Origin: Ignavibacteriales bacterium
Lineage (GTDB): Bacteria > Bacteroidota > Ignavibacteria > Ignavibacteriales > Melioribacteraceae
DNA: 64,000 nt
Reading direction: 5' to 3'
NCBI GenBank assembly: GCA_026390795.1
Contig: JAPLFG010000003.1
Span: 1,984,001-2,048,000, forward strand
A program made the position numbers and the translations under genes. The notes beneath the pieces were generated by a model. The model was not told where the DNA came from. It did not search any database and saw only the letters and a list, made by a program, of their open reading frames with translations. Positions 1-64,000 of this stretch are shown one piece after another (position 1 is the stretch's first letter; each line of letters starts with the position of its first letter).

Positions 1-3
1 CAT
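1..3 (-). CDS. Start codon of a gene running off the left edge
   Basis: An ATG on the minus strand sits at the very edge of the window, preceded by a strong ribosome binding site (GAGGTG, five bases before the ATG) and lying 9 bases beyond the stop codon of the 495-aa gene. Only the start codon is visible, so nothing can be said about the product. The spacing suggests a third member of the same minus-strand operon. Confidence 0.45.
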
Positions 4-12
4 TTTTCACCT

Positions 13-1500
13 CTATTTTCTTGTAAGTTTAATTCCGAATATTACTATTCCAGCAACCAGACCTATAATTAATAATACAATCAAGATGGTCCCGATTACA
101 TTGTCGGATTGTTTCACTTCAATAGTGATTGTCTTGTCTTCGGCTTTTACTAATTTATCATCTGCCAGACATGTTGTGCGCAGACGGATATCATATTTGC
201 CGACTGTAACATTGTCCGGGGGTGTTAATGTGAATACGATTCGTTTTTCTTCTCTGATATCAATTGATTCAACAATTTTCGGATTGATCGATTGAGTCCA
301 ATTCAAAGGAAGATCAAGTTCAAATTCAACATTGTCAAGACGGCGAGTTCCTTCGTTCTTAATATCGATCGGCACTTCAATTTTATTTCCCGGCAGAATC
401 GAAAAATAGAGTTGTCCCGAGTTTACTTTTAATTCGCCAGTGCCTCGCGGTATGATCTCTAGTTTAAGATAACCTATATCGAGTTTATCTAATTCTTCCT
501 TTTTCCAAATTCTATCTTCGTTCAAATCGATACTGTTTACTTTGTCATACGGAATTGCCAGAACAAAGAATGAAATCGGTTTATCAATCTGTACTTCACC
601 GGTTGAACGGTCGGGTAGAAAGACTTGCAAATTTGTTTTACGTGTTTGAGTACTCTCGCCGAATTTGAATTGGCTCAAACGTGCTTGTGTAGCCGGATCA
701 ACAAAAAATTTATTTATCTGTTTTGGGAGATTAACTGCTTCTAATTTATAAGTGTTTGTAGTCCCGCTGAAAAGTTCTAACGACATTGAAAATGAAGCCG
801 AGCCGCCAAGATCAACTTCCTGTGAGAATTGATCTGATTGTAGAACAACTTTATTTACAGACTGATCTTTCTGGAGAAAAATTTTGGGCGCTCGTTGTGT
901 TCCATTACCATAAATTATGTTTACAGTAACTTCATCTAAATCCTGAAGCAGTGTGAAATCAATTGTCTGCGGTTTCCCGTAATGCAACTCATCTATTTTA
1001 GCTTCATACGGTTGGCTTATTATTGAGTTTGATCCGTTCAGAATAGAGACATAAATATTATTAACTACTTCCGGCTGCAGAGATTTGAATAACGCATCTT
1101 CAATGTTAATAAGTTTTTTAAACTCTTCTCCGCCGCTTGAAGCGTTGGCAAGTTTAAGTCTTACATGTTTTTTGCCGTCTTTTGATTGGTATTTTACGGC
1201 TTCGGCAACGGTTACATATTGTTCCTCAAACAAAACTGCGAGCAGCGCCTGGTAATAATTTACTTCGGCGTCGGAGTAAACACTTTTCGATCGTTGTAAT
1301 TCCTGTTGTGAGATCAGTTGTTTACCAAACATTGCCTGTTGACGATCGTAATCGGATTTGGCAACATCATATTGTTCTTTTGCGCGTTTCAATCCGAGCA
1401 AACGGTATTTATCGTCTTTAGGATTGTAATAAGATCCCGAGGATTGAGCACAAAGATCGCCTACTATTAGAATGAATAATAACAGTATCAGTTTTTTCAT
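13..1500 (-). CDS. Secreted, membrane-anchored NEW3-like domain protein
   Basis: A 495-aa protein with a signal peptide (residues 1-19, cut after CAQ), a helical, coiled-coil-prone stretch (about 35-90, rich in K, Q and E) and a long beta-rich body. Around residues 375-455 lies a segment resembling the NEW3/alpha-galactosidase-associated Ig-like fold (VPIDIKNEGTRRLDNVEFEL, then a PDNVTVGKYDIRL-type strand). A single transmembrane helix at about 465-488, followed by a short basic tail (KLTRK), places the bulk outside the inner membrane. It lies 18 bp after the PDZ protein gene in the same direction, so the two are probably cotranscribed. NEW3 domains elsewhere occur in surface and ABC-export-linked proteins; the exact role here is unknown. 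Confidence 0.75.
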   Translation of the reverse strand: MKKLILLLFILIVGDLCAQSSGSYYNPKDDKYRLLGLKRAKEQYDVAKSDYDRQQAMFGKQLISQQELQRSKSVYSDAEVNYYQALLAVLFEEQYVTVAEAVKYQSKDGKKHVRLKLANASSGGEEFKKLINIEDALFKSLQPEVVNNIYVSILNGSNSIISQPYEAKIDELHYGKPQTIDFTLLQDLDEVTVNIIYGNGTQRAPKIFLQKDQSVNKVVLQSDQFSQEVDLGGSASFSMSLELFSGTTNTYKLEAVNLPKQINKFFVDPATQARLSQFKFGESTQTRKTNLQVFLPDRSTGEVQIDKPISFFVLAIPYDKVNSIDLNEDRIWKKEELDKLDIGYLKLEIIPRGTGELKVNSGQLYFSILPGNKIEVPIDIKNEGTRRLDNVEFELDLPLNWTQSINPKIVESIDIREEKRIVFTLTPPDNVTVGKYDIRLRTTCLADDKLVKAEDKTITIEVKQSDNVIGTILIVLLIIGLVAGIVIFGIKLTRK

Positions 1501-1517
1501 CTGTCCTCTTGGCTAAA

Positions 1518-2048
1518 TTATTTTTTCTTTTCAGATTTGATGATAACATTTCCGCCGGCTTTCTTCAGTGAATCCGGGTCAAGTTTTTTATTCCCTACAA
1601 TAACTTTTCCACTCTCAACTTTCATATTGCCGGTGCCATCACCGCCGATTCTAATAACCTGTTTTCCTCCCATCTCCTGTTTTGCTTTTATAAATGAGAC
1701 AATAAAGCGCTGATCATTTCTCTTTATTCCCAGCTTAACTTCTTTTCCTACTTCAGCAGTGCCGAAATATTTTTTGAAATCACTCATGGTTTTAATTCTG
1801 TTACCGTTTACAAATTGTATTTCATCACCGGTCTGAAGATCGAGCTGCTGATATATTTTTTCCCGCTGATCAGATTCGGGCATTGGACCTAGCACAACCT
1901 TTCCATTTTCGAAGATTGCCATCCCTTTAATCTCCGGAAAAAATTCTGCTGCATCTTTGTTAAAACTAAATGTTTTCATCTGCTGGGCAGACATGATATT
2001 GCAAATAAATAAAAGTGAAATAAATGTAGTAGTAATAAAACGGTTCAT
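1518..2048 (-). CDS. Secreted PDZ-domain protein
   Basis: A 176-aa exported protein with a signal peptide (about residues 1-21, ending MSAQQ). Residues 55-120 fit one PDZ domain: a carboxylate-binding-type loop region followed by the conserved stretch LQTGDEIQFVNGNRIKTMSD, which corresponds to the L-x-x-GD-x-I-x-x-x-NG signature. There is no protease domain, so it probably acts as a peptide- or partner-binding module in the periplasm or at the surface. The C-terminus is lysine-rich (KSEKKK). It is the upstream gene of a two-gene minus-strand unit with the NEW3-like protein, which suggests they act together. Confidence 0.75.
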   Translation of the reverse strand: MNRFITTTFISLLFICNIMSAQQMKTFSFNKDAAEFFPEIKGMAIFENGKVVLGPMPESDQREKIYQQLDLQTGDEIQFVNGNRIKTMSDFKKYFGTAEVGKEVKLGIKRNDQRFIVSFIKAKQEMGGKQVIRIGGDGTGNMKVESGKVIVGNKKLDPDSLKKAGGNVIIKSEKKK

Positions 2049-2225
2049 TTGAGTTCTCCTTAGCTTGTAGCCTGAAATGTTATACCGTTAGAGTTCCATG
2101 AGATAAAAAAAGTTGCCGGTTTTTATCAATCACGATTGACATTTAACAGTTCTTAACATTTTTTAATTAATATTAACTAATAAAGGGAGGACTTAATTCC
2201 CCGGTCGATTTACAATTTTATACGA

Positions 2226-2984
2226 TTAAATATTCTTCCCGGAGACAGAAATAAAACTTAGTCTGACTGGAAAAATCATTTTCGGATTTATCTCTACCGC
2301 TTCCTTTATCTTATTGATTCCAGCAGAGTATTCTTTGTCGCTCAATGAGGCAAGTTGTGATGATTGGTTCTTAAGTAAAAATGTGTCGTTAAAAACTTCT
2401 TCCCCGGTCATATCATTAATAATATTTTCCACAATATTTATTTTAACATTCCGCAATCCGGCTTCTTTCATCCAGAGCTCAATTAATTCGAATGAGGGGA
2501 ACCGGTTCAAATCTTTTTCAAGTGTACCTTCAAAGAAATCATATATATACCAGTTATCATTTTTATTACCCGGATCTAAACCAATTATTGTTAGAACTCC
2601 ATCTGGTTTTAAAAACCGGGAAGAATCCCGAATGAACTCTTTTTTATTCTCGAATTGATGGATTGCATTGACACAAAAGATAAAATCAAATTTACTGCTG
2701 GCAAAGGGAAGGGAATTGGCATCGGCGCGTATCAAATTAATTTTGTTAATGTTCCTTTGCGCTTCTTTAAGCATTCCCGCAGAAAAATCAACACCGAATT
2801 TGTTGAGGCCATGATCTAATTTTTTCAGCCAATGCCCGGTTCCGCACCCAATCTCAAGAATATTGCTAAATTTATTTTCAGAAATGATATTGAGAAGTGC
2901 TTTATTGATTCCCTCCATTGGATTTACTTTATAACGTAAATCATAGTCCGGTGAGAGGTTGTTATAATTGGTTGTCATTTTCAT
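2226..2984 (-). CDS. Class I SAM-dependent methyltransferase
   Basis: Motif I (ILEIGCGTGHWL) marks the SAM-binding loop. The acidic residue ending strand 2 (GVDFSAGML) and motif IV (FDFIFCVNAIHQF) follow in the order of the UbiE/Methyltransf_11 type. The substrate cannot be told. A longer reading frame exists up to 3071, but the stretch beyond 2984 runs through a perfect rho-independent terminator of the upstream RRM gene, so the hydrophobic N-terminal extension is probably not translated. The ATG at 2984 (MKMTTNY) or the one two codons later is the likely start, giving about 252 residues, a usual length for the family. Confidence 0.75.
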   Translation of the reverse strand: MKMTTNYNNLSPDYDLRYKVNPMEGINKALLNIISENKFSNILEIGCGTGHWLKKLDHGLNKFGVDFSAGMLKEAQRNINKINLIRADANSLPFASSKFDFIFCVNAIHQFENKKEFIRDSSRFLKPDGVLTIIGLDPGNKNDNWYIYDFFEGTLEKDLNRFPSFELIELWMKEAGLRNVKINIVENIINDMTGEEVFNDTFLLKNQSSQLASLSDKEYSAGINKIKEAVEINPKMIFPVRLSFISVSGKNI

Positions 2985-2987
2985 ATA

Positions 2988-3012
2988 AAAAAATCCCGCC
3001 AAGAGGCGGGAT
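2988..3012 (-). terminator. Rho-independent terminator of the RRM gene
   Basis: On the minus strand an 8-bp stem (ATCCCGCC / GGCGGGAT) with a 4-base loop is followed directly by a run of seven T. It lies about 90 bp after the RRM gene and immediately before the methyltransferase start, so it separates the two units. Confidence 0.85.
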
Positions 3013-3102
3013 GCAAGTAGTGGGACCAAGATCCCTATAATTATTTTAGAATATGCCCTAGGGGCAAACACAATATAAGATAATCAAAAATTAAAAAAAA
3101 TA

Positions 3103-3444
3103 TTACCAGCGTTTTCCGCCACCGCCGCTGCTTCCGCCGCCACGATTTCCGCCGCCACCGCCACGGTTTCCACCGCCGCCGCCGCCGCGTCTGGTATCTG
3201 TTTTAGGACGAGCTTCGTTGACAACAATTTTTTTGCCTTTTACTTCTTTGGTGTTTAGTTCTTCAATTGCCTTTGTACCGGCGGCTTTGTCATTCATTTC
3301 TACGAATGCAAAACCTTTTGATTCGCCGCTAAACATATCGCGTATAATTTTTACGCTTGCTACGGCGCCGAATTCTTTGAAAAGACCTTCTAAATCTTGT
3401 TCGGTTGCTTGCTGGGATAAATTACCTACGTAAATGTTCATCAC
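3103..3444 (-). CDS. RRM-type RNA-binding protein with glycine-rich tail
   Basis: A 113-aa cold-inducible-type RNA-binding protein. Residues 2-80 form one RNA recognition motif with RNP-2 (IYVGNL) near the start and RNP-1 (KGFAFVEM) about 40 residues later. The tail (about 85-113) is a low-complexity Gly/Arg stretch, as in cyanobacterial and Bacteroidota glycine-rich RNA-binding proteins. Such proteins act as RNA chaperones, often during cold adaptation. The gene is monocistronic, with its own terminator downstream and a good ribosome binding site (GGAGTAAGTG) upstream. The glycine codons make this the most GC-rich patch in the area. Confidence 0.9.
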   Translation of the reverse strand: MMNIYVGNLSQQATEQDLEGLFKEFGAVASVKIIRDMFSGESKGFAFVEMNDKAAGTKAIEELNTKEVKGKKIVVNEARPKTDTRRGGGGGGNRGGGGGNRGGGSSGGGGKRW

Positions 3445-3750
3445 TTACTCCTTTTGTTGTTTTTATTTCCCTGACAAGAAATTAAATAACCGATTTGCGA
3501 TCCGACTCAAGACGAGTTAAATGAAAAACGTATATGACGGAGATTAAATTGGATAAGGAGAAAATAGGTTGATGTGAAGATTCTCTTCCATCTAATTTAG
3601 AATCGCTAAATTAATTGTTGCTCAGAGTTAAAATTTAAGAACTTAATTCCCTTCCTTAATCAATGTGGAATTATTGTTTCGTTAACGTGCTGTATATTAT
3701 TGCACGCATAATAATTTCTATACTTCAGAAATCTCTTTTAACAGTCTAAG

Positions 3751-3827
3751 TGGCGGGGCCGACGAGACTCGAACTCGCGACCTCCTGCGTGACAGGCAGG
3801 CGTTCTAACCAACTGAACTACGACCCC
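3751..3827 (-). tRNA. tRNA-Asp (GTC)
   Basis: The minus strand folds as a full tRNA: acceptor GGGGTCG paired with CGGCCCC, anticodon stem-loop CCTGC-CTGTCAC-GCAGG with anticodon GTC, and a T-arm with GTTCGAGTC. The 3' CCA is encoded. Confidence 0.95.
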
Positions 3828-3892
3828 GTAAAAGAACGTGCCTTTTTTAAGGGCGGACAAAAATAGCAATTAAACCATATCCAAAGCAAGAG

Positions 3893-4996
3893 TTATAATT
3901 TTTCTGTCCCGAAACTTACACCTACTGCACTTGCAGCTAATACTGCTTGATCTTTCGGCTTGACTAATTTCTGCCGTGCAATTGCATCTACAATGCGAAC
4001 GCTTTTAATTTCTGCTCCTTTTAAGGCAACCATTTTTCCAAATTGTTTTTTAACGGCGAGTTGAATAGCATTCGTTCCAAATTTTGTAGCTAATATTCTA
4101 TCGAAAGGTGATGGACTTCCGCCTCTCTGCAGATGCCCAAGTACGGTATAACGTGTTTCTAATCCAGTATTTTCAGAGATCATCTTTGCGACATACTCGC
4201 CGATGCCACCAAGCTGAATCGGATCGGTTCTTCTTATGTCTTTTGCTTTTGTAATTAATGAACCGTTTTTAGGTTTGGCGCCCTCCGCTACACAAACAAG
4301 ACTAAATCTTTTTCCGCTCATATTTCTTTGAATAACTCTATCATAAACCACATTCCAATCAAATGGAAGTTCAGGAATTAATATTATATCCGCACCGCCG
4401 GACAAACCGCCGTTCAGAGCAATCCATCCTGCGTATCTTCCCATAACTTCTATAACCATAACACGGTGATGCGCCGAAGCTGTTGTATGCAGGCGATCTA
4501 ATGCTTCCGAGACAACATAAAGAGCGGAGTCGTGCCCGAATGTTTGATCGGTTGCTTCAAGATCATTATCAATTGTTTTCGGAACACCGATGATATTCAT
4601 TCCCATCTGGCTCAATTTATTTGAGATGTGCATTGTTCCATCGCCGCCAATTGCTATCATAGCATCAATATTCCATGCAAGATAATTTCTCATCGCATCT
4701 TTTGAGCGGTCAACTATTTTTAGTCTACCATTAATTTCTTCCGGCCAATGAAACGGATCTCCTTTATTAGAGGAGCCAAGGATTGTTCCTCCGGTTGCTA
4801 AAATTCCGGATACATCTTTATTGTATAGCTCATGAGATTTCCCTTCAACGAGTCCTTCAAATCCATCAAGAATACCAAGCACTTTCAAACCCATATCCTG
4901 TGCCGGTTTAGTAACACCGCGTATTACAGCATTCAATCCAGGACAATCTCCACCCCCGGTTAAAATACCAATTCTTTTTACTTTTGATTTAGCCAC
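3893..4996 (-). CDS. pfkA: 6-phosphofructokinase
   Basis: A 367-aa phosphofructokinase that phosphorylates fructose 6-phosphate to the 1,6-bisphosphate in glycolysis. Visible motifs are the N-terminal nucleotide loop (TGGGDCPGLNAVIRG, 14-28), GGDGT (117-121) and PKTIDNDL (139-146), which contains the catalytic base Asp143. The residue equivalent to E. coli Gly104 is glycine (Gly120), which favours ATP as donor. The residue equivalent to Gly124 is lysine (Lys140), as in PPi-dependent and group III enzymes. This G/K pair is known from actinobacterial ATP-PFKs. The gene stands alone between RNase HIII and tRNA-Asp. Confidence 0.93.
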   Translation of the reverse strand: MAKSKVKRIGILTGGGDCPGLNAVIRGVTKPAQDMGLKVLGILDGFEGLVEGKSHELYNKDVSGILATGGTILGSSNKGDPFHWPEEINGRLKIVDRSKDAMRNYLAWNIDAMIAIGGDGTMHISNKLSQMGMNIIGVPKTIDNDLEATDQTFGHDSALYVVSEALDRLHTTASAHHRVMVIEVMGRYAGWIALNGGLSGGADIILIPELPFDWNVVYDRVIQRNMSGKRFSLVCVAEGAKPKNGSLITKAKDIRRTDPIQLGGIGEYVAKMISENTGLETRYTVLGHLQRGGSPSPFDRILATKFGTNAIQLAVKKQFGKMVALKGAEIKSVRIVDAIARQKLVKPKDQAVLAASAVGVSFGTEKL

Positions 4997-5041
4997 TTGT
5001 TTACCCGTTACTTATGATGAAAAATTTATGAAGCTTCAGAA

Positions 5042-5944
5042 CTATTTTATTTTTGCAAAAGTTTTGAAATGTAATTTTCCAAGTTCACTCAATTTTTCTT
5101 CTCCGATTTTTTGGAGTAATTTTTTTGCAAATTTTTCAGTCTCAATTGATGAACCCTTTGGCAGAACCAGCCCTTTTCTTGAATGAGATTCAAACCAATC
5201 AACAAAACTGTTCCTTGCAAGAATCGATGCGGCAGCAACCCCAATATATTTTTCGGCTTTGGTTTCTTGAATAAACTCAACATCAGAATGTTTAGAAAGA
5301 GAAACCACATCCAATTCTTTTTTGCTGAATTTATCAGTAATGACAAATTTGCACATTGTATTATCGAGCAAATTATCAATTGCTTTAGAGTGAGCCCAGT
5401 TAAGGAGTTTATTGAGGTTATTGAATTGTTTGTATAATTCATTGTACTTGTGAGGATTAACTCTAACTATCTCGAAATTTTCACCAATTATATGTTTTAT
5501 TTCTTTAGCCAATAAGGTAATCATGTTATCGCTTAAGTCTTTGCTGTCACGAACCCCGACTTTTGTAAGTTGCTTTTTAGTCTCTTCATTTACAAATACA
5601 GCCGCTACGACAAGCGGTCCAAAAAAATCTCCTTTGCCGCATTCGTCCGAACCTATATATTTTACCGGCTCTATAAACGACGAGTCGTTCAAATCAAGTT
5701 TAGGTTCATCTAATATTAGATTATTTAGTTTTTTGTAAAGATTAGATTTCAAATCACCTTGAAGAATAGTTTTTATTCCTTTTTTACCGAAATAAACCTG
5801 AACCTTAATTTTTTCCTTTCCGCTGTTTACCGTGAATTCATAATTATAATCTTTTTTCGATAATTGTGAATTGAAAAGTCCTTCCTTTTCACATTGAAGG
5901 CGCAGTGATTCAATTTGCTTTTTGGCCTTGTCTTCAATTTCCAT
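5042..5944 (-). CDS. rnhC: Ribonuclease HIII
   Basis: A 300-aa type 2 RNase H that cleaves the RNA strand of RNA-DNA hybrids. The N-terminal 85 residues form the TBP-like substrate-binding domain typical of HIII. The catalytic domain starts with YIGSDECGKGDFFGPLVVAA (about 92-111), whose Asp and Glu are the first two metal ligands. KVGVRDSKDLSD carries the third acidic residue, and VITDKFS the next. EKYIGVAAASILARNSFVDW is the conserved substrate-handling helix. Length and domain order match HIII rather than HII. The gene lies 46 bp before pfkA on the same strand, so they may be transcribed together. Confidence 0.92.
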   Translation of the reverse strand: MEIEDKAKKQIESLRLQCEKEGLFNSQLSKKDYNYEFTVNSGKEKIKVQVYFGKKGIKTILQGDLKSNLYKKLNNLILDEPKLDLNDSSFIEPVKYIGSDECGKGDFFGPLVVAAVFVNEETKKQLTKVGVRDSKDLSDNMITLLAKEIKHIIGENFEIVRVNPHKYNELYKQFNNLNKLLNWAHSKAIDNLLDNTMCKFVITDKFSKKELDVVSLSKHSDVEFIQETKAEKYIGVAAASILARNSFVDWFESHSRKGLVLPKGSSIETEKFAKKLLQKIGEEKLSELGKLHFKTFAKIK

Positions 5945-6107
5945 TTGAATGTTCAGATCCTTAGAAAAAAGATTATGAAAGTAAAAGTTTATTAAGTTGC
6001 AAAAGGTAATAAATTCAGTGGAGATTGCTCAAATCAATTTTGTAAACAAGTTAGACCAATAGATGTAAGTAATTGTTAATCCGACCGGTAGACAAACAAT
6101 TTTCTGC

Positions 6108-7148
6108 TTAACATTTATTGCATTTAATACAAGTGCCGCGCAATATTAATTCAGTATCTATGACAATGTTTTTATTTATAAAATCACCAATATTGTCAAT
6201 GTTATCCAGAAGAAGTTCCATCGATTTAGTTGCTAACTCTTCTGCCGGTTGATTGACGCAGCTAAGCGGAGGTGATAAGAAATTCTGAACTGGAGAATTT
6301 CCAAAGCAGATCAAATCAATATCATCCGGAATTTTCATCCCGACTTCTTTCGCTGCAGTATAAATACCGATTGCAACCGGGTATGTTACCGCAAGAATTA
6401 AATCCGGAAGATTTTTATCGTGATACAATTTCATGAAAGAATCGTAACCACTCTTTTCACCGAAGTCACCTTCTAAAATCCAATCATGGTTAACTTCAAA
6501 TCCATGATCGGTCATCGCTTGTGTAAAACCAAGTATTCTTTCCCGTCCGATGTTAATATTTGTATAGCCTGCGAAATGACCAATCTTTTTATATCCGAGA
6601 TTAATCGCATGATCGATTACTTTATAGGCGCCGCCTCTGTCATCAACTGTAACAGTATTACAATTGTCCAAATTAGGAATGCGATCCATAAATACTAACG
6701 GCACCTGTCTGTTTTTAGCGGTTTCAAAGATTCCGAAATCGTTGGTATCTTGAGAAATTGAAATGATTATGCCATCAACTCTCATTGAAAGAAGAGTTTG
6801 AATTTGTTTCTTCTGCATTTCGGCATTTTCTTGAGAAACCGTAAGAAAGACTTCGTAATTGATCATCATTGCATAATTATAAATCTGATCCATAATCAAG
6901 CTGAAAAAATGATGTGAAATTTGTGGAAGAACAACGCCTATAGTATTGGATTTTCTTGAAGCTAGATTTCGTGCCATGAAATTAGGTGAATATCCTAAGT
7001 CATCTGCAGTTTTTTTAATGAGCTCAGTAGTGTTATGGGAAATATCCGGATGTCCTCGCAAAGCTTTCGAGACGGTGATAATTGAAACACCTAATTTTTG
7101 GGCAATGTCGTTTAGCGTTACTTGTTTAGGACGTATTATTTTATTCAT
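6108..7148 (-). CDS. LacI-family transcriptional regulator
   Basis: A 346-aa repressor. The helix-turn-helix begins TLNDIAQKLGVSIITVSKAL (about 10-29), with the hinge region SPNFMARNLASRKSNTIGVV. A type I periplasmic-binding-like effector domain follows (residues 65-335), with the GYKKIGHFAG core strand. It is divergent from the foldase/TonB-receptor cluster across a 249-bp gap. With a glycogen-binding cargo and an amylase nearby, a sugar or oligosaccharide effector is the natural inference. No convincing palindromic operator was found by eye in the gap. The C-terminus has a CIKCNKC tail, unusual for the family. Confidence 0.9.
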   Translation of the reverse strand: MNKIIRPKQVTLNDIAQKLGVSIITVSKALRGHPDISHNTTELIKKTADDLGYSPNFMARNLASRKSNTIGVVLPQISHHFFSLIMDQIYNYAMMINYEVFLTVSQENAEMQKKQIQTLLSMRVDGIIISISQDTNDFGIFETAKNRQVPLVFMDRIPNLDNCNTVTVDDRGGAYKVIDHAINLGYKKIGHFAGYTNINIGRERILGFTQAMTDHGFEVNHDWILEGDFGEKSGYDSFMKLYHDKNLPDLILAVTYPVAIGIYTAAKEVGMKIPDDIDLICFGNSPVQNFLSPPLSCVNQPAEELATKSMELLLDNIDNIGDFINKNIVIDTELILRGTCIKCNKC

Positions 7149-7397
7149 GGGTCATCTTTTTCCGGAGAAATTACTATTTAACATAATGAAATAGATGTTA
7201 AAAAATAGTGAAAGTATTTGTTCAAATTACGCTGTACAACAGGAATGTAAAAAAAGAATCCTATCAATAATAATTTGATTTTTAGTTAATGGTTTTAGTA
7301 AATTAATATTGAAAATCAAACCAATCGCACTTTTACGGAAATCACAAGTTGGGTCATTCTTTTGATCCTTTGTTTTTTACCTTACTGAAATGTAAAA

Positions 7398-9071
7398 ATG
7401 AAAACACAGTATAAGGCTGGGTTCAAATTTATTCTTTTTATTTTATTTTTTATCAACTCTTCTCTCAAATCTCAACAGTTAGCGCTACCTAATCAAGTAA
7501 TTACCTCTGTAGGATCACATCAGATAACGGTAAAAGATTTTGTTACCCGGTGTAGCGATTATATCTTTTCTACCGGCATAAAAGACAATATTGTTCTTCG
7601 TAAATCAATTATGAACAATATGATAAATGAAATTCTTCTTTATTATTATGACGATAATAAAAAAATATTTAACGATCCGGAATACCAAAAAGAATTAAAA
7701 TGGGCCGACAAGCAAACAATTCTTGCTTATCTGGAAGATCAAGAAATTTACGCAAAAATTACTGTAACTGATGCCGAAATTAGAGAAGCTTACTATCGGT
7801 CTAATGAAAAGCTTAGTGCTCGTCATTTATTTGCTCAAACCGAGGAAGAAGCAAATAGTTTGTATCAGCTCTTGCAGACCGGAGCTGATTTCAAAGTTTT
7901 AGCTAAGCAAGTTTTTACCGATTCAACTCTTCAAAATAACGGTGGATACCTTGGTTATTTTTCTTGGGGAGACATGGATCCAGCGTTTGAAGATGCAGCA
8001 TATTCATTAAAAATTGGTGAAATATCGAAGCCAGTAAAAACAAAAAATGGTTACAGCATTATAAAATTGGAAGACCGTGTACCTCATCCTCTCTTAACCG
8101 AAGATGAGTTTATTCGTAAAAAACATCATATGGAAGGAGTAGTAAGATTAAGAAAGAAAAAACCTGCAGAAGAGGATTACATAAACACACATTTCACTCC
8201 AGATAAATTGTTGTTCAATGAAAAATTGCTTGGGAAAATTTTAGATAATTTACCATATTCATCAGCAGAATCTGCCGAAATTCGAAAACCTTTCTCTTCT
8301 TCGTCTATCTGTGTGAAATACCCCGGTAGATCTTATAAGCAGAATGAAATTGAAAGAAGATTAAATGAAATTCCTACATTCCATCGAGAAAAAATAGTTT
8401 CCATTGACAACTTAAAATCTGCTATTGCTGGAATTGTATTACAAGATATTCTATACAAAATTGCAGTTGAGAAAGGTTATGATGTCAATCCGGCTGTTCG
8501 AAATATTATTCCAAAGTACCATAATATGATTTATTTGGCCTATAAAAGAAAAGAGATTAGTGATGCTGTGACTTTACCGGATAGCACAATCAAAAAATTC
8601 TATGACGACAATTCAATATATTTTACAGCATCAGATGAAATGAATGTACAGGAAATCATTTTGAAGGATAAATCATTAGCAGAAAATATTATCAATGACT
8701 TAAAAAACAATTCAGACTTTGGTTCATTAGCTGAGAAATATTCATTGAGGGAATGGTCTGCCAAGAATAAAGGAATTATGGGATTTGCTGAATTGTCAAA
8801 ATATGGAATTCTAAAGGACACACTTTGGAAGAGTGAAATTAATAAAGTTATTGGCCCGATTAAAATTCAAGAGATGTACGGAATATTTAAAGTCATAGGA
8901 AAAAAAAATGGTCAGCTAAAGAATTTTGATCAAGTTAAAAAGATTGCAGAAAATCTGGCTAAGAAAGAAAAATCCTCATTGTTAGTTGATGAATATGTAA
9001 ATAGGATAAAATCAAAAGTTAAAATAAGTATAGATGAAAAATTGCTAGGCAGTGCGATCATGAATAATTGA
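7398..9071 (+). CDS. Exported peptidyl-prolyl isomerase, two parvulin domains
   Basis: A 557-aa periplasmic foldase of the SurA/PpiC type. The N-terminal signal peptide ends SLKSQQ. A SurA-like helical N-terminal domain precedes a first parvulin domain (about residues 140-225: ARHLFAQTEEEANSL, then GGYLGYFSWGDMDPAFEDA and KTKNGYSIIKLED). A second, more divergent parvulin domain lies at about 410-515 (VQEIILKDKSLAENI, GIMGFAEL, GIFKVIGK). Such proteins escort outer-membrane beta-barrels. It sits 43 bp upstream of a TonB receptor gene and leads a run of outer-membrane and secreted proteins, which fits that role. Confidence 0.85.
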   Translation: MKTQYKAGFKFILFILFFINSSLKSQQLALPNQVITSVGSHQITVKDFVTRCSDYIFSTGIKDNIVLRKSIMNNMINEILLYYYDDNKKIFNDPEYQKELKWADKQTILAYLEDQEIYAKITVTDAEIREAYYRSNEKLSARHLFAQTEEEANSLYQLLQTGADFKVLAKQVFTDSTLQNNGGYLGYFSWGDMDPAFEDAAYSLKIGEISKPVKTKNGYSIIKLEDRVPHPLLTEDEFIRKKHHMEGVVRLRKKKPAEEDYINTHFTPDKLLFNEKLLGKILDNLPYSSAESAEIRKPFSSSSICVKYPGRSYKQNEIERRLNEIPTFHREKIVSIDNLKSAIAGIVLQDILYKIAVEKGYDVNPAVRNIIPKYHNMIYLAYKRKEISDAVTLPDSTIKKFYDDNSIYFTASDEMNVQEIILKDKSLAENIINDLKNNSDFGSLAEKYSLREWSAKNKGIMGFAELSKYGILKDTLWKSEINKVIGPIKIQEMYGIFKVIGKKNGQLKNFDQVKKIAENLAKKEKSSLLVDEYVNRIKSKVKISIDEKLLGSAIMNN

Positions 9072-9114
9072 TAAAGTTTCTTTAAAACATTTAACAGCTT
9101 TTTCTGGAGGCACC

Positions 9115-11796
9115 ATGAAAAAAAAATTTACTGTTTTGTTATTATTGGTCATAATTCTATCAGCTAATTTATTTGCCGGAACAACTGGCAAATTAACTGG
9201 TAGGGTTACTGATAAAAAAACAGGCGAAGGCCTTCCGTTTGTGAGTGTTATGCTGGAGGGTACGTCAATTGGAGCACAAACCGATATCGATGGTAAGTAT
9301 CTTATCCTTAATATCCCGCCAGGAAAGTACAATTTAAAATTCCAATATGTGGGATATCAGTCTAAGGTGGTTCAAAATGTCCAGATTTCGATTGACTTAA
9401 CTACCAATCAAGATGCAACTCTTGATGAGACTGCTGTTGAAATGCAGGCAATTGTTGTCCAAGGCAACGTACAGAAAATTCAGAAAGATATAACCTCAAG
9501 CCAGACTAGAGTTACTTCCGAAGAAATTAAAAATCTGCCAGTTGCAGAAATTAACGACATACTTCAGCTTCAAGCAGGAGTTACAAAAGATGCTGCCGGT
9601 GGATTTCATATAAGAGGCGGACGATCGTCTGAAATTGCCTATTGGGTAAATGGAATTTCCGTTTCAGACAGTTATGATAACAGCCGCGGCATTGAGCTTG
9701 ATAACTCAAGTATTCAAGAACTTCAAGTAATCAGCGGAACATTTAATGCTGAATACGGACAAGCCATGTCTGGTATAGTTAATGCGGTTACAAAAGAAGG
9801 CGGGCGTGAGTTCAAAGGTGATATAAAAGTTTATAGCGGAGATCACTTAAGCAATTTCACAGATTATTTTCCGGGTACAAATAAATTTAAACCCGTTAAA
9901 AATTATAACTTCCAGGGAAGTATAAGCGGCTCTGTTCCGTATACGGAAAATAAAATTGGATTCTTTATAAACGGCAGATACGCTTATGATGACGGATATT
10001 TATACGGATGGAGAGATTATCTACCTTCAGGACAACCGGGCGACAGTTCTCTCGTCCCGATGAATTGGAATAAACGTTTTATCGGACAAGCGAATATAAG
10101 CTTTGCCGTTTCTTCTAACATTAAACTGAATGCAGAAATTCTTTACTCCAAAGAAAATTATAAAAATTATAACCATGCATTTAAATTAAATCCGGATGGA
10201 GATAATTTAGATGTATCTCACAGTTACAATGCAACTTTTACACTTACTCATACCTTAAACAATTCGTCATTCTATACATTGAAAGCATCTAAATTTTTTA
10301 GAGATTATAGAGCGCAATTATATGATGATCCGCAAGATCCACGGTATATGCATCCGGATTCCCTTATCACAGTTGCTTACCAATTTTTAACCAAGGGAAC
10401 CAATCTAAATCGTTTTTGGAGAGAAACTAATTCCAATATTGCAAAGATTGATTACACTAATCAGATTTCGGAAAATCATTTAGTTAAGCTTGGTGTGGAA
10501 GGACGAATTCATGATTTATCTTTCGATAATTATAATCTAGAGCCGTTGTTGGTAAATGGTATTCCGGCCACTCCATTTGTTCCTTCAATCCCTATTGAAA
10601 CTTCTCCGAACAGACAAAAATTCAATAATAAGCCGGTTGAGTTTTCGGCGTACTTTCAAGATAAAATCGAATATCAAAGTGTGATAATAAACCTTGGCTT
10701 GAGGTTCGATTATTTTGATTCGCGTGGAAAAGTCTTAGTTGATCCAACCGATCCAAACATTAATTTGCCATTAAGATCGGAATTGAAAAATCTTTCTATT
10801 GTTGAAAGAGATCCCTTCTTCTATAAAAATGCTAAAGCTAAATCGGCAATCAGCCCTCGTTTTGGTATTGCTTATCCAATCAGCGACAAAGGTGTTCTCC
10901 ATTTTTCTTACGGACAGTTTTTACAGATTCCAACATTTACTTATCTGTTCAACAACGGGCCTTACTATGTGCCTAATACAGGAAATTTTTACGGACCATA
11001 CGGTAACCCGGATTTGAAACCACAGGAAACTACAACTTATGAAATTGGTTTCCGCCAAGATTTCTTTGATGATTTTAATGTTGATATTACAGGATTTTAC
11101 CGCGATATAAGAAACTGGGTAACTGCCGGGGCCCTAATTGTAACAAGAAATTTGGTCTCATATTCAACTTACATAAACAAAGATTACTCCAATGTAAAAG
11201 GAATTACACTTAATCTTAACAAAAGATTCTCAAATCACTACTCAATTGATTTGAATTATACATATCAGGTTGCTGAAGGAAGCAACTCGAGTCCAGAGGA
11301 TGCTTTTTATCAGCAGCAGGGTAACGCAGAACCAAAACTTTATCTACTACCATTATCTTGGGATCAAAGACACCTTTTGAATCTTTCAATGTATGTCGGC
11401 GATGTTGATTGGGGTGTAAGTTTAATTGGTAGGTACGGCACGGGTCTTCCATATACACCTTCGATTACACAATTTACTGCTGAGCGTGGAATTACTTCCG
11501 GACTTACAGAAAACAGTAGAAGAAAACCAGATCAGTTTGTGATTGACCTGAAAGCGAATAAATCTTTTAAACTTGCCGGATTCAATATTACAGCATTTCT
11601 CCAGGTCTTTAATTTGCTTGATACAAGAGTTGTGGTAAATGTATTTGGAGATACCGGTCAGCCGGATTTTACAACAAGTGGGCAAAATGTTGGTGCTGAT
11701 CCTCGCCGCCCAACGTCGGTTGCGGAATATTTGAAATATCCTTATAACTATGGCGAACCGCGTAATATTCAATTTGGTTTTGAATTTCAATTTTAA
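9115..11796 (+). CDS. TonB-dependent outer-membrane receptor with carboxypeptidase-like domain
   Basis: An 893-aa receptor. The signal peptide (ending LFAGTT) is followed by a carboxypeptidase-regulatory-like beta-sandwich (about 25-110: GKLTGRVTDKKTGEGLPFVS). Then come a plug domain (about 125-225, with GGFHIRGGRSSEIAYWVNGI) and a 22-strand-type barrel ending in the aromatic FGFEFQF. The order is that of SusC-like and CirA-like receptors, although the gene is not followed by a SusD homologue. The start is set by TGGAGGCACC before the ATG. It is probably cotranscribed with the foldase and the large surface protein that follows. Confidence 0.9.
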   Translation: MKKKFTVLLLLVIILSANLFAGTTGKLTGRVTDKKTGEGLPFVSVMLEGTSIGAQTDIDGKYLILNIPPGKYNLKFQYVGYQSKVVQNVQISIDLTTNQDATLDETAVEMQAIVVQGNVQKIQKDITSSQTRVTSEEIKNLPVAEINDILQLQAGVTKDAAGGFHIRGGRSSEIAYWVNGISVSDSYDNSRGIELDNSSIQELQVISGTFNAEYGQAMSGIVNAVTKEGGREFKGDIKVYSGDHLSNFTDYFPGTNKFKPVKNYNFQGSISGSVPYTENKIGFFINGRYAYDDGYLYGWRDYLPSGQPGDSSLVPMNWNKRFIGQANISFAVSSNIKLNAEILYSKENYKNYNHAFKLNPDGDNLDVSHSYNATFTLTHTLNNSSFYTLKASKFFRDYRAQLYDDPQDPRYMHPDSLITVAYQFLTKGTNLNRFWRETNSNIAKIDYTNQISENHLVKLGVEGRIHDLSFDNYNLEPLLVNGIPATPFVPSIPIETSPNRQKFNNKPVEFSAYFQDKIEYQSVIINLGLRFDYFDSRGKVLVDPTDPNINLPLRSELKNLSIVERDPFFYKNAKAKSAISPRFGIAYPISDKGVLHFSYGQFLQIPTFTYLFNNGPYYVPNTGNFYGPYGNPDLKPQETTTYEIGFRQDFFDDFNVDITGFYRDIRNWVTAGALIVTRNLVSYSTYINKDYSNVKGITLNLNKRFSNHYSIDLNYTYQVAEGSNSSPEDAFYQQQGNAEPKLYLLPLSWDQRHLLNLSMYVGDVDWGVSLIGRYGTGLPYTPSITQFTAERGITSGLTENSRRKPDQFVIDLKANKSFKLAGFNITAFLQVFNLLDTRVVVNVFGDTGQPDFTTSGQNVGADPRRPTSVAEYLKYPYNYGEPRNIQFGFEFQF

Positions 11797-11843
11797 TTCT
11801 ATGATTAGGAATAAGTTTAAAAAAGATTAATAAGGAGAAATAA

Positions 11844-14800
11844 ATGACTAGAAAATTCAAACTAGTGACTGCTTTTGTGATAACGATTCTCTTGACAGTT
11901 GATCTCTCGGCACAATGGGTCCCATTTATTCCCGGGCACTATAAACCAGGTAAAGAGAGAGGAGACGTAACACAAAGAGTAAAGGGGCAGATGGAGGGAA
12001 ACCAAATTCGTGCAACCATTTTTAATTTTGGTTTTACAGGCCGCGAGGGAGGACAATATCCATACTCGGTTCAAACGCCATATGAATGGCCCAAAAATAC
12101 TGGTCAAGTTTACCTTGCACTTGAGGCTTTAATGATGGGTGGTGAAGTAACTGATAATACAGGAAAACTACAGCACATAATTGATGTATCTGACTTCCGT
12201 CAATCGCCCGAAGGCAAGAGCTGGAATCTTGAACCAGTTCCGGGATATCACAATGAGAAGGCAAATCAAATTGCAACCAGTGTTGACCCTTCTACATGGC
12301 CTACATCTTGGCCTGATAGGACAAACGATGCACTTGACCCAGGCTGGCGGGGTTCCTGGAATGGATATTTTGGAAAAAATAAATTTAATGCAGATCAGGA
12401 AATGTATTATCGTGCTTCAGATGATGGCTATACCAGATACACCAACTATTTCCCAGATAGCACGGATTTGACACGAAAGGGAATGGGAATCATAGTTGAA
12501 TCGAGAACGCTCGCATGGTCACAAGTTCTTGTGGAAGATGCACTATATCTTCTTTTTCAAATTAGAAATGATGGTACAAAAGACATTCCCAAATTTGGTG
12601 TTACAATGTGGCATGCAGATTTTGTCGGAGGAAACCCCGATGCACAAGATAATATTTCAGAATACGATATCTTAAATGCAATTGCATTCTCACGGACACG
12701 ATCAAATAGATCTCCGGAGTTCGGGAACGATCCGGTTGGAATTGTTGGTGTAACTTTTTTGGAAACGCCTGGAAATGCACATAACAGAATTGATGACGAT
12801 GGGGACAGCCCTGAAACAGGGCCAATCGTAACTCTGGACATACTTGCCGGTGAAATTCCAGATAACGGAATAGATGACAACGGTAATGGACTTGTTGATG
12901 AGAACCAAACTCACATTGCATTTGGCACACAAACAGGAGTTGTTTATGCGGATGGTGTAGCCCAGCCGCTTAAACCAGGTTGGTTGTCATCCAGAATTCG
13001 CCCGTTCCATGTAGAAACTAACAGTCCAATTGTTACTCAATCAATGGTCGATCAGGCTGCAAATAATCGCTGGAAACTTTGGCCCCCGTTAGATTCTTTC
13101 CAAAATGGGCAAGTACAATTAATTGAATTAACCGCTGACAAAATAGGACTACCTTTCAAAGATGAAATTGATAACGACGGCGATGGCGAAGATGGGAGTC
13201 CTAAAATTACTCAAGCAATGATAGATCAGGCTACTCATGATGCACCTTATTATCGCTACAGAGTTAATGATAAAATTGTGCTTTATAATGTTGTTCAGTC
13301 AACTCTTGGTAATAAATATGCAGATGGCATTGATAATAATAATGATGGAGCTATAGACGAAGGAATTGATGAAGGTATTGATGTGATGATTGATGAAGCA
13401 CGGGATAATGGACTTGATGATGATTACGATTGGAATGTTTTACGAGATGATGTTGGTCTTGATGGTGTACCTGATACCGGAGATCTTGGAGAAGGAGATG
13501 GCAAACCAACTTCTGGCGCACGATTTGGATTACCCGGCGAACCAAATATTGATGTAACAGATGTTCATGAGACAGATAGAATTGGAATTACAAATGCTCA
13601 ATATCAACCTGCAGGAAGTCTAAATATTCAAAGTGACGCTACAATGTGGTTCGACTATATGATTCCCGGAAAATTCTACGACCCACAGTTAATTCATGCG
13701 GCTGATTACGATCTATTTGTTTCGTGCAGTTTATTCCCGTTACAATCCGGTCAAACCGAGCCATTCTCAGTGGCTGTTGTGTTGGCAAATGGTCCTGCAA
13801 ACGATCCTGATGGTAGTTATAGAAAAAATGAAATCCTTAAGAAAAGAATTAGAGTACAAGAGACGTATAATAATGATTACCAATTTGCGAGTGCACCAAA
13901 CACTCCAACATTAACGGCATTACCTGGTAACAATAAAGTTACTCTTTATTGGGATGACAAAGCCGAAGCATCGTTCGATTCCTATTTAGATAAAATCGGA
14001 GGAGATGGACATAACTTTGAAGGTTACAGAATTTACAGAGCCTCGGATCCGGCATTTATAGATGCTTCTGTAATCACAAACGGAGCCGGTTCCAGACAGT
14101 TCAAATTACCAATTGCGCAATTTGATCTCGTTGATGGAATTAAAGGTTATGAACCCGTAGGTATAGAGGGCATTCATTTTTGGACGGGAAGCGACAATGG
14201 TCTTAAGCATTCATTTGTTGATTCTACTGCTAGGAATGGATTTACCTACTATTATGCAATTACATCTTACAGTAAAGGATTTGTAGCCGGCCAAATTGTT
14301 CCCGCTGAATGTCCTATAAGAGTAAGTTTACAAGCCGATGGAAGTGTAAAACTTGGATCTAATGTTGCCCGCATTAAACCGGAAGCTCCATCTGGCGGTT
14401 ATGTAGAACCATCCCTCGGCAATTTTACACTTGCAAGAGGTTCAACATCCGGAACAGTCAATTACAATATTGTTGATATAAATAAAATACGAGATGGGCA
14501 TGTTTATTATATCACATTTGAAGACACTATTAAAATTGCAAAGAATTCGACTGTCCCAGATACGCTCACTACCAAGAACTGGACCCTAAAGGATTCAACC
14601 GATAATGTTATTATTGTGAATAAAAATAAAAACCTCGATCCAACTTATGAACAGCCTTTAACCGATGGGTTTAGACTACTATTCAATAATGCACCTCGGG
14701 TTGAACTTGATAGATCAATTAGTAATTGGAACGATCCAAAGATTGTAAATTATGCTTTTGAAAAATTTGTTTACCCTGGCGGTATCAAAGGTGAAGAAAG

Positions 14801-15527
14801 ACCAAACGATTATCGTATAGAATTTGGTGCACTCGGTTTTGGAACTTCCAAAGCAATAACACTTGCTGGTAGGCCATTCCCATCTAAACAAACAAATTTA
14901 AAAGTATATAATGTGACCAATCAAAAATATATTGATTTTGCATTTCTTGAAGTGGACGGTACCGATGGTCTACTTTCCACTAATGGTATTTATAAAGATA
15001 GAATTATTTTCTTAGAACCAGATCAAAACGGAAATCTTGTTTATACCTGGTGGTTCTATCTTTTTGATTCTCCTGATGCAACTTTGGGGACTAGATTGCC
15101 AAAGTCTGGAGATAAAATTGATCTTAAATTGAAAAAACCATTCTTATCCGGAGATGCATTTAGGTTTGTTGCGCATTCACCAAAAATTGATCCGGTTAAT
15201 GCGAGTGCTGATTTAGATAATATTAAAGTTGTGCCTAATCCATACGTATCAAGTGCAACATGGGAGCCGAAGAATCCATATAACAGCGGACGCGGTCCAC
15301 GCTCGTTGCATTTTACTCACCTACCGCCAAAATGCACAATTAGAATCTTTACGGTTAATGGTGAATTAGTTAATGAGATCCAACACGATAATCCGCTTAG
15401 CGATGGAACTGCAGATTGGAATATGCTAACAAAAGACAATCTTTCTATTTCTTATGGTGTTTATGTCTATCAAATAGATGCACCTGGGGTTGGAGCGAAG
15501 ATTGGCAAATTTGCAGTAATTAAATAA
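11844..15527 (+). CDS. Large secreted surface protein with calcium-loop repeats and T9SS-like tail
   Basis: A 1,227-aa exported protein (signal peptide ending LSAQW). Four Asp/Asn-rich loops (DDDGDSPETG, DDNGNGLVDENQ, DNDGDGEDGSP, DNNNDGAIDEG), around residues 320-510, resemble EF-hand or thrombospondin-3 calcium-binding loops. A fibronectin-III-like segment follows at about 690-800 (TPTLTALPGNNKVTLYWDD ... YRIYRASD). The C-terminal 100 residues (VVPNPYV ... FTVNGELVNEI ... YGVYVYQID) look like the FlgD/T9SS sorting-type Ig fold. It lies between a TonB receptor and a PorV-like protein, both consistent with export by T9SS. Enzymatic function cannot be assigned. Confidence 0.75.
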   Translation: MTRKFKLVTAFVITILLTVDLSAQWVPFIPGHYKPGKERGDVTQRVKGQMEGNQIRATIFNFGFTGREGGQYPYSVQTPYEWPKNTGQVYLALEALMMGGEVTDNTGKLQHIIDVSDFRQSPEGKSWNLEPVPGYHNEKANQIATSVDPSTWPTSWPDRTNDALDPGWRGSWNGYFGKNKFNADQEMYYRASDDGYTRYTNYFPDSTDLTRKGMGIIVESRTLAWSQVLVEDALYLLFQIRNDGTKDIPKFGVTMWHADFVGGNPDAQDNISEYDILNAIAFSRTRSNRSPEFGNDPVGIVGVTFLETPGNAHNRIDDDGDSPETGPIVTLDILAGEIPDNGIDDNGNGLVDENQTHIAFGTQTGVVYADGVAQPLKPGWLSSRIRPFHVETNSPIVTQSMVDQAANNRWKLWPPLDSFQNGQVQLIELTADKIGLPFKDEIDNDGDGEDGSPKITQAMIDQATHDAPYYRYRVNDKIVLYNVVQSTLGNKYADGIDNNNDGAIDEGIDEGIDVMIDEARDNGLDDDYDWNVLRDDVGLDGVPDTGDLGEGDGKPTSGARFGLPGEPNIDVTDVHETDRIGITNAQYQPAGSLNIQSDATMWFDYMIPGKFYDPQLIHAADYDLFVSCSLFPLQSGQTEPFSVAVVLANGPANDPDGSYRKNEILKKRIRVQETYNNDYQFASAPNTPTLTALPGNNKVTLYWDDKAEASFDSYLDKIGGDGHNFEGYRIYRASDPAFIDASVITNGAGSRQFKLPIAQFDLVDGIKGYEPVGIEGIHFWTGSDNGLKHSFVDSTARNGFTYYYAITSYSKGFVAGQIVPAECPIRVSLQADGSVKLGSNVARIKPEAPSGGYVEPSLGNFTLARGSTSGTVNYNIVDINKIRDGHVYYITFEDTIKIAKNSTVPDTLTTKNWTLKDSTDNVIIVNKNKNLDPTYEQPLTDGFRLLFNNAPRVELDRSISNWNDPKIVNYAFEKFVYPGGIKGEERPNDYRIEFGALGFGTSKAITLAGRPFPSKQTNLKVYNVTNQKYIDFAFLEVDGTDGLLSTNGIYKDRIIFLEPDQNGNLVYTWWFYLFDSPDATLGTRLPKSGDKIDLKLKKPFLSGDAFRFVAHSPKIDPVNASADLDNIKVVPNPYVSSATWEPKNPYNSGRGPRSLHFTHLPPKCTIRIFTVNGELVNEIQHDNPLSDGTADWNMLTKDNLSISYGVYVYQIDAPGVGAKIGKFAVIK

Positions 15528-15560
15528 TTGTTATCGGACGAAAAAATTAAGGAGTGAGTC

Positions 15561-16586
15561 GTGATAAAAATAAAATTATTATTTGGATTGATTTTAGCTG
15601 CGGCACTTCTGCAACCAATAAATGGGCAGCAAGTTACAAAAACAGGAACCTCCGCCGCTAAATTCTTAAGTATCGGATTGGGCCCGAGAGCAAATGCAAT
15701 GGGTGGAGCATTTTCTTCGATCGCTAATGATGCTTCTGCCATGTATTGGAACCCGGCCGGCATTTCAAACGTTAATGAGGTACAAACTTTATTTACTTAT
15801 ACTAAATTGTTCGCTGATATTAATGTTAATTATTTTGGCTTAGTAATGCCTCTCAGTAGTGTTGGAACTATTGGAATTAGTATTACTGCAATGAATGTCG
15901 GTGACATGTATGTTACAACAGAACTTTATCCTGAAGGTACAGGAGAAAAATTTTCAGCAGGCAGTTATGCATTTGCACTTTCATTTGCACGAAATATTAC
16001 AGAAGAATTTGCTGTAGGTGCAAACGTGAAGTATATCCGCGAAAATATTTATAATTCTTATGCGGATGCATTTGCATTCGATATCGGGACCATTTTTAAA
16101 ACACCATTCTATGGTGTTCGCTTTGCAAGTAGTATATCAAATTATGGATCGAAAATGCAAATGAGTGGTCAAGATCTTCTTATACGCCATATCGCAGACG
16201 CGACTAGAGCCGGAAGTAATAATACTCTTGATGCAAATCTTGCAACTGAACAATTCGACCTTCCATTGCGATTACAAGTCGGTATCTCGAGAGATTTTCA
16301 AATTCTCAATCAAAACAGATTTACAATTTCTGTAGATGCAATTCACCCAAATGATAATAATCAGTGGGTCGATGTCGGTGGAGAGATTTCTTTATTCAAC
16401 GATCTAATTTCTTTTAGAGGAGGTTACAAAGCTCTTTTCTTAAAAGAAACTCAAGAAGGTTTGACTCTTGGTGCAGGTATTAAATATGATGGATTAAAGT
16501 TTTTCAAAATATCGATTGATTATTCGTTTCAAAAATTGCAATATCTTGATAACGTCCACAGTTTCGGTGTGATGTTAAGTTTTTGA
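15561..16586 (+). CDS. PorV/PorQ-family outer-membrane protein
   Basis: A 341-aa beta-barrel of the FadL-like PorV/PorQ family. The signal peptide ends INGQQ, and the mature part opens with the family signature AKFLSIGLGPRANAMGGAFS followed by NDASAMYWNPAGIS. In T9SS, PorV carries cargo from the translocon to the attachment complex. The start is GTG, supported by AAGGAG six bases upstream. Its place between two T9SS-tailed cargo genes makes it a probable dedicated shuttle or receptor for them, which is inference from context. Confidence 0.85.
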   Translation: MIKIKLLFGLILAAALLQPINGQQVTKTGTSAAKFLSIGLGPRANAMGGAFSSIANDASAMYWNPAGISNVNEVQTLFTYTKLFADINVNYFGLVMPLSSVGTIGISITAMNVGDMYVTTELYPEGTGEKFSAGSYAFALSFARNITEEFAVGANVKYIRENIYNSYADAFAFDIGTIFKTPFYGVRFASSISNYGSKMQMSGQDLLIRHIADATRAGSNNTLDANLATEQFDLPLRLQVGISRDFQILNQNRFTISVDAIHPNDNNQWVDVGGEISLFNDLISFRGGYKALFLKETQEGLTLGAGIKYDGLKFFKISIDYSFQKLQYLDNVHSFGVMLSF

Positions 16587-16646
16587 AGTTATTAAAAAAA
16601 TTCCATTTTATAATGGATAAACTCAAAACCAACTAATGGAGGCACA

Positions 16647-18527
16647 ATGAAAAAGTACGCATTACTTTTTGTAGTTCTCTTCTTCGGCGCTTGGATTTCA
16701 ACTGCAGTTGCACAGACTTTCAATGTTACATTTCAGGTGGACATGTCTGTACAAATTGCAAAGACAACATTTGATCCAACTAAAGATGTAATTCAAGTAA
16801 GAGGAGATTTTAATAATTGGGGCACAACCGACATGACTCCAATTTCCGCGGATAGCAAAATTTATCGGGCAACAATTGCCTGCGCAGCGGGTACCGCAAA
16901 GTATAAGTATTACTTCAAACACGGTACCGGTGTAACTGCCGATGTCTGGGAAAGTGATCAAGCTACAGATTCACATAACCGTGAATTTGCGGTTACTGCT
17001 GTAGCAACTGTTCCAGTAGTGTTTTTTAATAATGAAGTAATGCCTTCTGGAGCTTCTGCAGACGTAACCTTTAAGATTGATATGAGAATTCCTTTCAAGC
17101 AGAAGAAGTTAGATTCGGTAACAGGTAAAGTATTCGTAGCCGGTGATTTTAACGGCTGGAATACAACCGCAAACCAGTTAACGGGACCCGCGGCTGATTC
17201 AACTTACACTGCTTTAATACCGATTAATTCTGCCCAGCTTATTCATTACAAATTCCTCTTCAATGATAAAAGCGGCGGAACTCCATGGGAAGATAACTTT
17301 GCAACCGGATCTGGTAATAGAGAAACGTGGATTGTTGACGGTGCCCAGGCAATTACAAAGTTCTGGAATGATACAGATCCATCAGTTACTCTAAAAGATG
17401 GTGCAATTAACTTTACAGTTGATATGACCCCGATGTCAATGATGAATATGTTTAACCCTGCAATTGATACTCTGAAAATAAGAGGTGCTTTCAATGGATG
17501 GGGAGACAACGATCGAAGTAAATCAACAATGTTCCAGGACCCAATTAGTCCAAACCAGTTTTTCAATTCCATTGCTTTTGTTGGAGAAAAAGTTGGACAA
17601 GCGGAACTATATAAGTTCAAGATGCAATTGAGAACTGAAAAAGGTGCACTTGTTGGTGATGCGCAGTATGAAAGACCATTTTCAACAGGAGGTGGGAACC
17701 GTTCCGTAATATTCGCTGGATCACAAAGTCAAAATACTGACCCAGCTGTATACTATTTTAATGACATTGATCCTAAATATATTGTACCGGCTGGTCCAGG
17801 TCTGACGGCAGTATTCAAAGTGGATATGACTAATGCAATGGATCCGGCTAAAGTGCCGATCGTATTTGATCCAGCTCAGGATTCAGTTTACTTGGTGTGC
17901 GGTCAAGCAGCTTGGGCGCAAGTTATGGGTTGGAAAGAAGATCAATCCAGAAGTGCCCGATTGACATTAGAAAGTGGTAATATTTATTCAGTGTCATTAC
18001 ACATTCCCGCTGGTGGTTTTAATGGGTTTATGTACACATATCAATTTGCTCACACAGCTGACGGTTCTTTGCAGAGTGAACAGACGGGTTTTGACAACTG
18101 GAATAGAAGAGTTAGATATATTCCTATGTCAGGTACAGGACAATTTCAACAACCTTATTTTGTAATAGTGGATAAATATACAAGAGACGCCGCAAAGCCT
18201 GCAAGCGAATATGAACTTGCACCGCGTACTTTGACCGGTGTTGAGGAGTTGAATACTGTTCCTACAACATTTACGCTATCACAAAATTATCCTAATCCAT
18301 TTAATCCTACTACAAAGATTAAATTTACTCTTCCTTCTGATGAATTGGTTAGTTTGAAAGTCTATAATGTTTTAGGCCAAGAAGCCGCAACACTACTAAA
18401 TCAACAAATGAAGTCCGGTTCATATTCATATGAATTTGATGCTTCAAAGTTAAGCAGCGGTGTTTATTTTTACAGAATTGAGGCTGGAAATTTCAACGTT
18501 ACCAAGAAAATGATTCTGATGAAGTAA
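16647..18527 (+). CDS. T9SS-secreted protein with four glycogen-binding-like modules
   Basis: A 626-aa secreted protein. After the signal peptide (ending AVAQ), four modules of about 110 residues each begin with a V-x-F-x-V-D-M strand and contain VRGDFNNWG, VAGDFNGWN, IRGAFNGWG or a diverged VCGQAAWAQ. This is the pattern of the AMPK/CBM48-type glycogen-binding fold. The last 85 residues are a T9SS type A sorting domain (QNYPNPFNPTTKIKF ... VYNVLGQE ... GVYFYRIEAG). It is likely a cell-surface alpha-glucan-binding protein. It ends the cluster and is followed by a strong terminator. Confidence 0.85.
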   Translation: MKKYALLFVVLFFGAWISTAVAQTFNVTFQVDMSVQIAKTTFDPTKDVIQVRGDFNNWGTTDMTPISADSKIYRATIACAAGTAKYKYYFKHGTGVTADVWESDQATDSHNREFAVTAVATVPVVFFNNEVMPSGASADVTFKIDMRIPFKQKKLDSVTGKVFVAGDFNGWNTTANQLTGPAADSTYTALIPINSAQLIHYKFLFNDKSGGTPWEDNFATGSGNRETWIVDGAQAITKFWNDTDPSVTLKDGAINFTVDMTPMSMMNMFNPAIDTLKIRGAFNGWGDNDRSKSTMFQDPISPNQFFNSIAFVGEKVGQAELYKFKMQLRTEKGALVGDAQYERPFSTGGGNRSVIFAGSQSQNTDPAVYYFNDIDPKYIVPAGPGLTAVFKVDMTNAMDPAKVPIVFDPAQDSVYLVCGQAAWAQVMGWKEDQSRSARLTLESGNIYSVSLHIPAGGFNGFMYTYQFAHTADGSLQSEQTGFDNWNRRVRYIPMSGTGQFQQPYFVIVDKYTRDAAKPASEYELAPRTLTGVEELNTVPTTFTLSQNYPNPFNPTTKIKFTLPSDELVSLKVYNVLGQEAATLLNQQMKSGSYSYEFDASKLSSGVYFYRIEAGNFNVTKKMILMK

Positions 18528-18563
18528 TTGCACACCTTTTAATGCTAAGCTATTAGCGATTAG

Positions 18564-18594
18564 AAAAAATCCCGCTGAATAAGCGGGATTTTTA
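18564..18594 (+). terminator. Rho-independent terminator
   Basis: ATCCCGCT and AGCGGGAT form an 8-bp stem with loop GAATA, flanked by A-run and T-run so that it can act in both directions. It closes the plus-strand cluster that ends with the glycogen-binding protein. Confidence 0.9.
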
Positions 18595-18694
18595 TTTTAA
18601 AGAGTATCGTTGATTTTTAATTGCGCATTAAATTATTTCATTTAATTGGAACATTATCAATATCTCATTATCCACAACTCATATTTCAATAAAC

Positions 18695-20674
18695 TCACTT
18701 CTCCAAATGACTACGCAATTGTTGCATTAAATTTTGCGCACCGGGATAGTTTGGGTCGGAATTCAAAACTCTGGTAATTGTATCAAAGCTTTTTTTGTAA
18801 TCTTTGTTCAATGCGTATGCACCGGCAAGATTATAAAGCGTTTGTGTGTCAGCCTTGTTAAACCGTACACTTTCTTCAAGATATTTAATTGCCGCCGAAA
18901 TTCGTGAAAAATTCAAATCAATAGTGCCGAGCCATTTGGTTGAGATATCGTTCGGCTTAATTTGGTATCGTTTCAGAAATACTTTGTATGCTTTATCAAA
19001 TTCTTTATCTTTTATTAAATCAAGACCAAGTTTATCAATAAAATCATAATATTCTACCACAATCGGATATTGGTAAATTAAAATTTCTATGTGCTGCAAA
19101 AAACCGTCAACATTTTTTTCTCTTAAATATTTATCAGCCAATTCCTGATGACAATCAATCCATGAAATTCCCTTTGTAACGCATTTATACGCAAGAGAAT
19201 CTTCAAATGTTTTTTGATCGAGCAATTGTGAGTCGGGAATTTTGTTTCGAGAATCAATGTAAGGCCAATCATTTTTGAGCAACTTAATTCTATAAACAGC
19301 GATTGTAGAATCCATCTTTGAAAACGGGAATTGAGCGATTGTAGTAGAATCTTGTTTCTCGTATGGTATTGCAGCTGCAGAATTTTTTGGCAAATCATTT
19401 TCTTTTTTCATCATTTCAAAAAAGACTTTGCCCATTAACTCGTATCCTTGTAAAGTCGGGTGAAGATGATCGGTCATTAAATTATCGCCAACAATTCCGT
19501 TTAAACTTTCGGCATTGAAAGCGGAATCTACATCAACGATCGGAACGTCAAACTCAGATCCGAAACGCCTAATAATCTGATTAATTTTTTCCGGTGCTCT
19601 GAAGCGAAGTCCATCTAGATCCTTTGCAAATCTGAAAAGTGAATCCGCTCTCTTATAGTTACCGGAGCTATAAGCACTTCTTGCCTCAAAAAAAACATTT
19701 TCGGCAAGTGGAAATTTATCAATCTTTAAAGAAATGAATGGTTTCTGATCTTTCAAATTGCTCGTTAACGTTCCAAGAATTATAGGAACGTCTGCATCTT
19801 TGGCCATTTTTATTACATCACGCATATTATCTTGGAACTGTTCTAAACCAATTTTGTAATTATCAGACTCTAAAGTTATGGTTTGATCTTTAGCCATGCG
19901 CGACATCAATGTTCCGGTTTTTGCAGTTTGTTCGCTGGAAAAGATTTTTTCAGACCATTGAATAAAATCTCTAAGCAATTGAGTTGTCTTAAATTTATTC
20001 AGATTAAGAACTAGATTTACAAACGTTCTAGATGTTCCGAAGGATTCAATAGAGCCGACACCGAGTGCTCCATAATACTCGTTGTGTCCGGTATAGATTA
20101 AAATCAAATCCGGCTTTTGCTGAAGAACACCTGGTATAAAATCTCTAACTGTGTAGCTGTTTACAGCAGTAAGTCCAAGATTAATGACTTCTATTTTTGT
20201 ATTAGGATAAACAATCTCTAACCGCTTGCGGATATATCGTGAGAAAGATCCCAGCGGCATGTAAGGATAGCCTGCAGCACTGCTTTCACCCAATATAAAC
20301 ACACGAAATGCATTCGGTGCTTTTTCCGAATCGAAGATATCCTCTATTGAGGTCGGAACGTTTTTCACGGTTGAAAAATATCTGTGTGCTACATCCGGAT
20401 TTAGCATCATTTTGCCGTTAATTGGATTTACCCACATAGATAAATCAATGCCGTAAGAAAAAATACGAAGCCCAACTTCGAGCAAAATAAAAAATAGTAT
20501 TGGGATGGAAATCAATATGATGTAAAAATAAAATGGAGTTTGTTGAACCGGATGTGAATTGAGATACTGCTTGATTTCTTCAATCGGGATATTTAGCTTT
20601 TTGGAAATTTCTTCAGCTGAAAATTTTCTTCTTTTTTTTTCAGTAAAATAAATCTGTTTTTTGTTGAGTGTCAA
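18695..20674 (-). CDS. Membrane-anchored SGNH/GDSL hydrolase with TPR tail
   Basis: A 659-aa protein. A basic cytoplasmic N-terminus is followed by one transmembrane helix (about 48-70). The SGNH hydrolase domain has block I GESSAAG (129-135, nucleophile Ser131), an LGLTAVNS block, block III GHNEYYGA and block V DHLHP, with the Asp-x-x-His pair. The C-terminal 100 residues carry two or three TPR-like repeats (TKWLGTIDLNFSR, TQTLYNLAGAYALNKDYKKS). Members act as esterases or acyltransferases on envelope glycans or lipids. It is divergent from a DUF5989 mini-protein, a frequent partner of SGNH proteins in this phylum according to general knowledge of that family. Confidence 0.83.
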   Translation of the reverse strand: MTLNKKQIYFTEKKRRKFSAEEISKKLNIPIEEIKQYLNSHPVQQTPFYFYIILISIPILFFILLEVGLRIFSYGIDLSMWVNPINGKMMLNPDVAHRYFSTVKNVPTSIEDIFDSEKAPNAFRVFILGESSAAGYPYMPLGSFSRYIRKRLEIVYPNTKIEVINLGLTAVNSYTVRDFIPGVLQQKPDLILIYTGHNEYYGALGVGSIESFGTSRTFVNLVLNLNKFKTTQLLRDFIQWSEKIFSSEQTAKTGTLMSRMAKDQTITLESDNYKIGLEQFQDNMRDVIKMAKDADVPIILGTLTSNLKDQKPFISLKIDKFPLAENVFFEARSAYSSGNYKRADSLFRFAKDLDGLRFRAPEKINQIIRRFGSEFDVPIVDVDSAFNAESLNGIVGDNLMTDHLHPTLQGYELMGKVFFEMMKKENDLPKNSAAAIPYEKQDSTTIAQFPFSKMDSTIAVYRIKLLKNDWPYIDSRNKIPDSQLLDQKTFEDSLAYKCVTKGISWIDCHQELADKYLREKNVDGFLQHIEILIYQYPIVVEYYDFIDKLGLDLIKDKEFDKAYKVFLKRYQIKPNDISTKWLGTIDLNFSRISAAIKYLEESVRFNKADTQTLYNLAGAYALNKDYKKSFDTITRVLNSDPNYPGAQNLMQQLRSHLEK

Positions 20675-20802
20675 TTTAACTCCAGCAGATTACTATTATT
20701 AAAATAAACAAAAATGATAAAGAGAAAAAAATGAATTCTTGACTGAAATGTTTTTTATGAGTAGACTGTACATGTAAATAAAGAATAACCTTGAGGGAAT
20801 AA

Positions 20803-20961
20803 ATGAGCAAGCTTTCAACAATCGGTCAACTCTGGACTTTCTTACGTGAAAGAAAAAAATGGTGGTTGATGCCAATTGTGTTTTTCTTAATTATTCTTGG
20901 CGGATTAATAATTTTAACAAAGGGTTCTGCACTTGCCCCTTTTATATATGCAATTTTCTAA
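20803..20961 (+). CDS. DUF5989 family membrane mini-protein
   Basis: A 52-aa protein: MSKLSTIGQLWTFLRERKKW opens it, then one hydrophobic helix (PIVFFLIILGGLIILTKG), then SALAPFIYAIF at the end. The combination of an aromatic/basic start and the APFIYAIF tail is the DUF5989 signature. The ATG has a weak purine-rich site (TTGAGGGAAT) in front. The function is not established; homologues lie beside carbamoyltransferase and SGNH hydrolase genes. Here it is divergent from an SGNH hydrolase gene across about 128 bp. Confidence 0.8.
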   Translation: MSKLSTIGQLWTFLRERKKWWLMPIVFFLIILGGLIILTKGSALAPFIYAIF

Positions 20962-21076
20962 TTTGTTCAAACGCCACTCTAATTTTTTGAAGCCGCAAAA
21001 ATTGATAATTTATTCAAAGATCAAAGACGACTGAAATTCTTCAAATCAAATTAATCTTCGCGATTAAAAAGTTGAT

Positions 21077-23296
21077 ATGATCAAAAAAACAATTTATTTA
21101 ATTTTTATTCTTACAGGTATTGTCTCTTCACAAGAAAAAGGAACAATCCGGGGCATCGTAAGAGATTCTACGACATTAGAAGCCTTGGCTTTTGGAAATG
21201 TATTAATCAAGGAGGAAGCTATTGGAGCCTCAACAAATAATAAAGGGTACTTTGTTATAAGATCTCTTCCGGCAAATAAAAAATATTCTGTTATTGTTTC
21301 TTACATTGGTTATCTGACAAAACAATTAAGCGTTATAGTTGAAAACAATAAAGTCACGGATCTTGAAATTCTTTTAAGTCCAACAAGTATCCAGTTTCAG
21401 GCCATAGAAAAAATTGAGTATATGATAAAAGAAAAAAATGTCCCGGATCTGGGTAAAACAATTATCACACTTAAAGATCTTGCAGCGTTGCCGCACAGTG
21501 TAGAAGCGGATTTACTGCGGTCATTATTTTCATTGCCGGGTGTACAATCTACGGGCGATGTTTCGGCAAAATTTAATGTTAGAGGCGGAGAAACGAATCA
21601 GAATTTAATTCTTTTAGACGGCATTCCCATTTATTATCCGTTTCATGCAATCGGACTTTTCAGCGTTATGGACCTGGATTTAATTAACAATGTCGAATTT
21701 TTCAAAGGTGGATTTCCCGCTAAATATGGTGGAGCACTTTCTTCTGTTGTGAACATAATAACTCAAGATGGTGATAAGAATAAATATGCGGCTAAATTAT
21801 CGGCAAGCTTTTTATCGTTAAAAGGAGTTTTGGAAGGTCCTCTTCCTTATGGTTCGTTTTATCTTTCCGGAAGAAAAAGTACTTCAAAAAACATATTAAA
21901 GAAATTTGTTAATAATAACGATCTGCCTGTGGATTTTTTCGATCTATCAGCTAAAGCAAATTTTGCTAATCCTAATTTTTTAAACGGATCTAAAATTACA
22001 TTAATGGGTTTATGGAGTAAAGACAATCTAAAATATGAAGACGTTAAAACCCCAGATTACAAATGGGCCAATAATAATTGGGGAATGAGAATGTTTTCTG
22101 TCGGCGAGAATCCGCTTTTTTTGGATTTTGGGATTTCAGTAAGCAACTATAAAAATGAAATTATCCCAAAAGAAAGTGATATCAGACCCAAATCAAACGA
22201 AGTTACCAACTTTACCGTCTCTACAGATTTTCTATATGTTTTTGAGAGCAAGGATGAAATTAATATCGGGGCGGAAGTAAAATCATTATCAACAAAATTA
22301 TTTTTATTAAATAATTTTGATTATAAAGTTGATGTCGGTGATGCGGGAATTGCAATGGAAGCGTATCTCAGTTACAAATTTTTAAGGCTATCAAATTTTG
22401 GTGCGGATATCGGCATGCGGTTCAATCTATCGCGTGATCTTCCTGCAGAAGGTGATCTTGCAGAACCACGTGTAAGTATTAACTATTTGTTAACTCCGGA
22501 AATTTCACTGAAAGGTGCCTTTGGTATTTACCAGCAAGACCTAACAACAATTGTTGATGAAAGGGAAGTTCTGTCTCTATTCGATCCGGTTATTGTGATA
22601 CCGGGATATTTAAGGAAATCAAAAGCGGTTCATTATATTTTTGGTATCTCATCGAATTTGTCCTCATATTTTTCGGTTGATCTTGAAACCTACTATAAAA
22701 AAATAATTTCATCACCTACTTTGAATGAAAAGAAGGTAACTTTTTCTGATCCGGATTTTCTAGCAAGTTCCGGTGAATCTTACGGGCAAGAAGTGCAGAT
22801 GAAATCTCACTTAAGCCCTTTTGATCTGTCCATTTCATATACTTTAAGCTGGGCCTTCAAAGAAGTCGAGGGAATTCGTTATGTGCCAAGATATGATTCA
22901 AGACATAACCTAAATATATCTCTAACATTAAACTTGGCTGACGATTGGCAGATTAGTGCCAACTGGGCGTACAATTCAGGTTATCCGTTTACACAACAAT
23001 CAGGCTACTATGATAAATTGTCATTAAATAATTTCTTAAATGACTATCGAATTTATAATTCTATCTTCCCGGTTACATACTTTGCCAATAAAAATGCTGC
23101 ACGATTACCTGACTATCACAGACTTGACCTGGTGCTATCAAAAAACTTAAATCTGAATTTTATGCGGCTACACTTGGATGTCAGCGCTATAAATGTTTAT
23201 AACCGGGCAAACATCTACTACTTCGAGCAAACTACCGGAAAGAGAGTTAATATGCTGCCATTTCTTTTAACAGCCACCATGAAGATTGAGATATGA
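21077..23296 (+). CDS. TonB-dependent receptor with carboxypeptidase-like domain
   Basis: A 739-aa outer-membrane receptor. The signal peptide ends VSSQ. A carboxypeptidase-regulatory-like domain (GTIRGIVRDSTTLEALAFGN, about 22-105) is followed by a plug with VRGGETNQNLILLDGIPIYY and a barrel ending FLLTATMKIEI. It is shorter than the SusC type and closer to siderophore- or peptide-type receptors. Its last four bases overlap the start of the lipoprotein gene (ATGA), so the two are translationally coupled. The substrate is unknown. Confidence 0.87.
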   Translation: MIKKTIYLIFILTGIVSSQEKGTIRGIVRDSTTLEALAFGNVLIKEEAIGASTNNKGYFVIRSLPANKKYSVIVSYIGYLTKQLSVIVENNKVTDLEILLSPTSIQFQAIEKIEYMIKEKNVPDLGKTIITLKDLAALPHSVEADLLRSLFSLPGVQSTGDVSAKFNVRGGETNQNLILLDGIPIYYPFHAIGLFSVMDLDLINNVEFFKGGFPAKYGGALSSVVNIITQDGDKNKYAAKLSASFLSLKGVLEGPLPYGSFYLSGRKSTSKNILKKFVNNNDLPVDFFDLSAKANFANPNFLNGSKITLMGLWSKDNLKYEDVKTPDYKWANNNWGMRMFSVGENPLFLDFGISVSNYKNEIIPKESDIRPKSNEVTNFTVSTDFLYVFESKDEINIGAEVKSLSTKLFLLNNFDYKVDVGDAGIAMEAYLSYKFLRLSNFGADIGMRFNLSRDLPAEGDLAEPRVSINYLLTPEISLKGAFGIYQQDLTTIVDEREVLSLFDPVIVIPGYLRKSKAVHYIFGISSNLSSYFSVDLETYYKKIISSPTLNEKKVTFSDPDFLASSGESYGQEVQMKSHLSPFDLSISYTLSWAFKEVEGIRYVPRYDSRHNLNISLTLNLADDWQISANWAYNSGYPFTQQSGYYDKLSLNNFLNDYRIYNSIFPVTYFANKNAARLPDYHRLDLVLSKNLNLNFMRLHLDVSAINVYNRANIYYFEQTTGKRVNMLPFLLTATMKIEI

Positions 23297-24300
23297 AACA
23301 ACACTTCACCTTAATACTAATTATAATTCCTTTGATTATATGGCTATTCAGCTGCGATGAGAATTTATCTCCCAAAGGTGAATTGACTCAAAAATATTCT
23401 GTGAATTTGCTGCTAAGAGGAGATACTACTTTACAATGTGCCTACATATCACATTTATATGATGTTGCTGGATTTGATCCAAGTACTCTAAGTGAGGATC
23501 CGGTAATGTTAGGATCCCAGATTTCGATCAAGTATATCAATAAAGGAACAACTTATTATTTTAGAGACACTCTAGATAACAATAATCTAAATCCCCGGTA
23601 CAATTCTCCATCGAAGTATTCATATTTAAAATCTTTTCGTCCTGATTATAACAGTGAAATAGAACTGAGTGTTAATCTTCCAGATGGACAAAAATTGACT
23701 TCAAAAACAACGGTGCCAGGTAAAATTAATTTTGATGAATCCAAAACCACAAATTTAATTTTCATTCCTCCTCTAATAGTTTACAACTATGATAGTGTCT
23801 ATGTGAATGTATTTTGGAAGAATGAAAACCCCTATTTGTTCAAAGCAAAGAGAATATCATTCAACTATTACCATAAAGATGAAACCGGAAAGAAGACCTT
23901 GTTTGTGAAACAAATACCAATAAGCACTTTACAGGAAGGGATTCAAACCGGGTTCGATTACAATGATGTTTCATTAAAGGATGAATTGCACATTGAGCGA
24001 AAATTAGTTGAACAGGCGCTTAAAGAAATTTCGGAAGGAGATTTGAAAAAAAGCACATATTATGTGGGCCCGATACAAATTGAAATCTTATTGTTTGACG
24101 AAAACTTATCCAAATATTACAATTCGAAACTCTATTTCGACTATGGTTTTACAATCCGAAATTTTCCAGCAGACATGACCAATATAAATGGAGGATTAGG
24201 TTTCTTTGCTTCGTATTCTCAAACAAAGAGAACCATCAAATTTGACGATAATTATCTTCTCAAAAAATTTGGCTATCTGCCGGAGTCATCAACTAAATAA
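23293..24300 (+). CDS. DUF4249-like lipoprotein
   Basis: A 335-aa lipoprotein with a lipobox at LFSC (Cys21). The body is beta-rich with TTLQCAYISHLY, a probable Ig-like strand pattern and a conserved-looking TTVPG turn. In Bacteroidota, DUF4249 lipoproteins are encoded directly after TonB receptors, and this gene overlaps the receptor stop by four bases, so the pairing argues for DUF4249. The sequence itself is divergent, so the family call is moderate. It probably works as a surface or periplasmic partner of the receptor. Confidence 0.6.
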   Translation: MKQHFTLILIIIPLIIWLFSCDENLSPKGELTQKYSVNLLLRGDTTLQCAYISHLYDVAGFDPSTLSEDPVMLGSQISIKYINKGTTYYFRDTLDNNNLNPRYNSPSKYSYLKSFRPDYNSEIELSVNLPDGQKLTSKTTVPGKINFDESKTTNLIFIPPLIVYNYDSVYVNVFWKNENPYLFKAKRISFNYYHKDETGKKTLFVKQIPISTLQEGIQTGFDYNDVSLKDELHIERKLVEQALKEISEGDLKKSTYYVGPIQIEILLFDENLSKYYNSKLYFDYGFTIRNFPADMTNINGGLGFFASYSQTKRTIKFDDNYLLKKFGYLPESSTK

Positions 24301-24353
24301 ATTTAGTCATGACCTTTCGTTTCTTCCTCCACAGGATTCAATTTATTCGTCTA

Positions 24354-26198
24354 TTATTTCTCTTTTAACAAAAGAATTTGATACGGATTCAAATCAACTT
24401 GAATTTTACTTCCAATTGCATTAATCATCTTCCCGGTAATTAAATCAATATACATACTCTTTCCAGCAGATAACTTCTCATTAGTCAATTCAATTTTATC
24501 TGAGAGGGAATTATTATTTATGATAGCGAATATATTCTCTCCTTCAAACGAGCGCTTGTAACCCATTATCTTCTTTGATTCATCAAATACAAAAAAGTTG
24601 ATATCTCCCAGAGATAAAATTTTATTTTCTTTACGAATTGAAACCATTTTTTGATACCACTTAAAAATATTTTCATCAAACTTAACTTCATCTGCGGGTC
24701 GCTGTAATCCGAATGGGTGAGTTATTTCAGTTTCATATTTAAATTCTTTCCAAACCATCGGCTTACGGCAATCTGGGTCGTCTCCGCCCCACATACCGGC
24801 TTCGTCGCCGTAATAAATATGAGGCGCGCCGGGCAATGTGAACTGCATTCCTACAATGAGTTTTTGAATCAGCCGTTCATTTTCATCCGGCTTGCGGACA
24901 TCGAATGTTTTTGTCTGTGCAGGATTTCCGCCGTGATCGTACAAAAGATCCGGATTAACAACCATAGACGCCACACGTTCGACATCATGACTATCTAAAA
25001 GATTCATCATTGCGTAAGTATTTTCAGCCGGATACTCTTTGTAAAGAGTGTTTAATGAATCGATCAATCCTTGTGGTCCAATCCGATCTTTTCTATTTAT
25101 TACAAAATTTTTCAGCGCGCGTACAAACCGGTAATTCATAACTGCATCAAATTCATCACCTTTAAGCCAAGGCGAGGCATTCATCATTTTATACTTTGAC
25201 CAATCGTCCCACCATATTTCTCCAACAATATATGCGTCTGGATTTATTCCTTTCACCCATGTTCTAAACTCTTTCCAAAAATTATGATTTACCATTTCGG
25301 CAACATCTAAACGCCAGCCGTCAATTCCATCATTAGGATTTCCGTCACCGTTCGGGTCCATCCATCTTTTCACAATATCATGAATATGTTCGCGGGGACC
25401 TTTTACAAGTCCGTTTTCATCTTCACGAATTTCAGGAAGATCTTTTACACCAAGCCACCCTTCATAATCAAACTTTTTCCCAGCAGAAGGTTCATCCCAA
25501 GATTTTATTGTGTACCAATTTTTGTATTTAGAGTTTTGCTGATTCTTTACAATGTCTTGAAATGCCCAAAATGTTGTTCCGGTATGATTGAAGACCCCGT
25601 CAATAATTATTTTCATTCCGCGTTTATGGCATTCGTTAATTAATTTTAAAAAAAGTTTATCTGCAGTAGTCCATTGCCAGGTTGATGGATCACCGGGATT
25701 TTCTTCTGCCCAAATTTCTCTGTCTTTTTTAGGATCCGGTCCAAAATTATTATCTATGTGATGATACATTGATGCATCGTATTTATGAAGTGAGGGTGAT
25801 TCAAAAATCGGGTTCAAGAAAATTGCGTTGATGCCTAACTTTTTTAAATAATCGAGTTTGTTAATTATTCCTTGAATATCCCCGCCGTATCTGCGGACGC
25901 CTGCATTCCAATAAAAATCTTTTCCGGTTTTAATTTCCCATGACTGCAGTTTATACCAATCGCTTGTCCATGGATGATTCTGCCATCCATCGGGAACAAA
26001 ATATGGCCATGCACCTTTCATGTCTTCAGGTTTGGGATCGTTTGATTTATCTCCATTCGAAAATCTTTCGGGAAATATCTGATACCAAATTGCTTCTTTT
26101 GCCCACTCTGGGACACGATCTAATTGTCTCTGTTGTTGTCCCGAAACGGTAAGTAAGGTACAGAATACAAATAAAGCAGCAAATTTTACGATCTTCAT
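24354..26198 (-). CDS. Exported GH13 alpha-amylase family enzyme (neopullulanase-like)
   Basis: A 614-aa glycoside hydrolase with a signal peptide (about 1-20, ending VSGQQ). GH13 motifs in order: GMKIIIDGVFNHTG (region I, about 194-207), GWRLDVAE with nucleophile Asp298, IVGEIWW with acid/base Glu327, and LLDSHDVERV with transition-state stabiliser Asp405. WYQIFPERFSNGD near the start is typical of cyclomaltodextrinase/neopullulanase-type enzymes. It hydrolyses alpha-1,4 (perhaps alpha-1,6) glucan in the periplasm or outside. No T9SS tail is present. The gene converges on the DUF4249-like gene with 53 bp between them and no obvious terminator. Confidence 0.93.
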   Translation of the reverse strand: MKIVKFAALFVFCTLLTVSGQQQRQLDRVPEWAKEAIWYQIFPERFSNGDKSNDPKPEDMKGAWPYFVPDGWQNHPWTSDWYKLQSWEIKTGKDFYWNAGVRRYGGDIQGIINKLDYLKKLGINAIFLNPIFESPSLHKYDASMYHHIDNNFGPDPKKDREIWAEENPGDPSTWQWTTADKLFLKLINECHKRGMKIIIDGVFNHTGTTFWAFQDIVKNQQNSKYKNWYTIKSWDEPSAGKKFDYEGWLGVKDLPEIREDENGLVKGPREHIHDIVKRWMDPNGDGNPNDGIDGWRLDVAEMVNHNFWKEFRTWVKGINPDAYIVGEIWWDDWSKYKMMNASPWLKGDEFDAVMNYRFVRALKNFVINRKDRIGPQGLIDSLNTLYKEYPAENTYAMMNLLDSHDVERVASMVVNPDLLYDHGGNPAQTKTFDVRKPDENERLIQKLIVGMQFTLPGAPHIYYGDEAGMWGGDDPDCRKPMVWKEFKYETEITHPFGLQRPADEVKFDENIFKWYQKMVSIRKENKILSLGDINFFVFDESKKIMGYKRSFEGENIFAIINNNSLSDKIELTNEKLSAGKSMYIDLITGKMINAIGSKIQVDLNPYQILLLKEK

Positions 26199-26350
26199 AT
26201 TGCCTCACTTTTTAAAGTGTTCTTAATAAACGCACGAAATATATCTATCTTTAAACAGAATCATAAAGTAAAAATGGACCTATTCAATATGGAGAATTAA
26301 GTTTTTTTTTTCTATTGTTGTGGGCGCTTTTTGAAAAGTGTTATGCAAAT

Positions 26351-26437
26351 GGAGAGTTGGCAGAGTGGTTGAATGCGGCGGTCTTGAAAACCGTTATAGG
26401 CGCAAGTCTATCCGGGGTTCGAATCCCTGACTCTCCG
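26351..26437 (+). tRNA. tRNA-Ser (TGA)
   Basis: An 87-nt class II tRNA: acceptor GGAGAGT pairs with ACTCTCC, the anticodon loop reads CTTGAAA (anticodon TGA), a long variable arm follows, and the T-arm has GTTCGAATC. CCA is not encoded. It marks the end of the housekeeping genes and the beginning of mobile-element genes, so its 3' end is a candidate attachment site for the tyrosine recombinase 3.6 kb away. Confidence 0.95.
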
Positions 26438-26448
26438 CATAGTAAAAT

Positions 26449-26490
26449 AAAACCTCGATTATATCAATTAAACGCTGTTTTCGAGGTTTT
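26449..26490 (+). terminator. Terminator after tRNA-Ser
   Basis: AAAACCTCGA and TCGAGGTTTT form a perfect 10-bp stem around a 22-base loop, followed by TGTTTTT. It lies just 12 bases after the tRNA. Confidence 0.75.
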
Positions 26491-26616
26491 TGTTTTTAAA
26501 AGGGGTCTGCCTAGACGGCTTATATGGCCCTAAAAGATGTGTACTTGGCACAAACATGGCACAACTTTGTTGAGTAAAACATGCTCTACCCCCAGACAGG
26601 TGGAGTTTTAACCACC

Positions 26617-27342
26617 CTAAGTAATTTTCAATTTTTCAATAAGTATATCGAAGAATTTTTTTTCACTATTATTAAATCTTTCAATAAGTTCAAGCAAGTA
26701 TTCATTAAAACTCTTCGAGCTCAAGCCTCGGTAATTAATCAACTGTGAGTGCAAATAATTGGCGAATCTATGGACGGTGTTCCATTCTGCAGCCATTTCC
26801 AGATTCTGCCATACAAGATTGCTTGTGATAGAAAAGGACTTATCAGGTAGTCTAACTTTCTTGATTTTTACAATTGCAGCTACTTTTTCTCCTACGCAAC
26901 TTTTAGAAACTATTGGAAATCGTACATTTATTTTATTGGATGAATTCTGAGTGATACTGAATTCTAATACCTCTTTTAGTTGATCTAAAATTGTACGATT
27001 GATGATTAATGATCTCAATAAGGGAACTATCTCAAGAATTGTTTTTCTATCAAGATTTAATTCGGCGCATATCCGTGTGACTCCGAACCCATCTGAGTAT
27101 AGTTTTACGATTCCTAAAAAAATTGATGAACTGATATGTCTCCCTTCGAGAAAACTTTCTTTCCTCTTGTGCCATTCTTTCTTGCACTTGTAACACTTAA
27201 TACGGCTCCGACTGAGATGCCCCAGTTTATCTGATCCGCAGTGTGGGCATTCGGTAAATCTTTTTAGGATTCCTTTTTCATATAGGTAATTTTCCGCAGC
27301 TTGTTCGTCTTGTAAATATTTTGATAGTTCAATCATGTTCAT
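26617..27342 (-). CDS. IS1595-type transposase-like zinc-ribbon protein
   Basis: About 241 aa from the ATG at 27342, chosen because AAAGGAGG lies six bases before it. The N-terminal zinc ribbon (CPHCGSDK ... KCYKCKKEWHKR) and the helix-turn-helix (DGFGVTRICAELNLDRKTILEI) match the front of IS1595/ISXO2-type transposases. A C-terminal YRGLSSKSFNEYLLELIERFN resembles the end of that family. The middle, where the first catalytic Asp should lie (usually DEtyvGGK), reads SKSCVGEKVAAIVKI, so the DDE triad seems lost. It may be a domesticated DNA-binding protein or a dead transposase. No terminal inverted repeats were found around it. Confidence 0.55.
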   Translation of the reverse strand: MNMIELSKYLQDEQAAENYLYEKGILKRFTECPHCGSDKLGHLSRSRIKCYKCKKEWHKRKESFLEGRHISSSIFLGIVKLYSDGFGVTRICAELNLDRKTILEIVPLLRSLIINRTILDQLKEVLEFSITQNSSNKINVRFPIVSKSCVGEKVAAIVKIKKVRLPDKSFSITSNLVWQNLEMAAEWNTVHRFANYLHSQLINYRGLSSKSFNEYLLELIERFNNSEKKFFDILIEKLKIT

Positions 27343-27364
27343 ATAGCCTCCTTTAAACAACAAA

Positions 27365-27388
27365 AGCCGCCACAGTTACGAGACGGCT
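27365..27388. repeat. Intergenic hairpin, copy 1
   Basis: AGCCGCC-ACAGTTACGA-GACGGCT forms a 7-bp stem with one G-U pair. It lies between two minus-strand genes and shares its stem and loop core (CCACAGTTACG) with the hairpins at 28791 and 29443. It could be an attenuator or terminator; the minus strand has TTTTGTTG after the stem. Confidence 0.6.
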
Positions 27389-27411
27389 TGGAATTATAGA
27401 TATTATATTGT

Positions 27412-28758
27412 TTATTGACTCACTGACTTAGCGATATGAGCCTCTTTGTTTAACCCGATTTCATCCCACATCTCCGGTGTCTCAGCGGACAATCTAATGA
27501 CCAGATTTTTATGTGATTTAAGTTCTTTAATAATCATTTGGTAAATGTTCTTTCTGATTGATTCATGATAGCGTATTCTGTCTTTAGGATAGTTGATTAG
27601 ATTCGCATCGTTCATGAAGAGATTGTTTTGTGGAATAAATTTATTAATCTGATTTACTAATTTGGTTTTATACCGAACAGCGCCAAAAGAGAAATCAATG
27701 ACATTATCTAAATTAATTTCTTTTTTAATCTGATCAATTAATTGAAGATAGTCAGATTTGTACCCATTATAGACCATGATGGGTTCTACTACTATTTTTA
27801 ATTGAATTCCTTTTGCCGCCTGAATCTTTTTCGCAGCATCGATCCTTTCAATCAAAGAGGCTGCACCAATTTCATAATTGTCAATTGCATATTTCGTATT
27901 AAGATTGATTGCTATCTTCAGACGGCTCTTCGATTTACACATTAATAGGTTAGTAACATTTGTAGACTTAGTTCGCATACTTATCTGAAGCTCTGGATAC
28001 TTATCTAACATTCTGATAAGGTCTGATGAAAAATCAGTTAAAGGATCAATAGCCAAAAAATCTGTATACTCCGAAACATTCAGCCACGGAAGATTTTTCC
28101 GATTAGCTTGATAATATTGTGGTATGCTTTTGGTCAATTGTTCCCTAGTAGTGTGATCAATATTCTGATCCAGCCTATTAAATATTTTATCGAGGTTAGT
28201 ATCTAAAAAGTCTTTTGCTTTTTGATCGGAATCAATATTCTCAATTATAAATCGCTTTCTTAACCAATCGGCTGTTTGTTTCAGATTTTTCGGAATCTTA
28301 ACCAGCTTTTCATTTGATAAACGACTAAGCATAGTCCAAATAGTTAGAATTGAGCAGTGAACAAATTGTTCCAGCACAATCTGCTTTTCTAAGTCATCAA
28401 TATTTACATAGACTTCCTGCCATTGTCTCTGATACATTGATCCTATCAAATAACAAAACTGGCAATTATAAGAACAATGCCAGTTAAGGGTTAGGATCGA
28501 ACCAAGGTCTTCAACTATTTTACCGGGTGAAGCAAAAGTTGTCACAAACGGAGTTGATTTGCGAGTTGTAACAACAAGTGTTTCTTTTAAGTACTCATAT
28601 CGCTCATAATTGTTAAGTCCATCTGGTAGTAGTGGCTGTTCATCGGGAATGAAAGTTATATTATTAATCGATAAAGTGCGGGCTCTGTTGATTATGTCAG
28701 TAGTCTTAGAATATGATGCTGCTGAGAGTGTAACTATTATTCTTTTTATTGTATTCAT
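27412..28758 (-). CDS. SPL-family radical SAM protein
   Basis: A 448-aa radical SAM enzyme. The cluster motif is CSYNCQFC (CX3CX2C) at about residue 94, in the context LNWHCSYNCQFCYLIG, which matches spore photoproduct lyase-type enzymes. The N-terminal 90 residues (TFIPDEQPLLP ... VTTFASPGKIVEDLG) also follow SPL layout. A long helical insertion of about 110 residues sits between the cluster and the barrel core. The SPL family repairs thymine dimers in spores, but many homologues lie outside sporeformers with unknown substrates. Here it neighbours a NADAR protein and the element integrase, so a role in DNA or nucleotide repair for the element is possible. Confidence 0.75.
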   Translation of the reverse strand: MNTIKRIIVTLSAASYSKTTDIINRARTLSINNITFIPDEQPLLPDGLNNYERYEYLKETLVVTTRKSTPFVTTFASPGKIVEDLGSILTLNWHCSYNCQFCYLIGSMYQRQWQEVYVNIDDLEKQIVLEQFVHCSILTIWTMLSRLSNEKLVKIPKNLKQTADWLRKRFIIENIDSDQKAKDFLDTNLDKIFNRLDQNIDHTTREQLTKSIPQYYQANRKNLPWLNVSEYTDFLAIDPLTDFSSDLIRMLDKYPELQISMRTKSTNVTNLLMCKSKSRLKIAINLNTKYAIDNYEIGAASLIERIDAAKKIQAAKGIQLKIVVEPIMVYNGYKSDYLQLIDQIKKEINLDNVIDFSFGAVRYKTKLVNQINKFIPQNNLFMNDANLINYPKDRIRYHESIRKNIYQMIIKELKSHKNLVIRLSAETPEMWDEIGLNKEAHIAKSVSQ

Positions 28759-28790
28759 TTAATTAGCCTTTTCTTAGATATTAAATATCA

Positions 28791-28814
28791 AGCCACCACT
28801 GTTACGTGACGGCT
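28791..28814. repeat. Intergenic hairpin, copy 2
   Basis: AGCCACC-ACTGTTACGT-GACGGCT forms the same stem type as copies 1 and 3 and is followed on the plus strand by TTTTT. It lies in the gap between the NADAR gene and the radical SAM gene. Confidence 0.6.
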
Positions 28815-28842
28815 TTTTAAGTTATTATTTGTATGTTAATTA

Positions 28843-29424
28843 TTATTCCGAAACCGATGAGCCATAAAGAATTGCACGGCAGAGTTGTAAATATCCATCG
28901 TTTTTAGAAGCTACTATTTCATCTCGTATTTCCATCCAAAGTTTTCCAAGTTTGTTTTCTCCCACCCAAGTGCCATCTACTTTCACTGAACCCCAGAATC
29001 GAGCGGATTCTCTATCGTGTGTTGTGCAATCTTCAATAATGATTGCATCACCGGTTTCTATCAATCGCTGCTTAAGATCCGGATGTTGTTCGAGTTTAAG
29101 TATTAGGCATTCTTTCATTCTTGGAATATCATCCAGTGCCTCATCCCATTTTTCACCTCGGCCGAGAAGATTACGATTTTTTCGGGCTTTCATCTTCGCT
29201 CCCATCGGAGATTTTTGTTCGAGAATTGTACTTTGGACACCCGGATGATTTGAAAATCTGAGCCACTGAAATAAAGCCTCAGCAGTTCTAAATATTTTCC
29301 CGTCATGTTGAATTGGGTGTGGCGACATATTTGAGAGCCAACCACCGGGATCTTTTACTTTTGTTATTGTTACTTCCTCAGGACCAAGAATAATCCCTTT
29401 TAATTTTTGCATTATATTTTTCAC
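28843..29424 (-). CDS. NADAR-domain protein (YbiA/RibX type)
   Basis: A 193-aa protein. WLSNMSPHPIQHDGKIFRTA, then EALFQWLRF, ARKNRNLL, WDEALDDIPRMKECLILKL and RFWGSVKVDGTWVGENKLGKL are the signature blocks of NADAR (DUF1768). The family includes N-glycosidases acting on riboflavin intermediates and, as more recently shown, enzymes that remove ADP-ribose from guanine and act as antitoxins to DarT-like toxins. No DarT-like gene is visible next to it; the adjoining 154-aa protein shows no ADP-ribosyltransferase motif. In a mobile element an anti-toxin or counter-defence function is plausible but not shown. Confidence 0.82.
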   Translation of the reverse strand: MKNIMQKLKGIILGPEEVTITKVKDPGGWLSNMSPHPIQHDGKIFRTAEALFQWLRFSNHPGVQSTILEQKSPMGAKMKARKNRNLLGRGEKWDEALDDIPRMKECLILKLEQHPDLKQRLIETGDAIIIEDCTTHDRESARFWGSVKVDGTWVGENKLGKLWMEIRDEIVASKNDGYLQLCRAILYGSSVSE

Positions 29425-29442
29425 CTTTTTTTATGATTTAAT

Positions 29443-29468
29443 AAAACCGCCACAGTTGTGACGGTTTT
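29443..29468. repeat. Intergenic hairpin, copy 3
   Basis: AAAACCGCC-ACAGTTGT-GACGGTTTT gives a 9-bp stem with one G-U pair. On the minus strand the stem ends in TTTT then ATTAAAT, so it could end transcription of the 154-aa gene just before the NADAR gene. Confidence 0.65.
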
Positions 29469-29521
29469 ATATTATTTGAAATAAATTAATTAGTACTGAC
29501 TGAGAATTAGGAATAATGTGG

Positions 29522-29986
29522 TCAGCTCAAATTGAATTCTTTACAGAATGCCGAAGCTTGGTCTCTTCTTTCTTTATGCCATTCTCTAAAAAAGCTCTTT
29601 AGTTTTTGAACCAATTCGTTCAAAGTAGTAGCTTCCAAAGTTATTTGAAATTGCAAGACTTGGTCCAAATTAAAGCAAACTGAATCAACGTCTTTAGAGT
29701 CAATGCTGTATTTCTTAATTAATGGTTTATAGATTTCCATTCCTTTAACAAAATCAATTCCAAACTCAACTCTGGTAGCCTCGATACAATCAAATTCCCC
29801 AATGGCATCTATTTCAAACTGGCATTTGATATAATTGTTATTTATCCTTAAAAAAATAGCATTGTTAATGTCGTAAGTTTCTTTAATAGGATCTTCTTCT
29901 ATAAAAAGACTGAACGCATTATTCAAATCCGCCAATTTTTTATCTTTTACTTCCTCGAAATCATATTCTATCATAAATAATTCCAC
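29522..29986 (-). CDS. Hypothetical acidic protein
   Basis: A 154-aa soluble protein starting at a GTG, with an ATG four codons later as the alternative. It is Asp/Glu-rich in the first half and ends in a helical segment (ELVQKLKSFFREWHKERRDQ). No signal peptide, membrane helix or known motif was recognised. It sits between the integrase and the NADAR gene on the same strand, with a hairpin on each side. Confidence 0.6.
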   Translation of the reverse strand: MELFMIEYDFEEVKDKKLADLNNAFSLFIEEDPIKETYDINNAIFLRINNNYIKCQFEIDAIGEFDCIEATRVEFGIDFVKGMEIYKPLIKKYSIDSKDVDSVCFNLDQVLQFQITLEATTLNELVQKLKSFFREWHKERRDQASAFCKEFNLS

Positions 29987-29995
29987 AATAAATTT

Positions 29996-30019
29996 GCTGC
30001 CGTCAATTTCGACAGCAGC
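29996..30019. repeat. Hairpin after the integrase gene
   Basis: GCTGCCGTC and GACAGCAGC pair over nine positions (one G-U) around a 6-base loop. It begins just after the integrase stop codon and continues the pattern of one hairpin per gene gap in this arm, although the loop differs from copies 1-3. Confidence 0.55.
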
Positions 30020-30025
30020 TGAATG

Positions 30026-31090
30026 TTAATAATTAATTAAACTATCTAACTTAGAAATCACCTCATGCAATTTCTTCGGATCTACTTTAGTGTAGTGATC
30101 CGTCATTGACTGAGGTTTGTGTCCCATCAAGTATTGCCTTGCTGAATAATCAACGCCTTGTTGACTAAGATGGGAGTTAAAGCTATGTCTCCACTTGTGA
30201 TTAGTTGCGTTCTTCTTAATTTTGGCTTTTTTAGCGATTTTTTTACAGGCACTAAGCATGGTTTTTTCGCTAAGTTTTTTACCCTTCGGATGGACGAAAA
30301 TATATTCTGAGGACGTGCTTTCTTTCAGAGATTTAACAACCTGAAATAACACGTTGCTCATAGGTATATCACGTTCCGAAGAAGCATTTTTTGTTACAAA
30401 GCCGGGAACACTTCTAATCTGGAGAAGCTTGTTCTTCCAATCCACACGTTCCCAAGTTAGATTAATGAATTCGTCTACCCTCATACCGGTTAAGAAAAGT
30501 CCGATGAAAGCAATCTTAAACTTTGGATCCATTTCCTGCAAAAAGAAAGCAGTGATTTCTGAAGTATCATAGTAATCCTCCTCTCTTTCGAGAAGAGTTT
30601 TTTGCTTCACCCTTTCTAATTTCACAGAATCAAATGGATTTTTCAGAATGATATCCCGCAAGACGTGTTCCTTGAACAGAGATTTAATCGCTGTCAAATA
30701 GAAATTTATCGTCTTAGGTGATGCATTGCTTTGCATCAGAACTTTCTTGAACTCATCTGCATGAGAAGTTGTGAATTCGTTAATATGCTTTAGCCCATTA
30801 GCGTCTGCGAATTCAAGCAGTGTTTCAAAAACATACTTGTACTTCACATACGATTTATTAGCTAGAGACTTTTTCTCCAGAATTGCGCTGTCAATTGCAT
30901 CAGAGAATTTGATTTTTCTTCTGCGAACACCATGGCGCTCTAGTTTGAAATCAAGCTTCTCTTTTTCAATTGTAGCGATGTAATCTGAAGCATCTTCTTT
31001 TCTGGGGAAGGTCGGGCGTAAACGAATACCTTCAAAAGTAGTAACGTCTACGCGGTACCCGCCATTTTCCAGTTTGCGTATCTTACTCAT
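30026..31090 (-). CDS. Tyrosine recombinase/integrase
   Basis: A 354-aa phage-type integrase. It has an N-terminal arm-binding-like segment (1-55), a core-binding SAM-like domain (about 60-155) and a catalytic domain with Arg204 (GMRVDEF), Lys234, His298-x-x-Arg301 (HKWRHSF), His324 (LMGHKP) and nucleophile Tyr333 (DHYTK). It lacks the extra helix and patch typical of IntI, so it is an element integrase rather than an integron integrase. The start codon overlaps the excisionase stop by four bases (ATGA). The nearby tRNA-Ser 3' end is the likely target. Confidence 0.92.
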   Translation of the reverse strand: MSKIRKLENGGYRVDVTTFEGIRLRPTFPRKEDASDYIATIEKEKLDFKLERHGVRRRKIKFSDAIDSAILEKKSLANKSYVKYKYVFETLLEFADANGLKHINEFTTSHADEFKKVLMQSNASPKTINFYLTAIKSLFKEHVLRDIILKNPFDSVKLERVKQKTLLEREEDYYDTSEITAFFLQEMDPKFKIAFIGLFLTGMRVDEFINLTWERVDWKNKLLQIRSVPGFVTKNASSERDIPMSNVLFQVVKSLKESTSSEYIFVHPKGKKLSEKTMLSACKKIAKKAKIKKNATNHKWRHSFNSHLSQQGVDYSARQYLMGHKPQSMTDHYTKVDPKKLHEVISKLDSLINY

Positions 31091-31359
31091 TTGACACCTT
31101 GCGCTAAAATTCGCTCAAGCTCAAAAACGCTTATCATATATCTATCTCCAAACTTTACAGCGGTTATTGATCCGCCGGATATCTTCTCGCGAACAAAATC
31201 GTAGCTGAGATTTAGAATCGTTGCTACTTCTTTAATCGTGAATTGAATTTTGTTTGGAAATAGAATATTCAATTTGTCAAAGAACTTAGAGCTGTTTAAC
31301 ATCTGGTGATCAGAAGAGCCCTCGCTATCAAGAGCGGGGATACATATCTTCTTCGCCAT
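31087..31359 (-). CDS. Excisionase-like helix-turn-helix protein
   Basis: A 90-aa protein whose C-terminal half has the MerR/excisionase-type winged helix: FTIKEVATILNLSYDFVREKI followed by a wing with AVKFGDRYMISVFELERIL. This fold bends DNA and directs integrases toward excision. It is directly upstream of and translationally coupled to the integrase. The first 35 residues have no match to the family and may be an extra tail. Confidence 0.8.
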   Translation of the reverse strand: MAKKICIPALDSEGSSDHQMLNSSKFFDKLNILFPNKIQFTIKEVATILNLSYDFVREKISGGSITAVKFGDRYMISVFELERILAQGVK

Positions 31360-31399
31360 TACTCATCTTATGCCGAATTTTATAAATAAGTATCTATCA

Positions 31400-32203
31400 T
31401 CAAACCGGAAGAGAATGCTTTCGCAACACTGATTTAATACTCTCTTTCCAACGAACTTTCGGATTAGTATGAAGTAATTCGTAAAGCTTGATAATGTTTT
31501 GATCGCTTTGCCAGTCAATTAACTGCAGAGCTTTCTTTTCTGTCTCTGGATTTAGATGACCGTTAAACTCAAGACGACCGCGTCCGGTAACACCAAGAAG
31601 TCTATTGGCTTTTCCCATCCAGATTGTTTCTGTTACATAAGGATCAACTCGTTTAACTACTCGCTCAATGTGATTATCCAACATCGGTTCGCAGCTAACA
31701 CTTGTCTGAAATCCATTATCAAATGCATGTTTCAAACAAGAGAGTCTTTCCTTAAAACTAGGAGCGTTTGGTTCCCAGAATTTCAGCACCTTATCATTTG
31801 TAGAACCAATTGTGAATCTGAACAATATTTTGTTTTTACATTGATCAAACTCTTTGCAGATTCTTTCGATACATTCGGGATGTGGCTTACTGACTATTAA
31901 TACATCGTTGCCAGCTTCCAGAATTTTTCTAAGGAACTGTATAGATTCCTCAAGATGTGTCGGTGTTATATCATGAGATGAAGGGAACATAACTAGTTCA
32001 CCAACGTTTCCGATCTTTTTATTAAGATCATGTTGCCGAACTCTTTCTGTAGTCCAATCCTTTGGATTATTCCACCCATAACGCGTTGCCATTTCAAGAG
32101 AATAACAATACAGACAGCCGTGCTCACACCCGTGGATGAAATTGAACGATTTATTCGTCCAATCTCTGTGCTTCTGAGTATTTATTGATTTTTTATTTTT
32201 CAT
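31400..32203 (-). CDS. Second SplB-like radical SAM protein
   Basis: A 267-aa radical SAM protein with cluster motif CEHGCLYC (CX3CX2C) near residue 26, in the context FNFIHGCEHGCLYCYSLEMA. The layout is like COG1533 and the phage-associated DUF5131 group. A TIM-barrel-type body follows with VLIVSKPHPECIERI and SVSCEPML. It is shorter than the 448-aa SPL-like protein in the same arm and only distantly related. Such proteins occur in phages and ICEs with unknown substrates. It lies 41 bp upstream of the excisionase, on the same strand. Confidence 0.75.
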   Translation of the reverse strand: MKNKKSINTQKHRDWTNKSFNFIHGCEHGCLYCYSLEMATRYGWNNPKDWTTERVRQHDLNKKIGNVGELVMFPSSHDITPTHLEESIQFLRKILEAGNDVLIVSKPHPECIERICKEFDQCKNKILFRFTIGSTNDKVLKFWEPNAPSFKERLSCLKHAFDNGFQTSVSCEPMLDNHIERVVKRVDPYVTETIWMGKANRLLGVTGRGRLEFNGHLNPETEKKALQLIDWQSDQNIIKLYELLHTNPKVRWKESIKSVLRKHSLPV

Positions 32204-32349
32204 GTATTTATTTGTTAAAGTTAATATGAGGAGCTAAATCCTCTCGATATAAGGATGCTGTCTTTTTACGGAGGAATATCAGTTCCATGTAATGGATACA
32301 TGAGGCTTTTCATTTTTTATCCTTTTGTTTTTTTAAGATTTTGACCCGG

Positions 32350-32387
32350 AAAAATAAACCGGAAGGATTGGTAGATCCCCCGGTTTT
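32350..32387 (-). terminator. Terminator of the ClpP-like gene
   Basis: On the minus strand AAACCGG and CCGGTTT pair over seven bases and are followed by ATTTTT. It lies directly after the ClpP-like stop codon. Confidence 0.7.
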
Positions 32388-32397
32388 TTCCATTCAT

Positions 32398-33000
32398 CTA
32401 GATCTTTTGATGGTCGTCGATTATTTCATCGACCAAACCAAAAGAAAGGCATTGTTCGGGAGATAAATAAAAATTAGTTGAAGCTTTCTTTTTCCAGAAT
32501 GAAGCAGTTTGTGTGCTGTACTTCCCTAGTATTCCGAAAATCTTATCTTGAGACTGCTTGGCTTGCGCAACATCATTGGTCAGGTCTAATGCTGTACCAT
32601 TAAACATTGCAGAAACTGGATGAATCATTACTACTGAGTTTCTGGTGATTGATCTTTTACCAGTGCCGCTAGCTAAGATCGGAACGGCTGCTGACATGAT
32701 AGGCCCAATTCCAATGGTATTTACTTTTAGCTTCATAATGCGCATATAATCGATGATCCCTAAAGCAGTATGAACATCACCCCCATATGATGATATAAAG
32801 AAATTAAGATCAGACTTATCATCTCCGCTTTGATTAATAATTGATCTACAACGTAGAACGAAATCGCCCAAGGATAATAACTGAATTTGTGGATCAGAAA
32901 ACACCATCCTATCATGTACGTCAATTCCACATTGCATATTGTTACTAACTTTCTCTGGATTTATGCTGCCGTCATTATTTAATCTGTTTAAAAATTTCAC
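32398..33000 (-). CDS. ClpP-like serine protease with Asn in the catalytic triad
   Basis: A 200-aa ClpP/crotonase-fold protease. The nucleophile lies in GIGPIMSAAVPILASG (Ser103) and the base in NSVVMIHPVSA (His127). In ClpP the third member is the Asp of RDxFLSxxE; here the aligned stretch is STNFYLSPEQ, giving Asn176. The handle helix and the GLVDEI ending are present. Phage and ICE ClpP-like proteins process prohead or element proteins or act with host unfoldases. No ClpX partner gene lies nearby, so a host unfoldase, or none, would be used. Listeria ClpP1 also has Asn at this position and is active only under some conditions. Confidence 0.85.
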   Translation of the reverse strand: MKFLNRLNNDGSINPEKVSNNMQCGIDVHDRMVFSDPQIQLLSLGDFVLRCRSIINQSGDDKSDLNFFISSYGGDVHTALGIIDYMRIMKLKVNTIGIGPIMSAAVPILASGTGKRSITRNSVVMIHPVSAMFNGTALDLTNDVAQAKQSQDKIFGILGKYSTQTASFWKKKASTNFYLSPEQCLSFGLVDEIIDDHQKI

Positions 33001-33063
33001 TTTTGTTTCCTTTTAATTATTTAGTAAAGAATTAGTTAATAATATTTTCTAAGGCTACTTTTA

Positions 33064-33104
33064 TCCCCGTAACCTTATTGGGGAACGATTAGGCTTTGCT
33101 AATC
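33064..33104. promoter_or_regulatory. Two adjacent hairpins in the leader of the ClpP-like gene
   Basis: TCCCC/GGGGA (33064-33084) and GATTAG/CTAATC (33087-33104) lie back to back in the 286-bp gap before the ClpP-like gene. Neither has a T-run on the minus strand, so a leader structure is as likely as a terminator. Confidence 0.4.
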
Positions 33105-33233
33105 CAATCAGTATTTCAAAGAACATTTCGTATTTCCTGCGTTAAATAAAAAAAGAAACATTTTGAATGTCCTTGCAACATTTTATTCTATTGTGAAATT
33201 GTGTGAAATGGTTTGTCATATCTTGAAATAGCA

Positions 33234-33261
33234 AGACCAATTTCTTATGTGAAATTGGTCT
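33234..33261. repeat. Perfect 11-bp inverted repeat
   Basis: AGACCAATTTC and GAAATTGGTCT are exact complements around a 6-base loop. It lies 26 bp after the stop of the 187-aa gene. No T-run follows, so an operator or an mRNA-protecting hairpin is possible besides termination. Confidence 0.6.
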
Positions 33262-33286
33262 CTGAACAGAAACAAGTCGTGTGCTA

Positions 33287-33850
33287 CTAAAAAACTTCAA
33301 ACTGAATGAATGGTAAATGAATGAATTCGATTAACTTTTGTTTTCCTCTACTAGAAATGACAATTGATCTTCGAATTGATTCAGCGATTTCTTTCGCTTC
33401 ATTATGTTGGGTACCTTTTACTAAATTGTACAATCGAGTTGCTGCGGTTCTAAATGGTTCAACTGCAACTCCTTTCTTGAACGTATCGAATTTAGAAAGG
33501 CCTGATTTTTTAGCGTAATCAGATAAGGAATATTTGTCTTGATTCGTGAATAGGTAAGAAAAATATGTCCAATAAATTGAAGGCTCAGTTACGATTGGAG
33601 CTTTGTTAGGATCAGGATAAATTTCAATAAGCTTTTGATCGTTCGGATAATTAGTAAATCTTAAATAGATTCTTTTTTTTCTATTACGAATTATCTGAAG
33701 ATCGTCCTCAATTGAGGATGAGCTATTACTGAAACCTAAGTATTGCAGAGATGATGAGGAATTAACACCTTCCGAATTATTATTTCCTGATAATGCATAA
33801 TCCGGATTACTTAATGGAGCGCCAGATGGCTTCTTTGATGATTTGAGCAT
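33287..33850 (-). CDS. Hypothetical element protein
   Basis: A 187-aa soluble protein. The first 55 residues are Ser/Asn/Gly-rich and probably disordered. From about residue 58 (KKRIYLRFTNYPNDQKLIEI) it looks folded, with a helical section TFKKGVAVEPFRTAATRLYNLV and a basic-hydrophobic end. No known family was recognised. It is divergent from the replication genes across 594 bp and is the first gene of the minus-strand arm, so a regulator of that divergent region is possible. Confidence 0.6.
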   Translation of the reverse strand: MLKSSKKPSGAPLSNPDYALSGNNNSEGVNSSSSLQYLGFSNSSSSIEDDLQIIRNRKKRIYLRFTNYPNDQKLIEIYPDPNKAPIVTEPSIYWTYFSYLFTNQDKYSLSDYAKKSGLSKFDTFKKGVAVEPFRTAATRLYNLVKGTQHNEAKEIAESIRRSIVISSRGKQKLIEFIHLPFIQFEVF

Positions 33851-34444
33851 ATTTCACCTTATAAACTTTACAGTTCTAAAAAAAGTTTATAAGGAAGAAT
33901 TATAATCCCGGAGTTGAGAGGAAAAAATATCGTTTCTTATTATGTATGCCATTATATTGAGAAAGTCGGGGTCTATTTACCAGCAACTCCACCACTTAGT
34001 CCAAGCATTCTCATGGCTGGGTTTTTCATCAAAGAATCACCACTAATACAAAAATACAGAAGTTTGACCATTATTTCAAATGAGACAGAAAAAATATATT
34101 TCAGCCGAAGTTGATTAGCTTAAAAAACAATCTTTTCTTCTTCTCCAAAACAAACTCTTAGCCCAACATCAAAAGGTAAATAAAAATACAAGTCATTAAT
34201 GCTTGTTGCCACTGAAAAACCGCCGAACCAACAAAACCTACACCGGAAACCCCTTATTTAAAACAAGTTACAGAGCCAAAAAAATCTTTCATTTTTTGAA
34301 AATAAAACTTGGCTTTATATTCCAGAATCATTTATACTTAATCATAGCAATTGAATACTTGATACACACAAAACAGCCTATCTGACAACTGTAATTCTAT
34401 CATTGACTGAAAACCTATTAATTTATTAAACTAGGAGAATCCCA
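33851..34444. promoter_or_regulatory. Divergent intergenic region
   Basis: A 594-bp gap between the minus-strand arm and the plus-strand replication genes. It must hold promoters for both directions. Short reading frames here (60-66 codons) lack ribosome binding sites and family features and were not called. One copy of the ACCAACAAAA motif that recurs around the candidate origin lies at about 34228. An AGGAG site precedes the first plus-strand gene. Confidence 0.5.
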
Positions 34445-34762
34445 ATGGATTCGAAATACTATCAGCATAAAGACTTCTATTTATGCGCCTATCTTCTTGT
34501 CCAGCATTGCCAGCTCATAAAACATGAGCGCATCGGCAACTCGACGACATTTACCTTTTTGGACACCCCTGAACTACGACAACAAATAAGTGATTATTTT
34601 AATATGAGATCATATGTAGAACCAATTGCTTATTCATCGTCTATAAAAATGTTAAAAACTTTAATACATTCAAATAGACTAGAGGTAATACCCGCATTAA
34701 CATCTTTCGACAAGGGATTAAATAACAATGAATTTTCAAACAAATTTGGAGAAAAGTTCTAA
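34445..34762 (+). CDS. DUF5659-like protein
   Basis: A 105-aa protein with the pattern seen in DUF5659: an aromatic start (YYQHKDFYLCAYLLVQHCQL), a TTFTFLDTPELRQQISDYF block and a second helical block with VEPIAYSSSIKMLKTLI. Members are small proteins beside phage and ICE primases; their role is unknown. It has a good site (AGGAG, seven bases before the ATG), and its last 35 bases overlap the primase-helicase gene in another frame, which implies coupled expression. Confidence 0.55.
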   Translation: MDSKYYQHKDFYLCAYLLVQHCQLIKHERIGNSTTFTFLDTPELRQQISDYFNMRSYVEPIAYSSSIKMLKTLIHSNRLEVIPALTSFDKGLNNNEFSNKFGEKF

Positions 34763-37382
34763 TACAAGTACAGAATCTATTTTCAAAATATTAAAAGAAA
34801 AAGTAACTATTAAAGAAGTTGCAAATCAATTACAACTGGACTTTGAAGAGTCCGGGAATGTTCTAAAAGGTTCTTGTCCCTCAGGTCACCCTTCTGCAAG
34901 CGGAACTAGTTTTGTAATGAACACCGATACAAATCTTTGTCATTGTTTTAACTGTGAAGCCGGTGGCTCAGTGATCGATCTAGTAATGCTCACTCTTAAT
35001 TATGAAATAAAAGAATCAGTAAAATGGATAGTTGAAAAGTTCAAACTACATAACGAAATAGATTTATCCTCTCTTAAAAACTTCACTATACCTACAGAGA
35101 AAAAAGAAACTGAGATTAACCGCCGTATCGCGCATCAGCTCTTGGAAGAAGTTGTACGATGGGGTAAAGAAAAACTTTATCAAGAAGAAGGCACAGAAGT
35201 ACTCAATTACCTAACCGACCAGCGCAAATATGGAAAAGACAAATTAATTGAAACAGAATTTTTCTACTTCCCTCCTGTTGCTGAAATAAAAGAACATCTG
35301 AATGAAACGTTTCCGGCACTTCATGAGCAAATAAAACGGCTTCCATTAAAGGGGGCACTTGGAGACGTTGTTAGACTTGCCTTCCCATACCGAAATCGTT
35401 CAGGTATGATTACTGGTATCATAAAAAGAGTACCTGACTCTAAGGGATTGCAGAAATTAGATAAGGATGGATCACCCAAAAAAGATAAGAATGGAAATGA
35501 TATTTATGAGAGATATGATAGTACATTCAAAACCGTTAAAGAAGATTTGTTTGGTCTGAATAAAATTAAAAAGGCTGAAACTCTTCTTATCGTTGAAGGT
35601 TATCCGGATGCAATTATTTTACCTGCATTAGAATATAATAATGTAGTAGCCTTAGGACAGGGTTTGTTTAGTAAGCGGCATATTGCCGGGCTCGTTTCGA
35701 AAAAGGTCAAGAATGTAATTCTGGCACTCGATAACGATAAAGTCGGTCCCAAAAACACACTTAGGGCGATTGATATTATTCTAAGCTCGACCAATATCAA
35801 TGTATTTGTACTTGAACATACTAAACTTGGTTCACATAAGGACCCAGACGAATATGTACGCGCTAAAGGCGTTGATGATTTTTCAAAATTAGTTCTTGAA
35901 GCGGAAGAGGGGGAGTTGTGGAAACTAAAACAGATATGTAAACCGGAAGTAATTAAAACAGCAATTGGAAGAAGCGCGGCCTACGAGCAAGCACTAAGTT
36001 TCGCGTTACTGATCAAAAATGAAATAACAAGAGCAGATTATTTTTCTGAAATGTGTAAAACATTTTCAAAACATAAGACTGATATTCTTGCCGATTACCG
36101 AAAAGTGAAAGCAAATGGGTTAGTGCAGAGGTACAAGAAAGAAAAGGAAGGATTTGGTGAAAGGTTGACCAACAAATACCTCCCCTTCATCGAGAGGGCC
36201 ACAAATGCTTATGCATATTATAACAGAAATGAAGACGAAGTTTATTTGGGTGTAGGAAAAGAAATTCTGGAACAAATCATGATTTCAAGCGGACAGCGAA
36301 TGCCTGAAATATTCCCCGTGTTAAAAGCTGTTTATAATCCATTTTTAGATAGGAAATTTGATTTTGAGAATGAGCACTTCAATTTGTTCACACCCTCCAG
36401 GTACCTGATGTTTGAAAAAAATAAAGAAATAATCGAGCTCTCAAGTAGCTGTCCCAGTATTTCAAAACTTTTGGCCAACCTGATTCCTAGGCCAGATGAG
36501 TGTGAAAGATTCATTAATTGGTTAGCCGGAATTTTACAAACCCGTGAGAAACAGTTTACAGCCTGGGTTTTTAAGGGTCCTCAAGGAGCAGGTAAGAATG
36601 TACTTCGCGAGCGCATATTGCAACCATTGTTTGGTAAAAGGCAGGTAATCCAAGTAGAAGACCAAATGCTAGAGTCTGAATTCAATGGATACTTAAAGAA
36701 TGTAATGATGATAGCTTTTAATGAAGTGGCTAACAAGGACAATAGTTCCCGTAACAGTGTTAAGTCGAAGATAAAAGCAATTATCACTGATTCTGAAATA
36801 TGGATAAATGAAAAGCAGATTAGACCATTCCCGATAGAGAACTTTGTTAATTGTATTTTTTTTAGCAATGAAGGAGTGCCAGTTTTGATCGAAGATGGAG
36901 ACAGACGATTTAATGTGGTTAATACCGGAATACCTTTACGTGAATTCAGCTGGTTTAATGCCGATCCAGAAGCATTTTTAAATTCTCTTTCGGTTGAGAT
37001 CCCAGCATTTGCACAGTACTTAATGAATTATGAGTATGATCCAATTAAGGCCAAGACAGTATTCATGAATAATGAGAAATCTGCATTAATAAAAATAGGT
37101 ATGAACAGATTCCAGGAGTTTGCAAAGTATCTGAAAGATGGGGATGTAGACTGGTTGAACGAAAGTCAGGAATTTTCTTTAGTAAATCCAAGAATAAACG
37201 TACTTCATATTGACGTACAAGGGAAAATTCTAAAGGATACAGCCTTGAAGTTGTTTAACAATATCTATCCAAAGAATCCGGAAACAAAAACCTCTTTAAC
37301 TGTAAAATTAGAAATCTACGGAATCAAAGCAGTACGACTAAATGACATGTTGGGAAACAGGCAACAGTATTATCAGTGGTGA
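34728..37382 (+). CDS. Primase-helicase fusion (CHC2, TOPRIM, SF3-type ATPase)
   Basis: An 884-aa replication protein. The N-terminal CHC2 zinc finger has ligands C50, H54, C73 and C76. A TOPRIM domain follows near residues 285-340 (LLIVEGYPDAI, with the Glu, then ILALDNDKVG, with the Asp pair). The C-terminal third is a phage/plasmid D5-like SF3 ATPase: Walker A GPQGAGKN, Walker B VMMIAFNEV, sensor-like VNCIFFSNE and arginine finger region DGDRRF. Together these are enough to prime and unwind DNA at an element origin. An array of short repeats lies directly downstream and is the likely origin. The protein is a typical size for such fusions. Confidence 0.9.
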   Translation: MNFQTNLEKSSNTSTESIFKILKEKVTIKEVANQLQLDFEESGNVLKGSCPSGHPSASGTSFVMNTDTNLCHCFNCEAGGSVIDLVMLTLNYEIKESVKWIVEKFKLHNEIDLSSLKNFTIPTEKKETEINRRIAHQLLEEVVRWGKEKLYQEEGTEVLNYLTDQRKYGKDKLIETEFFYFPPVAEIKEHLNETFPALHEQIKRLPLKGALGDVVRLAFPYRNRSGMITGIIKRVPDSKGLQKLDKDGSPKKDKNGNDIYERYDSTFKTVKEDLFGLNKIKKAETLLIVEGYPDAIILPALEYNNVVALGQGLFSKRHIAGLVSKKVKNVILALDNDKVGPKNTLRAIDIILSSTNINVFVLEHTKLGSHKDPDEYVRAKGVDDFSKLVLEAEEGELWKLKQICKPEVIKTAIGRSAAYEQALSFALLIKNEITRADYFSEMCKTFSKHKTDILADYRKVKANGLVQRYKKEKEGFGERLTNKYLPFIERATNAYAYYNRNEDEVYLGVGKEILEQIMISSGQRMPEIFPVLKAVYNPFLDRKFDFENEHFNLFTPSRYLMFEKNKEIIELSSSCPSISKLLANLIPRPDECERFINWLAGILQTREKQFTAWVFKGPQGAGKNVLRERILQPLFGKRQVIQVEDQMLESEFNGYLKNVMMIAFNEVANKDNSSRNSVKSKIKAIITDSEIWINEKQIRPFPIENFVNCIFFSNEGVPVLIEDGDRRFNVVNTGIPLREFSWFNADPEAFLNSLSVEIPAFAQYLMNYEYDPIKAKTVFMNNEKSALIKIGMNRFQEFAKYLKDGDVDWLNESQEFSLVNPRINVLHIDVQGKILKDTALKLFNNIYPKNPETKTSLTVKLEIYGIKAVRLNDMLGNRQQYYQW

Positions 37383-37390
37383 AAAATCAT

Positions 37391-37659
37391 CCATACTAAG
37401 TATGGTTTGAACCATACTTTGACGTGCTAAAAAATGTTGTTAAAATGAGGTAAAAATGAGCAAAACCATACCTATCCATACTATACCATACTTTATTTGA
37501 CCTAGGTAGGTAAATAGTATTATAGATAATTATAAATAGCTACAGACCAGGTTCACCAGACTATGGATAAGTATGGTTTAGTATGGTAATGCTTGAATTG
37601 AGCGAAAAAACGAAGATTTTTTTGGAGACAAAAGTATGGCAAACTATGGTTTAGTATGG
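37391..37659. repeat. Iteron cluster, candidate replication origin
   Basis: About twelve copies of CCATACT or its complement AGTATGG (some as CCATACC or CTATGG) lie in both orientations, at 37391, 37399, 37412, 37466, 37476, 37486, 37561, 37570, 37580, 37633, 37644 and 37653. Several neighbours are exactly 10 bp apart, one helical turn. Between the left and right groups is an AT-rich stretch (37493-37550) suited to strand opening. The cluster follows the primase-helicase gene directly. No coding frame explains it. Confidence 0.7.
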
Positions 37660-37744
37660 ATGGAAATGGGGGCTTATGTTGGTTAGGTTGGCTATTAGGC
37701 CAGAAGCGATCGGGAGCTGTTTATTTTGGCTATCCTTATGTTAA

Positions 37745-37845
37745 CGCTGACCAACAAAACCAACCCTGACTGGAAACTGTATGGGTGATAACCAACAAAA
37801 CTGACAACTGAATTTATCTGGAAGGTCCAACAAAACCAACCCAGG
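37745..37845. repeat. ACCAACAAAA repeats
   Basis: Three copies of (A)CCAACAAAAC, two of them extended as CCAACAAAACCAACCC, lie at 37750, 37791 and 37827, just after the iterons. The same motif recurs in the hairpins at 38784 and 40094 and once before the replication genes. Confidence 0.55.
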
Positions 37846-37916
37846 CTTTCCGCACAACTCGCAATCTGAAAACATGTTTTAACCTATGTATCTATTAATA
37901 TTAATAGGAGAACCCT

Positions 37917-38243
37917 ATGAAGCATAAAAAACACAAGAAGCATAATTATCCGAAAACAAGAAAACCGAGAAAAGAGACAGGCTACAGCATGACCTACAAG
38001 GTCTTAAATGAGATCGGGAAAGACCAACTTTTTGAAATATGGAAAGATAATGGTCACAGAAAAACTAGCGACATCGTAACGAAGATGCTTGGCGTTTGGG
38101 TTACTGAAATGGTCATCCAGTATATAGCTCAGAAAAAGTTTGGCTGGGTCCGAGTTGTTACGGACAAATCATTGCCGATATACAAAGGTGTGTTATCGGG
38201 AAAAGTGCCAGCTTCGGTTTATAAATCAATAATATTTCAATAA
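37917..38243 (+). CDS. Hypothetical basic protein
   Basis: A 108-aa protein with a strongly basic start (MKHKKHKKHNYPKTRKPRK), probably disordered and nucleic-acid binding. The rest is helical (NEIGKDQLFEIWKDNG, SDIVTKMLGVWVTEMVIQY). No family recognised. It has an AGGAG site eight bases before the ATG and is followed 11 bp later by the next gene in the same direction. It lies next to the candidate origin, so a replication accessory role is possible. Confidence 0.6.
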   Translation: MKHKKHKKHNYPKTRKPRKETGYSMTYKVLNEIGKDQLFEIWKDNGHRKTSDIVTKMLGVWVTEMVIQYIAQKKFGWVRVVTDKSLPIYKGVLSGKVPASVYKSIIFQ

Positions 38244-38254
38244 GGAACAAAATC

Positions 38255-38614
38255 ATGGACACAAATGAACTTTTACTTAATCTAGTCTTAAAGCTTGAAC
38301 CAACATTAACGGGCGCTGGGATGTATACTGGATTAAAGTATTCAGAAGACCCAATACCAATAAATGAATTTATGTTATGTCTCGAGTGGCTAGGGCAGCA
38401 ACGGATTGGAAAGAAAATAAATTCAATTAGAACGAGCTATTCTCTTAAGAGTTATTGTGAAGAATGGACAAAAAAAATCAAAGGGCAGTTTAAGTATATT
38501 TCTAACGGCGCTATGGTTGCAGCAATTATAGCATGTGGAATAAAGTATTGTAAGATCGATGATGATATGAATGTATTTGCAGCTGTTTACATTCGGGAGG
38601 AAGAGTGTGAATAA
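38255..38614 (+). CDS. Hypothetical protein
   Basis: A 119-aa protein, probably all-helical (NELLLNLVLKLEPTLTGAGM, FMLCLEWLGQQRIGKKINSI) with a hydrophobic segment SNGAMVAAIIACGIKYCKI that seems too short and mixed for a membrane anchor. No family recognised. Its end overlaps the next small gene by eight bases, showing translational coupling. Confidence 0.6.
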   Translation: MDTNELLLNLVLKLEPTLTGAGMYTGLKYSEDPIPINEFMLCLEWLGQQRIGKKINSIRTSYSLKSYCEEWTKKIKGQFKYISNGAMVAAIIACGIKYCKIDDDMNVFAAVYIREEECE

Positions 38615-38768
38615 ATATATTCCGTTTGGTATTCTTGATCAGAAAATGCTTGATCGTATTCGGCTGAAGCAATTTCGGAAGGATGTTGAGAACTGGGTCA
38701 AGATAGATCACAAGGATCGATATAACTTCGGAGTAATCGAAAGTATCAAGTCATTGATGCAGAAGTAG
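38607..38768 (+). CDS. Small hypothetical protein, source of tandem copies
   Basis: A 53-aa protein beginning at GTG (38607), chosen because GGGAGG lies six bases upstream inside the previous gene. Basic and helical (MLDRIRLKQFRKDVENWVKI). A diverged copy lies 1 kb downstream at 39658, and both are followed by the same GTTGGTTCTGTTAGT hairpin, so the gene plus its hairpin has been duplicated. Confidence 0.6.
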   Translation: MNKYIPFGILDQKMLDRIRLKQFRKDVENWVKIDHKDRYNFGVIESIKSLMQK

Positions 38769-38783
38769 GTGTGTGAGTTTAGT

Positions 38784-38818
38784 TTGTTGGTTCTGTTAGT
38801 AACTGGCGGAACCAACAA
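38784..38818. repeat. GTTGGTTC/GAACCAAC hairpin repeat, copy 1
   Basis: TTTGTTGGTTC pairs with GAACCAACAAA around a 15-base loop. Related copies lie at 39793-39822 and 40094-40126. All follow full or decayed copies of the 53-aa gene. Confidence 0.65.
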
Positions 38819-38837
38819 AAACTAACGTCTCGCACAA

Positions 38838-39401
38838 CTAGTCCTTGATGCAACGAACACTAAAACCAAATTCCTTGCCGTAATCGGCCAGACAGATATT
38901 ATTATTATTAAGGTTTAGGTAAAGGTAACGTGCGTAAGTACTGCTCACCTCAGTAGAACTCCAGAAATAAGCGAATTCCTTCATATAGAAGAAACAATTA
39001 TCGAGGCCACGGTAGCCCCCAAGTAATGCTGAAAATCCGCTACTGTTTGAACCTATCCCGTTGCTGGTTCCTTGCCCTATTGCTTTTAAGGCATTACTGC
39101 TATTTTTTACAACTTTAATCAATGTTTTGAATTCTTCATCTGTCGCAATGTGCCAACCTTGTGGTGCTAATCCTCTTGGATCGTTCACGGTATACCAGTT
39201 ATATAGTTTACCGTAATTTTCTCCGATTTCAGAATCATTATTGTAATAACACCAAGCAGCCTTTTCTCTATACCACTTATCCCCCTTGACTTCGGGTATA
39301 GAATCGCCATTACGGAAGCGATTCACATTTATATTATCGACCATCCATTCTTGCTCTCCAATTAGAACGGATTTATAAATGTTGCCCTCAAAATTACCCA
39401 A
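38838..39401 (-). CDS. FISUMP-domain protein
   Basis: A 187-aa protein consisting of one Fibrobacter succinogenes major paralogous (FISUMP) domain: QEWMVDNINVNRFRNGDSIP, then YGKLYNWYTVNDPRGLAPQG, WHIATDEEF and an ending FWSSTEVSSTYARYLYL ... GFSVRCIKD. FISUMP proteins are usually exported lipoproteins, but this one starts MGNFEGNIYKS with no signal peptide, so it may be cytoplasmic or mis-started. It is the only minus-strand gene in this part of the element. The fold is related to C-type lectin and formylglycine-generating-enzyme domains. Confidence 0.8.
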   Translation of the reverse strand: MGNFEGNIYKSVLIGEQEWMVDNINVNRFRNGDSIPEVKGDKWYREKAAWCYYNNDSEIGENYGKLYNWYTVNDPRGLAPQGWHIATDEEFKTLIKVVKNSSNALKAIGQGTSNGIGSNSSGFSALLGGYRGLDNCFFYMKEFAYFWSSTEVSSTYARYLYLNLNNNNICLADYGKEFGFSVRCIKD

Positions 39402-39657
39402 TCCTTTCTCCTTTACTTCGTATTACAAATATGCGGGATTAAAATACTAAAAATTTACTGGCTAAGAGCCAATCCATAAACACTGTTTATTATTCGCACT
39501 ATTTCACATAAACGTAATTTCAAAGTCCCATTATCCGTAAGCTGAATCGATACTCTTTGATTAGGTATAGCAGTGCCAAAATAGCTCTGAGAATGTGAAC
39601 TAGAATCGATGGCTAATTAATTTAATTTTGTGTCAGTATGCTAAAAAGTATCAGAAA

Positions 39658-39780
39658 ATGCTAGACAGTATTCTGCTTAGACAATTTCGGAAGGAAATAG
39701 AGAGTTGTGTTAAGATCAATCGGAAGGATAGATACACATTTGCGATAGCGAATAGGATTAGGGAATTGTTGCAGAAGTAG
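39658..39780 (+). pseudogene. Truncated copy of the 53-aa gene
   Basis: Forty codons that align with the 53-aa protein at 38607: QKMLDSILLRQFRKEIESCV against QKMLDRIRLKQFRKDVENWV, and the same LLQK/LMQK end. The start region is lost and no ribosome binding site precedes the ATG. The frame stays open, so divergence occurred partly under selection or recently. Confidence 0.6.
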
Positions 39781-39792
39781 TTTGGGTTAGTT

Positions 39793-39822
39793 GTTGGTTC
39801 TGTTAGTTAATGGCGGGACCAA
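39793..39822. repeat. GTTGGTTC hairpin repeat, copy 2 (decayed)
   Basis: GTTGGTTCTGTTAGTTAATGG followed by GGGACCAA. The right arm is shortened compared with copy 1. Confidence 0.55.
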
Positions 39823-40717
39823 ATTCGATTTATTAAAATACAATCTATAAAATCCTGCGGATAAGAAATAATTTTTGTGTGCCAAATATTATTTAACGCT
39901 TCTAATAGCAAAGAACATTCCACTTAATTAATCTTTATTAATTGCGATAATAATATATTGGAAACATTCAATTTGCGTTGCAAGTAATTTCTAGGAATAA
40001 GGAAAAATGAAATTGTCAATTTCAAAAATATGCGGAACCAGAAGTAGCGTATACGATTACAGAATTGGTGCAAAAGTATTTGAGTGGGGTTAGTTGTTGG
40101 TTCTATTCTAGTGGGGGGACCAACAAAAACCTAGAGCAATAATCAAATCAGTCATTAAAAACATGTAACACTCCGATTCGCCAGATCAAATTATGGTCTC
40201 AGGTTTTACGATTACCAGACTTTCCTTCCAATTTTTAAAGAAAGAGATGATAGTGGAAAAGAAGAGTTTATCCCAACTAGTGATTTGAATTTTTTTGTGG
40301 ACCTAATTAGAATTTCTAGCTGCTTCTTTAGGAAGATGATTTTAAGCTGTAATTAAATTCTGGAATTGAAGAAACTTAGAAAAAATTTGAGCATGGTGCG
40401 TTTTGAAGGATTTATTTTAGAAGCGTAAAAATAGCGATTTCAGACCAGAATCGTTATTATTATTGCTGATGGAATAATGAACAGGCACATGATAAAATTC
40501 GTCTTTATCGGTTCGATGGGAACTCTTAGACTCTTATAAATCCGCTATTGATACTACCTCCTTCATTGGCGAGTAATTTCCTTAAATTTCTTCACATAAA
40601 AGATGTAGTTCCTTTTTCATCCCTTCGCTCGATTTATGGGTCTCATAAATTATCTTAGATTACCCACGAAAAAAAATTTAAATAATGAAATGAAAATTGT
40701 TAATTGAAGAATTCTTC
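39823..40717. other. Non-coding stretch with gene relics
   Basis: No gene was found. Around 40047-40090 a short stretch before the third hairpin resembles the end of the 53-aa gene, and the third hairpin itself (GTTGGTTCTATTC ... GGGACCAACAAAAAC, 40094-40127) is recognisable. The rest shows nothing beyond AT-rich sequence with stops in all frames. Confidence 0.5.
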
Positions 40718-40915
40718 ATGCCTGAACTAAATTTAATAGAAATACTTTTGACTTTTGGTTTCACATATTTGGTGTTTTACATAATATTTGTTGAATTACT
40801 TAAGAGCCACAGACTTCTAAAATTACATGAACAAATAAGAGAAACAATTCGTGTAGAGAAAAGCTTGGATATAACCGAATCTATAAAAAGGATGTTGTAT
40901 ATAAATGCAACTTAG
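40718..40915 (+). CDS. Small single-pass membrane protein
   Basis: A 65-aa protein from the ATG at 40718 (GAAGAA nine bases upstream). One transmembrane helix (about residues 6-26, LIEILLTFGFTYLVFYIIF) is followed by a charged cytoplasmic helix (LKLHEQIRETIRVEKSLDI). No family recognised. It is the last gene before the cassette array and could belong to the element backbone or to a decayed first cassette. Confidence 0.45.
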   Translation: MPELNLIEILLTFGFTYLVFYIIFVELLKSHRLLKLHEQIRETIRVEKSLDITESIKRMLYINAT

Positions 40916-41472
40916 AAAAAGAGCTTCCCCCAATTGGTAGACACAAAAAAATGTATATGTAATACCTGTGCCAATTCATTATTCAATCCGAACCTAAATC
41001 TGTGATATATATGGCGTGTGAAAATAGCAATTTTAGTTTAGAATCATTACCTATCCAACTGGGTGTTCGTTTTCGGAAAATTATCCCAATCCCATTAACC
41101 AGCACTTATGCGCTGTTGTACATTATCATCGAAACAGAGAATCATACTTTTTAGCCGGATACGTTTCTTGCCGGTAGCTTCTCACCATTTGACAGATATC
41201 TCTTTTTAGTTTAAGTTGCAAAAGCAACAAAGATAAATCCACGATGCGTCATCAAATTCAAAATATCATTTCCTTTCAGCTCTCTCGAAATATTAGTCGT
41301 AAGACTTTATACATATAAATTAACAAATATTGTCTGTGAGACCAAAGTCAGAAAAGTGGCATACAAATCACAAGTGTGAACTTTTTTACTTTCTTTAGAA
41401 AACTTCGAGTTATAGCGCCAAAATGGTTTAATGAATTTAACTCTTATGCTTAAATAAAATGAAGGAGAGAAA
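40916..41472. other. Intergenic region at the left end of the cassette array
   Basis: No gene. It contains the 169-bp repeat (copy A) and ends with GTTATAG at 41409-41415, which fits an attC R' box just before the first clear cassette gene. A matching left box was not found, so the left border of the array is uncertain. Confidence 0.55.
41187..41355 (+). repeat. 169-bp repeat, copy A (part of an attC)
   Basis: Starts ATTTGACAGATATC and ends GTCAGAAAA. It matches 52518-52686 with five mismatches counted by eye. Both lie in the long middle part of an attC-like site, 50-60 bp before a GTTA box. Confidence 0.85.
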
Positions 41473-43023
41473 ATGAAAAAATCATTATTTATTTTACTTC
41501 CTTTATTAATAATGTCTTGTAGTTCGAATCAAACAGTAATTATTAGTAACCCTCATGATATTGATCGAGGAAAAGAATCAATAGTTGTTGGAACAATTGA
41601 GATTTATTTAAGTGTCAATGAAGATGGTACTTTCCCTGATAATTATTTTCAGTTTTCTGAGGATCCATCTGAAAATCCGCTAAATATTAAATTATCAAAC
41701 ACCAGTAAATCTTTTAAGCTGATATGTAAAAATAAATACCCGACTATCAAAGATCCTCATGAAAAACTGATTCTAAAATTCTACATCAGCGCAATATGCG
41801 AACCTGAGAAGTATTCTATTTATAGTCCTAATATTTTAGCAGCTGTAGCCCCGGGTGCCCCACGTAAATCTTCTATTATAAGAACATTTAATGTTCTGCC
41901 AAATACAATTATTAATCTCGGTAAGACGCAAATATTTTTAAGAGAAACATCCTCGAACTCATCAAATTATACGGTTAGAGGACTAGATTTATTAAGTCCA
42001 ACATATAACGATTATCTACATACTCCGTATAAAGTTTCATATGACAATAGTATTGAAGATAATGAAGCGTTAGAAGTATTTAGTATTGATTACCCGAAAA
42101 TTTATCAATCGTATGATCTTAAATTAACGACGTCTTCATTAACCACAATTACACCAAGAAATGTTACGAACAAAGATCTTGCTGATGTATGCTTTACAGA
42201 AAAAAATAATGGTACTGCAGTAGGATGGAGTGGGACAATACTTCGGACAACTGATGGAGGAGATAATTGGGCGCCAATTGAAAGCGGAACGACAAAAGGG
42301 CTTTTGTCCGTTCATTTTACAGATATTAATAATGGTACGGTGGTTGGAACAGATGGTACAATACTCCATACAACTGATGGAGGAAAAACTTGGGAATCAC
42401 AAACTTCTGGAACCAAAACATATCTTTCTAGTGTCTTCTTTACAAACTCAGATAATGGCACTATCGTTCATTGGATGGGGTCAATTCTCCATACTACTAA
42501 TGGAGGACAAACATGGGCGGAACAACCATGTGAACATAAAGGTGGCTTTTTTGGTGTTTACTTCTCAGATATAAATCATGGGACAGTTGTAGGTGATGAG
42601 GGGAAAATATTTCATACGACAAATGGAGGAGGTACTTGGATATCTCAAACAAGTGGAACGACAAAAATTCTTAATAAAGTCCACCTCACAAATGCAAATA
42701 ATGGTACTATTGTTGGGAGTGATGGAACAATTCTTCGAACAACAGATGGAGGAAATATTTGGGTGCAACTAGAAAGTGGAACTGATTATGACCTTACATC
42801 CGTGTGTTTTACAGATACAAATAATGGTATAGTCGTTGGTGAAAGAGGTACAATACTCCATACAACTGATGGAGGAAAAACTTGGGACGTAATAAAAAGT
42901 GGAACTAAATATAATCTTAATAGTATCTTTTTTTTAGATTCAAAACATGGTGTTATTGTGGGTGATGGTGGAACGATACTAAGAACAACAGATGGAGGAA
43001 AAACATTTACTGATAGAATCTAA
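41473..43023 (+). CDS. Lipoprotein with Ycf48-like beta-propeller repeats
   Basis: A 516-aa lipoprotein (lipobox LIMSC, Cys16). Residues 1-215 form a non-repetitive beta-rich domain. Residues 225-516 hold seven repeats of about 42 aa with the pattern F-T-D-x-N-N-G-T-x-V-G-x-x-G-T-I-L-x-T-T-D-G-G-x-x-W, the Ycf48/BNR (photosystem assembly factor-like) propeller blade. It is the first clear cassette gene, with AAGGAGAG before the ATG. Surface binding is likely; no enzyme motif is visible. Confidence 0.85.
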   Translation: MKKSLFILLPLLIMSCSSNQTVIISNPHDIDRGKESIVVGTIEIYLSVNEDGTFPDNYFQFSEDPSENPLNIKLSNTSKSFKLICKNKYPTIKDPHEKLILKFYISAICEPEKYSIYSPNILAAVAPGAPRKSSIIRTFNVLPNTIINLGKTQIFLRETSSNSSNYTVRGLDLLSPTYNDYLHTPYKVSYDNSIEDNEALEVFSIDYPKIYQSYDLKLTTSSLTTITPRNVTNKDLADVCFTEKNNGTAVGWSGTILRTTDGGDNWAPIESGTTKGLLSVHFTDINNGTVVGTDGTILHTTDGGKTWESQTSGTKTYLSSVFFTNSDNGTIVHWMGSILHTTNGGQTWAEQPCEHKGGFFGVYFSDINHGTVVGDEGKIFHTTNGGGTWISQTSGTTKILNKVHLTNANNGTIVGSDGTILRTTDGGNIWVQLESGTDYDLTSVCFTDTNNGIVVGERGTILHTTDGGKTWDVIKSGTKYNLNSIFFLDSKHGVIVGDGGTILRTTDGGKTFTDRI

Positions 43024-43029
43024 AAAATA

Positions 43030-43237
43030 TTTGTGTTAAGGTAATTATGCCATAAAATTCGTTTTCCCTCTGGACTGCATTTTCATGCATCATTATTCTA
43101 ATATTCTTGTTTTGTGAAAATGTTTAGCATTGCTTTTTACATTGTTCTATCAAATAAAATTGTTAATAATTATCGGCAGTGGCTTTTTAGTTCGTCATTG
43201 CAGTTATTGGCGGCGCTTTAGTTGCATGCCGTTATAT
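43030..43237 (+). other. attC-like site
   Basis: The right half ends GGCGGCGCTTTAGTTGCATG, then CC and R' box GTTATAT (43231-43237), 14 bp before the next gene. The left border is approximate. The same right half recurs before 53769 and 57046. Confidence 0.7.
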
Positions 43238-43250
43238 GCTAAAATAAAAA

Positions 43251-44552
43251 ATGAAAACTTTTGTGTTTGATCCCAAAATATTGATATCACCACCATTTAT
43301 TAAATGTCCCAAATGCGGACAAGAACAATTTGGTGTCCTATCAATTAATCAAGACTCATATTCTCGAAGGTGTCGTAATTGTATGTTCCCAAGTCGTGAT
43401 GAGCCTGAACAACTTTACTTTTTGCCACCCCTTAATAAAAAAGTAATCTATCTTGACCAGTTTGCTATAAGTGAGATGATGAAATTATTGAATCCAAATA
43501 CTGACGCATATCAAGAAAATAAAATAGATCCATTTTGGAAATTATTGTTTGAAAAAATAGAAAGATTGTGCAAACTCCAATTAATTGTATGTCCCGATTC
43601 TTATTATCATGAAGACGAATCATTAGTTACTCCTTTTTACAAAGAACTAAAGAGGATTTATGAATTATTCAGTCATGGAATAACATTCAGTGATTCAATG
43701 GATATAAAAATTGCTCAGTTCTTAAATCACGCTGAGAAATGGATTAAAGGTGATGATTTCAACAAAATTGATCTAGATGCTTCTGACGTAGTTTCTGATG
43801 ATATAAATTCATGGCAGAGCAGACTTATAATTACTTTGGAAACAGACTATAAAGTTGACTGGATAGAAAATATTAAACGTGCTCGTGAATCTACTCATGA
43901 AATTATGAAAAACCTTTTTGATGAATGGACTTTAATAGAAAATTTTTCATTTCAATCATTTTATGAAAAAGAAAGTAAATCTTATGGTGGAAAAATTTTT
44001 CATGATTTTCTTGATAACATTAAGTTATATGCACAAAACGATTCTAGTCTGATCCCCAAAATTATCAATAATCCATTCACTTCAATATTATTCCGTGGTT
44101 TTGAAAATATATTTAAGAATAATAATGTTTCAGAAAAAGATTTATTGCCAAGAATTATCGAATATTTAAATTCTGACATCTTTGATTCTATCCCTTACGT
44201 TAAAATATATTGCTTACTAATAACGGCATTAGCACGAAAAGCTAAGTCTGGTCAAAAGAAACCTCCTAATCGAGGGACGGTAAATGATATTTCTATTGTT
44301 TCTTATATCTTACCTTACTGCGATGCAATATTTATTGATAATGGTTGCGAGGCGTTATTATACGAAAACCCTATTCCCTCAATGATTTCTGAATATAATA
44401 CTCAGATATTTTCTCAAAATAAGAAAGATAAATTTTTAGAATACCTTGATGAAATAGAAAAATCAATGTCAGTAACTCATTATAATTATGTGAAATCGGT
44501 TTATGGAGAAGAATTCTTAAAACCATATTTAACTATTTTCACTCATAATTAG
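43251..44552 (+). CDS. Zinc-ribbon protein with PIN-like features
   Basis: A 433-aa soluble protein. The N-terminal zinc ribbon has CPKC and CRNC pairs. After it comes KVIYLDQFAISEM, an Asp at the end of a beta strand as in the first PIN-nuclease acidic position. Near the C-terminus GTVNDISIVSYILPYCDAIF and IDNGCEALL supply further Asp residues in PIN-like order. The long helical middle is unassigned. A nuclease of the PIN fold is a reasonable hypothesis, not proven. It is cassette cargo with no gene partner, and its stop codon overlaps the R'' box of the following attC. Confidence 0.6.
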   Translation: MKTFVFDPKILISPPFIKCPKCGQEQFGVLSINQDSYSRRCRNCMFPSRDEPEQLYFLPPLNKKVIYLDQFAISEMMKLLNPNTDAYQENKIDPFWKLLFEKIERLCKLQLIVCPDSYYHEDESLVTPFYKELKRIYELFSHGITFSDSMDIKIAQFLNHAEKWIKGDDFNKIDLDASDVVSDDINSWQSRLIITLETDYKVDWIENIKRARESTHEIMKNLFDEWTLIENFSFQSFYEKESKSYGGKIFHDFLDNIKLYAQNDSSLIPKIINNPFTSILFRGFENIFKNNNVSEKDLLPRIIEYLNSDIFDSIPYVKIYCLLITALARKAKSGQKKPPNRGTVNDISIVSYILPYCDAIFIDNGCEALLYENPIPSMISEYNTQIFSQNKKDKFLEYLDEIEKSMSVTHYNYVKSVYGEEFLKPYLTIFTHN

Positions 44553-44711
44553 CATATAACCAGTTTTCCAAACCGACCTCTTTAAACATTGCGTCATTCG
44601 TGTGGTAATAGAGTTTCGTTAAAAATGTTAGTCGCTCTTTGAATGTAGTAACTAATTGAATTAATAATTAAATTATTGACGTCAGCTTTTCAAAACTGCA
44701 TGCTGTTATGG
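44551..44711 (+). other. attC site
   Basis: R'' AGCATATAAC, L'' CAGTTTTCCAAACCGAC, L' GTCAGCTTTTCAAAACTG, spacer CATGCT and R' GTTATGG. The L boxes are complementary with a few mismatches, as in attC. R'' is an exact complement of the first bases of its own cassette at 43231. A second GTTATAT lies at 44734. Confidence 0.8.
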
Positions 44712-44768
44712 GCGAAGGGCTAAACCCAATACCGTTATATTAATAAATAAAAATTAAAAGGAGGAGAA

Positions 44769-45386
44769 ATGAAAAAGTTAATTTCAATCTTTGCCCTTTT
44801 TATTTCTTCCTGGGTCTTTGTTTTTCCACAAATTAAAGTGGATAAAGGTATTTATAAAGCCAAATTCAGTAATACTCTCCATGAACCGACGTATGTGAGT
44901 TACATCTTATACAAAGGCGGAGGTGATTGTGACCGTAAGAAATTCAAATTTATAAATGATATGCCGAACCTTCAAACCGCCACAGATGAAGACTACAAGG
45001 GAAGTCCATATGATAAAGGACATTTGGCTAATGCAGAAGATTTTGCATTCAATTGCAAAAAAGATGAGTTAACATTCAGATATTATAACTGCCTCCCACA
45101 AACACCAAACTTAAACAGGGGTATCTGGAAAACAATTGAGACACAAGTAAGAAAATGGTCGCAGACAGATAGTTTATATATTATTTGTGGTGGCTATTTC
45201 GGTAATAAAAAAATTGGAAAAGCAGCAGTACCATCATTTTGCTGGAAAGTTGTTCAGGCTATCAAATCGAAGAAGGTATTATTCTGCGGATGGTTTAGTA
45301 ACACCGACCATGCAACAGTAGATTCCACATTGAGTGTGGCTGATGTGGAAAAGAAACTTCATAGCCATCTTACTTTGTTTAATTAG
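44769..45386 (+). CDS. Exported DNA/RNA non-specific endonuclease
   Basis: A 205-aa nuclease of the NUC1/Serratia-type beta-beta-alpha-metal family, with a signal peptide (about 1-20). The active-site block reads YDKGHLANAED, where the family norm is DRGHxxPAxD; the general-base His is kept and Arg is replaced by Lys. The Mg-ligand Asn follows in YNCLPQTPNLNRGIWKTIE. GDCDRKKF and CGGYFGNKK are in the usual places. It would degrade external or periplasmic nucleic acid. Ribosome binding site AGGAGG. No inhibitor gene accompanies it, which fits an exported enzyme. Confidence 0.85.
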   Translation: MKKLISIFALFISSWVFVFPQIKVDKGIYKAKFSNTLHEPTYVSYILYKGGGDCDRKKFKFINDMPNLQTATDEDYKGSPYDKGHLANAEDFAFNCKKDELTFRYYNCLPQTPNLNRGIWKTIETQVRKWSQTDSLYIICGGYFGNKKIGKAAVPSFCWKVVQAIKSKKVLFCGWFSNTDHATVDSTLSVADVEKKLHSHLTLFN

Positions 45387-45389
45387 TTT

Positions 45390-45533
45390 TATTTATCCTT
45401 ATTGTCTTATGGATGATTTAATACAAAAACAACAATATGATTAGTAAACAAAGTTATTTTTAAAAATAAAGTTGCGTTAATAATGTCGGCATCGCTGTTA
45501 TGGGAGGACGGTTGAAAAGTCACGCAGTTATAT
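45390..45533 (+). other. attC-like site
   Basis: Ends with GGTTGAAAAGTCACGCA and R' GTTATAT (45527-45533). It also carries GCTGTTATGGG, matching the right end of the previous site, so it may be a hybrid or nested site. The left box is not clear. Confidence 0.55.
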
Positions 45534-45549
45534 GGTGGAGAGAATATAA

Positions 45550-46476
45550 ATGATATCAAAATTAATTACTGTTGAATTGAGAGAAGTCTGGAAAAATGAA
45601 GCGAAAGATTTTACCACTTGGCTAGGAAATAATCTAGATTATCTTAAAGAACAATTAGGTATTGAACTTACTTTAGTTGAGATAGAAAAATCTGTTGGCT
45701 CTTTTTATGTGGATGTTTTAGCACAAGACGACTCTGGTCATTTAGCAATCATCGAAAATCAACTTGGAAAAACAGATCACGATCATTTAGGAAAAGTGCT
45801 TACATATTTAACCAACCTTGAAGCTAAAACAGCGATATGGATTAGCCCTGATCCGAGACCTGAACACGTAAGTGTTATTAATTATTTGAATCAGATTTCT
45901 CCTGAAGACATCCGCTTTTACCTGATAAAGGTAAGTGCTTTTAAAATTGATTCATCGTTGCCTGCACCACTTTTTACAATTATTGCTGGGCCGGGAAACG
46001 AATTACGTGATATTGGCAAAATCAAAAATGATTTGAGTGACAAAGACAAAAAAAGATTTGAGTTTTTTTCTCAGCTATTAAACTATTCAAATAGTAAAAC
46101 AAATCTCTTCAGCAATGTTTCACCTGTTGGTTATCAAAATTGGGTTACTGCCGGTGCTGGTAAATCTGGATTATATTGGGTTTATTCTGTTTGGTTAAAT
46201 AAATCTAATGTTCACTTATATTTTGGATCATCCGATGCGCAGAAAAACAAGGAACGGTTTGATAAATTGTTAAATAATAAAACAGTAATTGAAAATGAAT
46301 TTGGAAATAGTTTAGAATGGGATTACAAAGAAGGAAGACAACAACATTATATAAAAACGATTTCTAATGGTGGTTTAAACAATGAAGCTAATTGGGAAAC
46401 TATACAGAAAGATATGGTCGTAAGAATGATAAAACTCGAAAAAGTGTTGGGAAAATATTTAAAAGAAATTGAGTAA
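45550..46476 (+). CDS. DUF4268 protein with nuclease-like N-terminal domain
   Basis: A 308-aa protein. Residues 20-145 look like a PD-(D/E)xK nuclease fold: VGSFYVDVLAQDDSGH gives the Asp and AIIENQLGKTDHDH a Glu-x-Gln in place of Glu-x-Lys, as in known DUF4268-associated domains. Residues 165-300 match DUF4268 (FFSQLLNYSN, HLYFGSSDAQKNKERFD, NWETIQKDMV). Such proteins are common in restriction and defence islands; the function is untested. It is a single-gene cassette with matching ends at 45527 and 46480. Confidence 0.8.
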   Translation: MISKLITVELREVWKNEAKDFTTWLGNNLDYLKEQLGIELTLVEIEKSVGSFYVDVLAQDDSGHLAIIENQLGKTDHDHLGKVLTYLTNLEAKTAIWISPDPRPEHVSVINYLNQISPEDIRFYLIKVSAFKIDSSLPAPLFTIIAGPGNELRDIGKIKNDLSDKDKKRFEFFSQLLNYSNSKTNLFSNVSPVGYQNWVTAGAGKSGLYWVYSVWLNKSNVHLYFGSSDAQKNKERFDKLLNNKTVIENEFGNSLEWDYKEGRQQHYIKTISNGGLNNEANWETIQKDMVVRMIKLEKVLGKYLKEIE

Positions 46477-46479
46477 ACT

Positions 46480-46644
46480 ACCAAATAACCTCTTTAATAA
46501 GTAAAAAAGCAAGAGGACAAAATAATTCTTTACCTATCCGTAAAGACAGATGAATAAAAGTGTTCTTGGAAAAGAAAAAATAATTGAATGAGTTTAGAAC
46601 TTAAATTCGGCGGTGTTGATATTTAACATAACATGCCGTTATGT
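46480..46644 (+). other. attC site
   Basis: R'' ACCAAATAAC complements its cassette start GTTATATGGT with one mismatch. The left half continues CTCTTTAATAAGTAAAAAAG, a block seen again near 52340 and 59591. The right half ends AACATAACATGCC and R' GTTATGT (46638-46644). Confidence 0.8.
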
Positions 46645-46664
46645 AACTAAATAAAGGGAGAAAT

Positions 46665-47273
46665 ATGGTGAACAGAAAGAACATTCTGTTTCAGTTGCTA
46701 TTTGTGTTCTCTTTATCCGCAATTATTTCGTTTATTATGGGATGCCGGGGGACCAGTAACAAAAATGAGATCAACGGTGGTTTTGAGATAAAATCCCAAT
46801 CACAAAATGGACCTGAAGGCTGGTCTTCACCACCTTTACTTGAAACAAAAAATTTTGTTTCCTTTACCTGGGATTCAACAGAACATCATAGCGGCTCCCA
46901 CTCGGTATCAATTGCAATAGACTCAATGCCTCCGAAAGATCATGTCTTTGGGTTCAACTGGACAAGAACTTTTGATGATTTTATAATTGGTAAAAAGTAT
47001 TCAATCAGCGGATGGATAAAAACAAAAGATGTTTGGGCCCCGGCTGAGATTATGGTACTATGTAAGGATTATAATCATAATAATAAAGCTATGGCTGTTG
47101 CTCACGATTTAACCCACACGTCGTACCCAATTAAAGGAACATCTAATTGGACTCTAATAAAAACTAATTTTACTGTACCTAATGATACCAAAGAAGTGCG
47201 TATACTGGCCCGCATCAATTATGGATCAAATATCGGCAGTAAAGTATGGTTTGATGATATAAAGATAGAATGA
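46665..47273 (+). CDS. Lipoprotein with carbohydrate-binding-like fold
   Basis: A 202-aa lipoprotein (lipobox IMGC, about Cys27). The mature domain has the galactose-binding/CBM4_9 pattern: NGGFEIKSQ at the start, GPEGWSS, HHSGSHSVSIAID, ISGWIKTKDVW, a WTLIKTNFTVPNDTKEVRI strand and a closing VWFDDIKIE. It is likely a surface glycan-binding protein. It starts 21 bp after an attC R' box, with AAAGGGAG before ATG. Confidence 0.75.
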   Translation: MVNRKNILFQLLFVFSLSAIISFIMGCRGTSNKNEINGGFEIKSQSQNGPEGWSSPPLLETKNFVSFTWDSTEHHSGSHSVSIAIDSMPPKDHVFGFNWTRTFDDFIIGKKYSISGWIKTKDVWAPAEIMVLCKDYNHNNKAMAVAHDLTHTSYPIKGTSNWTLIKTNFTVPNDTKEVRILARINYGSNIGSKVWFDDIKIE

Positions 47274-47412
47274 GATAGTAATTGTTAATAAAGGTAAAAT
47301 AACCGCTTAAAAAAGGATTTAGTCAAAAGGCTACGAAAAAGGAATTGAGAGATTAACAGCGCAGGTCGAATTTAATTTGATCTTAAATATATTATCGAGA
47401 AGGAGAATAACA

Positions 47413-47583
47413 ATGAAACTGACAAAAAATATCGGTATGCTTTTGCTAGGCATTTGGTTGATCATAAGTGGATTAATACCCCTGATCAATATCTACTTCA
47501 CCGGACTCAGCACGCTCATGGCAATCCTCGCCATCGCTTCGGGCGCTTTTATTCTGTTATGGCACGATAGAATAATTCCGTGA
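47413..47583 (+). CDS. Small two-helix membrane protein
   Basis: A 56-aa protein starting at the ATG at 47413 (AAGGAG eight bases upstream). Two transmembrane helices (about 6-27 and 30-50; IGMLLLGIWLIISGLIPL and LMAILAIASGAFILL) with a short charged end. Similar short proteins are widespread, but no function is known to me. Codon use is more GC-rich than in its neighbours. No clear attC separates it from the previous gene. Confidence 0.65.
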   Translation: MKLTKNIGMLLLGIWLIISGLIPLINIYFTGLSTLMAILAIASGAFILLWHDRIIP

Positions 47584-47742
47584 TTCGATGTCGCAACTAA
47601 CGATTAGTCTCTAGAGTGAAGTTTGTAAGGAACTTTACAGTTGTTGAAATTTTTTTTGAAGGAACTGATCAACGAATCAATTAAAAAGGTTTACCGATCT
47701 GGATAAGGTTGTATATTTATTGAAACCAATTTAGAGGATGAC

Positions 47743-48174
47743 ATGGCAAGGAAAGCTGAATTAAAAACGAAGGCCAATGATGCAAGCGTGGAAGATTTTC
47801 TGAGTTCTATTGCAGATGAACAAAAGCGTGAAGATTGTTTTGAGATTCTCAAATTAATGAAACAAGTTGCAAAAGAAACGCCGAAGATGTGGGGTTCAAG
47901 TATTGTCGGGTTTGGAAGCTATCATTATAAAGGTGCCAGCGGACGCGAGGGTGACTGGATGTTAACCGGCTTCTCGCCACGCAAGCAAAATTTGACTGTA
48001 TATCTGATGGGTGGATTTGACTCGGGGAAAAGTTTACTCAATAAACTTGGAAAATATAAAACCAGCGCAGGCAGTTGTTTATATATCAAAAAGTTAGATG
48101 ATGTGGATAAAAAAGTTTTGAAAGAACTGATTGCTGAATCGATAAAAACGATAAAGAAGCTTCAAAAGAAGTAA
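47743..48174 (+). CDS. DUF1801 protein
   Basis: A 143-aa cytoplasmic protein of the DUF1801 (YdhG-like) family: VEDFLSSIADEQKREDCFEI, then MWGSSIVGFGSYHY, GDWMLTGFSPRKQNLTVYLM and a basic helical end KTIKKLQKK. The fold is small and possibly ligand-binding; no enzymatic role is established. Single gene, GAGGATGAC before the ATG. Confidence 0.8.
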   Translation: MARKAELKTKANDASVEDFLSSIADEQKREDCFEILKLMKQVAKETPKMWGSSIVGFGSYHYKGASGREGDWMLTGFSPRKQNLTVYLMGGFDSGKSLLNKLGKYKTSAGSCLYIKKLDDVDKKVLKELIAESIKTIKKLQKK

Positions 48175-48179
48175 ACATT

Positions 48180-48285
48180 ATTGAGACGGATAATCAAAAA
48201 TGTTCTTGGAAAAGAATAAATAATTAGATGAGATGAAAATTCAAAAATCGGCAGTGTTGGTCTTTAACATAACATGCCTTTAGGC
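48180..48285 (+). other. attC-like site with altered R' box
   Basis: The right half (TCGGCAGTGTTGGTCTTTAACATAACATGCC) matches the site ending at 46644, but R' reads TTTAGGC (48279-48285) instead of GTTAGGC. The G that is cut next to by integrases is replaced by T. Confidence 0.65.
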
Positions 48286-48300
48286 ATATTAGGGATAGTT

Positions 48301-49236
48301 ATGAAAAATATTATTCTGGCATTAGTGTTAGCCACTCTAAGCGTAATTAGAATTAATGCCGAAGAAGTTTCCATTATTGTCAACGGATACATTCTTAAAG
48401 GGACTTTAGAAATTCCAAAGTCCAAAGTACCGGTTGATATAGCATTGATAATAGCCGGTTCCGGCCCAACCGATAGAGATGGTAATAATTATCTCTACGG
48501 TAAAGGCAATCCATATAAAATGCTTACAGAGCTTTTTCTCAAAGAAGGAATTGCATCATTGCGGTATGATAAAAGGGGAATCGGCGCCAACAATATGGTT
48601 GATGAGTCAAATCTTACATTCGATATGTATATCAACGATGCTGTTGAGTGGATTAAATATATAAGAAACGATAAACGCTTTTCAAGGATTATAGTTGTTG
48701 GCCATAGTGAAGGTTCGTTAATTGGTATGGTAGCCTCAAGGCTAACGGATGTAACTAAGTTTATATCATTGTGCGGCCCGGGAAAACCAATTTATAAAAC
48801 TCTTGAGGAACAAATTATAATAAGAGATAAAATGCCGGAGGATTTGGCAAAACAATTCAGAAGTATCATCGACAGTTTGAAACAAGGTTATAGAGTTAAA
48901 AATGTTAAAAGTGATTTTAATTCGTATTTCAGACCGAGTGTTCAATCTTATATGATCTCCTGGTTTAAATATGATCCTTGCATTGAGATTTCAAAATTAA
49001 AAATACCTATTCTGATAATAGGTGGGACAACCGATATTCAAATTCAAGTTGAAGATGCTGAGTTGCTTTCAAGAGCAAATGAGAATTCCAAATTGGCTAT
49101 CATAGAAGATATGAACCATCTTCTAAAGGAAGTGCCGACACGCGATACTGAAATTAATTTTCAAAGTTATGGCAATCCGGAGCTACCTTTATCAGAAGAA
49201 CTATGCAAAAACCTAATAAATTTTATAAAAGAATAA
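48301..49236 (+). CDS. Exported alpha/beta hydrolase
   Basis: A 311-aa hydrolase starting at 48301 (TAGGGA upstream), giving a clean signal peptide ending INAEE; an upstream in-frame ATG lies inside the attC. Nucleophile elbow GHSEGS, oxyanion-type AGSGPTDRDGN loop, acid region IGGTTDIQIQVED and base His in IEDMNHLLKE. The family is that of serine esterases and aminopeptidase-like hydrolases (COG1073/DLH-like). Substrate unknown. The cassette ends at 48279 and 49240 match. Confidence 0.85.
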   Translation: MKNIILALVLATLSVIRINAEEVSIIVNGYILKGTLEIPKSKVPVDIALIIAGSGPTDRDGNNYLYGKGNPYKMLTELFLKEGIASLRYDKRGIGANNMVDESNLTFDMYINDAVEWIKYIRNDKRFSRIIVVGHSEGSLIGMVASRLTDVTKFISLCGPGKPIYKTLEEQIIIRDKMPEDLAKQFRSIIDSLKQGYRVKNVKSDFNSYFRPSVQSYMISWFKYDPCIEISKLKIPILIIGGTTDIQIQVEDAELLSRANENSKLAIIEDMNHLLKEVPTRDTEINFQSYGNPELPLSEELCKNLINFIKE

Positions 49237-49243
49237 TCCATAT

Positions 49244-49470
49244 GCCTAACGTCTGTAATAAATAAAAAGTCAAAAGTATAAAGATATTCTTGACCGATCC
49301 GTTATAGACTGATGTTAAATGTTTGCAAAACAAAGATAGATGTTGTTCAACAAAAATAATATTCAACATGAGTATTGTCTGAAAAACCGAAGTCAGAAAT
49401 GTGGGATAAATAAATCCCAAGGCTAAACTGTTTTTTCATGATTTTTTTTCTATAGACAACGACGTTAGGC
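49244..49470 (+). other. attC site
   Basis: R'' GCCTAAC (49244-49250) and R' GTTAGGC (49464-49470) are exact complements, with GTCT just inside R'' and AGAC just inside R'. The 227-bp body contains the ATTCTTGACCGATCCGT block and the GAAGTCAGAAA block found in other sites of this array. Confidence 0.9.
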
Positions 49471-49515
49471 GTAACTGTAAAACAATACAATCAAAACATC
49501 ATAGAGGAAAAAGTT

Positions 49516-50079
49516 ATGTCATCAGCAATGATTCACGAACAAATTGAAATATTAAAAAAGGGTGATGATGAAACCAGAGAAAATGCCATCGAGGCATTAG
49601 GAAATATCGGCCCCGATGCCATCTTAGCAGTTCCTCTCATAATCGCGGCAATTAAAGAGGATAATCTATGTTGGGCAGCAACCACAGCTTTAGGAAAGAT
49701 AGGCGGTAAAGATGCGACACAAGCTCTTTGTCATGCATTGCTTACTGATAAAGATGCGGGTGTGCAAATAAGAGCTGCTGAGAGTCTCGGGCGAATTGGT
49801 GATTCCGCTTCCCTACCTTCACTGATTAAGGCACTCGAAAACCCATATGAAGTGGTTCGTGCAGTGGTTATCGAAGAGCTTGCCATTGTGGGTGATAAGA
49901 CAATTGAACCTATTATCAAGAAAGTGTTAAATGATAGTAGTCAATTTGTTAGAGAATCAGCTGCAAAAGCCATGACAACTCTTAACAATAAGGCAATTAA
50001 AAAAACAGTAAGTAATACTAACTCAGAACCAGCCCCGCCCGCAAGAAAGAGCTGGCTTAAACGACTTTTTAAGAAATAA
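49516..50079 (+). CDS. HEAT-repeat (PBS-lyase type) protein
   Basis: A 187-aa cytoplasmic protein with four or five helical repeats of about 31 aa (ARENAIEALGNIGPDA-like, WAATTALGKIGGKDATQALC, IRAAESLGRIGDSASLPSLI, VRAVVIEELAIVGDKTIEPI), the pattern of HEAT/PBS-lyase scaffolds. A basic tail KSWLKRLFKK could touch membrane or nucleic acid. It is a binding scaffold, partner unknown; single-gene cassette. Confidence 0.85.
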   Translation: MSSAMIHEQIEILKKGDDETRENAIEALGNIGPDAILAVPLIIAAIKEDNLCWAATTALGKIGGKDATQALCHALLTDKDAGVQIRAAESLGRIGDSASLPSLIKALENPYEVVRAVVIEELAIVGDKTIEPIIKKVLNDSSQFVRESAAKAMTTLNNKAIKKTVSNTNSEPAPPARKSWLKRLFKK

Positions 50080-50095
50080 GAAATATTTACAGATT

Positions 50096-50138
50096 GTCGA
50101 ACAGGGCGCTGCACCCGAAGGCGGCAATTGTGTTATAA
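50096..50138 (+). other. Possible short attC
   Basis: GTCGAAC at the left and GTTATAA (50132-50138) at the right, with a GGCGCTGCACCCGAAGGCGG core. It is shorter than usual for attC and the L boxes are not clearly complementary. Confidence 0.4.
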
Positions 50139-50278
50139 TTTAAGGACTACTTTGAAAGTCAAGCTAGACAATTGGAGTTTCGTGTAAGAGAAGGTTCACC
50201 AATCTGGGATAAAACACACTGAGTATGATTCCAATAGAGCAAGTATAAAGATTAAAGCTTAATTAAGGAGATTTTATT

Positions 50279-51103
50279 ATGATTAATTTCTCAGAAAGAA
50301 ACATGGAAACAATGGCAACGGAAGGTGCTAAAAAAGTTCAGAATGTAGCAAAGGCATTTTTAGTTTTCGGAATCTTGAATATTCTAGTTGGTATTTTCCT
50401 CACAGCACTCGGTTGGTTTTTAGGGATATATAGCATAGTACTTGGGATATTGGAACTGATCAATTATAACCGATACTCGGCTATACCTCCTAAAACAACC
50501 AGTAACCCAATCTACATAAGTATTCTGGAAATTTTAAATTTTATAGCTGGCTCTCTGTGGACTGTAATAGCTGGTATAAACAATTTAATCCAACTTAGAA
50601 GCCCCGAAACAAAAGCATATTTTGCAATGCTTAAAAGTGGTATAAATACATCTTTTTTATCTTCACAACAATTATCTAAATCAAAGAAGTGTCCTAATTG
50701 TGCAGAAAATATACAAGCAGAGGCATTGGTTTGCCGACATTGTGGTTATAAATTTAATGAAGCAGATATTCAGCAGATAAAATTAATGGCTGAAACAGAT
50801 GCAAAAAAATTAGAACACCAGATTAAACTCAATGAGCAACGTAGTAAAATAAAGATCCGTTTATTTTGGGGTCGTTTTCTTCTTGTTGTCGCACTATTAT
50901 TTATTTCGCTCATTTTAATAATGATACTTGTTTATACTTTCAATCCTTCATCTAGATTTACAAACGGTAAACCTTGGGAGATGTCATCTTTTTTAACTAG
51001 TGTGTTTGTTACAACACTATTCTTTGTTTTACCACCTACTTTAGGTAGCTTTTTTCTATTTAAAAAGGTGAAAAAATTAAAAAAAGGATTTGGCTCTATT
51101 TGA
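50279..51103 (+). CDS. Membrane protein with central zinc ribbon
   Basis: A 274-aa protein. Two transmembrane helices lie near the start (about 25-60), with a third weaker one near 80. A zinc ribbon follows (CPNCAENIQAEALVCRHCGY, about 139-158), then a coiled-coil-prone helix and two more transmembrane helices (about 200-225 and 240-260). The ribbon resembles those of small zinc-ribbon membrane proteins of unknown role. The cassette-array protein at 55719 carries a very similar ribbon (CPFCSEEILADARKCKHCGE). AAGGAG before the ATG. Confidence 0.7.
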   Translation: MINFSERNMETMATEGAKKVQNVAKAFLVFGILNILVGIFLTALGWFLGIYSIVLGILELINYNRYSAIPPKTTSNPIYISILEILNFIAGSLWTVIAGINNLIQLRSPETKAYFAMLKSGINTSFLSSQQLSKSKKCPNCAENIQAEALVCRHCGYKFNEADIQQIKLMAETDAKKLEHQIKLNEQRSKIKIRLFWGRFLLVVALLFISLILIMILVYTFNPSSRFTNGKPWEMSSFLTSVFVTTLFFVLPPTLGSFFLFKKVKKLKKGFGSI

Positions 51104-51198
51104 ATAACCTCTTTTATCAAGAAGGAAAAACGGGGTAGGCAAAAGAGAAAATATTAGACATTATAGAAAATGCAAAATTAACTTGGGAGAAATTATTT

Positions 51199-51654
51199 AT
51201 GAAAACTGCTCTTGATTCTCTAATCATTATTAGTATTATATTAATTGCAGGCTGTACTCAAAGCAAGAAAGAAGTTCCAGTAAAAAGCGACAAGGTCAAT
51301 TTTACCGGTGTTATTAAAAGTGATGATGGTAAACCAGTACCGGCTGCCCTCGTTCAAATAGTTGAAGGAACAGACTCGGGCTGGCAATTAAAATTTAGTT
51401 CGGATGGTAAAATTGTTGATATGCCGGAACCTGTTAAAACAAATTCTGAAGGTCGTTTTAATGTTAATATCGATACGACAATACTTTCAAAATATAATTA
51501 TAAGATCTCAATGTTGGTGGCAACAGATACTCTGATTCGCCATTTTGTCCAGATAAGGGATGAAAGTCTAAAGATTCCAATAATAATAGTGGTTAAAAAA
51601 GGGGAACAAAAAGTTGATCTAAAAGAAATTATATGTATGGCTAATAAACAATAA
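51199..51654 (+). CDS. Lipoprotein with carboxypeptidase-like Ig domain
   Basis: A 151-aa lipoprotein (lipobox IAGC, Cys19). The mature part is one beta-sandwich: NFTGVIKSDDGKPVPAALVQ and TNSEGRFNVNIDTT are the two signature strands of carboxypeptidase-regulatory-like domains. Probably surface- or periplasm-exposed. It starts close behind an attC left-half remnant (51104-51130, GAATAACCTCTTTTATCAAG). Confidence 0.75.
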   Translation: MKTALDSLIIISIILIAGCTQSKKEVPVKSDKVNFTGVIKSDDGKPVPAALVQIVEGTDSGWQLKFSSDGKIVDMPEPVKTNSEGRFNVNIDTTILSKYNYKISMLVATDTLIRHFVQIRDESLKIPIIIVVKKGEQKVDLKEIICMANKQ

Positions 51655-51669
51655 AAAATTCATATGCTG

Positions 51670-51713
51670 AATATATAATCCGCGCGGCGGACTAAATGCA
51701 ACGTCTTTATACC
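51670..51713 (+). other. Degenerate short attC
   Basis: A hairpin CCGCGCGG/TCCGC...GCGGA, then ACTAAATGCAACG and TTTATAC (51706-51712) where GTTATAC is expected. The T replaces the conserved G. Confidence 0.5.
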
Positions 51714-51735
51714 ACATAAAAAGGAGGACAATACT

Positions 51736-52269
51736 ATGAGAATAAAAATATTGTGTAATAGCATAAGCTTTATTTTAATTATAGTATTTCTTTTAGGTTG
51801 CTCGAAAAAAATGCCGGAATTAAAAACTTCTGTAGGTATTCTAACTATTGCGAAAGTGACTCTTACTAAAATTGATCCATATACTTCTAATTCTGCTCCA
51901 GATGGATATCAATGCCTTAGCATAATATTTATAAATACTAATTCGAAAATCAATCCTGGTCAAATAAATGACTTTATTATAAGAGGTAACATCGATAGCT
52001 CACCAAATGTTATGTCTCATAAAACAACTATTACTGATGAAATAGATAAAAATAAAGTTACTAATGAAGGAGAAAGTCAGATTGTAAATTTTCAACAAGT
52101 ATTAAAAGATACCTACGTGATCGGTGATGATGGCTCTAAACCAATTAGGTATTGGGATGGTTTATCTGATGGGCAATTGTTCACTTCCTGTTTTATAAAA
52201 TCTACTGCAAATAAATATACTTTATATTGGCCCGGAAACGAACCTATTGAGCTTATTGTCTCAAAATAA
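51736..52269 (+). CDS. Hypothetical lipoprotein
   Basis: A 177-aa lipoprotein (lipobox LLGC, Cys22). Beta-rich mature domain with YQCLSIIFINTNSKINPGQ; no family recognised. AAGGAGG lies nine bases before the ATG. Probable single-gene cassette. Confidence 0.7.
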   Translation: MRIKILCNSISFILIIVFLLGCSKKMPELKTSVGILTIAKVTLTKIDPYTSNSAPDGYQCLSIIFINTNSKINPGQINDFIIRGNIDSSPNVMSHKTTITDEIDKNKVTNEGESQIVNFQQVLKDTYVIGDDGSKPIRYWDGLSDGQLFTSCFIKSTANKYTLYWPGNEPIELIVSK

Positions 52270-52333
52270 TTTATTGGATAAGGAAATTAAAATTAGTCTT
52301 CGGTTCAAAAAGTTTGCAACTATTAGATATTGT

Positions 52334-52756
52334 TGTATGACCTCTTTAATAATTAAAAAAAGCAAGAGGATAAAATAATTCTTGACCGATCCGTAAAGAC
52401 GGATAATTGAAAATGTTCTTTTGAATAACTGTATCAAGCGTTTTTTCGATCCGGTCGTGAAAATAAAATATTTGCATTCATCAAAGCAATGTTATTGATA
52501 TACATTAGCCTATCATTATTTGACAGATACCTCTTTTTAGTTTAAGTTGCAAAAGCAACAAAGATAAATCCACCATGCGTCATCAAATTCAAAATATCAT
52601 TTCCTTTCAGCTCTCGCGAAATATTAGTCGTAAGACTTTATACATATAAATTAACAAATGTTGTCTGTGAGACCGAAGTCAGAAAATTGGGATAAAAAAT
52701 CTCAACGATGAACTGTTTTTTCTTGACTTTCTTTTCTATAGACAACGTCGTTAGTG
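52334..52756 (+). other. Long attC-like region
   Basis: Begins with ATGACCTCTTTAATAATTAAA (R''-like with GAC instead of AAC), carries ATTCTTGACCGATCCGTAAA, then the 169-bp repeat copy B, and ends ATAGACAACGTC and R' GTTAGTG (52750-52756). At about 420 bp it may be two sites fused after loss of a cassette gene. There is no open frame of note inside. Confidence 0.65.
52518..52686 (+). repeat. 169-bp repeat, copy B
   Basis: Same length as copy A at 41187 with five single-base differences counted by eye. It lies within the long attC-like region before the T9SS cassette. Confidence 0.85.
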
Positions 52757-52796
52757 TCAATTGCCCTTTTTAAACAATTGCATGGGAGACTTAAAA

Positions 52797-53558
52797 ATGA
52801 AGAAGCTTATTATTTTATTGACTCTCGCAATTACGCTGTTGCTGATGGACGGTATAAATGCACAAGATTTTGTCACATATTCCCCCTCAGGTGAGTATAT
52901 ACAAACAGTATACCATTATTCCAATGGTGCTTTTTCTGGGATGTCTTATATTAAATATCTCAAGAAGGATAAAGGAGGTATAGGCACCGCTACTCTATCG
53001 GCAACAAACTCAGGTTATTATACCTCCACAGTAGAAACTGGCGAGATACTAAAAGTTACCCTGGAAATTAAAGGTAAATTTTTGTGGAATGCTGCATTTG
53101 GAAATGATTATACGGAGTTTCAATTATATCTATCATCGTCGGGTATAATTCAAAACTTTGCGTGTCGAGTATATCCCGCATTCACTCCACCAGCTACGTG
53201 GCGCAAGTTTACTTATGATTCATGTACTTCCATTACAATTGAGAAGTGGCAACCTACTAAAGTGGAAGAACCGGAACTTCAATCGTCACCAAAATCATTT
53301 TCACTATTCCAAAATTATCCGAATCCATTTAACCCAACTACAATAATCTCATACTCAATAGTGGAAGATAGTTACGTGAAACTAAAAGTCTTTAACTTAA
53401 TTGGTGAGGAAGTCAAGATTCTCGTTGATGGCAGACAAAAGTCTGGCAAATATTCAGTTGAACTTACAGCTCAGAATCTACCAAGTGGTTTATATTTTTA
53501 TAGAATGCAAGCTGGAAATTCTTATCAAGCAGTAAGGAAAATGATTTTACTAAAATAA
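52797..53558 (+). CDS. T9SS-secreted cassette protein
   Basis: A 253-aa protein starting at the ATG at 52797 (GGGAG eleven bases upstream; signal peptide ending GINAQ). A beta-rich domain of about 145 residues (SYIKYLKKDKGGIGTATLSA) of no known family is followed by the T9SS type A sorting domain (FQNYPNPFNPTTIISYSI ... VFNLIGEEVKIL ... GLYFYRMQAGN). The host's own T9SS tail, as seen at 16647, is therefore used by cassette cargo, which argues that this cassette came from a related organism. Confidence 0.85.
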   Translation: MKKLIILLTLAITLLLMDGINAQDFVTYSPSGEYIQTVYHYSNGAFSGMSYIKYLKKDKGGIGTATLSATNSGYYTSTVETGEILKVTLEIKGKFLWNAAFGNDYTEFQLYLSSSGIIQNFACRVYPAFTPPATWRKFTYDSCTSITIEKWQPTKVEEPELQSSPKSFSLFQNYPNPFNPTTIISYSIVEDSYVKLKVFNLIGEEVKILVDGRQKSGKYSVELTAQNLPSGLYFYRMQAGNSYQAVRKMILLK

Positions 53559-53563
53559 TTGGC

Positions 53564-53775
53564 AACTAACACGTAACTCTCCCAAGGAGTCCTTCGGACA
53601 AAGCGACCGCGTCTTTGAGTCGGTCTTTTGATGTAGTTATTGGCATTGGTATTTCAGAGTAGGTTTGTTGTTCAAAATTTATTTGTAAAACGAAGTTGAT
53701 TGTAAAACAAAAAAGGTTGTTGCTAAAAGTGTCATTGTCGTTTTGGGCGGCGCTTTAGTTGCAATGCCGTTAGCT
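53564..53775 (+). other. attC site
   Basis: R'' AACTAAC (53564-53570) partly complements its cassette start GTTAGTG; the right half ends GGCGGCGCTTTAGTTGCAATG, CC and R' GTTAGCT (53769-53775). Confidence 0.7.
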
Positions 53776-53782
53776 TGAAAAT

Positions 53783-55027
53783 ATGGGTATAATCATAAAC
53801 AATTCATCTGAAAGACTTTTTGCAGAGTTATGTGGCAAAAATTATTTAAAGGGCTTTGTATTTCACAGTCCAAAGTATGGAATAAATTTGGGTGGTGAAG
53901 CTGGTGATGTTGTGTTATGGATTAGAAATCAAATTGTTGTTTTTGAGATTATGTGGCGGAATGTTGCAAAAGCTAAAAATGAATCGACAAAAAATTATTT
54001 GAGAAAAATTCGTGAAAAACGGAAACAGTTAGAAAACGATTTTAATGTTTTTTCTACTACACCAGAACAGCTCAAGCTTACAAATGAAATAGGTGAAATT
54101 GTTGAGTTTACAAGGCAAAATTTTCATAGAAAAAATTTCTCCGGCGTTATTCTTCTGGATATCGAAAAATCCACAGAACAAATCAATTATCTATCATATC
54201 GTAGAACTCTTGAATCAAATTTCCCGATCTCAATATTCACAAAATCTGATTTTTTATTTCTTACCACGGAAGCTGATACAATTCCCGATTTGACTTATTA
54301 TTTTAAGGATCGATATAATTTTCTAAAAACTATATTCGATTACGATTACGAATTATTTCTAAATATAAATAGAGGTATCGAGAAGGATTTAATGGCTTTC
54401 TATAAAATGAATGAATATCAATTCCCATTGGAAGAATGGAACAAATCAAAGGAAAAGAATTTTGGGGAATTATATGAAACTACATTTGCCGAGAAGATAA
54501 AACAAAGGGATAAAGAAAATAAAGATTCTTATATAGTTGATGAGATAATCGATGAATTACGAAATAATAATGAAATAAATAATTCTACTCTTTTACATTC
54601 GTCTGAGTTGGCTATTTTTACACGAAGGGCTAGAGCTGAAATACTTGCAAAAAAAATATCATATGCGTTTGAAAAAATGCAGAATGGTAAAGGGTTACGT
54701 TATTGGGGAATCTATAATCAAACAACTGAATGTTGGTTGTTATTTTATTTCCAATATGGAGGTGATTCTGATAAATTTAATCAGAGTGTATTGCGGTACT
54801 GTAGACTAAAGCTATTCTATGAAATGAATTGGAATAATTTTAAATATTCGGTATTTGGCTATGGTTTTCGAAAATCCACAATAGAAACTGGTAATACTTT
54901 CGATCAAGTATTCTTATGTATCGAAGATCCTTTTAATTATAGAGAACTTGATATCGAAGAACTAAAAGAGGCGAATAAATTATTTGGTAATATAAAACAA
55001 AAAGAAATAAAAGAGTTTCCTGAATAG
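53783..55027 (+). CDS. Hypothetical protein, possible nuclease
   Basis: A 414-aa soluble protein. Near the start GGEAGDVVLWIRNQIVVFEIMW gives an Asp and, 12 residues later, a Glu on hydrophobic strands, the spacing seen in PD-(D/E)xK nuclease-like folds; the usual Lys is not obvious. A long helical middle (KNYLRKIREKRKQLENDF) and a C-terminal beta region follow. No family recognised with certainty. The ATG lies only 8 bp after the attC R' box, and the R'' box follows the stop by two bases, so the cassette is almost all gene. Confidence 0.6.
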   Translation: MGIIINNSSERLFAELCGKNYLKGFVFHSPKYGINLGGEAGDVVLWIRNQIVVFEIMWRNVAKAKNESTKNYLRKIREKRKQLENDFNVFSTTPEQLKLTNEIGEIVEFTRQNFHRKNFSGVILLDIEKSTEQINYLSYRRTLESNFPISIFTKSDFLFLTTEADTIPDLTYYFKDRYNFLKTIFDYDYELFLNINRGIEKDLMAFYKMNEYQFPLEEWNKSKEKNFGELYETTFAEKIKQRDKENKDSYIVDEIIDELRNNNEINNSTLLHSSELAIFTRRARAEILAKKISYAFEKMQNGKGLRYWGIYNQTTECWLLFYFQYGGDSDKFNQSVLRYCRLKLFYEMNWNNFKYSVFGYGFRKSTIETGNTFDQVFLCIEDPFNYRELDIEELKEANKLFGNIKQKEIKEFPE

Positions 55028-55028
55028 G

Positions 55029-55086
55029 TTCAAGCTAATCCGCCGCTCAACACGGACAGCGTTTTTCAGTGCGGCATTGCGTAAAA
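55029..55086 (+). other. Short attC site
   Basis: R'' TTCAAGCTAAT complements the start of its cassette (GTTAGCTTGAA) at all but one position; CCGCCGCT and AGTGCGGC are the paired inner boxes; the right end GTAAAAC (55080-55086) departs from GTTAAAC by one base. The 58-bp length is classical for attC. Confidence 0.75.
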
Positions 55087-55106
55087 CATTTTAAAAAGGA
55101 AATATT

Positions 55107-55595
55107 ATAAAACATTCGCTGCTCATTTTAACAATATTATTTATTTCTAACAATTATGCTCAGTCTAGGGAGGGATTCATCTCACTAAAAAGATATGCTG
55201 GTGAATATTCCGCCGACAAAGTGTTAAGTGATAAAAGGATAAAATCAATTCTTATCAAAATGATGGCTAGAGAATACGAGCATTTAATTACAAATTTGAT
55301 GGTCACTGGGCCTGTTGATTTAATTAGTGGAAGTATCGTGATTGAGGGGAATGCACCACACAAGGGCGGAGAAGAAATGGCAGTACTGGATTTAAATCTT
55401 GCTACAGGAATAATTAGGGCGGCGATATACTCTAATACTAAAATTATTATCTATAGCGATAAGGATAAATATGATGGTATCCTTGATAAAAATAATTATG
55501 AGCAACTTCCTACGAGCATCTTAAATTGGATAGTAGTTGTAAACAACAGAAATTCTTATCAAACAAATAGACCAAAAAATGTAATTATAAAATAA
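55107..55595 (+). CDS. Exported hypothetical protein with an ATA start
   Basis: The frame starting at ATA (55107) encodes KHSLLILTILFISNNYAQS, a textbook signal peptide cut after YAQS, and AAAAAGGA lies six bases before the ATA. No ATG, GTG or TTG occurs until 55221, deep inside the mature protein, and a stop lies at 55092. So either ATA (or ATT at 55104) is used, or an ATG has mutated. The mature part (about 143 aa: DLISGSIVIEGNAP, MAVLDLNLATGIIRAAIYSN) is of no known family. Confidence 0.6.
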   Translation: MKHSLLILTILFISNNYAQSREGFISLKRYAGEYSADKVLSDKRIKSILIKMMAREYEHLITNLMVTGPVDLISGSIVIEGNAPHKGGEEMAVLDLNLATGIIRAAIYSNTKIIIYSDKDKYDGILDKNNYEQLPTSILNWIVVVNNRNSYQTNRPKNVIIK

Positions 55596-55718
55596 TATTC
55601 TAAATTATTTTTAATAATGGTTACAGATAGAGTCCATTTATCGTTAATAATGAAGATGTTATCATTAAGAAATAGTATACAATATTTTCGATAACTTTTG
55701 ACGCAAGGAATAATAATT

Positions 55719-55955
55719 ATGGCCGAAACGAAAAAATGTCCGTTTTGCTCAGAAGAAATATTGGCTGATGCAAGAAAGTGTAAACACTGCGGTGAATATT
55801 TAGATCCGTCATTAAAAGAAAAACCCTCTCCACAACAACCGACTGTTGTTGCAAAAGAAGGATGTTTTTTACAAACACTAAATGTTGGTTGCATAATTGT
55901 AGCTGTTATAATTGGAATAATAATCCTCGTGGTTATTTTTTCAAGTGCACATTAA
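55719..55955 (+). CDS. Small zinc-ribbon membrane protein
   Basis: A 78-aa protein from the ATG at 55719 (AAGGAA upstream). The zinc ribbon CPFCSEEILADARKCKHCGE (residues 6-25), a proline-rich linker and one transmembrane helix (GCIIVAVIIGIIILVVIF) form the whole protein. It resembles many zinc-ribbon/TM proteins of unknown role. No clear attC separates it from its neighbours. Confidence 0.75.
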   Translation: MAETKKCPFCSEEILADARKCKHCGEYLDPSLKEKPSPQQPTVVAKEGCFLQTLNVGCIIVAVIIGIIILVVIFSSAH

Positions 55956-56063
55956 AAGAAAATATTTAATAACTAGCCACCTAAAAGAGTCGGGTTTTAC
56001 AAAAAGTGTTTGTAGTATCTGAGTGATTGCGAACAACATTTATAGTAAATAATACGGAACAAA

Positions 56064-56864
56064 ATGAAACTAAAAGCTAGAGTGTGGGAAGTTCTTGAGA
56101 ATACGAAACCAGATGATAAACCTGGAAGGATTGACGATGTATTTTTAATGACACTGATTTTCCTAAATGTTATTGCTGTAATACTTGGTTCAGTAAAATG
56201 GATTGAAGTAGAATATAAATCTTTCTTAGATGGTTTTGAGTTTTTCTCAGTTATGGTTTTTACAATAGAATATCTTTTACGTTTCTGGTCTTGTGTAATA
56301 GATAAAAAATATTCTAAAACAATTCTTGGTCGTTTCCGTTACGCATTGACTCCATTAGCTTTAATTGATTTGGTTGCAATTCTCCCCTTCTACCTTCCAT
56401 TCGTTGGTTTGGATTTAAGAATTGTTCGTCTCTTCAGACTAATTAGAATTTTTAGAGTTGCCAAAGCTGCGCGTTATGTCTCTTCATTAAAATTATTAGG
56501 TAGAGTATTCAAATCAAAAAAAGAGGAATTGATTATAACTTCTATTGTGATGATTATCCTATTAATAATTGCTTCATCACTAATGTATTTTTTCGAGAAT
56601 GGTGTTCAACCAGATAAATTCGGTGACATTCCATCTACAATGTGGTGGGCTATTGCCACATTAACTACAGTTGGATATGGTGATGTTTATCCTATAACGG
56701 GTGAAGGGAAAATAATAGCTTCAATTGTAGCCATCTTAGGTATTGGTTTATTTGCTTTACCAACTGGGATTTTAGGTGCAGGTTTTGTTGAAGAATTTCA
56801 AAAATCCAAAAAACAAATTGTTAAAAACATTTGTCCTCATTGTGGAAAAGAAATAAATAATTAA
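56064..56864 (+). CDS. Voltage-gated-type potassium channel with zinc-ribbon tail
   Basis: A 266-aa six-helix channel subunit of the Kv type. The voltage-sensor S4 is present (LRIVRLFRLIRIFRVAKAAR, Arg every third residue), followed by S5, the selectivity filter TVGYGDVYP and S6 (IIASIVAILGIGLFALPTGI). It forms a tetrameric K+ channel in the inner membrane. After S6 the protein ends in CPHCGKEINN, half of a zinc ribbon (one CxxC), unusual for the family. The start is AAAATG just after GGAAC. A channel as integron cargo is uncommon. Confidence 0.9.
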   Translation: MKLKARVWEVLENTKPDDKPGRIDDVFLMTLIFLNVIAVILGSVKWIEVEYKSFLDGFEFFSVMVFTIEYLLRFWSCVIDKKYSKTILGRFRYALTPLALIDLVAILPFYLPFVGLDLRIVRLFRLIRIFRVAKAARYVSSLKLLGRVFKSKKEELIITSIVMIILLIIASSLMYFFENGVQPDKFGDIPSTMWWAIATLTTVGYGDVYPITGEGKIIASIVAILGIGLFALPTGILGAGFVEEFQKSKKQIVKNICPHCGKEINN

Positions 56865-56866
56865 GT

Positions 56867-57052
56867 GCAAAACCAGCTTTTCCAACCGACTGCGTTTTCA
56901 TTGCGGCAGTGGTAAAGTTTTGGGAATAAGTGAAAAAGCAAACATTGTAAGTAACATTGTTCTGATAAATAAAATTTTAATAATTATCGGCGCTTGCTTT
57001 TCGGTATCACATTGTAGTTATGGGCAGCGCTTTAGTTGCAATGCCGTTATAC
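56867..57052 (+). other. attC site
   Basis: R''-like GCAAAAC, L'' CAGCTTTTCCAACCGAC (nearly the L'' of the 44551 site), right half GGCAGCGCTTTAGTTGCAATG, CC and R' GTTATAC (57046-57052). Confidence 0.75.
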
Positions 57053-57108
57053 CGTAAATAATAATATTGTATTTTTTTTATCATGTGTTAACAACCATAA
57101 AAATCAAA

Positions 57109-58002
57109 ATGAGTATAAAATGTAAATTGGGTCTCCATACTTGGAATGGATGTAAATGCAAGGATTGTTATAAGTATCGTGACGAACAACATCATTGGAT
57201 TGGTTGTAGATGTTCACAATGTGGAAAAACAAGAGACGAACAGCATGCTTGGAGTAAAGATTGTGAAAAATGTTCGATATGTGGTAAAACCAGAGATAAG
57301 CAACATGATTGGAATGGTTGTAAATGTTCGATGTGTGAAAAAACCAGAGATGAGCAACATAATTTGGAGAAGGATTGTGAAAAATGCTCAATATGTGGCA
57401 AAATTAAAGCGAACCAACATGATTATAAAATACATATTGCGAAATGTTCTAAGTGTGGAAAAGAATTGAATAAAGGATCTTTTTTGGATAATAGAGATGG
57501 GCGAAGATATAAATGGATAAGAATTGGAAACCAAATAATAATGGCTGAAAACTTTGCTTACAAACCTGATAATGGAAAATATTGGGCATATGAAGATAGT
57601 TATACGCTTAGTGAGGATACTGTTGCTAAATTTGGTTATTTGTACGATTGGGAAACTGCTAATAAAGTTGCACCAGATGGCTGGCATTTACCCACCAAGG
57701 AAGAATGGCTGGCATTATTTTCAGATTTTAAAAAATTTTTGTATAAAGAATTTTATGTAGAATGGAAATATTTGCCTGAAAAAGAAGATGGAACGAAATA
57801 TACCTTATTTGGTGGCATGTATAACCACCGAAATGGTTGTTGTTCATATGGCAATGGCCAATCTTTCTTTTGGAGTTCTACTGAAGTTGATGGAGAATTA
57901 GCGTTTGGCTTATATATACCTGAAAGGACTTCAGAAGACATACCTGGAATAAAATACAACAGACGTGGTGATGGTTTAAGTGTCATTCTTTTTCAGGACT
58001 AA
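57109..58002 (+). CDS. Cys-rich repeat protein fused to a FISUMP domain
   Basis: A 297-aa protein from the ATG at 57109. Residues 1-125 hold six repeats of about 19 aa of the form C-K-C-S-x-C-G-K-T-R-D-E-Q-H-x-W, each with a CxxC or CxCxxC and a His, so a row of zinc sites is likely. Residues 128-297 are a FISUMP domain (WIRIGNQIIMAENFAY, FGYLYDWETANKVAPDG, WHLPTKEEW, FFWSSTEV). No signal peptide. The repeats are also near-identical at DNA level (about 57 bp units). Cassette ends at 57046 and 58141 match. Confidence 0.8.
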   Translation: MSIKCKLGLHTWNGCKCKDCYKYRDEQHHWIGCRCSQCGKTRDEQHAWSKDCEKCSICGKTRDKQHDWNGCKCSMCEKTRDEQHNLEKDCEKCSICGKIKANQHDYKIHIAKCSKCGKELNKGSFLDNRDGRRYKWIRIGNQIIMAENFAYKPDNGKYWAYEDSYTLSEDTVAKFGYLYDWETANKVAPDGWHLPTKEEWLALFSDFKKFLYKEFYVEWKYLPEKEDGTKYTLFGGMYNHRNGCCSYGNGQSFFWSSTEVDGELAFGLYIPERTSEDIPGIKYNRRGDGLSVILFQD

Positions 58003-58140
58003 TGATTTATTTGGCAGTTTTTTGAAATGATGGCATAGAGAAGATACAACTTTGTACCATTTTAGAGGAACAGTTGTCTGCATACAGCGAATCCAATAAG
58101 CGTTACATATTACCACAAGTGCTGCCAATAAAAATCGCTG

Positions 58141-58309
58141 CGGTATAAACCGCGTCTCAAGTGGAACGCTGTAGCCGGTCGTTACATTTGCTGTAAAATA
58201 TTTTTTGTGATAGTTGAAGAACGGAAGTAAATAAAAAAATATAAACAATAAGTCGTTGTATTTGTAGCGGAATCCTTATGGCGTCCGCTTAAACGAAATG
58301 CCGTTATAA
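58141..58309 (+). other. attC site
   Basis: R'' CGGTATAAA complements the cassette start GTTATACCG; inner boxes AAGTGGA and TCCGCTT pair; spacer AAATGCC and R' GTTATAA (58303-58309), 16 bp before the next gene. Confidence 0.85.
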
Positions 58310-58324
58310 AGCCTAAGGTAAAGT

Positions 58325-59581
58325 ATGAGCTTCAATAGAAATAAGGCTATAAAATTATTTAGAGTGAAATCCGCAGAAGCTATTAAAAACCAAATTGAAG
58401 AAATTAAACAGATAGCTATAGACTTTGCTCAAAGAAATGCAACAAAATCCGGTATGTATATTAAAGCCCATACTGATTTGTATGTCAAACATATTAAAGC
58501 CAATCTCCAAATATTTGTTGACACTATTTTTGAACAAATTGGTGAAGGCAATACTATTACACAAAGTGATGAAGAAGAGATAATTAATTATTTAAGAATA
58601 TACGTTAAAGGCGAAATTAGTCAAAAGCAAAGTAGTATAAAACAAGTCTTGGCCTCAACTGGTATAAATCAAACTGCTATTACTGATGCTCAGATGTTAG
58701 CGATATCATCCAGCTTTCATGAGGAGATGAATCTTAAAACAGACCATATACAACATCTTATAGAGAAACATAATTCTGACGCACAAATAAAAATAAAGAA
58801 TAAATTTCTTGAGGAATTTGAAGAACTTGAGGCACATCAAAATATTATTATTTCTTTTATTATTGAGACGCATAGAAGCGTGCCTGTCGAAAAAAGAAAG
58901 GAATTTTTCGTATCAACCTGTTCAAGTGGCACATCAATGGTAAATCCATCAGTACCCAATAGTTCTCTCGACGTTTCTACGGTTGATCTTAAAATTCTTG
59001 ATGCTGCCGGTTATATTAAAATCGAAAAGCATGTTCATCCTAGTGTTGATTTTTCATTCCATCCTACTTCAAAAGGAATAAAGTATTACGAATATTTAAA
59101 ACAAAATTATACTGGTTCGTTCCAGCAAATTGATTCCGAAATAAAGAATTACTTATCGAATTCAAACTTTGCTGTAGTGTATCAAATAGCTTTTGCTAAA
59201 TGGAAAGAAGCTGAAAATTTATTATGGAAAGCTGAGAACCAGATTAATTACTCAACAATTGGTCATTTATGTCGTGAATCTATTCAAGAATTTATCGATT
59301 CAATAATTTTAAGATATAATCTTGCTGATAAATATCAAGATAAAACACATACAAAAAATAGGCTTGAAGGAATTATTCTTTATAACAAGAATCAATTGGG
59401 GAAAACTATACCAAAATTTTTAACAGCAATAGAGGATTATTGGAATAACCTAATAGATATTATACAAAGACAAGAACACTCTGGATTGAAAGATGGCGAA
59501 GAACTTGGCTTTGAAGATGCGAGACGCGTAGTATTTCATACTGGAATATTACTTTATGAAATAAGTAGAACTATTAAATAG
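58325..59581 (+). CDS. Helical protein with HEPN-like Rx4H motif
   Basis: A 418-aa soluble protein, mostly helical. The N-terminal 200 residues form long amphipathic helices (AIKNQIEEIKQIAIDFAQRN). A short winged-helix-like part lies at about 225-270 (DLKILDAAGYIKIEKHVHPS). The C-terminal 110 residues have HLCRESIQEFIDSII, then an RRVVFHT motif (Rx4H) on a helix near the end, the signature of HEPN RNases. HEPN proteins are typical of toxin and anti-phage systems. The family is not certain. It is the last gene of the array and its R'' (59583) complements its own start. Confidence 0.6.
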   Translation: MSFNRNKAIKLFRVKSAEAIKNQIEEIKQIAIDFAQRNATKSGMYIKAHTDLYVKHIKANLQIFVDTIFEQIGEGNTITQSDEEEIINYLRIYVKGEISQKQSSIKQVLASTGINQTAITDAQMLAISSSFHEEMNLKTDHIQHLIEKHNSDAQIKIKNKFLEEFEELEAHQNIIISFIIETHRSVPVEKRKEFFVSTCSSGTSMVNPSVPNSSLDVSTVDLKILDAAGYIKIEKHVHPSVDFSFHPTSKGIKYYEYLKQNYTGSFQQIDSEIKNYLSNSNFAVVYQIAFAKWKEAENLLWKAENQINYSTIGHLCRESIQEFIDSIILRYNLADKYQDKTHTKNRLEGIILYNKNQLGKTIPKFLTAIEDYWNNLIDIIQRQEHSGLKDGEELGFEDARRVVFHTGILLYEISRTIK

Positions 59582-59582
59582 C

Positions 59583-59660
59583 GCTTTATAACCTCTTTAA
59601 TTAGTGAAAAAGCACGAGGATAAAATAATTCTTGACCGATCCGTGATAGGAAGATTATTT
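59583..59660 (+). other. Terminal attC left half, right half missing
   Basis: R'' GCTTTATAAC, CCTCTTTAATTAGTGAAAAAGC and ATTCTTGACCGATCCGTGATA are present, but no GTTA box follows before unrelated sequence begins. This marks the right border of the array, cut by a deletion or by the insertion event. Confidence 0.75.
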
Positions 59661-59842
59661 CTGGTTCAAAAAATGGAACCAAATCAATCGCTTGGCTCAT
59701 TGGAATAGGCCCCCAGATTGTATACCTCACCTAGCAGGTCGCCCGGAAACGCAGCTGAAAAAAGAAGCCAAAGAATAATTGACGTACCCCTTTTATTTCT
59801 GGTTTATAAATCGATCTCTAAAATTTTTTTGTAAAAAATTTA

Positions 59843-59862
59843 CCGGGCTTTATAAGGCCCGC
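59843..59862. repeat. Hairpin in the gap right of the array
   Basis: CGGGC and GCCCG pair around TTTATAAG. No T-run on either side. Nothing else was seen in the 59,660-59,900 stretch. Confidence 0.4.
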
Positions 59863-59900
59863 TTGAAGATGAATCTTTTATCTAAACGAAAAAATAATGA

Positions 59901-59916
59901 GCCTCTTTTCAGAGGC
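59901..59916 (-). terminator. Terminator of the minus-strand backbone operon
   Basis: GCCTCT and AGAGGC form a 6-bp stem with a 4-base loop; on the minus strand TCATTATTTTTTCG follows. It lies just after the stop of the 72-aa gene. Confidence 0.75.
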
Positions 59917-59926
59917 CCCATATCTA

Positions 59927-60145
59927 CTAATCCTTAGCTACTCTGTGAAGAATACCCCAAGCAAGTATAACTCCGATAACAAACATTGCTGTATCTGACA
60001 ATCCATTATAACATTCAGTAATTATTGTCAACAGTTTAGAATGCAACATTGCATAGCCTATTATAACTCCTATGGATATTCTTGTTATTGCAGCAAATAT
60101 AAATTTGAATATGTTCGTAGTTTCAATTTCTTCCTCATCTTCCAA
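59927..60145 (-). CDS. Small two-helix membrane protein
   Basis: A 72-aa protein beginning at TTG, with AGAGG nine bases upstream. The acidic start (MEDEEEIE) is followed by two transmembrane helices (about 13-32 and 50-66). No family recognised. It ends the minus-strand backbone operon. In phage-like operons such small membrane proteins can be holins, but nothing proves this. Confidence 0.5.
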   Translation of the reverse strand: MEDEEEIETTNIFKFIFAAITRISIGVIIGYAMLHSKLLTIITECYNGLSDTAMFVIGVILAWGILHRVAKD

Positions 60146-60202
60146 AATAACCTCTTCAAAAAAAAATATAATCTCGTTTCATTAATTCCATCCACACACC
60201 CG

Positions 60203-60667
60203 TTAAAGCAGCCGTCGTTCAACAAAGGATGTATACTTATCCTCAGCAAAGATGATATGATCGAAGATGTTGATCTCAATAATCTTTCCTACCTCGACAA
60301 GCTTCTTAGTTATCGAAATATCTTCATTGCTGGGTTCCGTATTTCCACTAGGATGATTGTGGGCTATTATAATGTTGGCGCAATTCGCGACAATCGCACT
60401 TCTGAATACTGCCCTTGGATCTACAACGGAGGCAGTTAGACTACCGGAAGATATTATCTCAAAACCCTGGACTCTGTTGGCACTGCTTAACCAGGAAACG
60501 AGAAAGACTTCTTTGGATTCTTCTTTTAACAAGGGGTTGAATAGATTATAAAAATCTTGCGGGGAGGTTATTTTCTTTCTAGGTAGTTCAGAGTATTCTG
60601 GGTATTTAATTGAAGTATCTTTGAAAGTCCAGACAAGTGTTTTGAATCTTACTTTCATGTCAGCCAT
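60203..60667 (-). CDS. RadC-like JAB domain protein
   Basis: About 154 aa from the ATG at 60667, chosen because it overlaps the stop of the preceding gene by eight bases; longer frames would overlap it by more than 100 bp. The JAMM/MPN+ metal site reads HNHPSGNTEPSNED (H-x-H, then S and D), with an upstream Glu in EVFLVSWL. RadC-like proteins are common in phages and ICEs, probably as deaminase- or peptidase-fold enzymes; the role in DNA repair is disputed. The N-terminal HhH part of chromosomal RadC is absent. Confidence 0.85.
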   Translation of the reverse strand: MADMKVRFKTLVWTFKDTSIKYPEYSELPRKKITSPQDFYNLFNPLLKEESKEVFLVSWLSSANRVQGFEIISSGSLTASVVDPRAVFRSAIVANCANIIIAHNHPSGNTEPSNEDISITKKLVEVGKIIEINIFDHIIFAEDKYTSFVERRLL

Positions 60668-61133
60668 TGGTAACTGCTCCAAATCCGTTTCCGTTGATTT
60701 TACTTCTTGCAATGAAGAGAGTAATTCCAATTCTCGAAACGTCAACGAGACCTCCAAGCTTCTCATTTATCTTAAGTGCGTCTTCGTAGCTATGCAGCAT
60801 CAACTCATAATAGTTATCGTGTGTCGAACCGTTACCGTTTTGTTCAGCTTTTTTTTCTTCAAGTACCAATACTTCATAATCAACCTTGATGCCTTTCCCA
60901 TTCTGTTTCGCCGTCTTGGTTATCTGAACTTTCGATCCACGCTTCAGATTTATCAGCTTCTCGTTTACATCATCACTCGGTGAGAAGAATGTCATCTCTT
61001 CACCGTTACATTCAACTGCATATGCAAAGTATTGCCCGTACTTACTTTCTCCTTTAAGCGGACTGTCGAAGAGCAATTTCATTATCACTGGTTGATTCAG
61101 TTCTGTTAACTCTAGTTTTTTGCGGTCTGACAT
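60660..61133 (-). CDS. OB-like element protein
   Basis: About 157 aa from the ATG at 61133 (AGGAAGG nine bases before it). LNQPVIMKLLFDSPLKGESK, YAYAVECNGEEMTFFSPSD-like strands and RGSKVQITKTAKQNGKGI resemble an OB-fold nucleic-acid-binding domain. A helical tail (YYELMLHSYEDALKINEKL) follows. It lies between the Gam-like and RadC-like genes, with overlaps on both sides, so a ssDNA-binding role in replication or recombination is likely but not proven. Confidence 0.55.
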   Translation of the reverse strand: MSDRKKLELTELNQPVIMKLLFDSPLKGESKYGQYFAYAVECNGEEMTFFSPSDDVNEKLINLKRGSKVQITKTAKQNGKGIKVDYEVLVLEEKKAEQNGNGSTHDNYYELMLHSYEDALKINEKLGGLVDVSRIGITLFIARSKINGNGFGAVTNG

Positions 61134-61632
61134 TTTCATCATCCTTCCTGAGTTTATAACTAAACTCTGTCTCTCCTTCAATGATTTTCACACCCTTGGG
61201 TGGGAAGTTAGTTTTCATGAAGGATTTTATTTTTGTTAAATCCGGTTTTATTTGTTCCGGTATTACAGACAACATTTCTTTCTTTGCGTGCTTTAAGAAA
61301 AGATCAAGATCTGCAATTTCAATTCGGTCCGGCTTTTTGTGCATCTTCAAAGTTCCGTGAGGCATCTCTAAAGTCTTTTCACCTTTCTCTCTGATGTATG
61401 CTTCTAATTTCTTTTCAAGCCAATCAACTTTATTCTGAATCGTTGAGTTTTTAGAAAGAATAAATCTATTGATCAGTTCAATTTCTTTTTCAGCTTCATA
61501 GAAGTTATTAGCTATCTGATCTTGCAGCTTGCTAATTTCAAGTAGTAGCAAATCATAAAACGCTTGTGTTCGCAGTTCTTCTTTTTCCTCAGCCTCTTTT
61601 ATGAGATCTTCGAGAAATGTTTTTTCATCCAT
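61054..61632 (-). CDS. Mu Gam-like host-nuclease inhibitor
   Basis: A 192-aa protein of the phage Mu Gam family, which binds DNA ends as a Ku-like ring and blocks exonucleases. A long coiled-coil helix (about 20-85: LQDQIANNFYEAEKEIELIN, VDWLEKKLEAYIRE) is followed by the signature LEMPHGTLKMHKKPDRIEI, then DLDLFLKHAK and a basic helix with KIKSFMKTNFPPKGVKIIEG. It protects linear DNA during transfer or replication. It overlaps the 30-residue peptide gene by eight bases at its start. Confidence 0.85.
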   Translation of the reverse strand: MDEKTFLEDLIKEAEEKEELRTQAFYDLLLLEISKLQDQIANNFYEAEKEIELINRFILSKNSTIQNKVDWLEKKLEAYIREKGEKTLEMPHGTLKMHKKPDRIEIADLDLFLKHAKKEMLSVIPEQIKPDLTKIKSFMKTNFPPKGVKIIEGETEFSYKLRKDDENVRPQKTRVNRTESTSDNEIALRQSA

Positions 61633-61717
61633 CTTTTTTATCGTCTCCTCCGCCTAGTGCGTCAATAATTATTTGTATTACAACTTTGATTATTTTTAGA
61701 ATTATGTGCCAATCCAT
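61625..61717 (-). CDS. 30-residue hydrophobic peptide
   Basis: ATG preceded by a perfect AGGAGG four bases away; the peptide MDWHIILKIIKVVIQIII continues DALGGGDDKKDG and stops with TGA overlapping the Gam-like ATG (ATGGATGA). One amphipathic or membrane helix with an acidic tail. The strong ribosome binding site and the overlap support translation. It may be a leader peptide that couples Gam synthesis or a small membrane-active peptide. Confidence 0.5.
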   Translation of the reverse strand: MDWHIILKIIKVVIQIIIDALGGGDDKKDG

Positions 61718-61791
61718 TCTTCCTCCTATCTAATTATTTAGATTGTCATCGTATCTTTTTCTGTGAGTATTTTAGTTGGTAAAGCTTTAGA

Positions 61792-62676
61792 CTATACATA
61801 CAAGTCCTCCTCGTTGATATCTACTCCGCAGCATTCGCACTTGTTGAAGAGTTTTCCTAAGAAGTAAGTTGTGGTTCCTAAACAGTAGGGGCACTCAACT
61901 ATCATCTCCTCATCCCTAGAGCGGTACATAAATTCTTGTTCGTAAAACTTACGTGGATGATAGTGTTCGTATGATTCAACACCTTCACTTCCGAATATCA
62001 ATCCATGATTATTTTTCATTTCATAGAAATGGTAGTTGCCTTCACCAAGATTAAATCCACGGTGTGACTTTGCTTTTAGTCCGAGACCTTCTTGCATGAT
62101 GCGTCGTTCAGAACAGAAATAGAGAATATCATTCTCTGTGTCGTAGTAGAGATCAATCGGATTGTCTTTCTTCACGAGAATAAGTTTTTCGGGCTCATTT
62201 TTGTCTATAGCTGCAAATGCAAAACTTCCTTCCAGTTTATCAAATACTCGTTTGATTTTATCTCCTTTACCTCTGGTAGAGAGTACTTGCAGTATTGCTT
62301 CACTGTCAACTTCACCGTCACGTTTGTTCTTTCCGAAAATATCTTTGTCGTTATAAATAATTCCGTTGTGGACTATTGCGATGCCCTGCTTGTTAAAGAG
62401 CGGATGATTATTAGCGGCGTTCTTACTGCAACCTTGCGTCGCTGCGCGAGTATGAAGAATCATGATCTTCGGTAATTCCAATTTTACCCAATCATCTGAC
62501 TTAACGAAGAGTGATGATTTGATGGGGGATTTGTTTACAACTAGTTGGTTGTCTTGTATAAATGCAAAACCCGAAGCATCTCTACCTCGGGTCTCTAGCA
62601 ATGAAAACATTTCTGTTATCTGATCTTTGTTTGGTCTCTTATCGCGAAAGCAATAGTATCCCATTATACCGCACAT
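61792..62676 (-). CDS. Class II glutamine amidotransferase with zinc-ribbon tail
   Basis: A 294-aa Ntn-type amidotransferase. Cys2 (MCGIMGYYC) is the nucleophile after Met removal. ETRGRDASG, LHTRAATQG and NNHPLF with HNGIIYN are the glutamine-binding and oxyanion motifs. No synthetase or isomerase domain is fused, so ammonia must go to a separate partner. The C-terminus is a zinc ribbon (CPYC ... CECCG). It is the third gene of an operon with the double zinc-finger protein and the amidoligase, so it probably supplies nitrogen for, or works with, that ligase. GGAGG precedes the start. Confidence 0.85.
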   Translation of the reverse strand: MCGIMGYYCFRDKRPNKDQITEMFSLLETRGRDASGFAFIQDNQLVVNKSPIKSSLFVKSDDWVKLELPKIMILHTRAATQGCSKNAANNHPLFNKQGIAIVHNGIIYNDKDIFGKNKRDGEVDSEAILQVLSTRGKGDKIKRVFDKLEGSFAFAAIDKNEPEKLILVKKDNPIDLYYDTENDILYFCSERRIMQEGLGLKAKSHRGFNLGEGNYHFYEMKNNHGLIFGSEGVESYEHYHPRKFYEQEFMYRSRDEEMIVECPYCLGTTTYFLGKLFNKCECCGVDINEEDLYV

Positions 62677-62708
62677 GGTATTTCCTCCTTTAATGTTTTA
62701 AGTGATCG

Positions 62709-63311
62709 TTATGCTTCGACGAGTTCTTTTACTTGTGAGATTTGTTTAATGAGGTTTAATACTAATTCGAGATTTTCTTTACGAAGAGAGTAACTGATCC
62801 CTAATCTGTTACAACCGATTCCTTCAATTACTTTTAGATCAAGTCCATTTATGAGAATAAATTCTCGTACTTGATCAATGATGTTTGGGCTTGCAGATAG
62901 CTGATACTCATCTCTGTCTTGCAGCCCGAAGAGGTAGAGTGATGATTCAATCAGTCCTATTTTATCGCGTATTTTTTGAAGAAGAAAATCCTTTTTGTTG
63001 ATCTTGAGTAATGTTTTGTGTTTGCATTTTCCAGACAGCCAACTTCTCGATAACTCAAGAATTAATTTTCTGTCTGAATCATAAACTGGAGGATTGTCCG
63101 GCGAATCGTCATCATGCATGTTCTCATAGCACTCATTACAAAAAGGATTACCGTCATTATCCCAAAGAGTTTCTTCACGGAATATTATTTCGTCGCAGCG
63201 ATTACAATAGTTAAAGGACTCTGAAAAACAATCTTCGCAATACGGTTCTTCTCTTGCATACCTTACTGAGTGTTCCTCGAGCTCACATCCACAATCATGA
63301 CAATGTCTCAT
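62709..63311 (-). CDS. LIM-like double zinc-finger protein
   Basis: A 200-aa protein. Three zinc-binding groups lie in the first 65 residues: CHDCGCEL, CEDCFSESFNYCNRCDE and CNECYENMHDD, the pattern of LIM-type or double-ribbon fingers. The C-terminal 100 residues are a helical domain of no known family (ELSRSWLSGKCKHKTLLKIN). Its ATG overlaps the amidoligase stop by four bases (ATGA). It is likely a partner or adaptor of that enzyme. Confidence 0.7.
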   Translation of the reverse strand: MRHCHDCGCELEEHSVRYAREEPYCEDCFSESFNYCNRCDEIIFREETLWDNDGNPFCNECYENMHDDDSPDNPPVYDSDRKLILELSRSWLSGKCKHKTLLKINKKDFLLQKIRDKIGLIESSLYLFGLQDRDEYQLSASPNIIDQVREFILINGLDLKVIEGIGCNRLGISYSLRKENLELVLNLIKQISQVKELVEA

Positions 63312-64000
63312 GCTGCCTCCTTGATTATTCCCCAGTTGGGAAGAATGTTTACGTTCCAGTTTAACTTTTTGTTTAGAAGAAGATCCATTTCCTTCAATCC
63401 TTCCTCACAATCAGTTGGAATTGTTTTTAGATTTTCTTTTAGGTTACGGAGGAATGTAATCGAGTGCTGCCTTCCTTTGATCTCAGTGAAATCAAGATTG
63501 TCTTCGGTTACTCCGAGTACCGCAAGTTTTGCGAGTGTAAAGGTTACAAGAGTAGTAGAAGGAGAGAGAAGCCAACTTCCGGGAGTTCTGTACTCAAAAC
63601 CATGCGGCTGTTTTCGAAATGCTTTCCGTTTACCGTAGCCGCACTTCTCTCGTTTTGTTCTTTGTTCTCTATCGTCTATACAATTTGATAGTGAATACAA
63701 TACAGTATCAAGAGCATCAACGATATTTGGTTCGGGTTGAAGTGAGAAATGCAGATGACCTCCTAATGATAGGTTATCTACGAAGTGACCAGCATAAAAT
63801 TCTAAGTCCGGTGCTTTAGTGTGGCCATACTCTAGAATTTGAAATACTTTTGAGGTGGTATCAATGGGACTCTCAGAGTAGCCCGGACGAATTTCGGCTA
63901 TGGCCTCACAGCCATCTAGTCCGAAAGAAGAGTTTGATTTGAAGTAGTTGTGGGCGGGTACATATTTTCCGTTTAAGCGGCACAGTAATTCGGGATCTGC
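63308..64000 (-). CDS. phiEco32-type COOH-NH2 ligase (amidoligase), partial
   Basis: At least 231 residues; the N-terminus lies beyond the right edge. The visible part begins ADPELLCRL (the family's DPE near the start), then FGLDGCEAIAEIRPG (D-G-x3-E-x-RP), FYAGHFVDNLSLGGHLHF (GGHxHF) and YGKRKAFRKQPHGFEYRTPG followed by SWLLSP. These are the signature blocks of COOH-NH2 ligase type 2, an ATP-dependent amidoligase related to glutamine synthetase and glutamate-cysteine ligase. It would join a carboxylate to an amine on a small molecule, peptide or cell-wall peptide. Translationally coupled to the zinc-finger gene. Confidence 0.85.
   Translation of the reverse strand, partial: ADPELLCRLNGKYVPAHNYFKSNSSFGLDGCEAIAEIRPGYSESPIDTTSKVFQILEYGHTKAPDLEFYAGHFVDNLSLGGHLHFSLQPEPNIVDALDTVLYSLSNCIDDREQRTKREKCGYGKRKAFRKQPHGFEYRTPGSWLLSPSTTLVTFTLAKLAVLGVTEDNLDFTEIKGRQHSITFLRNLKENLKTIPTDCEEGLKEMDLLLNKKLNWNVNILPNWGIIKEAA

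Follow-up and report, generated by a model that had tools for sequence, protein, structure and literature searches.

What would a phiEco32-type amidoligase do on a bacterial chromosome, in one operon with a LIM-like two-finger protein and a glutamine amidotransferase? The question is raised by the right-hand end of the window, by which we mean the whole stretch of 64,000 nucleotides of an Ignavibacteriales bacterium that was analyzed. On the minus strand, the PF14395 (phiEco32-type) amidoligase gene is followed by the genes of the LIM-like protein and of a class II glutamine amidotransferase (GAT), and these by further genes (window coordinates):

63308-64021, minus strand, PF14395 COOH-NH2 ligase (amidoligase), 237 aa, with a PF14395 profile match
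62709-63311, minus strand, LIM-like protein, 200 aa, with two Cys4-type fingers (residues 4-61) and a C-terminal alpha/beta domain of about 100 aa
61792-62676, minus strand, stand-alone class II (Ntn) GAT, 294 aa, with a GATase_6 match
61625-61717, minus strand, candidate hydrophobic micro-ORF, 30 aa, overlapping the start of the Gam gene
61054-61632, minus strand, Mu Gam-like DNA-end-binding protein, 192 aa, with PF07352 and phrog_2205 matches
60660-61133, minus strand, OB-like, putative ssDNA-binding protein, so called by position and look only
60203-60667, minus strand, RadC-type JAB-domain protein, for which a longer start at 60766 is possible

The sequence-only reading had described the first three genes as a translationally coupled operon, and the operon is real. 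The sequence to the right of the window adds the start of the amidoligase gene, 21 bases past the window end (contig position 2048021); the further genes of the operon lie on the left, where it continues beyond 61792 into the Gam-like, OB-like, and RadC genes. The three front genes head a longer conserved operon with the Mu-Gam-like and OB-like genes and, in some loci, RadC or DUF932. DUF932 takes the place of RadC in 3 of 9 fully readable loci, and a candidate micro-ORF is present at the Gam-side position in all 10 amidoligase loci examined. Translational coupling holds for the amidoligase and LIM-like genes, which overlap by ATGA and are the only overlapping pair among the three, but not for the GAT gene, which begins 32 nt beyond the stop of the LIM-like gene and has its own strong ribosome-binding site. 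About 40 bases upstream of the amidoligase start lies a GGTATAAG-type motif; because this motif recurs ahead of some modules without an amidoligase, it marks a wider family rather than the three-gene unit.

Profile matches confirm the family assignments first made for the three proteins, that of the finger protein as LIM-like. The amidoligase scores 110.9 bits against PF14395 in Pfam (cut-off, 25; E = 7.8e-32), and its alignment with two phage PF14395 proteins (25 to 27% identity) shows the DPEL, GGHxH, and YG...R...YGxEYRT motifs in common. Its structure model (mean pLDDT, 68) has a predicted glutamine synthetase/YbdK-type fold: VIA matched it to YbdK (1r8g; Z 12.1, rmsd 3.6, 215 residues), Dop (Z 12.0), PafA (Z 11.5), and glutamine synthetase (Z 8.8), and Foldseek, weak when taken alone, returned 1tt4, a predicted glutathione synthase (probability 1.00, E = 6.9e-3), and YbdK (E = 6.7e-2). 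The modeled likeness to YbdK and to the Pup ligase and depupylase PafA/Dop (Z 11.5 to 12.1) extends over 215 to 226 residues, but at just 9 to 14% identity, and we know of no GAT partner in those systems.

The LIM-like protein reaches 19.1 bits against the Pfam LIM family (PF00412; E = 0.0016, two stretches). Because this score falls short of the cut-off of 22.9, we call the protein LIM-like and not LIM. Its cysteines C4, C7, C25, C28, C36, C39, C58, and C61 are invariant in 10 homologues and follow the pattern of eight conserved ligands of a LIM domain, giving two putative zinc sites, with 7 residues between the halves compared to 2 in canonical LIM domains. The profile of the family finds eukaryotic LIM domains in PDB (best E = 6.1e-4), and the protein is predicted to be acidic (pI 4.8). 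The model of its C-terminal domain was matched by VIA to pyroglutamyl peptidase (Z 7.5, rmsd 2.9, 99 residues) and to poly-gamma-glutamate hydrolases (Z 5.8 to 6.0), with a best Foldseek E value of 9.9e-3; we set aside a role as a hydrolase, since structural Z values below 8 may reflect merely a common arrangement.

The GAT matches GATase_6 in Pfam (E = 4.4e-18), and its profile matches GlmS at 4.8e-10. Met1-Cys2, H75-x-R77, H103-N104-G105, and D124, which comprise the N-terminal Cys nucleophile and the glutamine-site motifs, are invariant in nine sequences; the C-terminal tail has an invariant, zinc-ribbon-like CxxC...CxxC. Downstream, the Gam-like protein passes the PF07352 cut-off (33.3 bits against 28.3) and matches phrog_2205 at 8.7e-13. 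The OB-like protein matched no Pfam family and, by profile, no PDB entry; judged by position and look, it is probably ssDNA-binding.

The three front genes are inherited together. A full-length amidoligase occurs in 10 of the 391 genomes of the class, and a strong LIM-like match occurs in the identical 10 (this count leaves out G468, G593, and G070:C35, whose LIM-like matches are weaker than 1e-70). The GAT gene comes next after the LIM-like gene in 11 of 11 loci. The co-occurrence expected from the sequence-only reading is therefore present, and the 391 genomes do not show a distribution in which the three genes are rarely together. All three genes are under purifying selection, with dN/dS between 0.04 and 0.12 in 8 of 9 pairwise comparisons (the ninth, 0.205, is the most recent pair); given these low values, the three-gene set is not a chance one. 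Amidoligase matches of any kind were found in 14 genomes, 4 of which have fragments only and stand outside the 10-of-10 count. The seven N-terminal fragments in the 391 genomes, five with an internal stop codon, together with the lack of visible structural phage genes near the window locus, would fit a relic, now functionless and in decay, of an early region from a phage or plasmid. Such a relic is very improbable in our view, as the purifying selection on all three genes and the active-site motifs kept invariant in all twelve full-length amidoligase copies argue against it.

We also found no sign that the amidoligase is a phage enzyme, as had been suggested from its family. The unit is chromosomal and lies on a 2.56-Mb contig. 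By eye, no structural phage genes were seen from window position 57 kb to 32 kb to the right of the operon, and for this locus we rejected a prophage, with no capsid, terminase, or tail genes in that range and empty searches of phage and viral contigs for the amidoligase. Among 50,697 phage records, single-protein tblastn found no relatives of the amidoligase (E of 1e-3) or of the LIM-like protein (E of 1e-2), and two viral-contig scans found none of the amidoligase; phage members of PF14395 do exist, more distant from the amidoligase studied here.

Phage contigs nevertheless support the view of finger protein and ligase as partners. They carry LIM-like fingers fused to PF12224 (Amidoligase_2), with a class II GAT adjacent. 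In loci L039, L041, L042, L139, and L140, the fingers occur with an Amidoligase_2 above its cut-off, next to a class II GAT that also passes a cut-off; in L040, the adjacent GAT was recognized by a profile built in this analysis. Outside the phage contigs, the arrangement recurs in L090 (G070:C35), where the GAT is under the Pfam cut-offs. In all these loci, as here, the finger module adjoins an amidoligase and a class II GAT, but there the fingers and PF12224 form one chain, whereas here they are separate proteins and the ligase is of the PF14395 family. Because fingers are fused to an amidoligase in these contigs, we predict, in the Rosetta-stone sense, that the fingers bind the ligase. At E of 10, the LIM-like profile matched none of nine other phage amidoligases nor Marvin gp105, and we found no finger partner of an amidoligase in print among open-licence papers, screened mostly by listing.

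Another phage arrangement is the cassette of the LUZ24/PaP3/UFV-P2 type, made up of a PF14395 ligase, an unknown protein of about 190 aa, Amidoligase_2, a class II GAT, and an ATP-grasp protein (for UFV-P2, PMC3890496). As here, the gene after the PF14395-type ligase encodes a protein of about 200 aa, and the GAT lies further along the same strand. The two phage middle proteins that were read lack LIM-like fingers, whereas the middle protein here is the finger protein; the cassette lies in phage genomes, whereas the present unit is chromosomal with Gam, OB, and RadC genes downstream. Neither the Amidoligase_2 nor the ATP-grasp protein of the LUZ24/phiEco32-type cassette occurs among the ten Pfam-scanned proteins of window 56-64 kb (on the other side of the operon, the scan covered the first restriction gene only). 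Ligase and GAT could instead act on small molecules or the envelope, producing an amidated or gamma-glutamyl metabolite or amidating cell-wall material, and cell-wall modification is suggested for phiEco32 in PMC10580990. The predicted YbdK-type fold is consistent with such chemistry, as are gamma-glutamyl cyclotransferase genes in three phages: Arthrobacter phage Kovu and Vibrio phage 1.208.B, where they adjoin both ligase and GAT, and Bacillus phage 031MP004, where the adjoining amidoligase has no annotated GAT. We consider this explanation unlikely: the finger protein would have no obvious role in it, the ten scanned proteins include no ATP-grasp protein or cyclotransferase, and the neighbors are DNA-handling genes.

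Restriction systems or Druantia lie on the 5' side in 5 of 11 readable flanks, and integrases in 4 of 11 (L016, L047, L048, and L050). Six of the 11 are without an established defence system; the 5' flank of L046 has sigma-54 activators with a PADLOC match through the AAA domain only, and that of L044 has, by eye, polysaccharide-type genes. At 1e-10, PADLOC named at least 7 of 31 proteins on the 5' side and at most 3 of 31 on the 3' side, which also shows some matches; family counts (132 versus 3) overstate the contrast because there are many models per protein type, and the per-protein counts are fairer. This comparison used ORFs of at least 150 aa and up to 9 kb away (leaving out the 2,042-aa Druantia protein of L045) from nine loci out of the 12 full-length copies, with the 5' side from eight loci, since L017 ends there, and one 3' ORF begun from its first ATG. 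The neighbors may sit at these loci through insertion rather than function.

If the unit were itself an antiphage defence component that modifies an incoming phage protein, with Gam and OB as sensors or helpers, its frequent place beside restriction systems or Druantia and its patchy, remnant-rich spread (any match in 14 of 391 genomes, full length in 10) would be expected. Gam, RadC, DUF932, and ArdC, however, are DNA-entry or antirestriction types and not defence effectors, none of the five module proteins scanned matched a family of PADLOC-DB 2.0.0 at 0.001, and we saw no toxin-like gene within the operon; we regard a defence role as distinctly unlikely.

The downstream genes resemble the ArdC/RadC-type entry and polyvalent proteins of phages and conjugative elements (PMC5512222). 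RadC is in the window operon, and in a sister locus without an amidoligase, an ArdC-N protein with an MPTase domain adjoins Gam and OB; the genes here are single-domain and chromosomal, and PMC5512222 does not contain "amidoligase," "Gam," "DUF932," or "LIM" as whole words. At one site within one genus, other genes replace the three-gene unit ahead of the same Gam/OB pair. This usable comparison comes from a genus other than that of the window, within which no clean orthologous empty site was found and the flanks are rich in dispersed repeats.

We tentatively propose, with somewhat less than even confidence, that the three genes form one amidation unit whose protein or peptide target is picked by the finger protein, and that the unit is the swappable front of a mobile entry or counter-defence module. 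The GAT would split glutamine and provide ammonia, and the amidoligase would activate a carboxylate with ATP and couple it either to this ammonia or to a different amine. Target choice would fall to the acidic finger protein, which would bind the ligase and most likely pick a protein or peptide. A small mobile module would carry the three genes as its exchangeable front cassette, as the swap at one site suggests, with Gam-like and OB-like proteins as the constant part and RadC, DUF932, or ArdC in some loci, all of the DNA-entry or anti-restriction type; restriction islands or accessory islands of other kinds often lie next to the module. This company and these borders make it probable that, in conflict, the unit modifies some host or rival factor, for example, blunting the restriction of incoming DNA. 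Co-inheritance with DNA-protection genes and frequent defence or mobile-DNA neighbors likewise suggest a protein-modifying conflict tool.

A more specific version, which we hold to be rather improbable, makes the unit a mobile "border module" of defence and integration islands, in which the LIM-like adaptor steers the PF14395 ligase and GAT onto a restriction or defence protein or the micro-ORF product, switching the target and letting new DNA and defence genes enter. If this version were true, the unit would represent a conflict system that works by protein amidation; specificity would reside in the finger protein as an exchangeable part, a parallel to the phage proteins in which fingers and ligase are fused. 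Phages repeatedly carry an amidoligase together with an amidotransferase, and we found no paper showing what such pairs modify. The present set is pared down to three proteins, one of them a dedicated finger partner; it is under purifying selection, adjoins DNA-handling genes, often lies beside restriction or integration islands, and therefore offers a short, testable system.

The three genes at the right end of the window, described in the sequence-only reading as translationally coupled, are arranged as follows in the window genome (4.08 Mb, five contigs). The window spans G000:C3:1984001-2048000; a position in the separately fetched operon stretch (L002) plus 56000 gives the window position.

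Genes of the unit in the window operon
63308 to 64021, minus strand: PF14395 amidoligase (ligase), 237 aa, its first 21 bases beyond the window
62709-63311, minus strand: LIM-like finger protein, 200 aa, second gene of the operon
61792-62676, minus strand: class II amidotransferase, 294 aa, third gene of the operon

The ligase and LIM-like genes are joined by an ATGA overlap. Strict translational coupling is restricted to this pair, because the amidotransferase starts 32 nt past the LIM-like stop and is preceded by AAAGGAGG. Reading rightward past the window, as had been proposed, recovers the ligase start 21 bases out and then a type I restriction-modification system that is oriented away from the operon, with 317 bases between the ligase start and HsdM, the first gene of that system. 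Beyond the amidotransferase, the operon continues with a micro-ORF and with Mu Gam-like (PF07352, 33.3 bits against a cut-off of 28.3), OB-like and RadC genes. The putative micro-ORF (window 61625-61717, 30 aa) overlaps the Gam start. Candidate micro-ORFs of about 24-57 codons, with mostly hydrophobic or amphipathic products, were seen in each of 10 amidoligase loci, ending near the start of Gam or overlapping it; at least three of 10 loci without an amidoligase (L123, L126, L128) have a comparable candidate.

Across the phylum, PF14395 is present in 5 of 296 genomes, all from the order of the window genome. Within the class, the ligase profile matches 14 of 391 genomes, and 12 full-length copies are distributed across 10 of the 391. 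Strong LIM-like matches (E < 1e-70) occur in the same 10 genomes and in no others, while weaker ones occur in genomes G468 and G593 and at a second place in G070. The chance of this 10-for-10 overlap among 391 would be ~5e-20 if the genomes were independent, a figure overstated by their relatedness. A strong LIM-like gene occurs at 11 loci; at every one it is preceded by the ligase end and followed by the amidotransferase, of which the L015 contig has room for no more than the initial 43 residues. Given the shared genomes and the constant order, the distribution that would have refuted the sequence-only reading, with the three genes seldom in company, is not what is seen within this class. The Gam-like and OB-like genes come next in all 10 loci whose contig continues; behind them, RadC is found in two and DUF932 in three of the nine fully read loci (tblastn).

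A rival and unlikely reading is that the unit is decaying. Seven N-terminal ligase fragments are listed in the class set, five of them with an internal stop codon. Against decay, the three genes are under purifying selection: in eight comparisons their dN/dS (Nei-Gojobori) is 0.04-0.12, and the most recent pair gives 0.205. The N-terminal part that the fragments retain is the one adjoining the 5′ neighbors, which fits a loss of the module through events sparing the cargo side. Separately, two contigs of genome G434 stop 11 bases past the stop codons of ligase copies that are 96.5% identical (L047, L048), and the genes following the ligase are found on one short contig (L133); this genome thus seems to hold more than one copy of the unit, with differing 5′ neighbors.

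The 5′ side was tallied for 11 of the 12 full-length copies (L017, with hardly any 5′ flank, was left out).

Neighbors of full-length ligases (5′ side) and of ligase fragments
Window, L015: type I restriction
L014: type III enzyme and DUF262-type proteins
L045: Druantia DruE/DruF
L049: type IIG
L016, L047, L048, L050 (4 of 11): phage-type integrases
L046 (also L048): sigma-54 activators, matching the PADLOC RtcR model via the AAA domain only
L044: polysaccharide-type genes (by eye)
Fragments L018, L051: type I restriction genes
Fragment L053: UvrD/GajB-like helicase
Fragment L055: polysaccharide-type genes (by eye)

No such neighbor was recognized for fragment L052, and the sigma-54 activators may be ordinary regulators. 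An established restriction system or Druantia thus lies on the 5′ side in 5 of 11 copies. In a comparison of 31 proteins per side at nine loci (threshold 1e-10), the named proteins matched by PADLOC models number seven or more on the 5′ side and three or fewer on the 3′ side (132 versus 3 model families). A rival, less likely reading of this setting is that the unit itself serves in defense. On the left of the operon (window 41000-59700), genes stand singly and frequently have behind them dispersed repeats, about 40-190 bases long, that recur in many copies elsewhere in the genome. Another contig encodes an integron integrase that scores 435 bits against a cut-off of 265 (G000:C4:277-1212). 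This left neighbor looks like a candidate chromosomal integron cassette array. At window 30026-31090, roughly 30 kb to the left of the operon, lies a tyrosine recombinase whose integron-integrase profile match is under the cut-off; a larger accessory island may have its far end there.

The OB-like profile is broader than the unit (54 of 391 class genomes). Among 14 further stretches fetched, two of which (L131 and L133) hold parts of the amidoligase operon, Gam-like and OB-like genes are adjacent in 12; L134 is without a Gam-like gene, and the OB-like gene of L127 is known from the profile search only. ArdC (by Pfam) is present in one sister locus, L121, and RHH genes (by eye) stand before Gam in L122, L125 and L132; the amidoligase unit is thus one of several front cassettes of this module. 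A swap is visible at one site in one genus, where genome G550 (L049) was compared with G132/G566 (L123/L124). A 1.6-kb stretch that starts 65 bases ahead of Gam and includes the OB-like gene shows 78% DNA identity, and a 3-kb part of the neighboring metal-ATPase region shows 81%, but the fronts differ: G550 has amidoligase, LIM-like, amidotransferase and RHH genes plus a type IIG restriction enzyme, and G132/G566 have a sigma/LuxR-like gene plus a 1,706-aa protein. Upstream, inter-locus BLAST similarity stops no more than 64 bases ahead of the ligase gene, short repeats aside, and a GGTATAAG-type motif lies near this boundary in 12 of 12 full-length copies. The motif GG[TCA]ATAAG lies some 40 bases ahead of the amidoligase gene in all 12 full-length copies (window copy at G000:C3:2048053-2048060, just right of the window); among the other 18 loci and fragments with an amidoligase it occurs in 13, and it also precedes some Gam modules without amidoligase (L123, L124, L127). 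Related 723-836-aa proteins before Gam/OB (L121:11561-14035, L122:6635-8806, L125:11541-14051) share a GGA/GDxDDS motif that, we presume, recalls two-barrel RNA polymerases; the L121 protein, the only member scanned, has no Pfam family above cut-off and no PADLOC match.

The LIM-like profile matched five viral contigs. In four (L039-L042), the fingers are fused to Amidoligase_2 (PF12224, above cut-off) with a class II amidotransferase gene nearby, 12 bases downstream in L041 and L042 and beyond one small gene in L039 and L040; the fifth (L043) ends within the finger gene. The same combination recurs in two phage records, with ligase and amidotransferase both above a Pfam cut-off: MT839723 (L140), whose fingers were recognized by their CxxC pattern, and MW202733 (L139), which the LIM-like profile matches at E 1.9e-8. 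The second locus of G070 (L090) encodes a finger-ligase fusion and then an amidotransferase-like gene under Pfam cut-offs; the case of gp105/gp106 in Mycobacterium phage Marvin is weaker than this, with both proteins under cut-off. The LIM-like profile has no match in Marvin gp105 or nine other phage amidoligases examined, and hence fingers are no general feature. Fingers, amidoligase and amidotransferase thus co-occur, in fused or separate form, for two distinct ligase families, which is the best evidence that the finger protein and the ligase probably work together.

The ligase shares the motifs DPEL, GGHxH and YG...R...YGxEYRT with two phage PF14395 proteins (25-27% identity). Its predicted model (mean pLDDT 68) aligns with YbdK (Z 12.1, rmsd 3.6, 215 residues), depupylase Dop (Z 12.0) and Pup ligase PafA (Z 11.5), and with glutamine synthetases at Z 8.8 or less. 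The matches given by Foldseek on its own are weak: 1tt4, a predicted glutathione synthase, comes first at E 6.9e-3, and YbdK has E 6.7e-2. In the amidotransferase, whose nearest solved relatives are GlmS, Cys2, H75-x-R77, H103-N104-G105, D124 and a C-terminal CxxC/CxxC tail are invariant in nine sequences. The finger protein (model mean pLDDT 83, pTM 0.48) has eight Cys invariant in ten sequences and is called LIM-like because its Pfam LIM score is under the cut-off; its acidic pI (4.3-5.2) speaks against plain DNA binding.

Class II amidotransferases use glutamine as a source of ammonia, and the glutamine synthetase/YbdK/PafA fold converts an ATP-activated carboxylate to an amide. From this known chemistry, we propose that the amidotransferase would supply ammonia from glutamine and the ligase would turn an ATP-activated carboxylate into an amide, with the finger protein as a natural candidate adaptor. 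Alternatively, and with lower probability, the unit may perform envelope or metabolite chemistry, as put forward for phiEco32 (PMC10580990). Like the window operon, the cassettes known in phage UFV-P2 (PMC3890496), and those in phage records QDWS535 and NV1, combine amidoligase and amidotransferase. Neither a finger partner of the ligase nor an amidoligase setting beside restriction and integration islands was found in print in open-licence papers. Gam proteins protect DNA ends. In a survey of the proteins that mobile elements inject, ArdC is treated as an antirestriction shield, and RadC is counted among the domains of injected proteins (PMC5512222). The company of Gam, ArdC and RadC points to a role of the amidoligase unit in counter-defense or in the establishment of mobile DNA.
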